Of a stretch of 35,833 nt of DNA, positions 1-35,833 are shown one piece after another (positions within the stretch are counted from its first letter, which is position 1; each line of letters begins with the position of its first letter). This stretch comes from a virus. The notes under the pieces were generated by a model. The model had not been told where the DNA came from. It worked only from the letters and a program-made list of their open reading frames with translations, and made no database searches. The position numbers were made by a program, and so were the translations under genes. The DNA lies in IMG/VR virus record IMGVR_UViG_3300038301_000232, positions 1 to 35,833 of that record; one strand, 5' to 3'.

Positions 1-1
1 A

Positions 2-619
2 AAAGCCGAAACGGTAGAAGGCAAGGCGCCACGGAGAAAAAGAGGCTATCACTATTTATTTAATACACGACTTAAGACGGTGTTGTGGAAGGTAGGTGAA
101 CAGATTATGAAGAAAACTAATCCGTTTTACAGGGACATCTACCTTGCTCACCGGGAAAAGCTTGAAAATAAAAACAAAGCAGGAGGGTACCCAAGGGCGT
201 TTGTGTATGGTGTTAGTAAGGCTCAGGCCTTTAAGAACAGGATTAGTAAGTTGCAAGATAATGGATATGGGATTGTTTATAGAGATAAGCTTAATGATGT
301 TTTCAAGGGTGTTGATGTATTGTCATCAGATGAAAAAGTACAAGAGCAATTGGATGAAGGTAAAAAGTACCCGATAATCATAAAGGAAGAAGGTGTTTCT
401 TCCGGGCATATCTTTGCAATGGCAAAGCGCAAAGCGGCGAAAGTGTTTCTCTTCCACTTTTACGAGGCGTGGCGAACGCTCGAAGGTCTTCCGGTGCGGC
501 CACCTTATGTAATTGAAAAACTTGGACACACGGGCTTTGTTTCCTGGCAAGATCTCAAGAAGGTATTAATTGCTGAAGAAGCTGCAGCAAAGGAAAATCT
601 GAAAAAGAAAAAAGCTTAG
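2..619 (+). CDS. tas: Tas-like Nop-domain protein (IS110 Tnp_20-like C-terminus), 5' partial
   Basis: Likely RNA-binding effector of a TIGR-Tas system. The frame is open from base 2 to the stop at 617-619, so the gene starts before the window; the first in-window start-like codon (80) falls inside conserved sequence and is not the real start. Visible, numbering from base 2: GYHYLFNTRLKTVLWKVGEQ (residues 15-34), NPFYRDIYLAHREKL, then GHIFAMAKRKAAKVFLFHFY (from 135) and EGLPVRPPYVIEKLGHT. This order resembles the C-terminal Tnp_20 domain of IS110 transposases, which is related to the Nop fold of Tas proteins. About 65 residues separate the two blocks, more than I expect in IS110. The tail is Lys/Ala-rich with no HNH-like motif. 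A RuvC domain, if any, would lie upstream, so TasA and TasR cannot be separated. The array begins 12 bases downstream, which strongly supports Tas over a transposase; no insertion-sequence ends are visible. The family match is from memory of motifs. Confidence 0.72.
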   Translation, partial: KAETVEGKAPRRKRGYHYLFNTRLKTVLWKVGEQIMKKTNPFYRDIYLAHREKLENKNKAGGYPRAFVYGVSKAQAFKNRISKLQDNGYGIVYRDKLNDVFKGVDVLSSDEKVQEQLDEGKKYPIIIKEEGVSSGHIFAMAKRKAAKVFLFHFYEAWRTLEGLPVRPPYVIEKLGHTGFVSWQDLKKVLIAEEAAAKENLKKKKA

Positions 620-631
620 TTAAGATGGAAG

Positions 632-1206
632 TTAAAAACAGAATTATAGTGTGAGTTAATACAGATTTTAAAAACAATGATATAGTGTGAGATACTTAGA
701 GGGTTAATAACGAGAGCAAGATTTGAGCAAAGGATGCAATTAAAAACCATGGTTGATTTCGAGAAGATAAGGAAATTAAAAACACTGTAATTGTTTGAGA
801 CGCATTGGAGATTAATAACAGGGGGAGTATTTGAGAAAAAGGATGCATTGAAAACAAGAATTTCATTTGAGATATCATGTCTTTTAAAAACGAAGGAGAC
901 ATTTGAGAAAGATTTAACATTAAAAACAAAATAGGGATTTGAGACAAGGGTAGTATTAAAAACTGATGTACTTTTTGAGGAATAATTGTATTAAAAACCG
1001 ATGTGTTTTTTGAATTAAAGAGGTTATTAAAAACAGCGTAGATTTTTGAGTTATTGAGATGATTAAAAACGGGTATCTGATCTGAGCGATAGATGGATTT
1101 AACAACAAACACGAAATTTGAGAAATTAATAGTATTAAAAACGCGATGTCTATTTGAGCCGTAACTATCATTAACAACAGATATGATATTTGAATTAGGA
1201 GAAAAA
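632..1206 (+). repeat. TIGR-like array: 16 units of 36 bases with two conserved blocks and two variable segments
   Basis: Sixteen units start at 632, 668, 704, 740, 776, 812, 848, 884, 920, 956, 991, 1027, 1063, 1099, 1135 and 1171. Each reads TTAAAAAC, 10 variable bases, TTTGAG, about 12 variable bases. The period is 36 throughout except one step of 35 (956 to 991). TTTGAG starts exactly 18 bases after TTAAAAAC in every unit. Variants are TTAATAAC, TTGAAAAC and TTAACAAC for block one, and TGTGAG, TTCGAG, TCTGAG and TTTGAA for block two. The variable segments mostly differ from each other. The array starts 12 bases after the tas stop and ends at the ribosome binding site of the next gene. Known TIGR arrays give 36-nt tigRNAs with two short spacers between edge and loop repeats, and this matches that plan. 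It is not CRISPR: no block is longer than 8 bases. Alternatives are an operator or iteron array. Direction is inferred from the upstream gene. Confidence 0.8.
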
Positions 1207-1207
1207 T

Positions 1208-2290
1208 ATGAAACTTGATTTTGTGATTTATGCAAATTCTAATCATACTGGCTTTGGGACGCATGCAAGAGGTGTGATGAAGGCATTGTGCCTCGCTGGA
1301 AAAAACATTGCCTTTGTGCCAGTTCAGCCAATAGCGCACCAGATAATTGATAGTCCTTGGCTTGAGTGGCTTGAAAGGTCGCTCCGGAATAGGGAGTACC
1401 TTACAGGCAAAGATCCGGCAATAATGATTCATCATGCAGAATCAATGATAAGGTTTTGCGGGAAGCCCAGGTGCGGTTTTGCAATTTTTGAGACGAACAA
1501 GATACATGCAAAGGATATAGTTTATTACAAGACGTTGGATAAAATACTCGTACCGTCGCAATGGGGCAAACAGGTATTGATTGATAATGGCTTGGATGGG
1601 AATGAAATAATGATTATGCCGGAGGGCTACGATCCAGAAAATTACTACGTGAAACATTCTATTGATGAAGTAATCCACAGATGGAAGCAGCGGGGGTATC
1701 TTTCGTTTTTCCATTGTGGGAAATATGAAGATCGCAAATCAAGCACAATGATAATCCATGCATTTCAACAGGCGGTCAATGAATCCGGTGTTATGGCTCA
1801 GTTATACATGAAATGCGAGAATCCTTTTAATGGTATATGGTTTGAAGAATTTGAACACGCACGAGGTGATTGTGAGTTTATACATACTTATGGCCAGGGT
1901 AATATAGAAAATATGGACATATTATATCATAATTTTGATTTCGGGTTATATGCGAGTAAGGGAGAAGCATTTGGCTTGCCAATAATTGAATCCATTGCAT
2001 GTGGACTTCCCACAATAACCTCGAATTGGAGTGGACAGAGTGAATACCTGAAAGAATATCCAAGAGAATTATTAATTACCAAAGGTACACAAGAATTAGC
2101 CAATGACGGAATGTTTTTCAATGGTAACCATGGCAATTGGATTGTGCCTGATTATGACCAATTGGTTGAAAAGATCAAATATGTATTGGAAAACGCAGAA
2201 GATATTTATAGGAATGCGCGCCAAAAATGTGTGGATTCGGTTAAAGATTTTACTTGGAAGAATGCTGTAAGGAGGCTAATCGATGGTTAA
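1208..2290 (+). CDS. GT4-family glycosyltransferase
   Basis: A 360-residue retaining glycosyltransferase of the GT-B fold, expected to move a sugar from a nucleotide-sugar donor to an unidentified acceptor in the cytoplasm. The N-terminal half has the opening glycine-rich segment NSNHTGFGTHARGVMKAL (residues about 11-28). The C-terminal half carries the family's E-x7-E region, GEAFGLPIIE (about 252-261), followed by SIACGLPTITS and a conserved Glu near YL. The length is normal for a single-domain GT4 enzyme. The ATG is preceded by TTAGGAG, which forms part of the last array unit, so the gene follows the array without any gap and may be co-transcribed with it. The next gene overlaps its end by 8 bases. 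Two more GT4 genes lie at 23392 and 24766. The family is clear; donor and acceptor cannot be read from sequence. Confidence 0.88.
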   Translation: MKLDFVIYANSNHTGFGTHARGVMKALCLAGKNIAFVPVQPIAHQIIDSPWLEWLERSLRNREYLTGKDPAIMIHHAESMIRFCGKPRCGFAIFETNKIHAKDIVYYKTLDKILVPSQWGKQVLIDNGLDGNEIMIMPEGYDPENYYVKHSIDEVIHRWKQRGYLSFFHCGKYEDRKSSTMIIHAFQQAVNESGVMAQLYMKCENPFNGIWFEEFEHARGDCEFIHTYGQGNIENMDILYHNFDFGLYASKGEAFGLPIIESIACGLPTITSNWSGQSEYLKEYPRELLITKGTQELANDGMFFNGNHGNWIVPDYDQLVEKIKYVLENAEDIYRNARQKCVDSVKDFTWKNAVRRLIDG

Positions 2291-2654
2291 AAAGATAATT
2301 GTTATTGTGTTAATAATGGTTTTGACTGGATGTTATACGTCCAGGATCTACGTAAAAGACTTTAACGGAGGATATGCCAAGACCACCGAGGCGGTATTAA
2401 ATGCAATTGGCAAACAGGGTGCACGTGTAAAGCGCAGGGCTGATGTCGGAAAGGATAACGCCATGTATGTAGTTGGTACCGGCCTCTGGGATGCCGGGAT
2501 TTGGGGAAGGGAAGTCTGTATTGAAGTGAGAAAAATTGACGAGCATAATACAGAAGTGTCATTTCTTGACATGTACTACACTCAAAAGGCTGATTGGCAC
2601 AAAGAAATATTTAGTTTTATTGAAAGCTATATTAAATTAAATTTCGAGGAATAG
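2283..2654 (+). CDS. Small lipoprotein
   Basis: A 123-residue protein with a clear lipoprotein signal: MVKKIIVIVLIMVLTGCYTS has a basic start, a hydrophobic core and an LTGC lipobox with the lipidated Cys at residue 17. The mature part is a small mixed alpha/beta domain with TGLWDAGIWGREVCIEVRKI and a TEVSF strand near its end. It looks like the small periplasmic lipoproteins of DUF3568 type, but I hold that match loosely. It would sit in the inner leaflet of the outer membrane, or on the outer face of the cytoplasmic membrane. The start overlaps the upstream glycosyltransferase by 8 bases, which suggests translational coupling. Phage lipoproteins of this size can act in superinfection exclusion by shielding a receptor; here that is only a possibility. 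Confidence 0.78.
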   Translation: MVKKIIVIVLIMVLTGCYTSRIYVKDFNGGYAKTTEAVLNAIGKQGARVKRRADVGKDNAMYVVGTGLWDAGIWGREVCIEVRKIDEHNTEVSFLDMYYTQKADWHKEIFSFIESYIKLNFEE

Positions 2655-2657
2655 TAA

Positions 2658-3974
2658 TTGAAAATAATACAGAAATCAATTGAAGTTGGTATCGGACAGT
2701 TAGAAAACTGGAAACATAACGCGCGGGAAATACACAAATCAGACTTTGAAAGGCTTAAAGAGCAAATAACTGATCTCGGTATCTATAAGCCCATGGTTTG
2801 CTATGAAGAAGCCGGTAAGTACATTGTCCTTGGCGGAAACATGAGGCTGCGAGCAATAAAGGAATTAGGCTATGAAAAAGGGTGGATTACCGTAGTATTG
2901 CCGGATAACGAGGAAGAGAAGATTAAAATCAACCTAAGCGATAATGACCGGGCTGGTTTTTACGATGACGAAGCTTTTGCAGAGGTAATTTACCCATTTA
3001 AGGATAATGAAATATGGAGTAATTACAAACTGGATTTTAATATTCCGGACAAAACGGTTGACGATTTTGCACGTGAGCAATTCGAAGAAGAAGAAACGGC
3101 AGGGAATACAGATGATGACGCGGTGCCGGGTTTGCCAGATGAGGCAAAAACCAAGCTTGGTGAGTTGTGGGTATTGGGTGATCACCGGGTTTTATGTGGG
3201 GATGCAACAAAAAGAGAGGATGTTGGCCAGTTGATGAATGGACAACTAATTGATTTACTGTTTTCTGATCCGCCGTATGGGGTGTTAATTGGCGATAAGA
3301 ATAAGATGCTTGACGAAATGGAGTATAATAGCAGGAAAAGCACATCGAAAGAGACTGGCAGAATCATAACAAATATTAAAAATGATACAATGTCTGTAGA
3401 AGATTTAAAAGATATGTTGACTACTGCTTTTTTAAATATAAAGAATGCCAGCAATGATAAATGCTCTTATTACGTAACTGCTCCTCAAGGCGGCGATCTT
3501 GGCATGATGATGATGATGATGAAAGACGCTGGCCTTCCGGTAAGACATGTGATCATATGGGTAAAAAACAGACAATGCTTTTCAATGGGCAGGCTTGATT
3601 ACGAGTATAAACATGAACCAATATTATACACTTGGAATAAAAGCCATGAATTCCATGGAAAGGGGAAGCACCTTAATTCTGTATGGGAAGTGGACAAGGT
3701 ACAAAAATGCGACATTCACCCAACCATGAAACCTGTAGATTTGATAATCAATGCTATAAAAAACAGTTCATTAGAAGGAAATAGTGTAGCTGATACTTTC
3801 CTTGGATCAGGCTCGACACTAATAGCCTGTGAAAAGACAAACCGTAAATGCTACGGTATGGAACTTGACCCATTGCATATAGATGTGATTTTGCAAAGAT
3901 GGGCTGACTTTACAGGCGAAGATCCTGTCAGGGAAGATGGTGTTAAGTGGAGCGATATAACTACTTTGACTTAA
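2658..3974 (+). CDS. ParB-like domain fused to DNA N6-adenine/N4-cytosine methyltransferase
   Basis: A 438-residue two-domain protein starting with TTG. Residues about 5-95 form a ParB/Srx-like domain: FERLKEQITDLGIYKPMVCY, then GKYIVLGGNMRLRAIKELGY. Residues about 165-430 form an amino-methyltransferase of the PF01555 type, with the catalytic motif SDPPYGV near residue 204 and the SAM-binding motif DTFLGSGSTLIACEKTNRKC near 380. DPPY before FxGxG is the beta-class order. HPTMKP, usual just before the SAM motif in this class, is also present. Both domains look complete. Such fusions are common in phages and prophages and probably methylate phage DNA, often against host restriction. No restriction nuclease is next to it, so it looks like a solitary enzyme. 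Target sequence and whether it modifies A or C are unknown. Confidence 0.9.
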   Translation: MKIIQKSIEVGIGQLENWKHNAREIHKSDFERLKEQITDLGIYKPMVCYEEAGKYIVLGGNMRLRAIKELGYEKGWITVVLPDNEEEKIKINLSDNDRAGFYDDEAFAEVIYPFKDNEIWSNYKLDFNIPDKTVDDFAREQFEEEETAGNTDDDAVPGLPDEAKTKLGELWVLGDHRVLCGDATKREDVGQLMNGQLIDLLFSDPPYGVLIGDKNKMLDEMEYNSRKSTSKETGRIITNIKNDTMSVEDLKDMLTTAFLNIKNASNDKCSYYVTAPQGGDLGMMMMMMKDAGLPVRHVIIWVKNRQCFSMGRLDYEYKHEPILYTWNKSHEFHGKGKHLNSVWEVDKVQKCDIHPTMKPVDLIINAIKNSSLEGNSVADTFLGSGSTLIACEKTNRKCYGMELDPLHIDVILQRWADFTGEDPVREDGVKWSDITTLT

Positions 3975-4187
3975 TCATGAAATCGCATCTGTATTGCCGA
4001 TCAACTGCATGAGTTTGATAGATTCCGAGCTTCAAGCAGCCGTGATATCCGGCCACTTGGGAATAAGGAAACCTGTAACAGGTAGTGTCATCAGGTAGCA
4101 TCCTTTAAATTGAGCCTGTCGAATAACAAGGAGGAATCTATCAGTTCATAATCACTTGCCGCGTATGGCAGAAAGGATATCAAGATT

Positions 4188-4436
4188 ATGGTAGCATATA
4201 CACAGGAAGACGAAGATAACAAAATCGCAAAAGATAAAGCGGTCAACGTGAATGAGGTTGTTATAAAACATTGTCCGTTCTGTGGAAGAGTTCCCGTTCC
4301 CGTTGATGGTGGTGAAGGCGTGGACAACGTTCTGAAGATTGTTAAGCAAGTTTATCACCCTCGAATCAAAGGAATTGAATGCCCTTTAAATATCTTAATA
4401 TTTAAATTAAAGGCTTGGAATCAAAGGGCTTTATAA
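4188..4436 (+). CDS. Lar-like small zinc-ribbon protein
   Basis: An 82-residue protein with a CPFCGRVP knuckle at about residue 29 and an AWNQRAL ending. This is the usual layout of Lar-type restriction alleviation proteins: an N-terminal CPFCG and a C-terminal AWN-R. Only one further Cys (in GIECPL, about residue 63) is visible where the family usually has a second CxxC, so zinc binding may be incomplete or use His. A purine-rich GAAAGGA lies upstream of the ATG. The preceding 213 bases show no convincing gene. It follows a phage DNA methyltransferase, which fits a role against host restriction, but many Lar-like phage proteins have no proven function. Confidence 0.6.
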   Translation: MVAYTQEDEDNKIAKDKAVNVNEVVIKHCPFCGRVPVPVDGGEGVDNVLKIVKQVYHPRIKGIECPLNILIFKLKAWNQRAL

Positions 4437-4447
4437 CTGTCATAGAT

Positions 4448-4520
4448 CAGCTTCCACCAGTTGGTCTAAAACTATACTAATCAATTAGAATCAGATCGCA
4501 CGAGCAATGGTGGTAAGCTG
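4448..4520. repeat. Inverted repeat with long loop
   Basis: CAGCTTCCACCA (4448-4459) is the reverse complement of TGGTGGTAAGCTG (4508-4520), apart from one extra base. The 48 bases between the arms show no clear stem of their own. The repeat fills most of the short gap between two small genes. It has no U-run, so it is not a standard terminator. It could be an RNA structure, a protein-binding repeat or the relic of a small insertion. Confidence 0.4.
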
Positions 4521-4547
4521 GAGCGGTTTGTTATCTGCGAGGAAGAA

Positions 4548-4754
4548 ATGACAGATGCCCCTTTCTGGTGTAAAAAAGGTGAGACTCTTTACAAAAACAA
4601 ATGGACATGCGACAATGCAGAATACGAGGAATATGGTGCAGAGTGGCAAAATGAGATGATGAAGCATACAAAGACAGAGCTGGTTCAGAAGTTAAAATCA
4701 TCATATAAAGTGGCCGGAATATATAAGGAACAGGTACTCAGTAGTTATCGATAG
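4548..4754 (+). CDS. Small hypothetical protein
   Basis: A 68-residue acidic and Trp-rich protein of unknown function. It contains DAPFWCKKGETLYKNKWTCD with two Cys residues, and a helical Lys-rich C-terminus ending VLSSYR. The same frame stays open upstream of the ATG and reads KLERFVICEEEMTDAPFWC, which looks coding, so the true start may be earlier at a non-ATG codon, or the gene may have lost its 5' end. No good ribosome binding site is visible at the ATG except the purine run GCGAGGAAGAA directly before it. I recognise no family. Confidence 0.5.
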   Translation: MTDAPFWCKKGETLYKNKWTCDNAEYEEYGAEWQNEMMKHTKTELVQKLKSSYKVAGIYKEQVLSSYR

Positions 4755-4828
4755 CAGATAACTTTCCCTAATAAGCGGGCGTGTATTTTACGCTCCGCTT
4801 CATGGGTTTGTTAGGTGTTTTAAATACG

Positions 4829-5407
4829 ATGAATAAAAATAAAATAATACTTGATTTATGTGGTGGTACTGGGAGTTGGAGCCATCCGTATAAGGAAGCG
4901 GGGTACGATGTGAGGGTGATTACGCTACCTGAACATGATGTACTGATATACAAGCCACCAGACAATGTTTATGGTATTTTAGCTGCGCCACCATGTACTC
5001 ATTTTAGTGTGTCTGGTGCTCAATATTGGAAGCAGAAAGATGCAGACGGCAGGACATTTGAAGATATTCGAATACTCACCGCTTGTTTAATGATAATAAT
5101 TAATACAAGACCTGCATTTTTTGCAATAGAAAACCCTATAGGCAGAATTAGAAAACTTTTAGGAGATCCAGAGTTAAAATTTGATCCATGTGATTACGGA
5201 GATCCTTGGACAAAGAAAACATACTTATGGGGTAAGTTTAATTTGCCACAACAAAATAAAGTAGAACCGGAGCATGTAACAGCGAGTAACGGAGATCGTT
5301 ATAGTGAAATAATGATGTCTACAGGCGGGAAAAGCGCAAAGACAAAAGAACTTAGAAGCATAACACCGCCTGGCTTTGCAGAAGCGTTTTTCAAAGCCAA
5401 TAAATAA
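4829..5407 (+). CDS. Short C5-cytosine-methyltransferase-like protein
   Basis: About 192 residues from the ATG at 4829, or 208 if the earlier ATG at 4781 is used; the Rossmann strand starts just after the later ATG, so I prefer it. Visible motifs: SAM-binding ILDLCGGTGSWSHPYKEAG, the catalytic-loop motif AAPPCTHFS with Pro-Pro-Cys, and AIENPIGRI corresponding to the ENV/ENP motif. These are motifs I, IV and VI of C5 cytosine methyltransferases. The protein is much shorter than the usual 300 or more residues, and I see no distinct target-recognition domain. Small phage proteins of this type are common and are usually annotated as DNA cytosine methyltransferases, though activity is often unproven. 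It may modify phage DNA together with the methyltransferase at 2658. Confidence 0.78.
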   Translation: MNKNKIILDLCGGTGSWSHPYKEAGYDVRVITLPEHDVLIYKPPDNVYGILAAPPCTHFSVSGAQYWKQKDADGRTFEDIRILTACLMIIINTRPAFFAIENPIGRIRKLLGDPELKFDPCDYGDPWTKKTYLWGKFNLPQQNKVEPEHVTASNGDRYSEIMMSTGGKSAKTKELRSITPPGFAEAFFKANK

Positions 5408-5436
5408 GTATTTAAAAACTTAACAAATTGGATACA

Positions 5437-5450
5437 TGGAAAATTTTCCA
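5437..5450. promoter_or_regulatory. 14-base perfect palindrome
   Basis: TGGAAAATTTTCCA is perfectly self-complementary and sits in a 69-base gap between the methyltransferase-like gene and the next small gene. A dimeric DNA-binding protein could use it as an operator. Chance occurrence is quite possible in AT-rich DNA, and no -35/-10 pair is convincingly placed around it. Confidence 0.3.
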
Positions 5451-5476
5451 CTATACCACCTTATTAAACGCAAAAC

Positions 5477-5710
5477 ATGGAAAAAATAAAGAGTAGAATG
5501 TTTTGGAATGCATTCTGTTGTGTGTTCGGTTGTGTAGTTATCGAGCGTCAACCTGTGAGCGAGAAGCTTTTCGCTATACCATTAAAATACTACACTTGTA
5601 TACGATGCAAAAAGCAACATACCACAATGGATCCAACTAGACATGTTAATTGTAGATGTATGTCTCAATTGATGAAATTTAGTGTAACAACACATGGAAA
5701 TAGACAATAA
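5477..5710 (+). CDS. Small Cys-rich hypothetical protein
   Basis: A 77-residue protein with a hydrophobic, Cys-containing N-terminus (FWNAFCCVFGCVV) and the motif YYTCIRCKKQH (about residues 38-48) followed by NCRCMSQL. The Cys pairs CIRC and CRC suggest a small metal-binding knuckle. The end overlaps the TerS-like gene by 17 bases, which suggests the two are translated together. No family recognised. No strong ribosome binding site is seen, so I hold it at medium confidence. Confidence 0.5.
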   Translation: MEKIKSRMFWNAFCCVFGCVVIERQPVSEKLFAIPLKYYTCIRCKKQHTTMDPTRHVNCRCMSQLMKFSVTTHGNRQ

Positions 5711-6260
5711 GCGAGAAGTAGGGAGACCATCAAAATATACACCAGAGCTACAGTCCAAGTTCGATGAAATGGTAAACGGACTTTATAGCGATGATGTAAA
5801 GACGGCATTTGATAACTACTTTAAATACGGGATATTAGAGCAGATATGTCTTTTCCTTGACCTTGATTTATCTTCAGTTTACAAATGGTCTGACCATAAA
5901 GACGATGGTTTTAAACCAGAATTTTCCAAGACCTTAAACAAGTGGTATATCATTACAAAGGCATTGGTTCATGTTATCACCCCGGCAATGGCATCAAAAG
6001 CCCCAGCAATGGCCATATTTTTGCGCAAGACGAAGCTTGGTGAGCTAGAGGTGACTAAACATATACTTGAGACTAAAATACAGGACAGCTTAAAGGTAGA
6101 GGGCAAGACAAAGATGGAAATAGATTTGATGGCGGATATTGAGGATGCCAGGTTGTACGGCATGGATGAAGGCCAGATTGCAGAGGTTGAGGCTTTATTG
6201 ATTGAGGTTCAGAAGACGCGGAGTATTGCGAAGGCTGGGAATAATGGGAATGGAAATTGA
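5694..6260 (+). CDS. Terminase small subunit-like protein
   Basis: A 188-residue protein with the layout of many phage small terminases. The start REVGRPSKYTPELQSKFDEM is a typical GRPSKYTPE opening. A helix-turn-helix region follows (EQICLFLDLDLSSVYKWSDH, about residues 49-68), then a helical stretch with AMASKAPAMAIFLRKTKLGE and a charged C-terminal helix. Small terminases bind the packaging site and pass DNA to the large subunit. The large subunit begins about 1 kb downstream with only small genes between. The start codon lies inside the upstream small gene. DNA recognition site is not evident. Confidence 0.78.
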   Translation: MEIDNKREVGRPSKYTPELQSKFDEMVNGLYSDDVKTAFDNYFKYGILEQICLFLDLDLSSVYKWSDHKDDGFKPEFSKTLNKWYIITKALVHVITPAMASKAPAMAIFLRKTKLGELEVTKHILETKIQDSLKVEGKTKMEIDLMADIEDARLYGMDEGQIAEVEALLIEVQKTRSIAKAGNNGNGN

Positions 6261-6471
6261 ATTAATAGGTGGAATAAAAGATGGTGAAGTGATGGCGGTT
6301 CTAAAAACGTGCCATCATGTTAAGTTTTTTAAATGTCATGGATTAAGTGGGCCATTAGGCGACAATGGCGATAAGGTAATAAAATTATCAGACATGGAAG
6401 AGATATATTATGATTGGGATGGTATTACATATAATCCTGCAGGACAGGCGAAGTTTTATTTAAGGAAGTGA
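6244..6471 (+). CDS. Small hypothetical protein
   Basis: About 75 residues from the ATG at 6244 (MGMEIELIGGIKDG); a second ATG at 6250 is possible. An upstream in-frame ATG at 6202 would add an Arg-rich stretch that merely overlaps the small terminase gene in another frame, so it is rejected as the start. The AAGG at 6231 is well placed for 6244. The protein looks like a small beta-rich domain with YYDWDGITYNPAGQAKFYLR at its end and CHHVKFFKCHG in the middle. It is followed after three bases by the next small gene. No family recognised. Confidence 0.55.
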   Translation: MGMEIELIGGIKDGEVMAVLKTCHHVKFFKCHGLSGPLGDNGDKVIKLSDMEEIYYDWDGITYNPAGQAKFYLRK

Positions 6472-6474
6472 AGA

Positions 6475-6699
6475 ATGAAAGAAGTTGAATGCCAAAAGGT
6501 GCCACCATCTATTGTTTATATTTGCCAATACTGTGGCACTAAAAACAGTGAGCCAGACCATTTGGAGGATTCTGGGGAGTTGAGGTATAGAAATACGACA
6601 GCCTCGATGTCTCCATTAAGAGGTATGCAGAAAACCAAATCAGATGTAATCATGTGCAGCGTATGTGGTCGTGATAATAAAGTGTTTAGTTTTATTTAA
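6475..6699 (+). CDS. Small zinc-ribbon protein
   Basis: A 74-residue protein with two Cys pairs in ribbon spacing: ICQYCGTKN (about residues 16-24) and VIMCSVCGRDNKVF (about 58-71). Four cysteines in two knuckles, each followed by Gly, make zinc binding likely. The loop between them is polar. It directly follows another small gene with a three-base gap. Its function is unknown; proteins of this kind in phages often bind nucleic acids or partner proteins. Confidence 0.65.
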   Translation: MKEVECQKVPPSIVYICQYCGTKNSEPDHLEDSGELRYRNTTASMSPLRGMQKTKSDVIMCSVCGRDNKVFSFI

Positions 6700-6721
6700 C
6701 CTTTGAGAGGAAGGAAGTGGT

Positions 6722-6832
6722 ATGAATAAGCGGAAAGTGTTGTTATATGGTATTTTTTTTGCATCCATGGCCGTAATGGTAACCGGCTTAATGTTTTTGT
6801 GTGTTGTCAGGAATGTAATAATAGAATATTAG
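6722..6832 (+). CDS. 36-residue single-span membrane peptide
   Basis: A short gene with an excellent ribosome binding site (GAGAGGAAGGAAG just before the ATG). The product starts MNKRKVLL and has one long hydrophobic segment covering about residues 6-34, so it should be a single transmembrane peptide with a basic N-terminus in the cytoplasm. It is a small phage membrane peptide of unknown role; a holin-like or host-modifying role is possible but unsupported. Confidence 0.6.
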   Translation: MNKRKVLLYGIFFASMAVMVTGLMFLCVVRNVIIEY

Positions 6833-6938
6833 CAATTTTGCCGGGAAGAGATTATGGAAAACAAAGAGATTAAAAAATTGGACGAGCAATTACCAGTCGG
6901 ATGAATGAGTTTGTTCTATTTTTTTGGAAAGGAAAATA

Positions 6939-7190
6939 ATGATTAAATACATGACTGGTGGGTGGCAAACAAAAATAGAAAAAGTAGAGATTGAGAGAGA
7001 AACAGGTAGTAGTGTATGGGTAGGTGGACGTAGGCATGAAAAACGTACTAATTGGCATATATATCATAATACATGGGATGAGGCCAGGACTTACCTGTTA
7101 GCTATGGCAACTCATAAAGTAAGGAGTTGTCAATCGAGCCTTGATAGCGCAAAAGCAGAATTATCCAAAATTAGTAAGTTAAAAAAATAG
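6939..7190 (+). CDS. Small hypothetical protein
   Basis: An 83-residue protein. The ATG at 6939 is chosen because GGAAAGGA lies 6 bases upstream; an in-frame TTG at 6924 lies within that ribosome binding site. The sequence has a likely beta-rich start (IKYMTGGWQTKIEKVEIERE), then WHIYHNTWDEARTYLLAMAT and a Lys/Ser-rich C-terminal helix that could form a coiled coil. It lies between the small and large terminase genes. No family recognised. Confidence 0.55.
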   Translation: MIKYMTGGWQTKIEKVEIERETGSSVWVGGRRHEKRTNWHIYHNTWDEARTYLLAMATHKVRSCQSSLDSAKAELSKISKLKK

Positions 7191-7201
7191 AACAAAGTAC
7201 T

Positions 7202-7221
7202 ATCATGCGTTTTTGCATGAT
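7202..7221 (+). terminator. Hairpin upstream of large terminase
   Basis: ATCATGC (7202-7208), a GTTTTT loop and GCATGAT (7215-7221) form a perfect 7-base-pair stem, 12 bases after the preceding stop codon. It is not followed by a U-run, so Rho-independent termination would be weak. Its place between a gene end and a promoter-like sequence at 7282 fits a transcript boundary. Confidence 0.4.
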
Positions 7222-7281
7222 GATAAATATATGCCGATAAATACTGGTGACAATTAAAACAAAGAAAGTATTGCAAGAAAC

Positions 7282-7290
7282 TGATATAAT
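7282..7290 (+). promoter_or_regulatory. Extended -10 promoter candidate
   Basis: TGATATAAT is a perfect extended -10 motif (TGnTATAAT). No good -35 hexamer sits at the right distance, which is acceptable for extended -10 promoters. A start point about 7 bases downstream would fall almost on the large terminase start codon at 7299, implying a leaderless or nearly leaderless transcript. No Shine-Dalgarno sequence is visible before that ATG. Confidence 0.4.
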
Positions 7291-7298
7291 GCCCATGT

Positions 7299-9020
7299 AT
7301 GCAAACAGCAGAAGACAGATTTAACATTGCACGTCTAAGCCTGAAGTTTGATGTTGCGAAGATCGCAAAGCAAAACGAAATATATGCCACGCAGCATCCC
7401 AGGCTTAAATTTGCAATTGAAAAGCATATCACGTCAAAAGGATATCGCCTCGAATTCACGAAACATGGTTATCTTATAGATTTATATAAGGACGATAGCC
7501 AAGAAATAGTTGTAAAGAAGCCTCGGCAAGTTGGTGCCTCTGAATGGATCTTCGTTTATATGTTTGAGGCATCTGTCCGGAAACTCACGTCATTTACAGT
7601 TCTTCCAAAACAAAAGCTCAGAGATTCATATGTAAAAACGAGGGTTGATCCGTTGCTGGATGGCGGGTGCTATAAAGCATTCAAGAGAAAGTCTGACGAA
7701 GGGAATTTGATGTTGAAGACTCTTAAGAAAGGCACAAATCTAATCTTTGTAGGTTCAAATTCCAGGACTGAGATGATTTCTCATCCTGCAGATATCCGAA
7801 TCATAGACGAATTAGATTATTGTGACCAAGAATATTTGTCACTGGCCGACAACACGCTTGACCATAGTAACCATGCAATAAAAATAGATATCAGCACCCC
7901 GACTCTTGAGAATGAGGGCATAGACGCAAAATTCAGCCTGTCAGACCAGAAGCATTGGTTTCTTAAGTGCCCACATTGCGGTCATCAACAGATATTGGAC
8001 TTCTTTGGTAATGTCCTGAGAAAAGATGAATATGTTAGTGATGAGTGGGTGCCTATCAGCGAGGACATACAGTTGCATTGTATAAAAGCCGATTGTAGAA
8101 AGGTAATGAACCGGTTCGCCATGGGAGAATATGTCGCCAGGGAGGAAAGCGACATTTCCGGATACATGATACCGGCGCTATGCCATCCCAAGAAAACTCC
8201 AGCAATTCTGTATGATAAATATATCAAATCAAAAAAGAGCGAACTTGAAAAACAGCACTTTCTTAACAATGATTTAGGCCTTACTTACTCGCCAGAAGGC
8301 GCAAGCATTTCAAAGAAAATACTTGACAATTGCAAACAAAGTTATACTTTAACAAGTACACACACCGATTATAACGACTGCTGTGTTATGGGAATTGACG
8401 TTGGCAAGTATTTTCACGTGACTATATGGAGATTAAGAGAGGAAAAACGCGAATTAGTATATATAAACAAATTACTTGTGGCTGATGACCGGAGCTTTGC
8501 GGAAATAAACCATTTGATTGAGGCTTACAGGGTGAGGCAAGGCATTGTTGATATGATGCCTGAGACAAAACTATCAAGTAAATTGTGTGAAAAAAGTGAC
8601 TTTGTGATATGGGGTTGTTATTATAGTACAGAAGAACAGCCAAAAGAAATATACAAAGAAGATAAAGAATTAAAACAGGTCAGGGCTCATAGAACATGGG
8701 TGATTGATGAAATGGTGGAGGACTACAAAAGCAGCAAGGTTTTTCTGCCACAAGAAGCACACGATATTGAAAAAGGTGAGTTTTATGCTCATATGCAAGC
8801 CCCAAAGCGCTTAATGGTAAGGGGTAACCATGGCAGGGTAAGGTTTGATTGGTCTGAGGGATCTAAGCCTGATCATTATTTCCATTCAGCAGTATATGCA
8901 AAGGTAGCACAGATGTTACTTGGTAATTATATAATCCTTGATAGTAAGGACTATGACATAGAAAGTAATGGCAGGGAGTTTACACCAGAAGAAGATAACA
9001 GTGACATATTCAGTTTATAA
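7299..9020 (+). CDS. Terminase large subunit, GpA-like
   Basis: A 573-residue packaging motor. It has an N-terminal ATPase with the Walker A-like VVKKPRQVGASEW (about residues 69-81) and Walker B plus catalytic Glu in DIRIIDELDYCD (about 166-177). Next comes a zinc-knuckle-like insertion with LKCPHCGHQ and a second Cys pair around CIKADC. The C-terminal RNase H-fold nuclease begins near MGIDVGKYFHVTIW (about 364), whose Asp fits the first metal ligand. GpA-type terminases of the PF05876 family commonly carry this CPxCG element. Length is normal. No ribosome binding site is seen at the ATG; see the promoter candidate just upstream. The portal gene follows after 18 bases, the usual order. Confidence 0.88.
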   Translation: MQTAEDRFNIARLSLKFDVAKIAKQNEIYATQHPRLKFAIEKHITSKGYRLEFTKHGYLIDLYKDDSQEIVVKKPRQVGASEWIFVYMFEASVRKLTSFTVLPKQKLRDSYVKTRVDPLLDGGCYKAFKRKSDEGNLMLKTLKKGTNLIFVGSNSRTEMISHPADIRIIDELDYCDQEYLSLADNTLDHSNHAIKIDISTPTLENEGIDAKFSLSDQKHWFLKCPHCGHQQILDFFGNVLRKDEYVSDEWVPISEDIQLHCIKADCRKVMNRFAMGEYVAREESDISGYMIPALCHPKKTPAILYDKYIKSKKSELEKQHFLNNDLGLTYSPEGASISKKILDNCKQSYTLTSTHTDYNDCCVMGIDVGKYFHVTIWRLREEKRELVYINKLLVADDRSFAEINHLIEAYRVRQGIVDMMPETKLSSKLCEKSDFVIWGCYYSTEEQPKEIYKEDKELKQVRAHRTWVIDEMVEDYKSSKVFLPQEAHDIEKGEFYAHMQAPKRLMVRGNHGRVRFDWSEGSKPDHYFHSAVYAKVAQMLLGNYIILDSKDYDIESNGREFTPEEDNSDIFSL

Positions 9021-9038
9021 CAAATTGAGGGTGAAGCG

Positions 9039-11549
9039 TTGTATATAATAGATCCATATAGTGAATACTCACACATTCCAGAGAACACCGTACCCAAAGA
9101 CCAAGAGACTTCCACAAGGCACATAACAAAAGAGATTGTCACCGCATCAAGCCGTATATTTAGGGCCTGGGGATTTGACGAATACAACCCAGATGATTTA
9201 GTCCAGAAAAAAGGCCTTCACACGTATTCGGAAATGCGCAAAGACTCACAAATCAAATCTATACAACAAACCAAGATTAAAGCACGTCTTAGCACCGATT
9301 ATGAGATTAAGGCAGGCGATCCAGACAATGCACTCAGCGTTGAAATGGCTGAATTTGTAGATTACAATCTTCTTAATATTAAGGAAACTTTCAAGGTCAA
9401 GCTGGCGGATATCATGACGGCTCGTGACTACGGTTATTCTCTGAGTGAAAAGATATTCGAGATTATAGCTACTGGTAGGTGGGCCGGCAAGATTGGTTTG
9501 CGTAATATCAAAACTAAAGAACCGTTCGATTATAGATTCCAAATAGATAAATTCAGAAACGTAACCGGAATAATCCGGGATAATGTAAATCAAGATATTG
9601 ATGGCGATTTAGGCACACATGCGAACCCATATCCTTTACATAAATTTATATTATATTCTGCAAATAAAGAATTTGGGAATCCATACGGCCAGTCTGATCT
9701 CAGAGAAGCATATAAGCCATGGTGGTCAAAAAACTTTGTTCTCAAGTTTATGAATATATATTTAGAACGCTTTGGGATGCCAACCCTTGCGGCTAAATAT
9801 GAGGACAAACATGCCAAAGACAAGAACCTTATGAATGTTATCGATAATTTGCTAAAAAATTATCAGTCTAAAGCAGGATTCAGGGTGCCAGAGGGAGTGA
9901 CGCTTGAATTATTAGAAGCAAAGCGCAAAGGGGAAGGTGGCTACATTGCGGCAATAGATAAGTATGATGTAATGATGGCCAGGGCGTTATTAATGCCTGA
10001 TATGGCGGCACAAGGTGGTTCTGGAGGTGGAAGCTATGCTCTGTCAAGAGAACGATTTGCATTGTTTGTATTGGTACTTGATGAAATGGGCGACGATATA
10101 GAGAATGCCGTTGTAGATGATCAGATAATTGAGCAGCTTATATTATTCAATTATGGAATTGTTGATAACGATTTGAAGCCGAAGTTTAAATTCGAATCAA
10201 TCCACGAGGATAACGTAGAAGTAAAGGCTAAAATAATAGACATACTTGTGAAAGCTGGTATTGTAAATCCTAACGAGGAGTGGGTGAGGGATTATACAAA
10301 TATTCCGGACAAACCACAGGAAATAAAGGATAAAGAAGCGGCAGATAAAACCCTCGCAGATAAACAGGTTCAGGATGCACTTAAAAAAGAAGAAGAAGAA
10401 AGGCGAGAACGAGAAGGCAGGAAGATCTCTGGTAATGTGCCGAGTGCCACAGCAAAAGACATTGAGAAGGCCAAAGCCATGCATCTTGATTTTGAACTAA
10501 CCAGAGAGCCAACGGTCTACGAAGTCAAGGTTGATTTCCCTGATCTCGATAAGCAGACACAATCGTATGAAGAGCATTTGACAGAAGATTTATTGGATGT
10601 TGTTCTTAAGTGGCGTTCTCAAATCATAAAACAATCAGAAAGTATATTAAAGAATAACGATAATAAGGCCATCAATAAAATGACATTAAGAAATGTTGGT
10701 GACTTCAAGAATATATTACGGAATTGGATGGTAAAGATTGACCTTGATAATAAATTCAGAGAATCACAGGTGTTAATAAACGGTGAAGTCCCTTTGCAAC
10801 TGGAGAAAAAGAAAATACCAAAGGCCGTTGCCTTTGCGCATATAATTGAATATGCCAGTGCTCCGGAATTTGACCCGTGGATGCCTATGCCAACGGCACA
10901 GGCCCTGGAATTTATGAGAACAAAGAGAATTGTCCGGAAAGTCCAAGAAGATGGATCTAGGACTGAATTGGTACTCGGTACCACTAAAGAGATGGCATAT
11001 TATGAGGACACTGCTTTTGCTATTAGTGGCATTGAATCAACTCATATTCTTAATCAATCAAAAATGATATTATTTGATGCTATTGCAACTGGCGATGCCA
11101 AGACTGCGACAGTGAATCTTGAGAATCTATTTGATAGGTATATCGATAAAGGATCTATAAGTGCTAATCTGACAACCCCAAACAGGCTTAATACAATCGT
11201 CAGGAACAACGTTAGTACGGCTCAGAACAGGGGACGGGAAATGTATTATAAAGATCCGGAGATTGCGGACTTTATTCCATTTGTACAGGTGTCGGCTATT
11301 TTAGATTCGAGGACTACTGATTATTGTGCTGGCCTTGATGGAAAGGTATTTAAAAAGACTGATGCACCAACTTTCCCGGCACACCATAATTGCCGTACTC
11401 ACACAGTGCCGATAACAACATTTGAAGCTAATAAAACGCCGCCAACGGTGTCAAGCCTTGCGGACGAAGAGGCGGATTTAAGAACAACGGGAAAGCAAAG
11501 TGCGGTTCGTGGCGTTGGATTTGGTGGAACTCCAATAGTGAAGGTATAA
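9039..11549 (+). CDS. Portal protein fused to MuF-type head morphogenesis domain
   Basis: An 836-residue protein starting with TTG behind a well-placed GAGG. Residues about 25-430 are a DUF935/Mu gp29-like portal, with TYSEMRKDSQIKSIQQTKIK near the start and PYGQSDLREAYKPWWSKNFV around 225. A Lys/Glu-rich linker containing KKEEEERREREGRK follows at about 450. The C-terminal part ends in a MuF-like domain: RNNVSTAQNRGREMYYKD, then SAILDSRTTDYCAGLDGKVF and PAHHNCRTHTVPIT near residues 750-790. In phage Mu the portal (gp29) and gpF (gp30) are separate genes; here they form one chain. The portal forms the ring at one vertex for DNA entry and exit. MuF proteins are minor head proteins often injected or placed near the portal. 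Confidence 0.88.
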   Translation: MYIIDPYSEYSHIPENTVPKDQETSTRHITKEIVTASSRIFRAWGFDEYNPDDLVQKKGLHTYSEMRKDSQIKSIQQTKIKARLSTDYEIKAGDPDNALSVEMAEFVDYNLLNIKETFKVKLADIMTARDYGYSLSEKIFEIIATGRWAGKIGLRNIKTKEPFDYRFQIDKFRNVTGIIRDNVNQDIDGDLGTHANPYPLHKFILYSANKEFGNPYGQSDLREAYKPWWSKNFVLKFMNIYLERFGMPTLAAKYEDKHAKDKNLMNVIDNLLKNYQSKAGFRVPEGVTLELLEAKRKGEGGYIAAIDKYDVMMARALLMPDMAAQGGSGGGSYALSRERFALFVLVLDEMGDDIENAVVDDQIIEQLILFNYGIVDNDLKPKFKFESIHEDNVEVKAKIIDILVKAGIVNPNEEWVRDYTNIPDKPQEIKDKEAADKTLADKQVQDALKKEEEERREREGRKISGNVPSATAKDIEKAKAMHLDFELTREPTVYEVKVDFPDLDKQTQSYEEHLTEDLLDVVLKWRSQIIKQSESILKNNDNKAINKMTLRNVGDFKNILRNWMVKIDLDNKFRESQVLINGEVPLQLEKKKIPKAVAFAHIIEYASAPEFDPWMPMPTAQALEFMRTKRIVRKVQEDGSRTELVLGTTKEMAYYEDTAFAISGIESTHILNQSKMILFDAIATGDAKTATVNLENLFDRYIDKGSISANLTTPNRLNTIVRNNVSTAQNRGREMYYKDPEIADFIPFVQVSAILDSRTTDYCAGLDGKVFKKTDAPTFPAHHNCRTHTVPITTFEANKTPPTVSSLADEEADLRTTGKQSAVRGVGFGGTPIVKV

Positions 11550-11551
11550 CT

Positions 11552-12112
11552 ATGGTAATGCTTCGTTTTTGGCAAAATAAAGAAAAAGAGACAAAAGAAA
11601 AGAGTCGTGGGCTTATTGAAGATATTTATAAAGCCGTGCAACTAATCGATGAAAAAGCAATTGCAATCGACAGCAGATTAACACAACATGAAAGAAGCAC
11701 TCACGAGATAATACAAAAAATATTTGAAAAATTAGAAGCTTATAAATGCCCACATGACGACGACATGGCATTAATGAAGGCTTATAACAAGAAGCAAAAT
11801 GGGCATATAAATGATATTTCAGTACAGGGGCAAGAGATAAAAACAAAATTAGATATCATTATTGCCGAGTCGGTTGGTGAAGAAAAGGCGAAAAAAGAGA
11901 TAATTGCAGAAACAAAACGATTGGATGAAAAAGCCAGAGACAAAAAAGCTTTTATTATAGCATTAATAAGTTGCATGCTTGTTGGTATTACGACGTTTTC
12001 TGGATTCTTTTTTTGGTATAAAAAAGATAATAGAATAACAAAGGCCGAGATAAAAGAAATGATATTAGAATTGAAGCCACTATCAGGAGGGATTGTCCGT
12101 GGAAAAAGATAA
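11552..12112 (+). CDS. Coiled-coil protein with C-terminal membrane segment
   Basis: A 186-residue protein. Residues about 15-125 are highly charged and helical, consistent with a coiled coil (IAESVGEEKAKKEIIAETKR region). Residues about 134-156 (AFIIALISCMLVGITTFSGF) form one transmembrane segment, followed by a short charged tail. This layout resembles XhlA-type phage proteins, though it is about twice as long as those. It lies between the portal gene and a papain-fold enzyme and overlaps the latter by 14 bases, so the two may work together at the membrane. A holin-associated or spanin-like role is inference only. Confidence 0.6.
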   Translation: MVMLRFWQNKEKETKEKSRGLIEDIYKAVQLIDEKAIAIDSRLTQHERSTHEIIQKIFEKLEAYKCPHDDDMALMKAYNKKQNGHINDISVQGQEIKTKLDIIIAESVGEEKAKKEIIAETKRLDEKARDKKAFIIALISCMLVGITTFSGFFFWYKKDNRITKAEIKEMILELKPLSGGIVRGKR

Positions 12113-12725
12113 AGAAATAGTCCAGTATGACTGGATGAGGGACGAACTAAGGACAGGTGATATTGTTTTGTTTTCCGGAACTGGACTTATAAGCATGGGT
12201 ATCCAGTTTGCTTCCAGATCTCCATGGAGTCATGTCGGTATGGTGATAAAGGATGAAGAGTGGGACATGTTGCTATTATGGGAAAGCACGACATTGAGTA
12301 AAGTCAAAGACGTGGAAAGCAGGAACCAAAGGCAGGGAGTTGCAATAAGGCCTCTATCCGCAAGAATAAGAGATTATCCGTCAGGCCGTGTTGCTTTCAG
12401 ACGATTGCTTGATGTTGAGATGACATCTACAATCAGACAATCCCTTATTGGTTTAAGAAAAGAAATTAAAGGCCGTGACTATGAACAAAGCAAGATAGAG
12501 TTGATGAAATCTGCTTATGATGGCATATTCGGCGATAATGAAGAAGATTTATCAAGCATTTTCTGTAGCGAGTTAGTCGCTGAAGCTTTGCAAAGAATGG
12601 GCGTGTTAAAAGAACACGACGAACAAGGGGGATATCCGTCTAATGAATATACACCAGCCGATTTTGCCAAAGACAATATAATGGGGCATAAGAACGGTGC
12701 CTTTAGTGATCTAATTTATGTTTAA
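12099..12725 (+). CDS. Permuted NlpC/P60-like (YiiX-type) papain-fold enzyme
   Basis: About 208 residues from the GTG at 12099, chosen because AGGAGG at 12085-12090 is 8 bases upstream; the in-frame TTG at 12093 is too close to it. Motifs are LRTGDIVLFSGTGLISMGIQ near the start, SPWSHVGMVI with the likely catalytic His, and SIFCSELVAEALQRMG with the likely nucleophilic Cys. The His-before-Cys order marks the circularly permuted branch (DUF830/YiiX type) of the NlpC/P60 superfamily. No signal peptide. Members cleave peptide, amide or lipid-linked bonds; phage homologues may process cell wall or lipids. Substrate is unknown. The upstream gene encodes a membrane-anchored coiled coil, which is consistent with a lysis-type cluster. 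Confidence 0.75.
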   Translation: MEKDKEIVQYDWMRDELRTGDIVLFSGTGLISMGIQFASRSPWSHVGMVIKDEEWDMLLLWESTTLSKVKDVESRNQRQGVAIRPLSARIRDYPSGRVAFRRLLDVEMTSTIRQSLIGLRKEIKGRDYEQSKIELMKSAYDGIFGDNEEDLSSIFCSELVAEALQRMGVLKEHDEQGGYPSNEYTPADFAKDNIMGHKNGAFSDLIYV

Positions 12726-12741
12726 ATAAAAAGGAGATATC

Positions 12742-12906
12742 GTGGGCCCTAAAAAATGGTTTTTGATAGTCTTTTGCATTGCAATTGTTTTCCCTGTAAT
12801 TATAGGCGGATGTAATAGTTTGGGCATTGAGTCATTGGGAAACGGCAAGAACACGCCAACCGCTATTATAAAAGTATATGATAGGGATGGCAATATTGTT
12901 AAATAA
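12742..12906 (+). CDS. Small 54-residue lipoprotein
   Basis: A gene starting with GTG, with AAGGAG 5 to 6 bases upstream. The product begins MGPKKWFLIVFCIAIVFPVI and continues IGGCNS, a good lipobox with Cys at residue 24. The mature part is only about 31 residues (SLGIESLGNGKNTPTAII and a short tail). A lipoprotein this small beside a membrane protein and a papain-fold enzyme resembles the outer-membrane spanin subunit (Rz1 type), though Rz1 is usually Pro-rich and this is not. Spanin assignment is therefore speculative. Confidence 0.65.
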   Translation: MGPKKWFLIVFCIAIVFPVIIGGCNSLGIESLGNGKNTPTAIIKVYDRDGNIVK

Positions 12907-12908
12907 TC

Positions 12909-13262
12909 ATGGATATAGCCAGTTCAATAAAGCAATTAGTTGAAGGCGGATTACAATTTGATCTATTGTTCACATTGTTTCAGCTTTTGGTTGTTGCGTT
13001 TATTGTGGTATATCTTAGGAACGTAATTATCAATGAGGTCGCGTATCAGAATTTTAAAGGCAATCGAAATATCGGGAAAATGTCTTGGATTCGAATAGGA
13101 AATTCAACAGGACATGAAAATGGGCAAATTGTTTATTTTTGCAGAAAACATATTTTAGTTAAAACAGAAGACGGGATAATTTTGATACCGATGAAAAGGT
13201 TTCCGGAAAAATCTTGGTATATATTATCTTGTAAGCCAATAGAACCGAGACAGAATATTTAA
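12909..13262 (+). CDS. Membrane protein with small beta domain
   Basis: A 117-residue protein two bases after the lipoprotein stop. Residues about 17-40 (FDLLFTLFQLLVVAFIVVYL) form one membrane segment. The rest looks like a small soluble beta domain: IGKMSWIRIG, NGQIVYFCRKHILVKTEDGI, then ILIPMKRFPEKSW. The pattern of a Gly-x-Val strand, a hydrophobic strand, DG and an I-P step resembles the beta domain of MscS-type channels, without the pore helix. That is a fold-level impression, not a family call. It may belong with the membrane genes at 11552 and 12742. Confidence 0.55.
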   Translation: MDIASSIKQLVEGGLQFDLLFTLFQLLVVAFIVVYLRNVIINEVAYQNFKGNRNIGKMSWIRIGNSTGHENGQIVYFCRKHILVKTEDGIILIPMKRFPEKSWYILSCKPIEPRQNI

Positions 13263-13274
13263 AAAGGAACAGCC

Positions 13275-15191
13275 ATGACAAAAGCTTATGGAGCAACAGT
13301 ATTACTTGGAGGAGGGTCGGGAGCGTTAGATAGGTCGGAGATTGATGGGGATAATCTTAATGACCTTGATTTTGCTTTGGTAAATACTGCCAATACCTTC
13401 TATCCTTATTGGTTAGATGATGACTCAGGGGCAGGGGAGAGCTCACCAACAGTTATTTCTCCAGATACTAATCCAGGAACAAAGAGATGGATACTTCAAT
13501 CAATGCATATGCAAGCGTTGACGTTGGAGACACCTTTGGCTATATTACAGGGAGGAACGGGAAATACAACAGCTCAGGCAGCAATGGATGCTTTGTCTCA
13601 GGTTAGTGGAGGAACTAATGAATATGTTCTTACGAAAGATACGGGAACTGGCAATGCTTTATGGAAGGTAGCAGCCGGTGGGGCATCTGCAATAGATGAT
13701 TTGAGTGATGCTACAACGGGGGGTGGAGCTAATAATGTAGGATTAGGTTCAACAGCGTTAGATAGTTTATTAGGTGGAGGAGCATTAAATACGGCTCTTG
13801 GAGATAATGCAGGAACAGCTGTTACTACTGGAACTAGCCATGTTATGGTAGGGTATAGAGCAGGAACAGCGATGGTTACGGGTATCGACGGCACATTTGT
13901 GGGAGCGGATGCAGGATTTGCAGCTACAGGAAGTTATAACACTTTGATAGGTAGGAATGCTGGTAAAGATCAAACAACGCCAACCCACAATACTTGTGTA
14001 GGTTGGAGCGCGGGTGCGGAGAATGTAACGGGTGGGAATAATACTATAGTAGGTGCCCAGGCTGGAACTGGTGTGGCAGCTAACTCATACTCTGATAATG
14101 TGTTCCTAGGTTATCATGCGGGTTTCTCAATAACGACAGGCAGCTCCAATGTTCTCCTGGGCTCTTTGGCAGGAGACGGGATTACTACAGGAACTACTAA
14201 TGTAGTTATAGGATATAATGCAGCTAGTGTTCTTAGTGCAACCCACGCTAACGTTCTTATAGGTCCGAACGTTGCTTTAAGAGGATCGGCGTTAACTAAT
14301 TGTGTAATAATGGGTTCTTTAGCAGGTCAGTATTTAGTAACGGTAGTGGGTAGTGTTCTTATAGGAACTCAAGCAGGAGATAAGAATACAGTATATGGAA
14401 CAGCATTAGGGCATAAGGCGGCATTTAGTGGAACGTCGGGAGCAAATAACACTTCCCTTGGCTATCAAGCCGGCTATTTTAATGTTACAGGGGCAAGAAA
14501 CACAATGGTGGGGGATAGTGCAGGGTATGGAGTTTCAACTAATTCTCATTCTGATAACACCTTTATGGGGTACAATGCAGGGCTAGCCATTACTACAGGA
14601 AGTAGTAATGTATTTTTAGGATCAGCAGCAGGAAATACAGAGACAACAGGGAGTAATAATATATGTATTGGAAAGGATTCCGATGTGGACGCTGTAGCAG
14701 CAGCGAGTCAGATTGTGATAGGGGATTCTTTAGTAGGGACAGCCGATACAAGAGTACATATAGGTAATGCCACTTCTCATATATATGCAGACTATAATTC
14801 AGCGTCTACTTGGACACACTCATCAGACCGTAGACAGAAGAGAGATATCGTAGATGATGTTCTAGGATTAGATTTTATAAATAATTTAAGAACAGTGACG
14901 TACAAGCATAGGCCCCCGTCAGAATTTCCACAAGAATGGAATAGTTATAATCCATTGATAACAGAAGCAACTGATAATACTATTCATGGATTTATAGCAC
15001 AAGAAGTGAGAGAAGCCTTGGATAAAGCTGACTGTGATACTTTCGCAGGTTGGGACAGAATGCCTGATGGTAGAGAAGCCGTCAGTTTCGAGATGATGGT
15101 AATGCCTTTGGTAAGAGGGATGCAAGAACAGACTGCGATGATTAAGGGATTGCAGAGCAGGATAGAAGAGTTAGAGCGGTCTAATTTATAG
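13275..15191 (+). CDS. Tail fibre or spike with C-terminal peptidase S74 chaperone
   Basis: A 638-residue appendage protein. The N-terminal part (to about residue 150) contains TNPGTKRWILQ and ILQGGTGNTTAQAAM, sequences common in phage fibre bases. Residues about 150-500 are short repeats of the pattern NTxxG-x-xAG-x-x-x-TTG-SN (for example GLAITTGSSNVFLGSAAGNT), which should build a trimeric beta-helical shaft. The end carries the intramolecular chaperone domain: THSSDRRQKRDIV (about 515-527), with the Ser and Lys used for self-cleavage, then HGFIAQEVREAL and a final coiled coil. S74 domains trimerise the fibre and cut themselves off. The protein likely binds the host receptor. Codon use is AGA-rich compared with nearby head genes. 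Confidence 0.88.
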   Translation: MTKAYGATVLLGGGSGALDRSEIDGDNLNDLDFALVNTANTFYPYWLDDDSGAGESSPTVISPDTNPGTKRWILQSMHMQALTLETPLAILQGGTGNTTAQAAMDALSQVSGGTNEYVLTKDTGTGNALWKVAAGGASAIDDLSDATTGGGANNVGLGSTALDSLLGGGALNTALGDNAGTAVTTGTSHVMVGYRAGTAMVTGIDGTFVGADAGFAATGSYNTLIGRNAGKDQTTPTHNTCVGWSAGAENVTGGNNTIVGAQAGTGVAANSYSDNVFLGYHAGFSITTGSSNVLLGSLAGDGITTGTTNVVIGYNAASVLSATHANVLIGPNVALRGSALTNCVIMGSLAGQYLVTVVGSVLIGTQAGDKNTVYGTALGHKAAFSGTSGANNTSLGYQAGYFNVTGARNTMVGDSAGYGVSTNSHSDNTFMGYNAGLAITTGSSNVFLGSAAGNTETTGSNNICIGKDSDVDAVAAASQIVIGDSLVGTADTRVHIGNATSHIYADYNSASTWTHSSDRRQKRDIVDDVLGLDFINNLRTVTYKHRPPSEFPQEWNSYNPLITEATDNTIHGFIAQEVREALDKADCDTFAGWDRMPDGREAVSFEMMVMPLVRGMQEQTAMIKGLQSRIEELERSNL

Positions 15192-15204
15192 AAGGAGAAG
15201 AGAG

Positions 15205-15450
15205 ATGTCAAAGGTGTATACAAGGGTAACAAAGGATAATGAAGTAGAAAGTGAGGATGAAGTACAGATAGAAGTAGGAGAGCCAGTCACACAGGTGAGT
15301 ATTTCTTCTAAGGGAGCTTTAAAGAGGATGATTATCGAGTGTGATAATGTGATAGCACAGAAGACAAAGGAGAAGGCAGCCGCAGAAGCAGAGATTCTGG
15401 CTATGGATGTAGAAGCTAAGAAGGTGGTTTTAAAAGCAGTAAGAAGGTGA
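15205..15450 (+). CDS. Small coiled-coil protein downstream of fibre
   Basis: An 81-residue protein with a strong ribosome binding site (GAAGGAGAAGAGAG). The first half is acidic and beta-like (VESEDEVQIEVGEPVTQVSI). The second half is a long helix rich in Ala, Glu and Lys (KTKEKAAAEAEILAMDVEAK), likely a coiled coil. Its place 14 bases after a fibre gene suggests a fibre assembly or adaptor protein. It shares the purine-rich, AGA-rich style of the fibre gene. No family recognised. Confidence 0.6.
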   Translation: MSKVYTRVTKDNEVESEDEVQIEVGEPVTQVSISSKGALKRMIIECDNVIAQKTKEKAAAEAEILAMDVEAKKVVLKAVRR

Positions 15451-15488
15451 ATTTATTTCAGAATCCTTAACCAAAGGAGAAGTAAGAG

Positions 15489-15947
15489 ATGGAAAAGAAG
15501 ATCAAGGCTGTAAAAGGGGAGAATGAGGGAGAAAGTAAGGCCGTTGTAGTAGAACTGAATTTTATTAGTTCTTATTTAAGAGATAAAGACGATGGAATTA
15601 TTTATGAGAGGGTGGAGAAAGAGGGTAAGTATGTAGACGATAAAGATAGCCCACAGTTTGGTAGAAATGATATCTCCTCTCTTTTGTACTTATTGAATGC
15701 GGTGGACGTAAGTAAATGTAAATTGGAAGAAGAGAGAAGATTGTTGATAATAACAGAGAAAGTAAAGGAGAGGTGGAAAGCAGAAGAGTGGGACTGTGTT
15801 ATTCAGTTTTCTACAAAAGAAATAACTTTCATACAGAAGTATCTAGAGGATGTTAAAGGGAAAGTAAGAGATGGTATACCTCTCACTCAGTTTCATTCTA
15901 AGACAAAATTATCTATATTAGATCAATTAAGTAGAGTAGGTGAATAA
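15489..15947 (+). CDS. Hypothetical protein in fibre module
   Basis: A 152-residue charged protein with a good ribosome binding site (AAAGGAGAAG). Visible elements are a beta-like VVVELNFISSYLRDKDDGII, a helical NDISSLLYLLNAVDVSKCKL, and near the end FSTKEITFIQKYLEDVKGKV followed by LTQFHSKTKLSILDQLSRVG. The two segments FISSYLRD and FIQKYLED look alike, which suggests an internal duplication of a small helical unit. It is cytoplasmic-looking with no signal or membrane span. Context suggests an appendage-related role. Confidence 0.6.
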   Translation: MEKKIKAVKGENEGESKAVVVELNFISSYLRDKDDGIIYERVEKEGKYVDDKDSPQFGRNDISSLLYLLNAVDVSKCKLEEERRLLIITEKVKERWKAEEWDCVIQFSTKEITFIQKYLEDVKGKVRDGIPLTQFHSKTKLSILDQLSRVGE

Positions 15948-15949
15948 TT

Positions 15950-16075
15950 ATGTCAGACTTTGAATACACAGATAACACCGACTTTAGTTGGTTTGACAAT
16001 ACAGATTGGACATGGGATTCAGCAATTTTTATAGCGATCTTTTATTATTACTTTTTATTAGCTGGAGATGATTGA
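15950..16075 (+). CDS. 41-residue Trp/Asp-rich peptide
   Basis: A tiny gene two bases after the previous stop. The product begins MSDFEYTDNTDFSWFDNTDW and ends with a hydrophobic stretch of about 16 residues (AIFIAIFYYYFLLAG) and GDD. The N-terminus is an Asn/Asp/Trp-rich imperfect repeat (NTDFSWF, NTDWTWD). Its TGA overlaps the ATG of the next gene by one base, a sign of translational coupling. It could be a short membrane or membrane-active peptide. No family recognised. Confidence 0.5.
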   Translation: MSDFEYTDNTDFSWFDNTDWTWDSAIFIAIFYYYFLLAGDD

Positions 16076-17061
16076 TGCAGAAAAACGTAACAGGGCAAAA
16101 ATGGATTGTATTTGCATTTGATCGCACAGATGGTTCTCCTCTTACGGGCGATGCTCTTAATATCACTGCGAATTTGAGGATTGATGGTGGTGCTGCTAAT
16201 GCTGTTGATGATCTCAATCCAACAGAACTAGAGGATGGATATTATTCATTTGATATTACTCAGGCTGAGACAAATGGGGATATGGTACATATCTCACCTG
16301 AAAGCTCAACTTCTAATATACAAGTTATAGGAGTTCCTGGTACCTATACTACAACAGCTCCAAATTACAATGCATTAGGAATTGAGAGCGATGGCGATAT
16401 AACAAAGACAAATCTGTGTGCAAATACGACGCTGGTTGATACGACGTCGACTAATACTGATATGAGGGGCACGGATAGCGCAGCACTGGCAAGTGTTGCT
16501 ACAGAGGCACGGTTGGCAGAGCTCGATGCGGCAAAGCTACCAGCCACAACAGATCGCAACGAAACGGCCTTGGCGTTTATTTCAGGCGATACAGCTGCAA
16601 TTTTAGTAGATACAAACCAAATGCAAGGTAAATTGCCGACAAATAATTTCATGGGATCTTCGGTCACTACAGACAAGGACGGTGAAATAGATTCAATCCT
16701 TGCAGAGTCAAGGCATATTAGCGGGGACTTGGTCATTGTTAGTGGAGATACCGTTGCGATAAAAGCAAAGACGGATAACCTGCCGGAAGGAATAAAAAAG
16801 AATACTGCATATAGCAATTTCCAATTTTTTATGAGAGATACCTCTGACCATGTAAGTGCAAAAACCGGTTTATCTGTTTCTTCAAATCGTAGTATTGATG
16901 GCGGAGCTTTTGCCTCAACTGCAAATTCTCCATCAGAAATAAGTAACGGGTTTTATAAGATTGATTTAGACGCTGCTGATTTAAATGGTGATACAATATC
17001 ATTTAGATTTAGTGCAACCGGTGCGGATGATACCGCAATTACCATAATTACTAACGTGTAA
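16075..17061 (+). CDS. Virion structural protein with duplicated beta modules
   Basis: A 328-residue protein. The ATG at 16075 is chosen because GGAG lies about 8 bases upstream and the start overlaps the preceding stop. N-terminal residues about 1-85 hold GSPLTGDALNITANLRIDGG, then ELEDGYYSFDITQAETNGD. The C-terminal residues about 240-328 repeat the plan: SAKTGLSVSSNRSIDGGAFA, then EISNGFYKIDLDAADLNGD. A middle region rich in Asp, Thr and Ala separates them and could be a fibrous linker. Each copy looks like a beta-sandwich of the type seen in phage appendages and often placed next to fibre genes. A likely role is in the tail tip, a fibre or an adhesion accessory. Confidence 0.65.
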   Translation: MQKNVTGQKWIVFAFDRTDGSPLTGDALNITANLRIDGGAANAVDDLNPTELEDGYYSFDITQAETNGDMVHISPESSTSNIQVIGVPGTYTTTAPNYNALGIESDGDITKTNLCANTTLVDTTSTNTDMRGTDSAALASVATEARLAELDAAKLPATTDRNETALAFISGDTAAILVDTNQMQGKLPTNNFMGSSVTTDKDGEIDSILAESRHISGDLVIVSGDTVAIKAKTDNLPEGIKKNTAYSNFQFFMRDTSDHVSAKTGLSVSSNRSIDGGAFASTANSPSEISNGFYKIDLDAADLNGDTISFRFSATGADDTAITIITNV

Positions 17062-17063
17062 GC

Positions 17064-17237
17064 ATGATATTAGATTGGGTAAGTGTTAAATATAGGCAAA
17101 CAAGTGAGTATATAACATCGCAAGATTATATATTTTCCATAACTCACTCGCCTCAAACAGTATTTACGGAGAGCATCCGCAAGCTGTACCGGTCACAAGG
17201 TAGAATTAAAATATTTACAAGTGAGCCAAGGCCATGA
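17064..17237 (+). CDS. 57-residue hypothetical protein
   Basis: A short gene filling the gap exactly between two structural genes; its stop overlaps the next start (ATGA). The product begins MILDWVSVKYRQTSEYITSQ and ends in a basic segment, with SIRKLYRSQGRIKIF. The exact fit and stop/start overlap argue for a real gene, though the ribosome binding site is weak. No family recognised. Confidence 0.5.
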   Translation: MILDWVSVKYRQTSEYITSQDYIFSITHSPQTVFTESIRKLYRSQGRIKIFTSEPRP

Positions 17238-17560
17238 GCATATTAGATAATTTCAGGAAACAGCCAAACGAAATATTAAGGATCGGCAACGATTTTACTA
17301 AGGAATTTGCCAGTGGTGATTCGATTGCAAGTGCTACTTATACAGTTAAAAGCGGTGATACAGATGTTACAATGGCATTAACGGTAGCGGGAAGCGGCAA
17401 AATCAGTGATCAAAACTTTGATGGTGTTAATGACACGGCCTCTGTTCAGATAATCAGCGGAGACAGTGGATTCACCTATGGTTTGTCAATATTAGCCACG
17501 ACTTTGAGTGGTGATGTGATCGAGAAAGATATAAATATATTTGTGAAGTCTGTAAATTAG
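17234..17560 (+). CDS. Small beta-sandwich virion protein
   Basis: A 108-residue protein with an immunoglobulin-like pattern: SIASATYTVKSGDTDVTMAL, ASVQIISGDSGFTYGLSI, and SGDVIEKDINIFVKSVN at the end. Small proteins of this kind, with an ASYTV-type strand followed by a TYxLxI-type strand and ending in a strand with a basic tip, occur among phage tail-fibre adaptors. It overlaps the upstream gene by four bases and closes the appendage module. A promoter candidate follows directly. Confidence 0.6.
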   Translation: MSILDNFRKQPNEILRIGNDFTKEFASGDSIASATYTVKSGDTDVTMALTVAGSGKISDQNFDGVNDTASVQIISGDSGFTYGLSILATTLSGDVIEKDINIFVKSVN

Positions 17561-17562
17561 GC

Positions 17563-17590
17563 TTGACAAATTAGAATAGTTTGCTTTACT
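17563..17590 (+). promoter_or_regulatory. Sigma-70-type promoter candidate before head genes
   Basis: A perfect -35 hexamer TTGACA (17563-17568) is followed after 16 bases by TTTACT (17585-17590), which matches four of six -10 bases. It lies three bases after the end of the appendage module and 41 bases before the protease/scaffold gene, in a gap of 71 bases that is one of the larger breaks in this gene cluster. It would drive the protease, decoration and capsid genes. Confidence 0.45.
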
Positions 17591-17631
17591 TTTTAATTGA
17601 AGCGTATCAGACATTTAAAGGAAAATAGATT

Positions 17632-19044
17632 ATGCCTTTACCAATACCAAATACAAGTGAGACGCGAGAACATTTCATTACGAGGTGTATGCTCGACTTA
17701 AAAGGAGAGTTTCCGGATAACGATCAGCGTATGGGCATTTGCAATACACAGGCGGAAAAACGACAAAACAAATTGTTATTTCAAAATATATCTGGTGTCG
17801 AAGTATTCAAAGAAGGCACTCACAATCGAGACAAATTTACAGCACAAGATATTGAGGACTTTGTCGTCAATTTCAATCTTCTAAAAAACAAGCTTATACC
17901 GAAAGTAAAAATCACGCACAGGGAAGACCAGAAAGCGCTTGCGGGGTTAGCCAGTTACGGAGATGTTAAGAATGTATTCACTAAGACTGTTGGGGGTATT
18001 AAACGCCTTTTTGTTGATTTGATTGATGTGCCTGACCAGGTGGCCCAATGGATTAAGGATAAAAGGTTTTCAGAGCGCAGTATTGAAATATTCAGAAATA
18101 TAAGTATCGATGGCAAGAAGTTTAAAAATGTGATGGTTAAGGTTGCGCTATTGGGCCATGAAATACCAGCCGTGGCCGGGATGAAGCCTATAGAATTATC
18201 ACTCGAAATAGACAGTGGAATTGATGTTAATAATCATTTAACCTTAATCGGTGATGAAACGGCAATATATTACACATACGAACCAGAAGACAAAGATATT
18301 ATTTGTACTTTTTCAGTCTCAGATAGAGGAGATACCAACCTTATGGATCCATTAGAAATTCTCAAGCAGCAGTTTAAAGAAATGAACGAGAGCTTAGATG
18401 CTCTGAAATCTAATATAACAGACGAAAAATCAAAGGCGGAATATGAGGCTTTTTCCTTAACTGTCTCTACTTTCAAGTCAAATCTTGACGCATTGGAAAA
18501 GTCTTCCGGCGATGACATGAGTAAGATCACCACGGAACTTGAGGCAAACAAAAAAGAATTGAATACGTATAAACAAAAGGACGTAGAGAACAAAGAAACT
18601 CTGCGCAAGCAGGATATAGACACATTCGTATCAGAGATGAAGGAAAAGGGCTCGGTTATACCAGCCTTTGAATCCGATTTGAAAACTCTGCTATACAGTC
18701 TTGACAACAGTGAAAAAACACTGGACTATAAAATCAAGACACAGAAGGATGGTGATGTTGACACCAAGATTTCAACACTTGAGTATGCTATGAAGTTGTT
18801 TAGTAAAATAGGCAAGATAGTCGAATATTCAGAAATAGCACCTTCGAAAGATCCAAACATGAGCGACAAAAACAAAAAGGTAAGCGAAGATGACAAGCAG
18901 GTAACAATCGGAACGGAAACGTTTGCGGTTGATGGTGTCGAGGATGACATTGAAATCAAAGAATATGCAAGGAAAAATGAATGCTCTTATGAGGATGCGG
19001 CATACGCAGTCCTTGACGCAAAAGAAAAAGAAAAACAGTCCTAA
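17632..19044 (+). CDS. MuI-like head maturation protease with scaffold region
   Basis: A 470-residue protein. It opens with SETREHFITRCMLDLKGEFP then DNDQRMGICNTQ, a short helical element seen in several phage head proteins. Residues about 55-210 resemble the Mu gpI protease: an early GTHNRDKFTAQDIEDFVVNF, a central KVKITHREDQKALAGLASYG with His, and KRFSERSIEIF, where Mu-type proteases have a conserved Ser-x-Glu. After about 240 the chain is long, acidic and helical (EILKQQFKEMNESLDALKSN onwards), which fits an internal scaffold. It ends in a Lys/Glu-rich tail. The protease cuts scaffold and head proteins during maturation. Decoration and capsid genes follow directly, as expected. Confidence 0.75.
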   Translation: MPLPIPNTSETREHFITRCMLDLKGEFPDNDQRMGICNTQAEKRQNKLLFQNISGVEVFKEGTHNRDKFTAQDIEDFVVNFNLLKNKLIPKVKITHREDQKALAGLASYGDVKNVFTKTVGGIKRLFVDLIDVPDQVAQWIKDKRFSERSIEIFRNISIDGKKFKNVMVKVALLGHEIPAVAGMKPIELSLEIDSGIDVNNHLTLIGDETAIYYTYEPEDKDIICTFSVSDRGDTNLMDPLEILKQQFKEMNESLDALKSNITDEKSKAEYEAFSLTVSTFKSNLDALEKSSGDDMSKITTELEANKKELNTYKQKDVENKETLRKQDIDTFVSEMKEKGSVIPAFESDLKTLLYSLDNSEKTLDYKIKTQKDGDVDTKISTLEYAMKLFSKIGKIVEYSEIAPSKDPNMSDKNKKVSEDDKQVTIGTETFAVDGVEDDIEIKEYARKNECSYEDAAYAVLDAKEKEKQS

Positions 19045-19063
19045 AAAGGAAAAACTATAAAAT

Positions 19064-19474
19064 ATGTCACAAAGTTTAAATGAGTCCGGTATTCACGATA
19101 TCTCCGTGCGTACCAATGGGGCTATAACACAATATATGGCGGTGGTTCTCAATTCAGTAGAGAACGGAGACCACATTGTGGCACTTCCGAGTGCGCAGGC
19201 AGATGTTTGTCACGGTATCGCTCAAGAAGGATCAACGGCGAGTGGAGATAGAATTACCGTTAGACAGGCAGGGGAATCTTATGTAATAGCAGATTCCGCA
19301 GGCACTGTTGGCCGTCCAGTATTCATTGGGGCTGGCGCAACAGGTCACGTAGATGACACCAGTTCTGATAATTGGGCGTCTGGTGATGGCTTAGTAGGTT
19401 ACTACAACGAGGCGCCGACCGCAAGTGGTGACAAGGTTGTAGCAAGGTTAGATTTATCCGAATTAATGCCTTAA
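19064..19474 (+). CDS. Head decoration/stabilisation protein
   Basis: A 136-residue beta-rich protein just before the capsid gene. It has ITQYMAVVLNSVENGDHIVA, then HGIAQEGSTASGDRITVRQA and GLVGYYNEAPTASGDKVVAR. This alternating Gly/Thr/Ser strand pattern matches DUF2190-type and lambda gpD-like decoration proteins, which form trimers on the outside of the expanded head. Size and position between protease and capsid genes agree. Ribosome binding site AAAAAGGAAAAA lies upstream. Confidence 0.72.
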   Translation: MSQSLNESGIHDISVRTNGAITQYMAVVLNSVENGDHIVALPSAQADVCHGIAQEGSTASGDRITVRQAGESYVIADSAGTVGRPVFIGAGATGHVDDTSSDNWASGDGLVGYYNEAPTASGDKVVARLDLSELMP

Positions 19475-19495
19475 TTTAAAGGGAGATAGATAATA

Positions 19496-20449
19496 ATGGG
19501 AAGTCCTCAACATTCAGATATTCATGTTGACAAACCACTATCAAATCTGTCTATAGTTTTAACAAACCCTGCTTTTAAGGCGTTAGAGCTATATCCAGAG
19601 TTTTTTGTCAAGAATGAATCAGATAAATATTATGTATACAAAAACCGAGAAGGTTTAAGCAGGTTAAATGTAAAGCGTGCGGACGGTACGGAATCAAATA
19701 CATTCGATTTCAAGCCGACCACAGAATCATATATTTGCCAGGAGCAGGCACTGCACAAAATCCTTACAGACAGGAAGATGAACAATGCAGATTCTCCGAC
19801 AAGGTTAAGAGCAAATGCAGTGCGGCTAATTCAGTCATTCATCGACCTTGATCATGAGTTTGATGTTATGGATGAAGTTTCATCATTGGCAGGCCTTACG
19901 GGAAGTACTCCTGCAGTAAAATGGAACGCTGGTTCCGGTACCATTAACATTGAAGGTGATTTGGATACGGCAAAACAGAGCATCCTTGATGAAAGTGGAG
20001 CAGTTGCCAACAAGGTTCTTTTTAATGACCAGATTAAGGATGTTGTTAAGAAGGATTCTACTCTGAGGAACTTAATTCGATATACTATTCAGGGTGATGG
20101 CGGCCAGAGGTTGCTTGTTGATGGTGAATTGCCACCGGTTATGTTCAATCTTAAGATCGTGGTTGCTGCTTCCAGGTATAACACGGCACAGCTTGGACAG
20201 ACACCAAGCATATCAAGGATCTGGGATTCAAGGGCGATTGTTGGCTTTGTTGATCCGAGTCCTGGTGAAGAATCAAGAACACTTGGCCTCACGTTTACAG
20301 TTCGCGGCGCGGGTGTCGGTTCTGGCACGGTTAAGACTTGGAGAGACAATCCGAAGTCTGGTACTGTTTATGAAATCAGTAAGATTCGTGTTGCAAAAAC
20401 TGTTGCGAGTGGTTGTGGTTATAACTTGCATAGTGTTTTAACCGGTTAA
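19496..20449 (+). CDS. Major capsid protein
   Basis: A 317-residue protein in the position of the major head protein: after protease/scaffold and decoration genes and before connectors. Features are an N-arm with DKPLSNLSIVLTNPAFKALE, the segment YPEFFVKNESDKYYVYKNRE, an extended loop with EQALHKILTDRKMNNADS, a helix with ANAVRLIQSFIDLDHEFDVM, and a later beta domain with WDSRAIVGFVDPSPGEESRT. The pattern fits Mu/HK97-fold capsid proteins in which YxxxDxxR-like arms precede the spine helix. A hairpin with a U-run follows the gene, as expected for a highly expressed gene. Confidence 0.8.
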   Translation: MGSPQHSDIHVDKPLSNLSIVLTNPAFKALELYPEFFVKNESDKYYVYKNREGLSRLNVKRADGTESNTFDFKPTTESYICQEQALHKILTDRKMNNADSPTRLRANAVRLIQSFIDLDHEFDVMDEVSSLAGLTGSTPAVKWNAGSGTINIEGDLDTAKQSILDESGAVANKVLFNDQIKDVVKKDSTLRNLIRYTIQGDGGQRLLVDGELPPVMFNLKIVVAASRYNTAQLGQTPSISRIWDSRAIVGFVDPSPGEESRTLGLTFTVRGAGVGSGTVKTWRDNPKSGTVYEISKIRVAKTVASGCGYNLHSVLTG

Positions 20450-20530
20450 GATAACGGGTTCATTATAATAAGCTTTATAATTTATATCTGAGAGAGATAT
20501 GATAATGTTTCAAAAACCAATCTATATCCA

Positions 20531-20590
20531 AAAAAAGGCAGTGTGTTTCTTACGGTCACTACATGATTGTACGGGGCCTCTGCCTTTTTT
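20531..20590 (+). terminator. Terminator-like hairpin after capsid gene
   Basis: AAAAAAGGCAG (20531-20541) is the reverse complement of CTGCCTTTTTT (20580-20590), an 11-base-pair stem whose 3' arm is itself a U-run. The 38-base loop is long for a Rho-independent terminator. It sits 80 bases after the capsid stop in one of the larger gaps in this part, so transcript ending or attenuation here is reasonable. Confidence 0.55.
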
Positions 20591-20606
20591 CATTTAAAGT
20601 AAAATT

Positions 20607-20906
20607 ATGGCAAATATTATAACGAGCAAAACAAAGAGACTACATAGACGCAGAGACTCAGTAGGCACCAAGAGCATTAGTTCCTACGGATTTAAAGTCC
20701 AGAATGAGGAGGTTAGGAAGTGTGGCCAGGGGTTGCATATGGAGTACCTTCATGAAAAGCGTGTTTTAGAGCTGCACGAAAAAGGTTTTAATGAGGATGC
20801 AATTTCAGGTATGATCTATGGCGAGAAAGACAAAGGCCAAAAAGGTGAAATTGGCAAAATCATAAGAACCCAAAAGGGTAAAGTTAAACTTGACGGGAAT
20901 ATTTAA
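20607..20906 (+). CDS. Small basic hypothetical protein
   Basis: A 99-residue basic protein. It begins MANIITSKTKRLHRRRDS and has a helical middle (EKRVLELHEKGFNEDAISGM) that looks like a small helix-turn-helix, then a Lys/Gly-rich tail. The helix-turn-helix impression comes from EKGFNEDAISGMIYG, similar to the first helices of recombinase-type DNA-binding regions. It follows the capsid terminator. No family recognised; DNA binding is possible. Confidence 0.55.
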   Translation: MANIITSKTKRLHRRRDSVGTKSISSYGFKVQNEEVRKCGQGLHMEYLHEKRVLELHEKGFNEDAISGMIYGEKDKGQKGEIGKIIRTQKGKVKLDGNI

Positions 20907-20920
20907 AAGGAGATTGTAGT

Positions 20921-21280
20921 TTGGAAAACGAAACCCCAGAGAATGGAGAAGAAGTTCAGCCGTTTGAAGATGAACTTGAAAAAGAGTCAAAGCCTATTCA
21001 CATGGTTGCAGAGGAATCCACGGAAGACTCTCATGGTAAAGTAGAGGCAGGAGAACAAGGACCGGCTGTAGAGGACATGTGGCCTTCCATGCCACAATCT
21101 GCGAATGCACCGGCTTTAGGCAGTGTTAATCAATTGCAAACGAAGTTGGTTGAGCTTGGTGGCGATCATGGCCATGAGTTTTATGTATGTGGCGGTTGTG
21201 GAGGCGTGTTCATCGATTTGAAACCTACACAGTGTGTATGTGGCAATATAGTTGATACAGCTTTCTATAAATATGAATAG
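20921..21280 (+). CDS. Zinc-ribbon protein, first of a pair
   Basis: A 119-residue protein starting with TTG, with AAGGAG 8 bases upstream. The first 70 residues are acidic and probably disordered (Glu-, Asp- and Pro-rich). The C-terminal domain is a compact zinc ribbon: EFYVCGGCGGVFIDLKP then TQCVCGNIVDTAFYKYE, with CxxC and CxC spacing. The same C-terminal plan is in the next gene, so the two are likely paralogues. They lie between capsid and connector genes, a place where small head-completion or accessory proteins are found. Function unknown. Confidence 0.62.
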   Translation: MENETPENGEEVQPFEDELEKESKPIHMVAEESTEDSHGKVEAGEQGPAVEDMWPSMPQSANAPALGSVNQLQTKLVELGGDHGHEFYVCGGCGGVFIDLKPTQCVCGNIVDTAFYKYE

Positions 21281-21289
21281 GCAAATATC

Positions 21290-21724
21290 ATGAAATCAAA
21301 AGGAAATAGTAAACGCAAGATATCCAAAGAGGCTGAGACTCTTGAACCATTGCCATTAAAGGTGATTTCACTAGAGGATTTACGAGTATCTTTTCCGGAA
21401 AATGAAAAGCAAAGAAACGAAAACGATTATATCCGTGGTAGTTGGGGTGAGTATCCGCTTAAACAGATAAATGGTGCGAGTGCACCGCATTTTAATAATG
21501 TTGAAGAATGGCTTAATGCATGTAAGGCTATCGGAGGAGAAAATAATGAATTGTTTTGTATCTGTGAAAGTTGTGGCGGTGTATGGGTTGGCGTTTACCC
21601 AACTATTTGCGCTAATTGCGACAACTGGGATATCGAGGCATTCAAAGAAATAACAGGACAAATGAGAGACAGTCTTGAGCGTGGTGTATCTTTAAAACAA
21701 GTAATGACTTATTCTTATTCATAG
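21290..21724 (+). CDS. Zinc-ribbon protein, second of a pair
   Basis: A 144-residue protein beginning 9 bases after its likely paralogue. The N-terminus is basic (KSKGNSKRKISKEAE), unlike the acidic start of the neighbour. The ribbon is ELFCICESCGGVWVGVYPTI then CANCDNWDIEAFKE, with two CxxC pairs. It also has NASAPHFNNVEEWLNACKAI-like sequence before the ribbon, matching the position of QSANAPALGSVNQLQTK in the first protein, which suggests the shared region begins before the ribbon. Opposite charge of the N-terminal halves could allow the two to pair. Confidence 0.62.
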   Translation: MKSKGNSKRKISKEAETLEPLPLKVISLEDLRVSFPENEKQRNENDYIRGSWGEYPLKQINGASAPHFNNVEEWLNACKAIGGENNELFCICESCGGVWVGVYPTICANCDNWDIEAFKEITGQMRDSLERGVSLKQVMTYSYS

Positions 21725-21733
21725 GGAGAATAA

Positions 21734-22228
21734 ATGGCAGCAGCTACAGCTTATGGAAGTGCGGAAAATATAAGGAATTACCATTTAAGCGGTGGTGTGT
21801 TAGAAGGTAGGGATATGTTTGTTAGCGAAGATTTGGTTTCAGAAGCAATGATCACACAGGGTCGTAAGTTTGCATTTAATCTTATAAATAGTCTATTGAG
21901 AGGCAAGTATACAGTGCCGTTTGATACGGCTGATGTAGATCCAATAATTGATGAAGATAGTGATACAATTGCATCATGGTGGATTGAAAACAAGAGATTA
22001 AAGCGGTTGCAAAGCGTTGCAGAGAATCCGCTTAATACCGAGTATGCAGAAGCAAAAGAACGGCTTGAGAAAATAGGCGAGTCCGGACAGGGCCTGAGTA
22101 CTGCGGTAACAACTTCTTCCGGATACTTTACTCATAATGGTTTTACTCCAGTATTTGATGTAGATGGTGAATTTGACCAAGTGCTTGATGAAGACTTGGA
22201 AAACCAGATTGCAAGTGACAGAGCATAA
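21734..22228 (+). CDS. Mu gp36-like head-tail connector protein
   Basis: A 164-residue protein with the features of DUF1320/Mu gp36 connectors. These include a MAAATAYGSAENIRNYHLSG start, a helical region with ITQGRKFAFNLINSLLRGKY and a TVPFDTADVDPIIDEDSDTI segment, then YAEAKERLEKIGESG. Such proteins form the ring below the portal that joins head and tail. The order capsid, gp36-like, gpG-like, terminator-like protein matches Mu-type clusters. Ribosome binding site ATAGGGAGAA is upstream of the ATG. Confidence 0.68.
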   Translation: MAAATAYGSAENIRNYHLSGGVLEGRDMFVSEDLVSEAMITQGRKFAFNLINSLLRGKYTVPFDTADVDPIIDEDSDTIASWWIENKRLKRLQSVAENPLNTEYAEAKERLEKIGESGQGLSTAVTTSSGYFTHNGFTPVFDVDGEFDQVLDEDLENQIASDRA

Positions 22229-22230
22229 AT

Positions 22231-22722
22231 ATGATTGGCATAGACTTTTCAACCACTATCCGGCAATTTAGCAAAAAACTTGGTGATGACTTCAAGAAAT
22301 TGGAGAATACGCAAGTGCCGTTAAAGCGATCTGGGTTGTTTATGTTAAAAAGCACAGATGATAATTTCAGGAAGGAAAGCACACCTGATGGGGTTAAATG
22401 GGCAGTCCGGGCACCATTAAGGCCGGCAACTATTGCACAAAGGAGAAAAGGCACTCGGAAGGTTGGAGGCCGCATTGCTGGAGATATGATATTGCAGGAC
22501 ACCGGGGATTTGAAGAAGTCTGTCGAAACAATACACTCGCTTACTAAAACGGTAATGAGTATTCGCGCCAGGCGTAAGTCCGGAGCGGAGGACATCGCTG
22601 CAAAGCATCAATTTGGTGAAGGCCGGGTACCTCAACGTAAATACCTCGGATTTAGCAATGAAGACATTGATGCGAATGTTGAAATATTTGCAGACTGGGT
22701 TATGGAGGTATTGGATCAGTGA
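22231..22722 (+). CDS. Mu gpG-like tail completion / virion morphogenesis protein
   Basis: A 163-residue protein two bases after the previous stop. It has an N-terminal helical part, then STPDGVKWAVRAPLRPATIA with a typical PDG-x-x-W element, KGTRKVGGRIAGDMILQDTG leading to DLKKSVE, and AKHQFGEGRVPQRKYLGFSN-type sequence near the end. The motifs PDGxxW, LxxTGxLxxS and the late arginine-rich PxRxFLG-like segment are those of phage virion morphogenesis (Mu gpG/P2 gpS) proteins. The role is to complete the head-tail joint. The end overlaps the next start (GTGA). Confidence 0.75.
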   Translation: MIGIDFSTTIRQFSKKLGDDFKKLENTQVPLKRSGLFMLKSTDDNFRKESTPDGVKWAVRAPLRPATIAQRRKGTRKVGGRIAGDMILQDTGDLKKSVETIHSLTKTVMSIRARRKSGAEDIAAKHQFGEGRVPQRKYLGFSNEDIDANVEIFADWVMEVLDQ

Positions 22723-23174
22723 AGGAAACATTAAAAAGGCTTAAGGCGTTATTAATGCTAGATCTTACTGGCTCCGCCACAATAGAGATAATGCCGGTTG
22801 ATTTAGCAAAAGCAGTTGGGATTGAGATTCCAGTAGAAAAATTGCCTTTTATTGCCATCGCTCCTAAAAACACAGGCAGAGAAGTTGAAACCACATTACA
22901 AATTAGGCCAAATCATGAAATACAAATTACTATACTTGCCGTATACCCTAATATGGAAGAAGCAATTATAGGTGGCGGAAATAACAAAGGGATTGTCCAG
23001 CAAGTTCAAGATGTTATTGATGTGATTGAATTCAACACACTTGATGGATATCTTGTAAAGGGCGCTATCGTTATTACAGAGATTGCATATGAGACATTGC
23101 CGAGGGAGCCGGATTATTTCCAGATTGCAATTTTAACGGCTGAGATTGAAGGGAATTTGGAGAAAAAAGCATAA
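22719..23174 (+). CDS. Tail terminator-like protein
   Basis: A 151-residue protein starting with GTG that overlaps the previous gene by four bases. It has an N-terminal helical part, a central PFIAIAPKNTGREVETTLQI then NHEIQITILAVYP strand pair, a helix containing KGIVQQVQDVIDVIEF, and YFQIAILTAEIEGNLEKK at the end. This alpha/beta plan (helix, strands, helix, strand with a late AxIExxG-like edge) is like that of tail terminator proteins that cap the tail tube, and the position is right. Sequence motifs alone are not decisive. Confidence 0.55.
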   Translation: MKETLKRLKALLMLDLTGSATIEIMPVDLAKAVGIEIPVEKLPFIAIAPKNTGREVETTLQIRPNHEIQITILAVYPNMEEAIIGGGNNKGIVQQVQDVIDVIEFNTLDGYLVKGAIVITEIAYETLPREPDYFQIAILTAEIEGNLEKKA

Positions 23175-23392
23175 TGGATGAAGAAACACAAGTAGGCATA
23201 GTTCAAATTGAATTTATTAATATGTTGACGTGCCTATTGGCTGCAAAATTTCTTAACAAATCGGAAGTTGAAGATGCAGTATTGGCGACTACTGATCGTT
23301 GCAATAAGCGTGGTTTGAGTCCCACGGTTATTTATGAAACGCTTAATGAAACGAAAAAGGAAATTGATACGATTAAGGAAATGATAACATAA
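23174..23392 (+). CDS. Small helical hypothetical protein
   Basis: A 72-residue protein sharing one base with both neighbours' stop/start codons. It is predicted all-helical: EFINMLTCLLAAKFLNKSEV, then VIYETLNETKKEIDTIKEMI. It has no metal motif or signal. It closes the connector block and leads directly into the glycosyltransferase insertion. No family recognised; its exact fit between neighbours supports it being real. Confidence 0.6.
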   Translation: MDEETQVGIVQIEFINMLTCLLAAKFLNKSEVEDAVLATTDRCNKRGLSPTVIYETLNETKKEIDTIKEMIT

Positions 23393-24603
23393 TGGCAAAT
23401 ATATTAGTAATAGGCGAGAACCCGAGATTGCAAACTGGCCAAGGGCGTATAGGTCATGATGTGGCAATGGCGTTGTATAAAGCTGGGCATGGAGTGTTTT
23501 ATAATGCTTGGTGTCCTTCTGAGGTAAACAGAAATAAAAAACTGCCGTTCAATGTGATTTATGCAGTAGAAGATTACGGATCTGCAATGTTTGGTGATCT
23601 GATCAGAGAAAATCGTCCGGATATTGTGTTGACAATTGGTGATATATGGAACTTTGCTTATATCGGACAGTCACCAGTAAGAGGATTGTTCAAGTGGGTT
23701 TCATATTGTGCGGTTGATGGCACTGGATACGGTGGAGGCATGCCAAAGCACCATGCGACTCACTTAGGCCATGCAGACCATATAATAACATATTGTGAGT
23801 ATGGAAGACGGGCTGTTATCCATACTATTCCAGAAGTGACAAACAGGATTGAGCGGATATATCACGGAATTAACGAGAAAGTTTTTCATCCAATTTCAAA
23901 AGAAGAAAGAACGAAGCTCAGGCAGGAATTAAATATTCCACCAGATAAATTTCTATGCCTTTACACAGGAAGAACACATTTCAGGAAGAGCTTGGCCGAT
24001 GTAATGAAGGCATACAAGATTTTAATGGATTGTGGGCATGACAAAGACTATGGATTATGGATAAATTCAAACTTTGCGGATCCACAGGGTTATAATATTA
24101 ATATGTTAATCGCAGAGTTTGGGTTACAAAATAAAGTTTATACCTTTAAACAAATGTCCGAGGCAAGTACACCGTTATTAATGATGACAGAAAAGGAATA
24201 CAATCTTTTGTTCGGAATTGCTGATTGCCTGATAAACGTAGCCGGGGAAGGATTCGGGTATAATGTTGCTGAGGCTATGATGGCTAAATTGCCGGTTATT
24301 ACCATTGACAATGCAGCAACCGGAGAGCTTGCTGGGAATGGCAGAGGTATTAAGGTGAAACCAACGGCATATATAACGGGAATGGAATTAACAGAAAGGC
24401 CATTGGCGAATCCAAAGGACATTGCCAAGGCTATTATAGAAATGAAGTCTATGAAGGCAGAAAAGCGGAACGCAATGGTTGATAAAGCTTACGATTGGGC
24501 TAAAGAGAATTTGTCTCAAGGGGTTATTGATATGCAGTGGAAAAAGGTTATAGATAAAATCGAGCATCCTTTAAAATATAACGTTGTAATGGAGATGGTG
24601 TGA
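23392..24603 (+). CDS. GT4-family glycosyltransferase
   Basis: A 403-residue GT-B glycosyltransferase. The N-terminus MANILVIGENPRLQTGQGRI has the Gly-rich loop of GT4 enzymes. The donor-binding domain carries CLYTGRTHFRKSLADVMKAY (about residues 184-203) and the E-x7-E region GEGFGYNVAEAMMAKLPVIT (about 284-303). Length is normal for a single-domain enzyme. It begins at the stop of the previous tail-connector gene, so the switch from virion genes to sugar genes occurs without a gap. It differs in sequence from the GT4 proteins at 1208 and 24766. Substrate unknown; surface glycan or virion glycosylation is a reasonable inference. Confidence 0.88.
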   Translation: MANILVIGENPRLQTGQGRIGHDVAMALYKAGHGVFYNAWCPSEVNRNKKLPFNVIYAVEDYGSAMFGDLIRENRPDIVLTIGDIWNFAYIGQSPVRGLFKWVSYCAVDGTGYGGGMPKHHATHLGHADHIITYCEYGRRAVIHTIPEVTNRIERIYHGINEKVFHPISKEERTKLRQELNIPPDKFLCLYTGRTHFRKSLADVMKAYKILMDCGHDKDYGLWINSNFADPQGYNINMLIAEFGLQNKVYTFKQMSEASTPLLMMTEKEYNLLFGIADCLINVAGEGFGYNVAEAMMAKLPVITIDNAATGELAGNGRGIKVKPTAYITGMELTERPLANPKDIAKAIIEMKSMKAEKRNAMVDKAYDWAKENLSQGVIDMQWKKVIDKIEHPLKYNVVMEMV

Positions 24604-24764
24604 TGCCTTTTATGAATGCCTTTGTCAAGGTTATTTGTCCTGAGTGTAAAGTTGAATTAGAGCAAGATTGCCATGAAAAGACTGTATTTTGCATAACACT
24701 TAACTGCACGAATTATGGTATTGAATTTGAAATACCTACAATAAAATTAAAGAAAAAGGATTAA
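24603..24764 (+). CDS. 53-residue zinc-ribbon-like protein
   Basis: A short gene whose ATG shares one base with the previous TGA (TGATG) and whose stop lies one base before the next ATG. The product has ICPECKVELEQDCHEKTVFC then ITLNCTNYG, giving Cys residues spaced as CxxC and C-x4-C. This looks like a small zinc-binding module followed by a strand and a Lys-rich tail. The tight stop/start arrangement between two glycosyltransferases supports expression. Function unknown. Confidence 0.6.
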   Translation: MPFMNAFVKVICPECKVELEQDCHEKTVFCITLNCTNYGIEFEIPTIKLKKKD

Positions 24765-24765
24765 T

Positions 24766-25872
24766 ATGACATATGCTTTAAACTGGTACGGAGCCGCACA
24801 AGGGCAATCTGGATACGAACTGATCACGCGTGGTCTCTTAGAAGCGTTGGATAAACTTGGAGTCAAGGTATCATTCCGGAATATACAGGGATGGAACAGG
24901 GAGATTGTGAATTTGCCAACAGACAAAACAAGCAGGCTTAAAAGAATGGCCGATACTCCCTTTATCAAAGATGCTCCGGTTGTTGTTATGCAGAAGTGGC
25001 AAGACGACATTCCGCAAGATATTGATTTAAAAAAGGCATATATTTACAGTCTGTTTGAAACTGATAAAGTTCCGTCAGAATGGCTTCCTTATTTCGAGCG
25101 TGTCAAAAAGGTATTTACGTTCAGTGAATTCAACAGAGCCCATTGGTCAAAGACTTTGGATAATGTTGCCAGTCTTGGTTTCGGCATTGAAGATTCATTC
25201 CGGTATTGTGAGGAACCAGCAAACATATTAAACAAAAAGGGGTATACATTCTTGAGTGTTGGCGACTTCACAGAGCGTAAGGGCTTTGACATCTTACTTG
25301 ATGCCTATTGTGAGGAATTTGGCCCGGAAGAAGATGTGACACTGATTCTCAAGACACATAGGGGTGGGTTCACAGCAATGCATCGATATCAATTGTCATA
25401 TTTGATAGAGGATATGATTAAAAAGCATGGTAGACACCCAAGGATCTTATTAAATACAGACAAGTTGTATTATGACGACTTGCCAAGGCTATACAATGCG
25501 TGTGATTGCTTCGTTCTGGCGACCAGAGGCGAGGGACTTGGCTTGCCAGTGGCAGAAGCCATGTCCAGAGGACTACCGGTAATTGTAACGGCTCAGGGCG
25601 GGTATATGGACTTTGTGCAGGACGGAGTTAATGGCCTTACTGTTAAGTGCCTGGAAAAAACTATAGACTGCGTTGAATACATAAAGAAATGTCCACAGGC
25701 GTTAAATCATAAGTGGCTTATTCCGGATAAAGAAGATTTGAAAGCAAAAATGAGAGCGTTGGCCAGTAAACCGGTTCATGGATGTACTTTGGGAGATGCT
25801 GGACGTGCAGACATGTTTGATATGCAGTGGAATGATGTGGCAATTCAGTTGTTGAAGGAGATATTTAATTAA
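24766..25872 (+). CDS. GT4-family glycosyltransferase
   Basis: A 368-residue GT-B glycosyltransferase. N-terminal MTYALNWYGAAQGQSGYELI has the family's Gly-rich loop. The C-terminal domain begins with TFLSVGDFTERKGFDILLDA (about residues 161-180), has LILKTHRGG, then YNACDCFVLATRGEGLGLPV (about 242-261) and AEAMSRGLPVIVTAQGG; the E-x7-E pair is present. It is the third GT4 gene of the window and shows the clearest family motifs. The C-terminus is short with no membrane segment. It forms one operon-like run with the genes on both sides. Confidence 0.9.
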   Translation: MTYALNWYGAAQGQSGYELITRGLLEALDKLGVKVSFRNIQGWNREIVNLPTDKTSRLKRMADTPFIKDAPVVVMQKWQDDIPQDIDLKKAYIYSLFETDKVPSEWLPYFERVKKVFTFSEFNRAHWSKTLDNVASLGFGIEDSFRYCEEPANILNKKGYTFLSVGDFTERKGFDILLDAYCEEFGPEEDVTLILKTHRGGFTAMHRYQLSYLIEDMIKKHGRHPRILLNTDKLYYDDLPRLYNACDCFVLATRGEGLGLPVAEAMSRGLPVIVTAQGGYMDFVQDGVNGLTVKCLEKTIDCVEYIKKCPQALNHKWLIPDKEDLKAKMRALASKPVHGCTLGDAGRADMFDMQWNDVAIQLLKEIFN

Positions 25873-25936
25873 ACATAAATATCCTGATGGATGTAAAAGT
25901 GTTGATGATGTTTCTCGCTATCTCGATATACAGGCA

Positions 25937-26533
25937 ATGGAATCAGGATATTACAAGGATATTGTAAATAACTTTGACAAATGGGATAAGCAGAGGATTA
26001 AAGATCATTATTTGTTGACTGATAATGGAGATACCGGAACAATATTTAAATGGATGTACGATTCCGTGTTAAAAGATAGTAAAAGCATTATTGATATGGG
26101 TTGTGGAAATGGGTTATTTGCTTTGTCATACGCATTGAATAATGATTGTCGGGTTTCTGCCATAGACGGATCAAGAATTTTCATAAAACTCGCTAGAGAT
26201 TTGCAAGAGAGGAATAATATATCAAATGTTTATTTTGAGCAGTCATTGTCTGAAGAATTAACAGGAATTTGCAAGTATGTAAAAACCCCTTTCGATGCTG
26301 CCTTTTCCCAGCATTCATTAGAACATTTTACATGCCCCGGAAAAGCATTGAGAGAACAAAAGGGAGTGGCCAAGGTAGTATGTGGCATTCTACCAAGCGG
26401 AATGGCAAATGACAATCCGGAGCATTTATGGCATTGGAATATTGGAGACTTCATTGCTTTTTTGACCGATATATTCAAGAAATTTGAAGTTAAGGTACGC
26501 GGAGATTTGATTGGTTATATTATTTGGGAGTGA
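25937..26533 (+). CDS. Class I SAM-dependent methyltransferase
   Basis: A 198-residue Rossmann-fold methyltransferase from the ATG at 25937. Motif I is IIDMGCGNGLFALSYAL (about residues 51-67), followed by the acidic residue of VSAIDGSRIF for the ribose, and motif IV/post-IV in DAAFSQHSLEHFTCPGKAL (about 118-136). The same frame is open upstream to 25856 and reads KHKYPDGCKSVDDVSRYLDI without any ATG, GTG or TTG. AAGGAG at 25855-25860 is well placed for an ATT at 25868, so the true start may be earlier and unusual. It lies among glycosyltransferase and radical SAM genes; a sugar or small-molecule methyltransferase is likely, substrate unknown. Confidence 0.8.
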   Translation: MESGYYKDIVNNFDKWDKQRIKDHYLLTDNGDTGTIFKWMYDSVLKDSKSIIDMGCGNGLFALSYALNNDCRVSAIDGSRIFIKLARDLQERNNISNVYFEQSLSEELTGICKYVKTPFDAAFSQHSLEHFTCPGKALREQKGVAKVVCGILPSGMANDNPEHLWHWNIGDFIAFLTDIFKKFEVKVRGDLIGYIIWE

Positions 26534-26700
26534 AGCATACTTGTATAGTCAGACGCGGAGATATAACATTAACAATGGACTTATCGTTTATAGACAATTC
26601 ATTAAAAATAGAGGACGTACACATTGAATCTAAAGGAATATTTAACAAAGGCAATGGCTTTCCCAGCGGAGATACATTTAGAGAGCCATTCCGGGTGTAA
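26530..26700 (+). CDS. Possible 56-residue overlapping gene
   Basis: A GTG at 26530 overlaps the methyltransferase stop (GTGA) and opens a frame of 56 residues that starts MKHTCIVRRGDITLTMDLSF and ends inside the radical SAM gene in another frame. The first 31 residues fill the 90-base gap between the two larger genes and look protein-like, with alternating polar and hydrophobic positions. About 77 bases overlap the next gene, which is long. It may be a real small gene, a remnant, or chance. Confidence 0.3.
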   Translation: MKHTCIVRRGDITLTMDLSFIDNSLKIEDVHIESKGIFNKGNGFPSGDTFREPFRV

Positions 26701-27604
26701 TGCCCGTTGCACTATGTGTCCGCGTGGTGGCATGACACGCTATCAAGGAGAAATGCCGAGTGATATATTCCAGAAAGCGGTTGTTGAATGCAAGGATTAT
26801 CATATGGAATACATCCACTTTCATCTAAATGGTGAGCCGTTATTGATGGATATTGATAAGCTGGTTTCAAGAATTAAATATACTAAGGAAATTAATCCAG
26901 ATAAGAAGTTGGTATTCTTCACAAATGGAAGCCTCTTGGATAAGCAAAAAATTGTAAAAATATTAGAATCAGGACTTGATATAATTGTAATCAGTATTGA
27001 TGGTGGGAATGCAGAGGATTATGAAAAAATCCGTGTTGGGTTGAAATTTGATATAGTCGTTGAGAATGTAAGAAATCTTGTTAAGATTCGAAATGCTGGC
27101 AGTGTCAATATGAAGATTCAAACGGCTATTGTGCCACAACAAGCCAACAAAAAATCACTGGATGCATATCATAAGCTTTTTCAGGATATGGGCGTTGATG
27201 ATGTTGGTGGTTCCGGGGTGCAGAACATTGGTGGATTGATTGATTCTGACAGCAAGATTATTAAAGAATCTCAATATATGGCAGGGGATATTAATGTTCC
27301 TTGCTGGCGGATATTCCTTGATTTAAGTATTATGGCAGATGGGCGTGCCGTTGTTTGCTGCCAAGATGTTCGAGGTACCGTTGTGATAGGTGATTTAAAA
27401 TATCAAACACTTAAAGAGATATGGCATGGCAAGCCGATGATGGATATCCGGAAAGCATTTATTGAAGGCAAAAAGAAAGAATTGTCTTATTGTGGTGAGT
27501 GTGATTATATGAGGTCTGCTGGGATAGATGCTGCGTGGTGGAAATCTGGAGAAGAATTTAAAAATACATACGATGAGGTATGTGAGGAATTGGGGATTAA
27601 TTAG
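26624..27604 (+). CDS. Radical SAM enzyme with SPASM-like C-terminus
   Basis: A 326-residue protein starting with TTG behind GAGG; an in-frame stop at 26609 rules out earlier starts. The radical SAM motif is SGCNARCTMCPRG (about residues 23-35; CxxxCxxC), binding a 4Fe-4S cluster and SAM. Barrel features include FHLNGEPLLMDIDK (the GE motif) and VISIDGGNAEDYEKIRVG (about 125-142). The C-terminus has VPCWRIFLDLSIMADGRAVV, CCQDVRGTVVIGDLKY and CGECDYMRS, the usual SPASM/twitch cysteines for an auxiliary cluster. These enzymes modify peptides, sugars or aldehyde precursors; here the neighbours suggest a sugar or surface-molecule substrate. Activity requires a host reductant. Confidence 0.88.
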   Translation: MNLKEYLTKAMAFPAEIHLESHSGCNARCTMCPRGGMTRYQGEMPSDIFQKAVVECKDYHMEYIHFHLNGEPLLMDIDKLVSRIKYTKEINPDKKLVFFTNGSLLDKQKIVKILESGLDIIVISIDGGNAEDYEKIRVGLKFDIVVENVRNLVKIRNAGSVNMKIQTAIVPQQANKKSLDAYHKLFQDMGVDDVGGSGVQNIGGLIDSDSKIIKESQYMAGDINVPCWRIFLDLSIMADGRAVVCCQDVRGTVVIGDLKYQTLKEIWHGKPMMDIRKAFIEGKKKELSYCGECDYMRSAGIDAAWWKSGEEFKNTYDEVCEELGIN

Positions 27605-27778
27605 ATGAAAAATCAAGAAATTAAATCAATACAAAAATCGGCAAGGAACCATGAGAGGTCAGTGTGGGTAAACAGGATCAATGCCAAAATAGATAAATCA
27701 AAAGATTCGTGCTCGTCTAATCACCAAGTATTACATAATATAGCTTACTGCATACAATATAATAAAAAAATAGTATGA
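27605..27778 (+). CDS. 57-residue basic hypothetical protein
   Basis: A short gene starting directly at the previous stop (TAG then ATG) and overlapping the next start by four bases (ATGA). The product begins MKNQEIKSIQKSARNHERSV, is rich in Lys, Asn and Ser, and ends with HNIAYCIQYNKKIV. The precise fit between two genes argues for reality, but I see no domain and no strong ribosome binding site. Confidence 0.45.
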   Translation: MKNQEIKSIQKSARNHERSVWVNRINAKIDKSKDSCSSNHQVLHNIAYCIQYNKKIV

Positions 27779-28512
27779 AAACAACAAATATTGACGGTTT
27801 AGATATTTCCCGGTTATGCCTCGGCGGTGGGAAATTTGAGCACCTACCGACAGCACTAGCATACCCATTAATTGAGAGGGCATTGGCTCTTGGAATAAAT
27901 CTATTCGATAGCCATCATCGATATGGAATCAGTGAAGCAATACTCGGAAATTATTGTGAGAATCCGACCGTTAAGATAATGACTAAGGTTTCAGCTTATA
28001 AATATAATGAAAATTTAATGTTGGTCAAAAACAGCTTGCAAACATTACAGCGCATACCAGATATAATGTGGATATCCGACCTGGACGATAAACAATTATA
28101 CAATACCGGTGATAAATTATATCATGAACTTTTAGAAACTAAAATGTTCCCACGGCTTGGCATTACAACTGAGTCAGCAGGAATGGGGTTTATGTTTTTA
28201 AAACAACACCCGGAATGTAAGTTTTTCATGATACCGTATCATCCAAAATCAAGCCCTGAAATGAAAGATTTTGCATTAGAATTAAAGAGGCAGGATAAAT
28301 ATGTATTTGCAATAAAGCCATTTAATGATGGTCTTTCTTTTATGGCGAAGCCTTGTCATGTTGCAAGTGTAATTACCAACACCTTCCACATGATTATCAA
28401 TGAAATAAATCCGGATGTAATATGTTTTGGCACAAAGAACATTGCTCACTGCGAGGAAACTATTAAGTTGTTTAACGATATAACAGGACGGATGGGAAAC
28501 AATGGCTGTTAA
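27775..28512 (+). CDS. Aldo/keto reductase-like protein
   Basis: A 245-residue protein with the TIM-barrel features of aldo/keto reductases. It opens with DISRLCLGGGKFEHLPTALA, then ERALALGINLFDSHHRYGIS (about residues 34-53), which holds the Asp and Tyr of the catalytic site. VKIMTKVSAYKYN follows with the catalytic Lys. LGITTESAGM and a late VICFGTKNIAHCEETIKLF fit barrel strands and the cofactor end. The chain is shorter than the usual 280-320 residues, and the C-terminal cofactor-binding part looks trimmed. It may reduce a sugar or aldehyde in the same pathway as the neighbouring enzymes. It overlaps the next gene by 11 bases. Confidence 0.72.
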   Translation: MKTTNIDGLDISRLCLGGGKFEHLPTALAYPLIERALALGINLFDSHHRYGISEAILGNYCENPTVKIMTKVSAYKYNENLMLVKNSLQTLQRIPDIMWISDLDDKQLYNTGDKLYHELLETKMFPRLGITTESAGMGFMFLKQHPECKFFMIPYHPKSSPEMKDFALELKRQDKYVFAIKPFNDGLSFMAKPCHVASVITNTFHMIINEINPDVICFGTKNIAHCEETIKLFNDITGRMGNNGC

Positions 28513-29563
28513 TTTAAATAAAGAGATATCAAAGATTGCTGCATATTTAGGAGATCAATCGCAGAAACAAATGGGTATTCCTGGAAATCCTCTTTGGACA
28601 CGAGATTTTTTATTAGAAGTTGCGAAGGGGAATATACCGGGACATTCTGTGGTGCATAAGTTTGGACGTAACCCTAATATACCGAATGCAGTTGGTACAT
28701 TTGAAACCATATGGAATGGTGGTGGGGTTTATACAGGGCATAATGCGGTAGCGGCAGAAATATTAGAAGTCTTTAGTAGCAGTGGGAATGATATCGGGAC
28801 ATTAGTATCAAGCGGCACGGCAACGGGTGGAAGCACTACAACCATGGAAGATACAGGAGCCACTTTTTCAAGTGATGGAGTGGCGGCTGGCGATGTTTTA
28901 ATAAATGACACTCAGTCCGATCATGGGATAATAGTATCTGTCACTGAAACAATAATCACGGTGTGGAGATTTGAAGGAAGCACTGCTATTGCAGTAAATG
29001 ATGCTTATAGGGTCGCCACTAAAGCCTCTACGGGAACGCCAGTTATCAAATTGAGGCATCTTCTTAATTCTTCCTATGTAGATGTAGGGGGTGAATACAT
29101 AATAACTAATGGGGTAACAGGGGTTGATACTGTTGGTGCTTATTTGAGAATGTCTAGAGCGAGATGTCATGGTGGGGACAATGTTGGAGAGATTACATGT
29201 CGGCAGAAAACAACCACGGCAAATATCATGATGGCATTGCCTATCGGTTATAACTCCACAATGATTTGCGCAGATACAATTCCTGCAGGAAAAACAGGGC
29301 ATTTTATTACATGGTTCGGTTCTCTGTCTGGCAAGGTAAACGCAAATTGCAGCTTAAGATTAAAAGTCAGGCCAGTTGGGGATGTTTTTCAGGTACAGGA
29401 GGAGGCATCCGTTATGTCTTCAGGTAATAGCGCCTTGCCAAGAGTGTATCCAATTCCAAAGGGAGGTTTCAAAGAAATGAATGATATAACAATAGAGGCT
29501 GATTCAGATACGAACAGCACTGGAATTGCTGCAGGATGGGCAATGTTGTATGTAGACAATTGA
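28502..29563 (+). CDS. Virion structural protein (possible spike or head fibre)
   Basis: A 353-residue beta-rich protein without signal peptide. N-terminus is helical (MAVNLNKEISKIAAYLGDQS), followed by GHSVVHKFGRNPNIPNAVGT and FETIWNGGGVYTG, a combination I associate with phage virion proteins in metagenomic tailed phages. Then comes a Gly/Thr/Ser-rich domain with TLVSSGTATGGSTTTMEDTG, and a beta-sandwich-like C-terminal part with PVGDVFQVQEEASVMSSG and EADSDTNSTGIAAGWAMLYV. It stands among enzyme genes, apart from the other structural genes. It could be a surface spike modified by the surrounding glycosyltransferases. Confidence 0.6.
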   Translation: MAVNLNKEISKIAAYLGDQSQKQMGIPGNPLWTRDFLLEVAKGNIPGHSVVHKFGRNPNIPNAVGTFETIWNGGGVYTGHNAVAAEILEVFSSSGNDIGTLVSSGTATGGSTTTMEDTGATFSSDGVAAGDVLINDTQSDHGIIVSVTETIITVWRFEGSTAIAVNDAYRVATKASTGTPVIKLRHLLNSSYVDVGGEYIITNGVTGVDTVGAYLRMSRARCHGGDNVGEITCRQKTTTANIMMALPIGYNSTMICADTIPAGKTGHFITWFGSLSGKVNANCSLRLKVRPVGDVFQVQEEASVMSSGNSALPRVYPIPKGGFKEMNDITIEADSDTNSTGIAAGWAMLYVDN

Positions 29564-29574
29564 AAAGGAGAACA

Positions 29575-30510
29575 ATGAAAAAGATAATGCTAGTGCTTGT
29601 AAAAGACATGGGCGATGTAATCCTTAATAATCCACTCGCACGTAATATTAAAGAACATCATGGAGAAGATACAGAAATCACGTTATTTACAAACACGTGC
29701 TACTTGGAACTCGTTGGATATAATCCTGATTTCCATAAAATAGAAGTATGCGAGAATTGGTTGACTCAATGGGATCTGATATTACAACATGCGATCAAAG
29801 GCGGTTATGACAAGGTTATGATTCCTCAGCAGATCAAGTGGGAGGATGGTATCTGGCACCAGCTTGATTATTTGAGGCATAATCATTTGCTCAATTATTA
29901 TCAATTAAGATGCGGATTGCCGGTAAAGAAAACACCTTTGGTCTTTTATCCTAATCCAAAAATAGGACCCGAGATAATCAATTTTAAATATGCGGTGGCC
30001 ATAATTCATTGTCAAACTAGAAATTCAGATAAGGATTTCAAAGATTGGTATACGTTGAATCAATTATTGACAGACGCCGGATACACAATCTACCAGGTTG
30101 GTGGTGATAAAGATATGCAGATGGTTGATGATGACCATCGATTTAAAGGTAGCTTTACTGAAATATGGCATTTGATGAATAATGCTGATATGTTCATCGG
30201 ACTTGATTCTGGATTAACTTCTTTGGCTGCAACTACCGGAACACAAGTATTTCAATTATGTGGTTGTACAATACCAAAAACTTCCGGAGGATATGGCGAT
30301 AATGTTTATCATATCGTGTCTGAGCCGTGCCCAACGTGTCGGCCTATTAGGTGCCATGCTCATTGTAAATCAAAGCCAACATGTATTGAGAGGCTTGATG
30401 TTGACCGGGTGTGGCGTTTGATAAAGAGGCAAATGAAGATTGTTGAGTTCCATGGTGATACTTCTCATAATGTAGAAATAGAATTACAAACAGCCTCGGA
30501 TTTGGAATAA
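29575..30510 (+). CDS. GT9 heptosyltransferase-like glycosyltransferase
   Basis: A 311-residue protein from the ATG at 29575, chosen because AAAAGGAG is 5 to 6 bases upstream; the frame is open earlier but only over the preceding gene. It resembles ADP-heptose:LPS heptosyltransferases. MKKIMLVLVKDMGDVILNNP matches the family's xxGDxxxxxP loop, followed by ARNIKEHHGEDTEITLFTNT. Later come YQVGGDKDMQMVDDDH and MNNADMFIGLDSGLTSLAAT (about residues 199-218), where the family has the GxDSGxxHxA signature, with Thr replacing the usual His. The end has a Cys-rich PCPTCRPIRCHAHC. In Gram-negative bacteria these enzymes add heptose to LPS core, so changing host LPS is a plausible role. Confidence 0.78.
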   Translation: MKKIMLVLVKDMGDVILNNPLARNIKEHHGEDTEITLFTNTCYLELVGYNPDFHKIEVCENWLTQWDLILQHAIKGGYDKVMIPQQIKWEDGIWHQLDYLRHNHLLNYYQLRCGLPVKKTPLVFYPNPKIGPEIINFKYAVAIIHCQTRNSDKDFKDWYTLNQLLTDAGYTIYQVGGDKDMQMVDDDHRFKGSFTEIWHLMNNADMFIGLDSGLTSLAATTGTQVFQLCGCTIPKTSGGYGDNVYHIVSEPCPTCRPIRCHAHCKSKPTCIERLDVDRVWRLIKRQMKIVEFHGDTSHNVEIELQTASDLE

Positions 30511-30531
30511 CAATAGTAACTAATTAGGGAA

Positions 30532-31905
30532 ATGAGCAAAAAGTTGAATAAGATTTTATTTATAACAAAGCGATTTGTTATCGAACCCCTTGGAATTGGG
30601 TACCTATCTGCCGGTTTAAAGCAAAAAGGCTTTGAAGTCGATTTGTTGCAGATCGATAAAGACACTGATTATATTGGATATGTAAAAACTCATACTCCTG
30701 ATATAATTTGTTATCAGATTTGGACAGGCGGTCAGAAGTGTTTTTATGATATTAACAAATGCCTTAAGCAAAACTACCGTTTTATTTCAATCTTTGGTGG
30801 TGCCCATGCCACATTCTGCACGGATGATGTTATGAGCCAACCGCATATTGATTATGTTATTAAGGGCGAAGGTGATTATGCGCTGCCTGAATTGTGTGAA
30901 CACTTGAGGAATGAGGATGTTTTTTCTATGGGTATAGAATATGTAAGCTGTAATAAGGCAGGATTGGTTAATGCTAAATTACCACCACAAAAGCTAGATG
31001 AATTGCCAGATCCAGACAGAGATATTTTATATAAATATGAACACAATAAAAATAATCCTATTAGGTCGATTAGTTCAAGCCGTGGGTGTCCATTTGCGTG
31101 TACGTTCTGTTTTAATTCACAATTTAATGAGATATTCGATGGCAAAAGACTGAGGCAACGGGAAATATGGAGAGTCATAAATGAGGCGACAAAGATAAAA
31201 GAAGATTATCCGGAAACCAAATTTTTCTTTTTCCAGGATGATGAAATGGGTGCAAGCAAAAAGAATCTTGAAATATTAGCAGACTTTTGGCCTTTCCACG
31301 TAGGCGTTCCATTTCACGTACAAATGAGAATAGAATATATTGATTATGATAGAATAAGGCTATTACAAAAGGCTGGGTGTAACTCAATAACATTTGCTCT
31401 TGAATCCGCAGACGGTAAAGTCAGAAAAGAAATACTTGGCAAAAAGTTTTCACAGGAAAAAGTAGATAAAGCTATAGATATACTCCATGAACTAAAAATG
31501 CCTTTTCGCATGGAAAATATGATCGGTATTCCGTTTTGTAATACCATTGAGGACATGTGGAACACTTTTGAGTTCAATAAAAAATCCAAAACCGGGCTCA
31601 GTTGGGCATCGCTTTGTCAGCCGTATCCATCAACGGAACTTGGCAATAGATGTATCAAGTCAGGGGTATTTGACGGAGATATATCGACAATACCAGATGC
31701 ATTTTTTGGCAAGACTGTCTTGCTATTTGATAAGAAAACAGCAAGGAAGCTTGAGAATATGCAGCGTTTATTCACTTTATTGGTTGGATTAAAAGTGCCG
31801 AAGTGGATGGCAAGTATCCTGTTGCTACTGCCGTTTGATCGTCTATATGAGCGTGTTGGAAAATTATACAAAGAACATTTATTCAAAAGGTTATATAAAT
31901 TATGA
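30532..31905 (+). CDS. B12-binding-domain radical SAM enzyme
   Basis: A 457-residue protein. Residues about 15-125 form a cobalamin-binding-like domain with YLSAGLKQKGFEVDLLQIDK, TPDIICYQIWTGGQK, ISIFGGAHATF and YVIKGEGDYALPEL. Then SISSSRGCPFACTFCFNSQF (about residues 180-199) gives the CxxxCxxC radical SAM motif. FFFFQDDEMGASKKNLEI (about 223-240), ITFALESADGKVRKEILGKK and MENMIGIPFCNTIEDMWN are typical of class B/BchE-like enzymes. The usual DxHxxG cobalamin motif is not evident, so B12 may not be bound directly. These proteins methylate or rearrange unactivated carbons in lipids, sugars or antibiotics. With the SPASM enzyme at 26624, this is the second radical SAM gene in this insertion. 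Confidence 0.88.
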   Translation: MSKKLNKILFITKRFVIEPLGIGYLSAGLKQKGFEVDLLQIDKDTDYIGYVKTHTPDIICYQIWTGGQKCFYDINKCLKQNYRFISIFGGAHATFCTDDVMSQPHIDYVIKGEGDYALPELCEHLRNEDVFSMGIEYVSCNKAGLVNAKLPPQKLDELPDPDRDILYKYEHNKNNPIRSISSSRGCPFACTFCFNSQFNEIFDGKRLRQREIWRVINEATKIKEDYPETKFFFFQDDEMGASKKNLEILADFWPFHVGVPFHVQMRIEYIDYDRIRLLQKAGCNSITFALESADGKVRKEILGKKFSQEKVDKAIDILHELKMPFRMENMIGIPFCNTIEDMWNTFEFNKKSKTGLSWASLCQPYPSTELGNRCIKSGVFDGDISTIPDAFFGKTVLLFDKKTARKLENMQRLFTLLVGLKVPKWMASILLLLPFDRLYERVGKLYKEHLFKRLYKL

Positions 31906-32249
31906 GTGATTCAAAGCCAAATAAAATGTTGACTGAGAAAGAGGAATCTGGTTTGATAATAAAAATCAGAGAAAATGAAGTAGTAAGTATCTTGTGCACT
32001 GGTCTCGAAGAAGAAAACGAATTTCTAGGCAATATAAAAATGGTTGTCAATTCAGAGCTAAAGCGTATAGCGTATTCCGGTGGGCATATTAAAAGAAGGG
32101 AATGGCTTGAACTTGATATATCGGCGCAGAAGTTAATGGGACTATTCTGCCGAATTTTACGCAAAGACAACGAACTGACAAAGAAACTCAGAAAGATCAT
32201 AAAAACCGTTATGGCAGAAAACGACATAAAGGAATCAATAAAGAAATAG
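31902..32249 (+). CDS. Small helical hypothetical protein
   Basis: A 115-residue protein whose ATG overlaps the stop of the radical SAM gene (ATGA). The C-terminal two-thirds is basic and helical: ELKRIAYSGGHIKRREWLEL, then KLMGLFCRILRKDNELTKKL. The start has SGLIIKIRENEVVSILCTGL, likely a beta hairpin. No cysteine motif, signal or membrane span. It is the last gene before the tail tube and may belong to either the enzyme block or the tail block. No family recognised. Confidence 0.55.
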   Translation: MSDSKPNKMLTEKEESGLIIKIRENEVVSILCTGLEEENEFLGNIKMVVNSELKRIAYSGGHIKRREWLELDISAQKLMGLFCRILRKDNELTKKLRKIIKTVMAENDIKESIKK

Positions 32250-32277
32250 AATTTTAATTTAATAATGGAGGTTTATT

Positions 32278-32295
32278 ATGAGGAAGTATAAATAA
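32278..32295 (+). promoter_or_regulatory. Five-codon leader frame coupled to tail tube start
   Basis: TGGAGG at 32266-32271 is a strong ribosome binding site 6 bases before an ATG at 32278. That ATG opens a frame of only five codons (MRKYK), whose TAA shares one base with the tail tube ATG (TAATG). AGGA within this mini-frame could itself serve the tail tube start. Translation of the leader could load ribosomes for the tail tube gene by re-initiation. Confidence 0.4.
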
Positions 32296-33182
32296 TGGCA
32301 GTTACATTGGCCAGTACTGGTTATGTGGGGCTTCGCACTGAAGGGAGTTTCGGTTCAGGAGGGACGGTAGATACGTTCCAGCCTATTATATCTGAGAGTC
32401 TTATTCACCAGAAAGACTATTTCTATCCGCAGGTAATACAAAACAGTAGACAGCAGCAGGGAGGCAGGCTGATGAGAGAGCTTGTTACCGGTGGTATCAG
32501 CTTTTATGTCACTCCTAACAATACAGAAAAATGGTGGCAAGCCGCGCTCGGCAATGCATCAAGTCCTTATTCTGCAAAAGGCCAGGCAACTATAGGATCA
32601 GTGGTTGTCCATGTTGATAGGGGAGTTGGTGACTTATATACCAGCGGCGATAAAATATCCAGCATGGACTTTAGTTCCAATAGTAGCGAAGGATTAGTTT
32701 GTAACGTTGCTATTGAGGGCAAGGGTGGAAATGATGCGTCTATTGGCGCACCGTCTTTTAATTCTGGTGATGATCCATACATGCATTCTGAAGCCACATT
32801 TGAAATTGGTGGTGCTCAAGATGACGAAATAACAGCCTTTACGCTATCACTAAACAATAACCTGATTACTGATCTATGGACAGGAGCGTCTTTAACAAGG
32901 CGAGAAATACCAGCAACGAGTTTGCTTGTTACCGGGACTTTCACCAGGCTCTTTACAGATACAACCGCACGCGCGTTGTTCTTAGCAAATACGCAGACAT
33001 CGTTTAAAGTCACATTTGCCAGAAACTCAAATACATTTATACTTGAGTGTGCAAAGATAAACATGGAACAGAATGATGCGCCATTGTCTGGATTCAGTGC
33101 TATCGTCAATGAAACTATACCGTTTACAGCACAAGTTGATGATAGTGCGAGTGATGATGCAATCAAAATAACAGTGACATAA
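32295..33182 (+). CDS. Tail tube protein
   Basis: A 295-residue protein of the phage tail tube family (Phage_tube_2 type). Opening MAVTLASTGYVGLRTEGSFG, followed by TDFQP-like FQPIISESLIHQKDYFYP and RLMRELVTGGISFYVTPNNT, is typical. NTEKWWQAALG then gives the WW element, and the C-terminal half repeats the barrel plan with DEITAFTLSLNNNLI and a late GFSAIVNETIPFTAQVD. Long-tailed phages stack hexamers of such proteins into the tube. It is followed by tail chaperone and tape measure genes. Adjacent sheath is absent, consistent with a non-contractile tail. Confidence 0.82.
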   Translation: MAVTLASTGYVGLRTEGSFGSGGTVDTFQPIISESLIHQKDYFYPQVIQNSRQQQGGRLMRELVTGGISFYVTPNNTEKWWQAALGNASSPYSAKGQATIGSVVVHVDRGVGDLYTSGDKISSMDFSSNSSEGLVCNVAIEGKGGNDASIGAPSFNSGDDPYMHSEATFEIGGAQDDEITAFTLSLNNNLITDLWTGASLTRREIPATSLLVTGTFTRLFTDTTARALFLANTQTSFKVTFARNSNTFILECAKINMEQNDAPLSGFSAIVNETIPFTAQVDDSASDDAIKITVT

Positions 33183-33192
33183 TTAAGTGCTT

Positions 33193-33219
33193 GGCTTGCA
33201 GGGTAGGAACCTGCAGGTC
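33193..33219 (+). repeat. Hairpin between tail tube and chaperone genes
   Basis: GGCTTGCAGG (33193-33202) and CCTGCAGGTC (33210-33219) pair over 10 positions, with two or so G-U pairs, around a 7-base loop. It is in the 62-base gap between the two genes. There is no U-run, so it may act as an mRNA-stability or processing element to set the ratio of tube to chaperone, or as a weak terminator. Confidence 0.4.
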
Positions 33220-33244
33220 AGGATAAACCCAATAAGGAGATCTT

Positions 33245-33631
33245 ATGAAGCAGATGTTCGATAATAAAGAAACGTATGATTTTGTAGTAGATTGTGGTTT
33301 AGGTGAAAAGAATCCGGTTTTCGAATTGTCAAAACTCACTCAATGGGAATTTGACCAGATAGAAGACAACAGTACTATTACGACAACAGACTCAAAAAGT
33401 AAAAAGAGTTTTGTTAAGTATCTCGGCGGAAAGGTTAGGTCTTTAAAATTTGACTATGCTCTCAAGGACTGGAGGAATGTTGTTGACAAAGACAACAAGA
33501 CTATAAAATTTAACAGTGATAATAAGAAGAAACTTGCCAACTGGATAAGGATTAAAATTGTTGAGAAAATAGATGAAGACAATGAATTAAATGAACCCGA
33601 ATCGGAGGCAAAAGACAAAGAAAAAAAATAA
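33245..33631 (+). CDS. Tail assembly chaperone, short product
   Basis: A 128-residue protein between tail tube and tape measure genes, the position of the lambda gpG-type tail assembly chaperone. It has an acidic start, EKNPVFELSKLTQWEFDQIE, a basic KSFVKYLGGKVRSLKFDYAL middle and an acidic Glu/Asp-rich C-terminus (EDNELNEPESEAKDKEKK). Ribosome binding site AATAAGGAGATCTT is good. It ends in A-rich sequence with a slippery heptamer just before its stop, so a fraction of ribosomes should continue in the -1 frame into the next gene. The chaperone coats the tape measure during tail assembly and is not part of the finished virion. Confidence 0.75.
   Translation: MKQMFDNKETYDFVVDCGLGEKNPVFELSKLTQWEFDQIEDNSTITTTDSKSKKSFVKYLGGKVRSLKFDYALKDWRNVVDKDNKTIKFNSDNKKKLANWIRIKIVEKIDEDNELNEPESEAKDKEKK
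33622..33628 (+). promoter_or_regulatory. -1 programmed frameshift site
   Basis: The 0-frame codons are GAA AAA AAA TAA. The heptamer A AAA AAA (33622-33628) lies right before the stop at 33629-33631. Slipping back one base gives AAA AAA ATA ATG, entering the frame of the next gene with no stop. The product would be 128 + 1 + 80 = 209 residues, a G-GT type fusion as in lambda and many long-tailed phages. No clear downstream pseudoknot was identified by eye. Confidence 0.7.
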
Positions 33632-33873
33632 TGACGGCAGTCGAATTATTTCTAACCAATACAAATTCTGACGCAGTATGTGAGAAACTTGGTTGGAAAA
33701 AGCTTCCTGCCGTATTACAAACATATCTATTTTGCAATCCTTCACTTGATACAAAGCTTAGGTGTCTGCCAAGAGACGGCGGTTATTACGATCAATATTA
33801 TGTTGACGTGAAATGGTTCAGAGCGATTGAAGCTCAAATTATTTCACATACTAACCGTAAAAACGACAAATAA
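33631..33873 (+). CDS. Tail assembly chaperone, frameshift extension (T part)
   Basis: An 80-residue frame in the -1 phase relative to the upstream chaperone. It starts MTAVELFLTNTNSDAVCEKL and has KLPAVLQTYLFCNPSLDTKL, then a Tyr-rich YYDQYYVDVKWFRAIEAQII. There is no useful ribosome binding site apart from the purine run of the slippery sequence, so independent translation is less likely than fusion by frameshift. In lambda-type phages the T extension binds the tail tube protein while the G part coats the tape measure. The tape measure starts two bases after this frame's end. Confidence 0.7.
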   Translation: MTAVELFLTNTNSDAVCEKLGWKKLPAVLQTYLFCNPSLDTKLRCLPRDGGYYDQYYVDVKWFRAIEAQIISHTNRKNDK

Positions 33874-33874
33874 C

Positions 33875-35833
33875 ATGGCAGAGCGTAAAGTTGAAATTAC
33901 TGTTAAGGCAAAAGCGGCAACTAAGGCCGCCGTAAAAGCGGTTCAAGGCCAGCTTCGCGCACTTCAAAGAATCTCCTCTTCTGTTGCATCAAAAATGAAT
34001 ACCGCTTTCGAGGGGGTAAAAACCACCATATCATCTATGGGGAAAGTTGCGGTTACAGTTGCACGGACTATTAAACAAAATTTCCTTGCAGTTGCCGTAG
34101 CTATTGCCGGCATCGTATTAACTATCAAAAAAGGCATTGATAGCATTTCTGAAGGTGCAAAGATCCGGGAGCAAACAATTGCATTTCAGAGTTTGGCAAA
34201 AAGTTTCGGATCTGATGGCAATAAAATCATTTCAAGCTTGAAAAAGGTTAGTGATGGCACGGTCAGCACGATGGAGCTTATTGGAAGTGCGAGTCGTGCC
34301 ATGCTATTAGGAATTGCGCCTGATAAAATAACAAAACTAATGGAAATTGCCCGATCTGCATCAAAGGCGACTGGTGACACGGTGGCGAAATCTTTTGAAG
34401 ATATTTCTATTGGTATTGGTCGTCAATCAAAGTTGATACTCGATAATTTAGGTATAATTATAAAAGTTGAACAGGCAAATGAAGTATATGCCGCAACGCT
34501 GGGCAAAACGGCAAGCCAGTTAACCGATGTGGAAAAGAGAACTGCCTTTTTAAATGCAACATTGGCTGCAGGTGAAAACATTATAAGTCGAGTTTCGTTG
34601 CAATCGAATAGTACCGCAGATGCAATTGCAAAATTAAGTGCAATTACCAAAGAAGGAAATGATAAGTTTAAGGCAATGGTCGCCCAATCGTCCTCAATGA
34701 ATTCCTTTTTAAATACACTTGTCGAAGGGTTTGATTCAATAAAAGGCAGTGTGGGACTAAGTCAAGACACGCTTGATACATTTATAAAAAATGGAATAGA
34801 GAAATTTATAAAAGTAGTTGCAATAGCGGCGAAAACAGGAGTTGTATGGAAGGCTATATTAAGCGCACAGATTGTTGTTTGGAGAAGTATTGGCAGGATG
34901 ATGAAATGGGTAATTGGAAAGATAAAAGCCTTCTTAGGTATTCTTGGGGAAATCCCATTAGTTGGTAAGGCCTTTAAAGGCCTTGGCGATAGTATTGATA
35001 AGGTTGGCGATTCAATACCTGTATTAGGTGAAGTTGTAGATTCATTCAAACAAATTCCAGCAGATATACAAAAGGTAGATGATTTAGTTGATAAGTTTGG
35101 AGAGAAATATGATGAAAATATAAAAAAAGCAAAAGATAACACGGAAAAGCTTAATGAGAAAATTGATGAAATGGCACCTATTATTGAAAAAGCGGGAGCG
35201 GTTGCAGTTGAGATGTCAGAAGATCAAAAAAAGGCATTAAAAGAAACTCAAAAAGCTTATGAAGACACAGCGTTAAAGATAGAATCCACTTTTTCCAACA
35301 TTCTATTTGCCAGACTGACAAAAAGGGGCGTGGATTTCCGGGATACAATGATAAATATATTTCGGGATATTGGGGATTCTATTATCAGACTTTCCACAGA
35401 TGCAGTGGCACGGTCGGTTTTAAATTTTGCTGGAATTAGTAGCGTTGGAGGATTCGGGGGCAATCAAGTTGTTGCTGGAAACAGAATAGTACAAACAACT
35501 GCTGGGGGATTGGCAAGTGGTGCGGGTATCGGTGGTATCGCACAGGGCGGTAGATCTCCGGTTAGTGCGAGTAGTGCGGTTTCTGCCGTAGGTGCTGGCA
35601 AAAGCTTGTCCTCATCGGTTGGGTTAAAAAGTGCCGCGTCTATTGCATTGGCTGCAGGCCAAGGGACATTAAGCCCGGGTGGGTTGTCTAGCCCGTCAAG
35701 CTTGATCAGACTTGGCGGTGCCGGTCTGGGATTGGCGGCAAGAACTGCATTCGGAGGAACGGGAAAGCTTGCGGGCGGATTTGCCAAGGTTTTTGGACGT
35801 GCAGGCACAAGGGCTATTGGTGGTGGACTTGGC
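33875..35833 (+). CDS. Tape measure protein, 3' partial
   Basis: The frame is open from the ATG at 33875 to the end of the window: 653 codons with no stop, so the C-terminus is missing. It begins MAERKVEITVKAKAATKAAV with a helical start, then a hydrophobic QNFLAVAVAIAGIVLTIKKG (about residues 68-87). Long helical stretches rich in Ala, Lys and Ser follow, including FEDISIGIGRQSKLILDNLG (about 170), and a further hydrophobic block VVAIAAKTGVVWKAIL. Near 485-505 is RDTMINIFRDIGDSIIRLST, typical of tape measures, followed by a Gly/Ala/Ser-rich region. The tape measure sets tail length and is injected before DNA. Confidence 0.88.
   Translation, partial: MAERKVEITVKAKAATKAAVKAVQGQLRALQRISSSVASKMNTAFEGVKTTISSMGKVAVTVARTIKQNFLAVAVAIAGIVLTIKKGIDSISEGAKIREQTIAFQSLAKSFGSDGNKIISSLKKVSDGTVSTMELIGSASRAMLLGIAPDKITKLMEIARSASKATGDTVAKSFEDISIGIGRQSKLILDNLGIIIKVEQANEVYAATLGKTASQLTDVEKRTAFLNATLAAGENIISRVSLQSNSTADAIAKLSAITKEGNDKFKAMVAQSSSMNSFLNTLVEGFDSIKGSVGLSQDTLDTFIKNGIEKFIKVVAIAAKTGVVWKAILSAQIVVWRSIGRMMKWVIGKIKAFLGILGEIPLVGKAFKGLGDSIDKVGDSIPVLGEVVDSFKQIPADIQKVDDLVDKFGEKYDENIKKAKDNTEKLNEKIDEMAPIIEKAGAVAVEMSEDQKKALKETQKAYEDTALKIESTFSNILFARLTKRGVDFRDTMINIFRDIGDSIIRLSTDAVARSVLNFAGISSVGGFGGNQVVAGNRIVQTTAGGLASGAGIGGIAQGGRSPVSASSAVSAVGAGKSLSSSVGLKSAASIALAAGQGTLSPGGLSSPSSLIRLGGAGLGLAARTAFGGTGKLAGGFAKVFGRAGTRAIGGGLG

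What the first reader, a model, noticed from the sequence alone, without database searches (positions are those of the whole stretch)
2..1207. Phage-borne TIGR-Tas locus: Nop-like protein followed by a dual-spacer guide array
A protein whose C-terminus resembles the IS110 Tnp_20/Nop domain is followed 12 bases later by 16 units of 36 bases with two conserved blocks and two variable segments per unit. TIGR-Tas systems consist of a Nop-domain Tas protein and an array that yields 36-nt guides with two short spacers, and they are known in phages. Either element alone would be weak evidence; the two together, with the exact period, are strong. The protein is cut at the window edge, so the nuclease class is open.
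Basis: partly seen in the sequence, partly recalled or inferred. Interest (0 to 1): 0.95.

Follow-up and report, generated by a model that had tools for sequence, protein, structure and literature searches.

The report
Phage TIGR-TasA guide RNA locus
A bacterial virus carries a small RNA-binding protein without scissors next to a string of 16 paired short guides: a new example of the recently described TIGR-Tas family of RNA-guided DNA-binding systems, whose natural targets are still unknown.

Summary
Window 614-1195 is an array of 16 units (14 steps of 36, one of 35), beyond chance (lag-36 identity 0.54; highest of 200 shuffles 0.375). The cut protein is completed by near-identical contig L002 (one mismatch over window 1-2329), which also shows a second, 5-unit array upstream. 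The protein (about 358 aa; model pLDDT 84) matches TasR at Z 21.0, rmsd 2.0 over 201 residues, and TasH at Z 20.3, starting where their nuclease domains end: a nuclease-less TasA. Of 28 viral relatives, 24 have a 34-37-nt periodic array beside the gene, against 2 of 223 control blocks. Repeats are divergent (edge TTTGAGnnA, loop TTAAAAACA), and a Cys/His insertion is shared with four of 17 aligned relatives. No target was found: self-targeting is at chance level in 13 phage genomes or contigs, this one included (29 of 232 parsed units against 27.3 expected). It is a new member of a known kind. Transcription, processing and DNA binding are inferred.

The parts
2..619 (+). 3' part of the tasA gene (205 codons visible). 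The complete gene is in L002 443-1519 (TTG start behind GGAGG, chosen by eye, about 358 aa; longest frame 374 aa from 395)
   Evidence: phmmer to TasR 9mty E 3.2e-15 and TasH 21kl E 7e-6; AlphaFold2 model pLDDT 84.1 and fold match to TasR Z 21.0
614..1195 (+). TIGR array: 16 loop repeats (consensus TTAAAAACA) alternating with edge repeats (consensus TTTGAGnnA), with 9-nt spacers A and B between them; unit 36 nt (one unit 35)
632..640 (+). first loop repeat; the others start at 668, 704, 740, 776, 812, 848, 884, 920, 956, 991, 1027, 1063, 1099, 1135, 1171
1189..1194 (+). last edge block TTTGAA. Arrays of relatives likewise end in a truncated edge (GCGA in L022, L026, L027). The next gene's AGGAG follows at 1198-1202 and its ATG at 1208

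Best explanation
The locus is a phage-encoded TIGR-TasA system. Shown: the gene, its predicted Nop-domain fold without a nuclease, and dual-repeat arrays before and after it. Inferred from the characterised relatives: tas and array are transcribed together on the + strand; the transcript is cut once within each edge repeat, probably by a host RNase and only when TasA is present, into about 36-nt tigRNAs (half edge, 9-nt spacer A, loop, 9-nt spacer B, half edge); a TasA dimer holds one tigRNA through box C/D-like letters in edge and loop; spacer A pairs with one strand and spacer B with the other strand of an adjacent 18-bp DNA site, opening and bending it. Lacking a nuclease, TasA would bind without cutting and so block transcription or replication of the target. 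The target is most likely foreign DNA (competing phages, plasmids) or host DNA, not the phage itself, since no self-target signal was found. The confidence given is for the identity as TIGR-TasA; for the binding-without-cutting mechanism I would say about 0.75, and for foreign or host DNA as target about 0.6.
For: Complete protein on L002, one mismatch to the window over bases 1-2329. phmmer: TasR 9mty E 3.2e-15 in colinear blocks, TasH 21kl E 7e-6, the only 2 PDB sequences at E <= 10. Fold: all 10 Foldseek hits at E <= 0.001 are TasR or TasH chains. VIA-align: TasR Z 21.0, rmsd 2.0, 201 residues, 26% identity, model 3..341 on TasR 110..322; TasH Z 20.3, rmsd 3.7, 236 residues, model 1..343 on 63..308. 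The aligned region begins after the nuclease domains. Array of 16 units and a second array of 5 units upstream with the same repeats. 24 of 28 viral relatives have a flanking array with period 34-37 (score >5) against 2 of 223 control blocks. The nearest relative, L022 (41% in the best tblastn segment), has edge TGCGAGCCA and loop TGAGAACCA, lining up with TTTGAGnnA and TTAAAAACA. Both arrays begin and end in edge repeats, as described for TIGR (description; here).
Against: No RNA data. No target found: in the window plus L021 no site with 2 or fewer mismatches, and true spacer pairing not better than mispaired controls (mean 3.86 against 4.04 mismatches, p 0.098). Exact tandem-target patterns of 4 of 21 units in the viral collection gave 0, 1, 0 and 13 hits, the 13 scattered and start-codon-like. 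No terminator-like site lies on the + strand in the 200 bases scanned after the array, unlike the typical case in the paper. The repeat letters (UU, ACA, nnA) depart from the UG/CCA of TasR arrays, and pairing of edge letters is not above shuffles (13 of 21 against 10.5, p 0.11). The spacers are purine-rich on the array strand (z 4.0 and 4.3) and C-poor, which opposite-strand pairing to ordinary targets does not predict. 4 of 28 relatives show no array by score, one of them (L041) having a short one by eye.
Confidence: 0.93

Rival explanations
1. IS110-family transposase remnant, with repeats that are part of an insertion sequence end.
For: PF02371 (Transposase IS116/IS110/IS902) matches residues 94-129 at E 1.4e-4; phrog_4285 is labelled transposase; fold similarity to IS621 Z 14.8.
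Against: The model aligns from IS621 residue 124-125 on, so the catalytic N-terminal domain is missing. PF02371 was the only Pfam family reported at E <= 10. TasR and TasH are closer in sequence and fold. 24 of 28 viral relatives carry a 34-37-nt array beside the gene.
Confidence: 0.02
2. Iteron-like DNA sites: the repeated blocks are binding sites for a phage protein (origin, partition or packaging) and not RNA guides. A ParB/methyltransferase gene lies downstream at 2658-3974.
For: Short exact-period repeats in a phage; the ORF at 2658-3974 carries N6_N4_Mtase (E 7.8e-23) and a weak ParB_N match (1.3e-4, below the Pfam cut-off).
Against: Two different alternating blocks with two variable segments; the same architecture beside relatives of a known tigRNA-binding protein in 24 of 28 loci. 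Near-identical L021 lacks window 2330-4258, including the ParB/methyltransferase gene, yet keeps array and tas.
Confidence: 0.03
3. A TIGR-TasA locus whose guides regulate the phage's own genome, e.g. lysogeny or late-gene control.
For: No nuclease, so self-binding would not cut; predicted targets of units 6 and 8 look like ribosome-binding site plus ATG, in this array more than in its shuffled pairings (2 against 0.35, p 0.03); true pairs have slightly fewer mismatches to the own genome than mispaired ones (3.86 against 4.04, p 0.098).
Against: No window or L021 site with 2 or fewer mismatches; in 13 genomes or contigs 29 of 232 parsed units at 2 or fewer mismatches against 27.3 expected; start-site resemblance not enriched over all arrays (2 against 1.0, p 0.26). 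The window is a fragment, so targets outside it are not excluded.
Confidence: 0.1

Closest known systems
TIGR-TasA systems, e.g. FpTIGR of Flavonifractor plautii (PMC12045711)
   Same: Solo Nop-domain protein without nuclease; dual-repeat array directly beside the gene; two 9-nt spacers per 36-nt unit; such loci are described in phages
   Different: Repeat letters TTTGAGnnA / TTAAAAACA; arrays on both sides of the gene (seen in L002; the paper allows upstream and/or downstream); a Cys/His-rich insertion (about residues 121-148) and a second long, low-confidence insertion (about 207-285). FpTasA sequence itself was not compared
TIGR-TasR of Thermoproteota archaeon (PDB 9mty)
   Same: Coiled coil plus Nop domain, Z 21.0, rmsd 2.0 over 201 residues; sequence E 3.2e-15
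   Different: No counterpart to TasR 1-109 (RuvC), so cleavage is not expected
TIGR-TasH of Salicola phage CGphi29 (PDB 9w04, 21kl and others)
   Same: Phage-borne; fold Z 20.3 over 236 residues; array directly downstream of the gene. The aligned 21kl stretch is identical to the CGphi29 translation
   Different: No HNH domain; spacers 9 nt rather than 8; different repeats (AAGCGAGCCA / AAGACAACCA)
IS110 family bridge-RNA recombinases (IS621, ISCro4)
   Same: Shared Nop-like fold, Z 14.8-15.0
   Different: N-terminal catalytic domain missing; array instead of a single bridge RNA
Nop5 of archaeal box C/D snoRNPs (PDB 1nt2)
   Same: Distant Nop fold, Z 9.0, rmsd 4.1 over 159 residues
   Different: Far lower similarity than to Tas proteins, and within the range of unrelated coiled-coil rows in the same list; DNA rather than RNA target expected

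Membership tests
TIGR-Tas (dual-repeat) | Nop-domain Tas protein related to TasR/TasH/TasA | tested here: met
   phmmer 9mty E 3.2e-15, 21kl E 7e-6; fold Z 21.0 and 20.3
TIGR-Tas (dual-repeat) | Array of alternating edge and loop repeats (8-12 nt) separated by about 9-nt spacers, beside the tas gene | tested here: met
   16 units of 36 nt (one 35), 9+9+9+9 layout; the edge repeat has only about 6-7 conserved letters
TIGR-Tas (dual-repeat) | Array begins and ends in a (truncated) edge repeat | tested here: met
   degenerate edge at 614-622, last edge TTTGAA at 1189-1194; truncated last edge also in L022, L026, L027
TIGR-Tas (dual-repeat) | Rho-independent terminator after the array (described as typical, not as defining) | tested here: not met
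   no terminator-like site on the + strand in the 200 bases after the array (L002 1-2300 scanned); the next gene's start follows at once
TIGR-Tas (dual-repeat) | Box D and box C letters shared between edge and loop (UG/CCA in TasR arrays; divergence with covariation allowed) | tested here: inconclusive
   loop UU...ACA, edge UU...nnA; T2 and A7 in all 21 loops, but the search pattern fixed these letters (no phase was skipped); pairing of edge letters across a tigRNA 13 of 21 against 10.5 shuffled, p 0.11
TIGR-Tas (dual-repeat) | Array transcribed and processed to 36-nt tigRNAs bound by Tas | not testable with these tools
   no RNA data
TIGR-Tas (dual-repeat) | Tandem-spacer DNA targeting | tested here: inconclusive
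   no target identified
TasA subtype | No nuclease domain fused to the Nop domain | tested here: met
   model residue 3 aligns with TasR 110 and residue 1 with TasH 63; Pfam shows only PF02371
IS110 transposon | DEDD catalytic domain N-terminal to Tnp_20 | tested here: not met
   complete protein lacks the part before IS621 residue 124-125; only PF02371 in Pfam at E <= 10
TasParB-associated TasA operon | parB-like gene in an operon with tasA | tested here: inconclusive
   a ParB_N (sub-threshold)/N6_N4 methyltransferase gene lies at 2658-3974, third gene after the array, and is absent from near-identical L021; TasParB sequence not compared

The most novel reading that the evidence does not exclude
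This belongs to a phage TasA subgroup with a zinc-ribbon-like insertion in the Nop region (C...HK...C...C pattern in 5 of 18 aligned proteins, this one included) and, in this locus, a switched box C/D letter set (UU with ACA or nnA instead of UG with CCA). Its spacers follow the base skew of their own strand, as if guides diversify by duplication and drift within the array and not by capture from targets.
Probability: 0.25. Interest if true: 0.55.

Novelty: new member of a known kind. Interest (0 to 1): 0.45.

Why it matters
TIGR-Tas was described in 2025, and its natural targets, spacer origin and phage role are listed as open by its discoverers. This locus adds a complete, nuclease-less phage example with two arrays, divergent repeats and an extra Cys/His-rich insertion. 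It also gives a test set: 24 viral loci with arrays (several near-duplicates), 13 genomes or contigs with parsed guides, and a negative result on self-targeting that shifts weight toward foreign or host targets. It could help define which repeat letters TasA reads.

Tried and rejected
Rfam scan of the window at gathering thresholds: no family. tRNA scan: none. Relatives in GTDB genome contigs by TasA (A2) and by the terminase: none found at that sensitivity, so the host stays unknown. Structure from a 2-sequence alignment was poor (pLDDT 41.6) and was not used.

The repeat-pattern scan of the viral collection gave 11 stretches; 2 are real arrays (L013, the L002 contig again, and L016), the other 9 are single matches without an array.

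Self-target search with true against mispaired spacers: not significant for the window and none over 13 genomes or contigs. For one search I took 11 of the 26 relatives' contigs that had handles (long ones; G018 and G020, also long, were left out), CGphi29 and the window plus the first 901 bases of L021. The parser was fuzzy: it counts some offset or false units and misses some real ones (24 rows for the window, where 21 units are real; list), so 232 is a parser count, not a clean unit count.

Exact tandem-target scans of the viral collection for 4 of 21 units (6, 3, 12, 8): 0, 1, 0 and 13 hits. The flanks of the 13 share no similarity beyond the site except L092/L096 (identical) and L097 (76%), and by eye the sites resemble ribosome-binding site plus ATG. 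The start-site motif used is recalled, not from a call. Enrichment of start-site-like targets: in the window rows 2 against 0.35 expected (p 0.03), over all arrays 2 against 1.0 (p 0.26).

A first impression that spacers A and B share purine skew across arrays did not survive removal of offset duplicates (rho 0.29, p 0.34). What remained is a correlation of spacer purine content with that of the contig strand (rho 0.77, p 0.002, 13 arrays). Within-unit correlation of A and B over 142 filtered units gave contradictory hints (purine p 0.047 in the direction expected for tandem targets, GC p 0.009 in the opposite direction), so I draw nothing from it. For one search units with 1 or fewer mismatches to an earlier A or B, and isolated units, were dropped.

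Spacer-to-spacer similarity within the arrays: not above column shuffles, except the most similar B pair at p 0.045.

The first periodicity null (27 blocks) was too small; with 223 blocks, 25 exceed its maximum, so I raised the threshold to score >5 with period 34-37, which 24 of 28 relatives and 2 of 223 control blocks reach (9 of 223 exceed 5 at any period). Each relative was scored on two flanks (where its contig allowed), each control on one block, and the controls come partly from other pieces of the same contigs. The four relatives below threshold are L018, L025, L030 and L041; L018 was first scored around a wrong frame and then rescored as L003 (3.0 on both sides); L041 has a short array visible by eye. 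Several of the 28 are near-duplicates (L031/L032/L033, L037/L039/L041, L043/L044, L046/L047/L048), so fewer than 24 cases are independent.

Full report
What is there. The window is a 35,833-base virus record. Its left edge cuts a gene (2-619). Twelve bases after the stop codon the first of 16 TTAAAAAC blocks begins; these alternate with TTTGAG-like blocks about 18 bases on, giving 14 steps of 36 and one of 35. The two blocks are conserved and the stretches between them vary. The best fit to the columns is four nines: loop TTAAAAACA, spacer B, edge TTTGAGnnA, spacer A. TTTGAG is taken as the edge because both arrays begin and end with it and because the other repeat is A-rich like TasR loops. 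The period is not chance: identity at lag 36 is 0.543 against at most 0.375 in 200 shuffles. The array runs straight into the ribosome-binding site of a glycosyltransferase gene at 1208.

Completing the gene. Another viral contig, L002 (IMGVR_UViG_3300024258_000196, 15,181 bases), matches window 1-2329 at 99.957% (one mismatch, at 280) and extends 900 bases further left. It contains the complete gene: the longest frame is 374 aa from 395; a TTG at 443 behind GGAGG, chosen by eye, gives 358 aa. Before the gene it holds a second array of 5 loop repeats with the same letters. A third contig, L016 (IMGVR_UViG_3300038326_000329), is 99.975% identical to window 973-13216 and holds the last units. 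L002's array equals that of the window letter for letter (window 606-1210); L016 shows one changed letter, in a loop repeat. Elsewhere window and L021 (the whole L002 contig) differ by several replaced or missing segments, so the array is stable while flanks change.

What the protein is. By sequence the complete protein matches only two solved proteins at E <= 10: TasR (9mty, 3.2e-15, colinear blocks) and TasH (21kl, 7e-6). Pfam finds only PF02371, at residues 94-129. From an alignment of 18 viral proteins (this one and 17 others) a structure was predicted with mean pLDDT 84.1, pTM 0.76; stretches 219-224 and 273-281 are below 50. All ten Foldseek hits at E <= 0.001 are TasR or TasH chains. 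VIA-align gives TasR Z 21.0 (rmsd 2.0, 201 residues, 26% identity, model 3..341 on TasR 110..322), TasH Z 20.3 (rmsd 3.7, 236 residues, model 1..343 on 63..308), ISCro4 15.0, IS621 14.8, Nop5 9.0. Helical proteins can score high by arrangement alone: unrelated coiled coils reach 10.3 here, so the Nop5 row alone says little, but the Tas rows stand well above and cover most of the model. The alignment begins where the nuclease domains of TasR and TasH end, so this is a solo-Nop TasA. Between the Nop halves sits an insertion with the pattern C...HK...C...C, seen also in L022, L003, L024 and L025, so 5 of 18 aligned rows; calling it zinc-ribbon-like is my inference. The word zinc does not occur in the main text of the TIGR-Tas paper.

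Relatives. A search of the viral collection with a 4-protein alignment gave 29 loci, one being L002's contig again, so 28 relatives. With an unsupervised periodicity score, 24 of 28 have a flanking array with period 34-37 at score >5, against 2 of 223 control blocks. Several relatives are near-duplicates, and the misses are told under Tried and rejected. Of the arrays that I folded by eye (14 loci, window not counted: L022, L023, L024, L026-L029, L033-L036, L042, L004 and L005), many show an edge core GCGAG and a loop ending in AACC, and several end in a truncated edge; L023, L024, L029 and L033 have other letters. The nearest relative L022 has TGCGAGCCA and TGAGAACCA, nine letters each, lining up with TTTGAGnnA and TTAAAAACA. 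Thus this locus departs from UG/CCA to UU/ACA. If the paired box letters are the second and the seventh, G-C has become U-A in the loops (T2 and A7 in all 21; the pattern that located them fixes these letters, but no phase was skipped). Which letters pair was not visible to me in the paper's text, so this is a suggestion. Two named phages show the same arrangement: CGphi29 (known TasH) and Microcystis phage Mvi-JY20, whose gene at record 21367-22092 is followed by a 36-nt array.

How it most likely works. From PMC12045711 (outline and abstract, sections 4-10, methods sections 23, 24 and 44, figure legends, and found passages; [quoted passage not shown] spacer A pairs with one strand and spacer B with the other of an adjacent site; gaps of up to 2 bp are tolerated; no flanking motif is needed; TasA lacks a nuclease and its function is open. 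From the stated 8-nt 3' overhangs I derived that a target reads spacer A followed by the reverse complement of spacer B. Applying this here, TasA with 21 guides (16 in the window, 5 in L002) should bind, bend and open matching DNA without cutting it. Everything from transcription onward is inferred.

Targets. No site with 2 or fewer mismatches in the window plus L021; true pairs are not significantly better than mispaired ones (3.86 against 4.04, p 0.098). In 13 genomes or contigs together, 29 of 232 parsed units have a site with 2 or fewer mismatches in their own genome against 27.3 expected, and 1 against 2.0 with 1 or fewer. Exact scans for 4 of 21 guides in the viral collection gave 0, 1, 0 and 13 hits, the last scattered and resembling ribosome-binding site plus ATG. 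Two of the window's predicted targets have that look, more than in its shuffled pairings (p 0.03), but not over all arrays (p 0.26). So self-targeting is not supported, and a foreign or host target remains unknown; the host itself could not be found.

Verdict. It is a new member of a known kind. Whether this contig is already in the paper's table S1 could not be checked. Of the papers listed by three searches (the Science paper, reviews, passing mentions and unrelated papers) I read only the Science paper, as stated above; the others were seen as listings.

Noticed in passing
L005 3177-3520 (Microcystis phage Mvi-JY20, PP438412.1, record about 22092-22435): A 36-nt dual-repeat array (TGCGAGCC / CGAAACCC) directly after a TasA-like hypothetical protein; the record annotates no repeat there but a hypothetical CDS (XAI95462.1) across part of it. 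The host is named as Microcystis viridis, so it may be a tractable system.
   Followed up: partly
phages collection: The Mvi-JY20 TasA-like protein matches 84 phage records at E <= 0.01, 76 of them Mycobacterium phages (about 29% identity), plus Gordonia, Rhodococcus and Acidianus viruses; arrays beside these were not examined.
   Followed up: no
window 740 and 848 (units 4 and 7), window 704 (unit 3) and L002 309 (upstream unit 3): Spacers A of units 4 and 7 share the 10-mer AAAGGATGCA shifted by one base; spacers B of unit 3 in each array share GAGAGCAA. Possible traces of unit duplication and drift.
   Followed up: partly
window 614-1195 and arrays of 12 related phage genomes or contigs: Spacer purine content follows that of the array's own contig strand (rho 0.77, p 0.002, 13 arrays); the spacers of this locus are C-poor (about 8%).
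   Followed up: partly
window 2658-3974: ORF with weak ParB_N and strong N6/N4 methyltransferase domains, absent from otherwise near-identical contig L021.
   Followed up: partly
window 1208-2290, 23392-24603, 24766-25872, 26624-27604, 30532-31905: An unusual load of metabolic-looking genes for a phage: the first is a glycosyltransferase; the others look by eye like glycosyltransferases and radical SAM proteins, not searched.
   Followed up: no
window 13700-14700: 51-base periodicity inside the S74-peptidase gene at 13275-15191, probably a protein repeat.
   Followed up: no
L022 3010-3030: The nearest relative's tas seems to start with an ATG behind GGAGG and meet an in-frame TAA after four codons; either a disrupted gene or a later start.
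   Followed up: no
L046, L047, L048: tas relatives reported with one in-frame TAG inside the matched stretch, possibly stop-codon recoding or an upstream extension.
   Followed up: no

What the first reader, a model, noticed from the sequence alone, without database searches (positions are those of the whole stretch)
632..1206. Array geometry: two blocks in exact half-phase, 18 + 18 bases
TTTGAG starts exactly 18 bases after TTAAAAAC in all 16 units, and the next TTAAAAAC starts 18 bases after TTTGAG except at one unit (17). A single repeat would not need this symmetry. It suggests one protein or RNA fold that treats both halves alike, as expected of paired C/D-like boxes in a guide. UUGAG or CUGAG could play the part of a D-like box, but I cannot assign boxes securely.
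Basis: seen in the sequence. Interest (0 to 1): 0.8.

Follow-up and report, generated by a model that had tools for sequence, protein, structure and literature searches.

The report
Phage TIGR guide-RNA array beside TasA
A phage carries a row of 16 tiny two-part guide RNAs next to the gene for the protein that should carry them, so the striking 18 + 18 spacing is the known signature of the recently described TIGR-Tas RNA-guided DNA-binding systems, here in a diverged, nuclease-free version.

Summary
The geometry is real. Sixteen units at 632-1206 alternate TTAAAAAC and TTTGAG blocks. Loop follows edge by 18 bases in 16/16 units; edge follows loop by 18 in 14/15 and by 17 once. Autocorrelation at lag 36 is z = 12; lags 18 and 54 are weaker (z = 3.0, 2.5). 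It is a TIGR array. The ORF cut by the window start (2-619) is the C-terminus of a Tas protein: phmmer hits TasR 9mty (6.5e-8) and TasH (9.5e-7). Contig L002, 99.96% identical here, carries the whole gene (374 aa) plus a second array upstream. The predicted fold's ten best PDB matches are all TasH/TasR, then IS621. No nuclease domain precedes the coiled coil, so it is TasA. Relatives with under 50% identical Tas carry arrays with other repeats but the same geometry (36-nt loci: 99/104 edge-loop and 97/102 loop-edge steps are exactly 18). In register with the closest relative the unit reads edge TTAAAAACR, spacer A 9, loop TTTGAGnnR, spacer B 9. Diverged features: UU instead of UG in box D, eroded box C, a putative zinc-binding insertion, no terminator. 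No spacer target rose above chance. New member of a known kind.

The parts
2..619 (+). C-terminal 205 codons of the tasA gene, cut by the window start (complete 374-aa gene on contig L002 395-1519)
   Evidence: phmmer to TasR 9mty 6.5e-8 and TasH 9.5e-7; PHROG 4285 1.2e-20; fold match to TasH/TasR; complete on L002
632..1206 (+). TIGR array of 16 units: edge repeat (9) - spacer A (9) - loop repeat (9) - spacer B (9)
   Evidence: register from relative L010
632..640 (+). First edge repeat TTAAAAACA (consensus TTAAAAACR); the others start at 668, 704, 740, 776, 812, 848, 884, 920, 956, 991, 1027, 1063, 1099, 1135, 1171
650..658 (+). First loop repeat TGTGAGTTA (consensus TTTGAGnnR); the others start 18 bases after each edge repeat
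956..990 (+). The one 35-base unit, with a loop-to-edge step of 17
1171..1206 (+). Last unit: no closing edge repeat; its spacer B (GGAGAAAAA) overlaps the likely ribosome-binding site of the next gene
   Evidence: Sequence; units
1208..2290 (+). Glycosyltransferase gene (GT4-like) directly after the array; neighbour, not shown to be part of the system
   Evidence: Pfam PF00534 1.1e-12

Best explanation
A phage-encoded TIGR-TasA system. The array is transcribed rightward, cut at the edge repeats into 36-nt tigRNAs (each half edge - A - loop - B - half edge), and each tigRNA is held by a TasA homodimer, one protomer on the edge repeat and one on the loop repeat. That twofold symmetry is what imposes the 18 + 18 spacing. 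Spacers A and B (9 nt each) would pair with opposite strands of one DNA site. TasA lacks a nuclease, so the complex would bind and bend DNA and block transcription or replication rather than cut. Shown here: array, geometry, Tas homology and fold, second array, absence of a nuclease domain. Inferred from the characterised relatives: processing, dimer loading, DNA targeting. Not known: the targets and the benefit to the phage.
For: Geometry and conservation. Tas homology by sequence and fold. Complete tas gene flanked by arrays on both sides on L002. Most relatives found by a Tas alignment carry 34-37-nt dual-repeat arrays beside tas, as does the published SpTIGR of Salicola phage CGphi29, the positive control. 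No intrinsic RNA fold of 36-mers (mean z 0.06) or of the whole array, as expected of compact dual-repeat arrays. Published structure and processing: PMC12045711.
Against: Box C (CCA in most relatives) is only ACR/nnR here and box D is UU instead of UG, so binding by the same contacts is not certain. The array lacks the usual closing edge repeat and terminator. No DNA target was found above chance in the phage itself, in the other phage contigs, or in two IMG/VR scans with one control scan. The whole tas gene is seen on contig L002, not in the window record.
Confidence: 0.93

Rival explanations
1. Box C/D snoRNA-like guides that direct RNA modification: the Nop-type protein would recruit a methyltransferase to RNA targets.
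For: Nop5 is a distant fold match; two-guide symmetry is shared.
Against: No Rfam match, no C/D consensus, the ten best fold matches are DNA-targeting Tas proteins; no fibrillarin- or L7-like gene was seen beside the array in the part searched (one search covers eight ORFs only).
Confidence: 0.02
2. A relic: a decayed TIGR array no longer used, since box C is eroded and the ends are atypical.
For: Box C degenerate in the loop repeat, no terminator, one-base length changes.
Against: 16/16 edge-loop steps of 18, intact 374-aa tas frame, identical array in a second contig; related zinc-insert Tas proteins use similar repeats (L013: AAGTAACA/AATGAGTTA).
Confidence: 0.04
3. An ordinary tandem repeat or coding repeat, for example the minus-strand frames that run through the array.
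For: 36 is a multiple of 3 and minus-strand ORFs of 179 and 159 aa cross the array.
Against: Only the two short blocks are conserved while the stretches between them vary like random sequence; the 35-base unit would shift the reading frame; the neighbouring gene is Tas and relatives keep the geometry with different letters.
Confidence: 0.01

Closest known systems
TIGR-TasA systems (Faure et al. 2025, PMC12045711)
   Same: Nuclease-free Nop-domain Tas protein; dual alternating repeats with 9-nt spacers; 36-nt unit; arrays on both sides of tas; in phages.
   Different: Repeats start UU instead of UG, box C is not CCA, the protein has a putative zinc-binding insertion (conserved Cys/His, residues about 137-164) and a further insertion of about 70 residues with a low-confidence model; no terminator.
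SpTIGR-TasH of Salicola phage CGphi29 (L005)
   Same: 36-nt dual array beside tas, steps of 18 (one 19); homologous C-terminus and fold.
   Different: TasH has an N-terminal HNH nuclease; its repeats are AAGACAACCA/AAGCGAGCCA.
TaTIGR-TasR (PDB 9mty)
   Same: Same fold; the symmetric dimer reads edge and loop repeats alike.
   Different: RuvC nuclease; UG...CCA boxes.
IS110/IS621 bridge-RNA recombinases
   Same: Shared Pfam domain (PF02371) and partial fold (8wt6, 8wt9).
   Different: No DEDD nuclease domain ahead of the coiled coil here, and an array of short guides instead of one bridge RNA.
Box C/D snoRNP (Nop5)
   Same: Nop-type coiled coil and two-guide symmetry.
   Different: No C/D consensus, no Rfam match, only a weak fold match (E 1.4).

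Membership tests
TIGR-Tas | Array of two alternating 8-12-nt repeats separated by about 9-nt spacers | tested here: met
   9+9+9+9 in 36-nt units, 16 units.
TIGR-Tas | Adjacent Tas protein with a Nop-type domain | tested here: met
   phmmer 9mty 6.5e-8 and TasH 9.5e-7; Foldseek top ten all TasH/TasR.
TIGR-Tas | Edge and loop repeats share box D and box C motifs that covary | tested here: inconclusive
   Box D UU is in both repeats (edge 16/16, loop 13/16), and both repeats end mostly in a purine, but the other box C bases differ between edge (AC) and loop (nn).
TIGR-Tas | Truncated edge repeat and terminator at the 3' end (the paper says 'typically'; not defining) | tested here: not met
   The array ends in a loop repeat that runs into a ribosome-binding site; no terminator-like site there in the matching part of L002.
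TIGR-Tas | Processing to 36-nt tigRNA bound by Tas | not testable with these tools
   Needs RNA sequencing.
TIGR-Tas | Spacers A and B pair with opposite strands of one DNA site | tested here: inconclusive
   No target above shuffled-pair or wrong-orientation controls; IMG/VR scans gave 4 and 6 stretches against 1 for one mis-paired control, with no convincing shared target.
TasA subtype of TIGR-Tas | No nuclease domain N-terminal to the coiled coil | tested here: met
   Modelled coiled coil starts at residue 19; no nuclease Pfam match in the complete protein.
Box C/D snoRNA | C (RUGAUGA) and D (CUGA) boxes, recognised by Rfam models | tested here: not met
   Consensus; no Rfam match at E up to 1.
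CRISPR | Single 25-36-nt repeat with spacers of similar size | tested here: not met
   Two alternating 9-nt repeats with 9-nt spacers; the adjacent gene is Tas.
IS110 transposase | N-terminal DEDD RuvC-like nuclease ahead of the coiled coil | tested here: not met
   Coiled coil from residue 19 with no domain before it; an array is present instead of a bridge RNA.

The most novel reading that the evidence does not exclude
A nuclease-free TIGR system used by the phage for gene control rather than defence: the array doubles as the leader of the glycosyltransferase gene, its last half-unit overlaps that gene's ribosome-binding site, and TasA bound there would couple tigRNA processing to expression of the gene. 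Altered boxes (UU/ACR) and the extra putative zinc-binding insertion would make it a distinct TasA recognition class.
Probability: 0.1. Interest if true: 0.65.

Novelty: new member of a known kind. Interest (0 to 1): 0.4.

Why it matters
It shows that the twofold 18 + 18 geometry outlasts the letters: in TIGR arrays of phages whose Tas proteins are under 50% identical, half-unit steps stay at 18 (17 or 19 in some loci) while the repeats change almost completely, as expected if a symmetric protein dimer sets the spacing. The phage is a compact test case for how nuclease-free TasA works and for how far the box C/D rules can bend. Comparison of three related phage contigs with tas 93-99% identical also suggests that spacers change much faster than the gene, which bears on the open question of where TIGR spacers come from.

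Tried and rejected
Self-targeting: all 21 A/B pairs against the window in four order/orientation combinations, with gaps of 0-2, were no better than shuffled pairs. Cross-targeting: 173 pairs against 17 phage contigs showed no excess of near-perfect matches in the B+rc(A) orientation over a shuffled-pair control (one mismatch: 4 against 5; two mismatches 125 against 78, from one shuffle, and wrong-orientation searches gave 96-116). IMG/VR scans with two real pairs (4 and 6 stretches) and one mis-paired control (1 stretch): some hits are copies of one phage, and the one shared site lies in an IMPDH-like gene of two phages, read as coincidence. RNA folding of units: no structure beyond shuffles. 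Rfam: nothing. Host assignment: no Tas relative in genome contigs by this query or in plasmids; the terminase has only distant relatives. Spacer duplication inside the window phage's arrays: only weak (28/500 shuffles reach it for A, none in excess for B), though clear for B spacers in two other phages.

Full report
Observation. The window holds 16 units at 632-1206. Edge-like blocks (TTAAAAAC, 11 exact, 5 with one change) and loop-like blocks (TTTGAG, 10 exact, 6 with one change) alternate. Loop follows edge by 18 bases in all 16 units; edge follows loop by 18 in 14 of 15 and by 17 once. Against 300 dinucleotide shuffles of the region the self-match at lags 36 and 72 is z = 12, and at 18 and 54 it is z = 3.0 and 2.5.

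What lies beside it. The window starts inside an open frame that ends at 619. Its 205 residues match TasR (9mty, E 6.5e-8) and TasH (E 9.5e-7) and PHROG 4285, annotated 'transposase'. The window is a whole virus record cut at that point. A second IMG/VR contig, L002, is 99.96% identical over the first 2,329 bases and carries the rest: a 374-aa protein (with a possible later TTG start at 443) and a second array at 218-406, upstream of tas. That protein passes the Pfam cut-off of PF02371, the IS116/IS110/IS902 transposase family. An AlphaFold2 model (pLDDT 83, pTM 0.78) has TasH and TasR as its ten best PDB matches, then IS621 and, weakly, Nop5. Its coiled coil begins at residue 19, so there is no room for a nuclease domain: it is TasA.

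A four-member Tas alignment found 29 viral loci. A period scan and stacked units show 34-37-nt dual-repeat arrays beside tas in nearly all of them, with quite different letters. In the eleven other loci with 36-nt arrays that were parsed with 18-base steps, 99 of 104 edge-to-loop steps and 97 of 102 loop-to-edge steps are exactly 18 (summed). Loci with periods of 34, 35 or 37 have halves of 17-19, and where one repeat is a base longer (L029, L033) the ends of the repeats keep the 18. So the spacing does not drift freely and both blocks are conserved. Exceptions exist: no array was seen in L003, and irregular ones in L014 and L018.

Register. The closest relative with an array, L010 (about 45% identity to the window phage's TasA), reads TGAGAACCA - 9 - TGCGAGCCA - 9. 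Laying the window array in the same register gives edge TTAAAAACR, spacer A 9 nt, loop TTTGAGnnR, spacer B 9 nt; the ninth position is a purine in 13/16 edges and 16/16 loops. By the published assignment box D is the start and box C the end of each repeat. Here box D is UU in both repeats, and box C has kept little more than its last purine. A tree of 22 Tas proteins puts the window phage's TasA with L010, L003, L013 and L014 (support 96/95). All five share a Cys/His-bearing insertion (alignments), which I read as a zinc-binding knuckle; that reading is inference.

Mechanism. In the solved TasR complex a symmetric dimer holds one 36-nt tigRNA, one protomer on each repeat, and the two 9-nt spacers pair with opposite DNA strands (PMC12045711). 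The half-phase geometry follows from that symmetry. TasA has no nuclease, so binding and bending without cutting is the expected outcome. Processing, loading and targeting are inferred, not shown here.

Unusual points. The array ends in a loop repeat, not a truncated edge, and spacer B of the last unit overlaps the likely ribosome-binding site of a glycosyltransferase gene; a terminator scan of the matching L002 stretch found nothing between the array and that gene. Spacers are poor in C (8% against 15% in the genome strand). No targets were found.

Array dynamics. Window and L002 arrays are identical (their one difference over 2,329 bases is in tas), and the partial array of L008 differs by one base, inside an edge repeat. 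By contrast L026, L028 and L030 have tas regions 93-99% identical while their arrays align only in short pieces and spacers in apparently corresponding places differ by one to several bases. In two other phages B spacers repeat more often than chance, so unit duplication with divergence is one possible source of new spacers; these are observations from a few contigs.

Verdict. A member of TIGR-Tas, subtype TasA, with diverged boxes. The mechanism is known for relatives; the phage benefit and the targets remain open.

Noticed in passing
L026, L028, L030 (arrays beside tas): Tas regions of 93-99% identity but arrays that no longer align except in short pieces; apparently corresponding spacers differ by one to several bases.
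   Followed up: partly
L010 about 4009-4030: The closest relative's tas frame holds two in-frame TAA codons, one straight after ATGGACAAGATT: pseudogene, sequencing error or recoding, not resolved.
   Followed up: no
L038-L047 (contigs of L026, L028, L030): Further dual-repeat array candidates with the same motifs lie far from tas in these phages, some on the other strand.
   Followed up: no
L002 309-344 and window 704-739: Spacer A of one upstream unit and one downstream unit differ by one base (AGAGCAAAA, AGAGCAAGA), with different spacer B partners.
   Followed up: partly
window 704-739 and 812-847: The B-spacer stretches share AAAGGATGCA, shifted by one base in register.
   Followed up: no
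window 2658-3974: ParB-N plus N6/N4 DNA methylase fusion gene two genes past the array (ParB_N match below its curated cut-off). The TasParB described with TasA is a parB-like gene in operon with tasA; this one was not compared with it.
   Followed up: no
L003: A clear member of the same Tas clade with no dual-repeat array in the 10 kb held; a stem-loop array was not sought.
   Followed up: no
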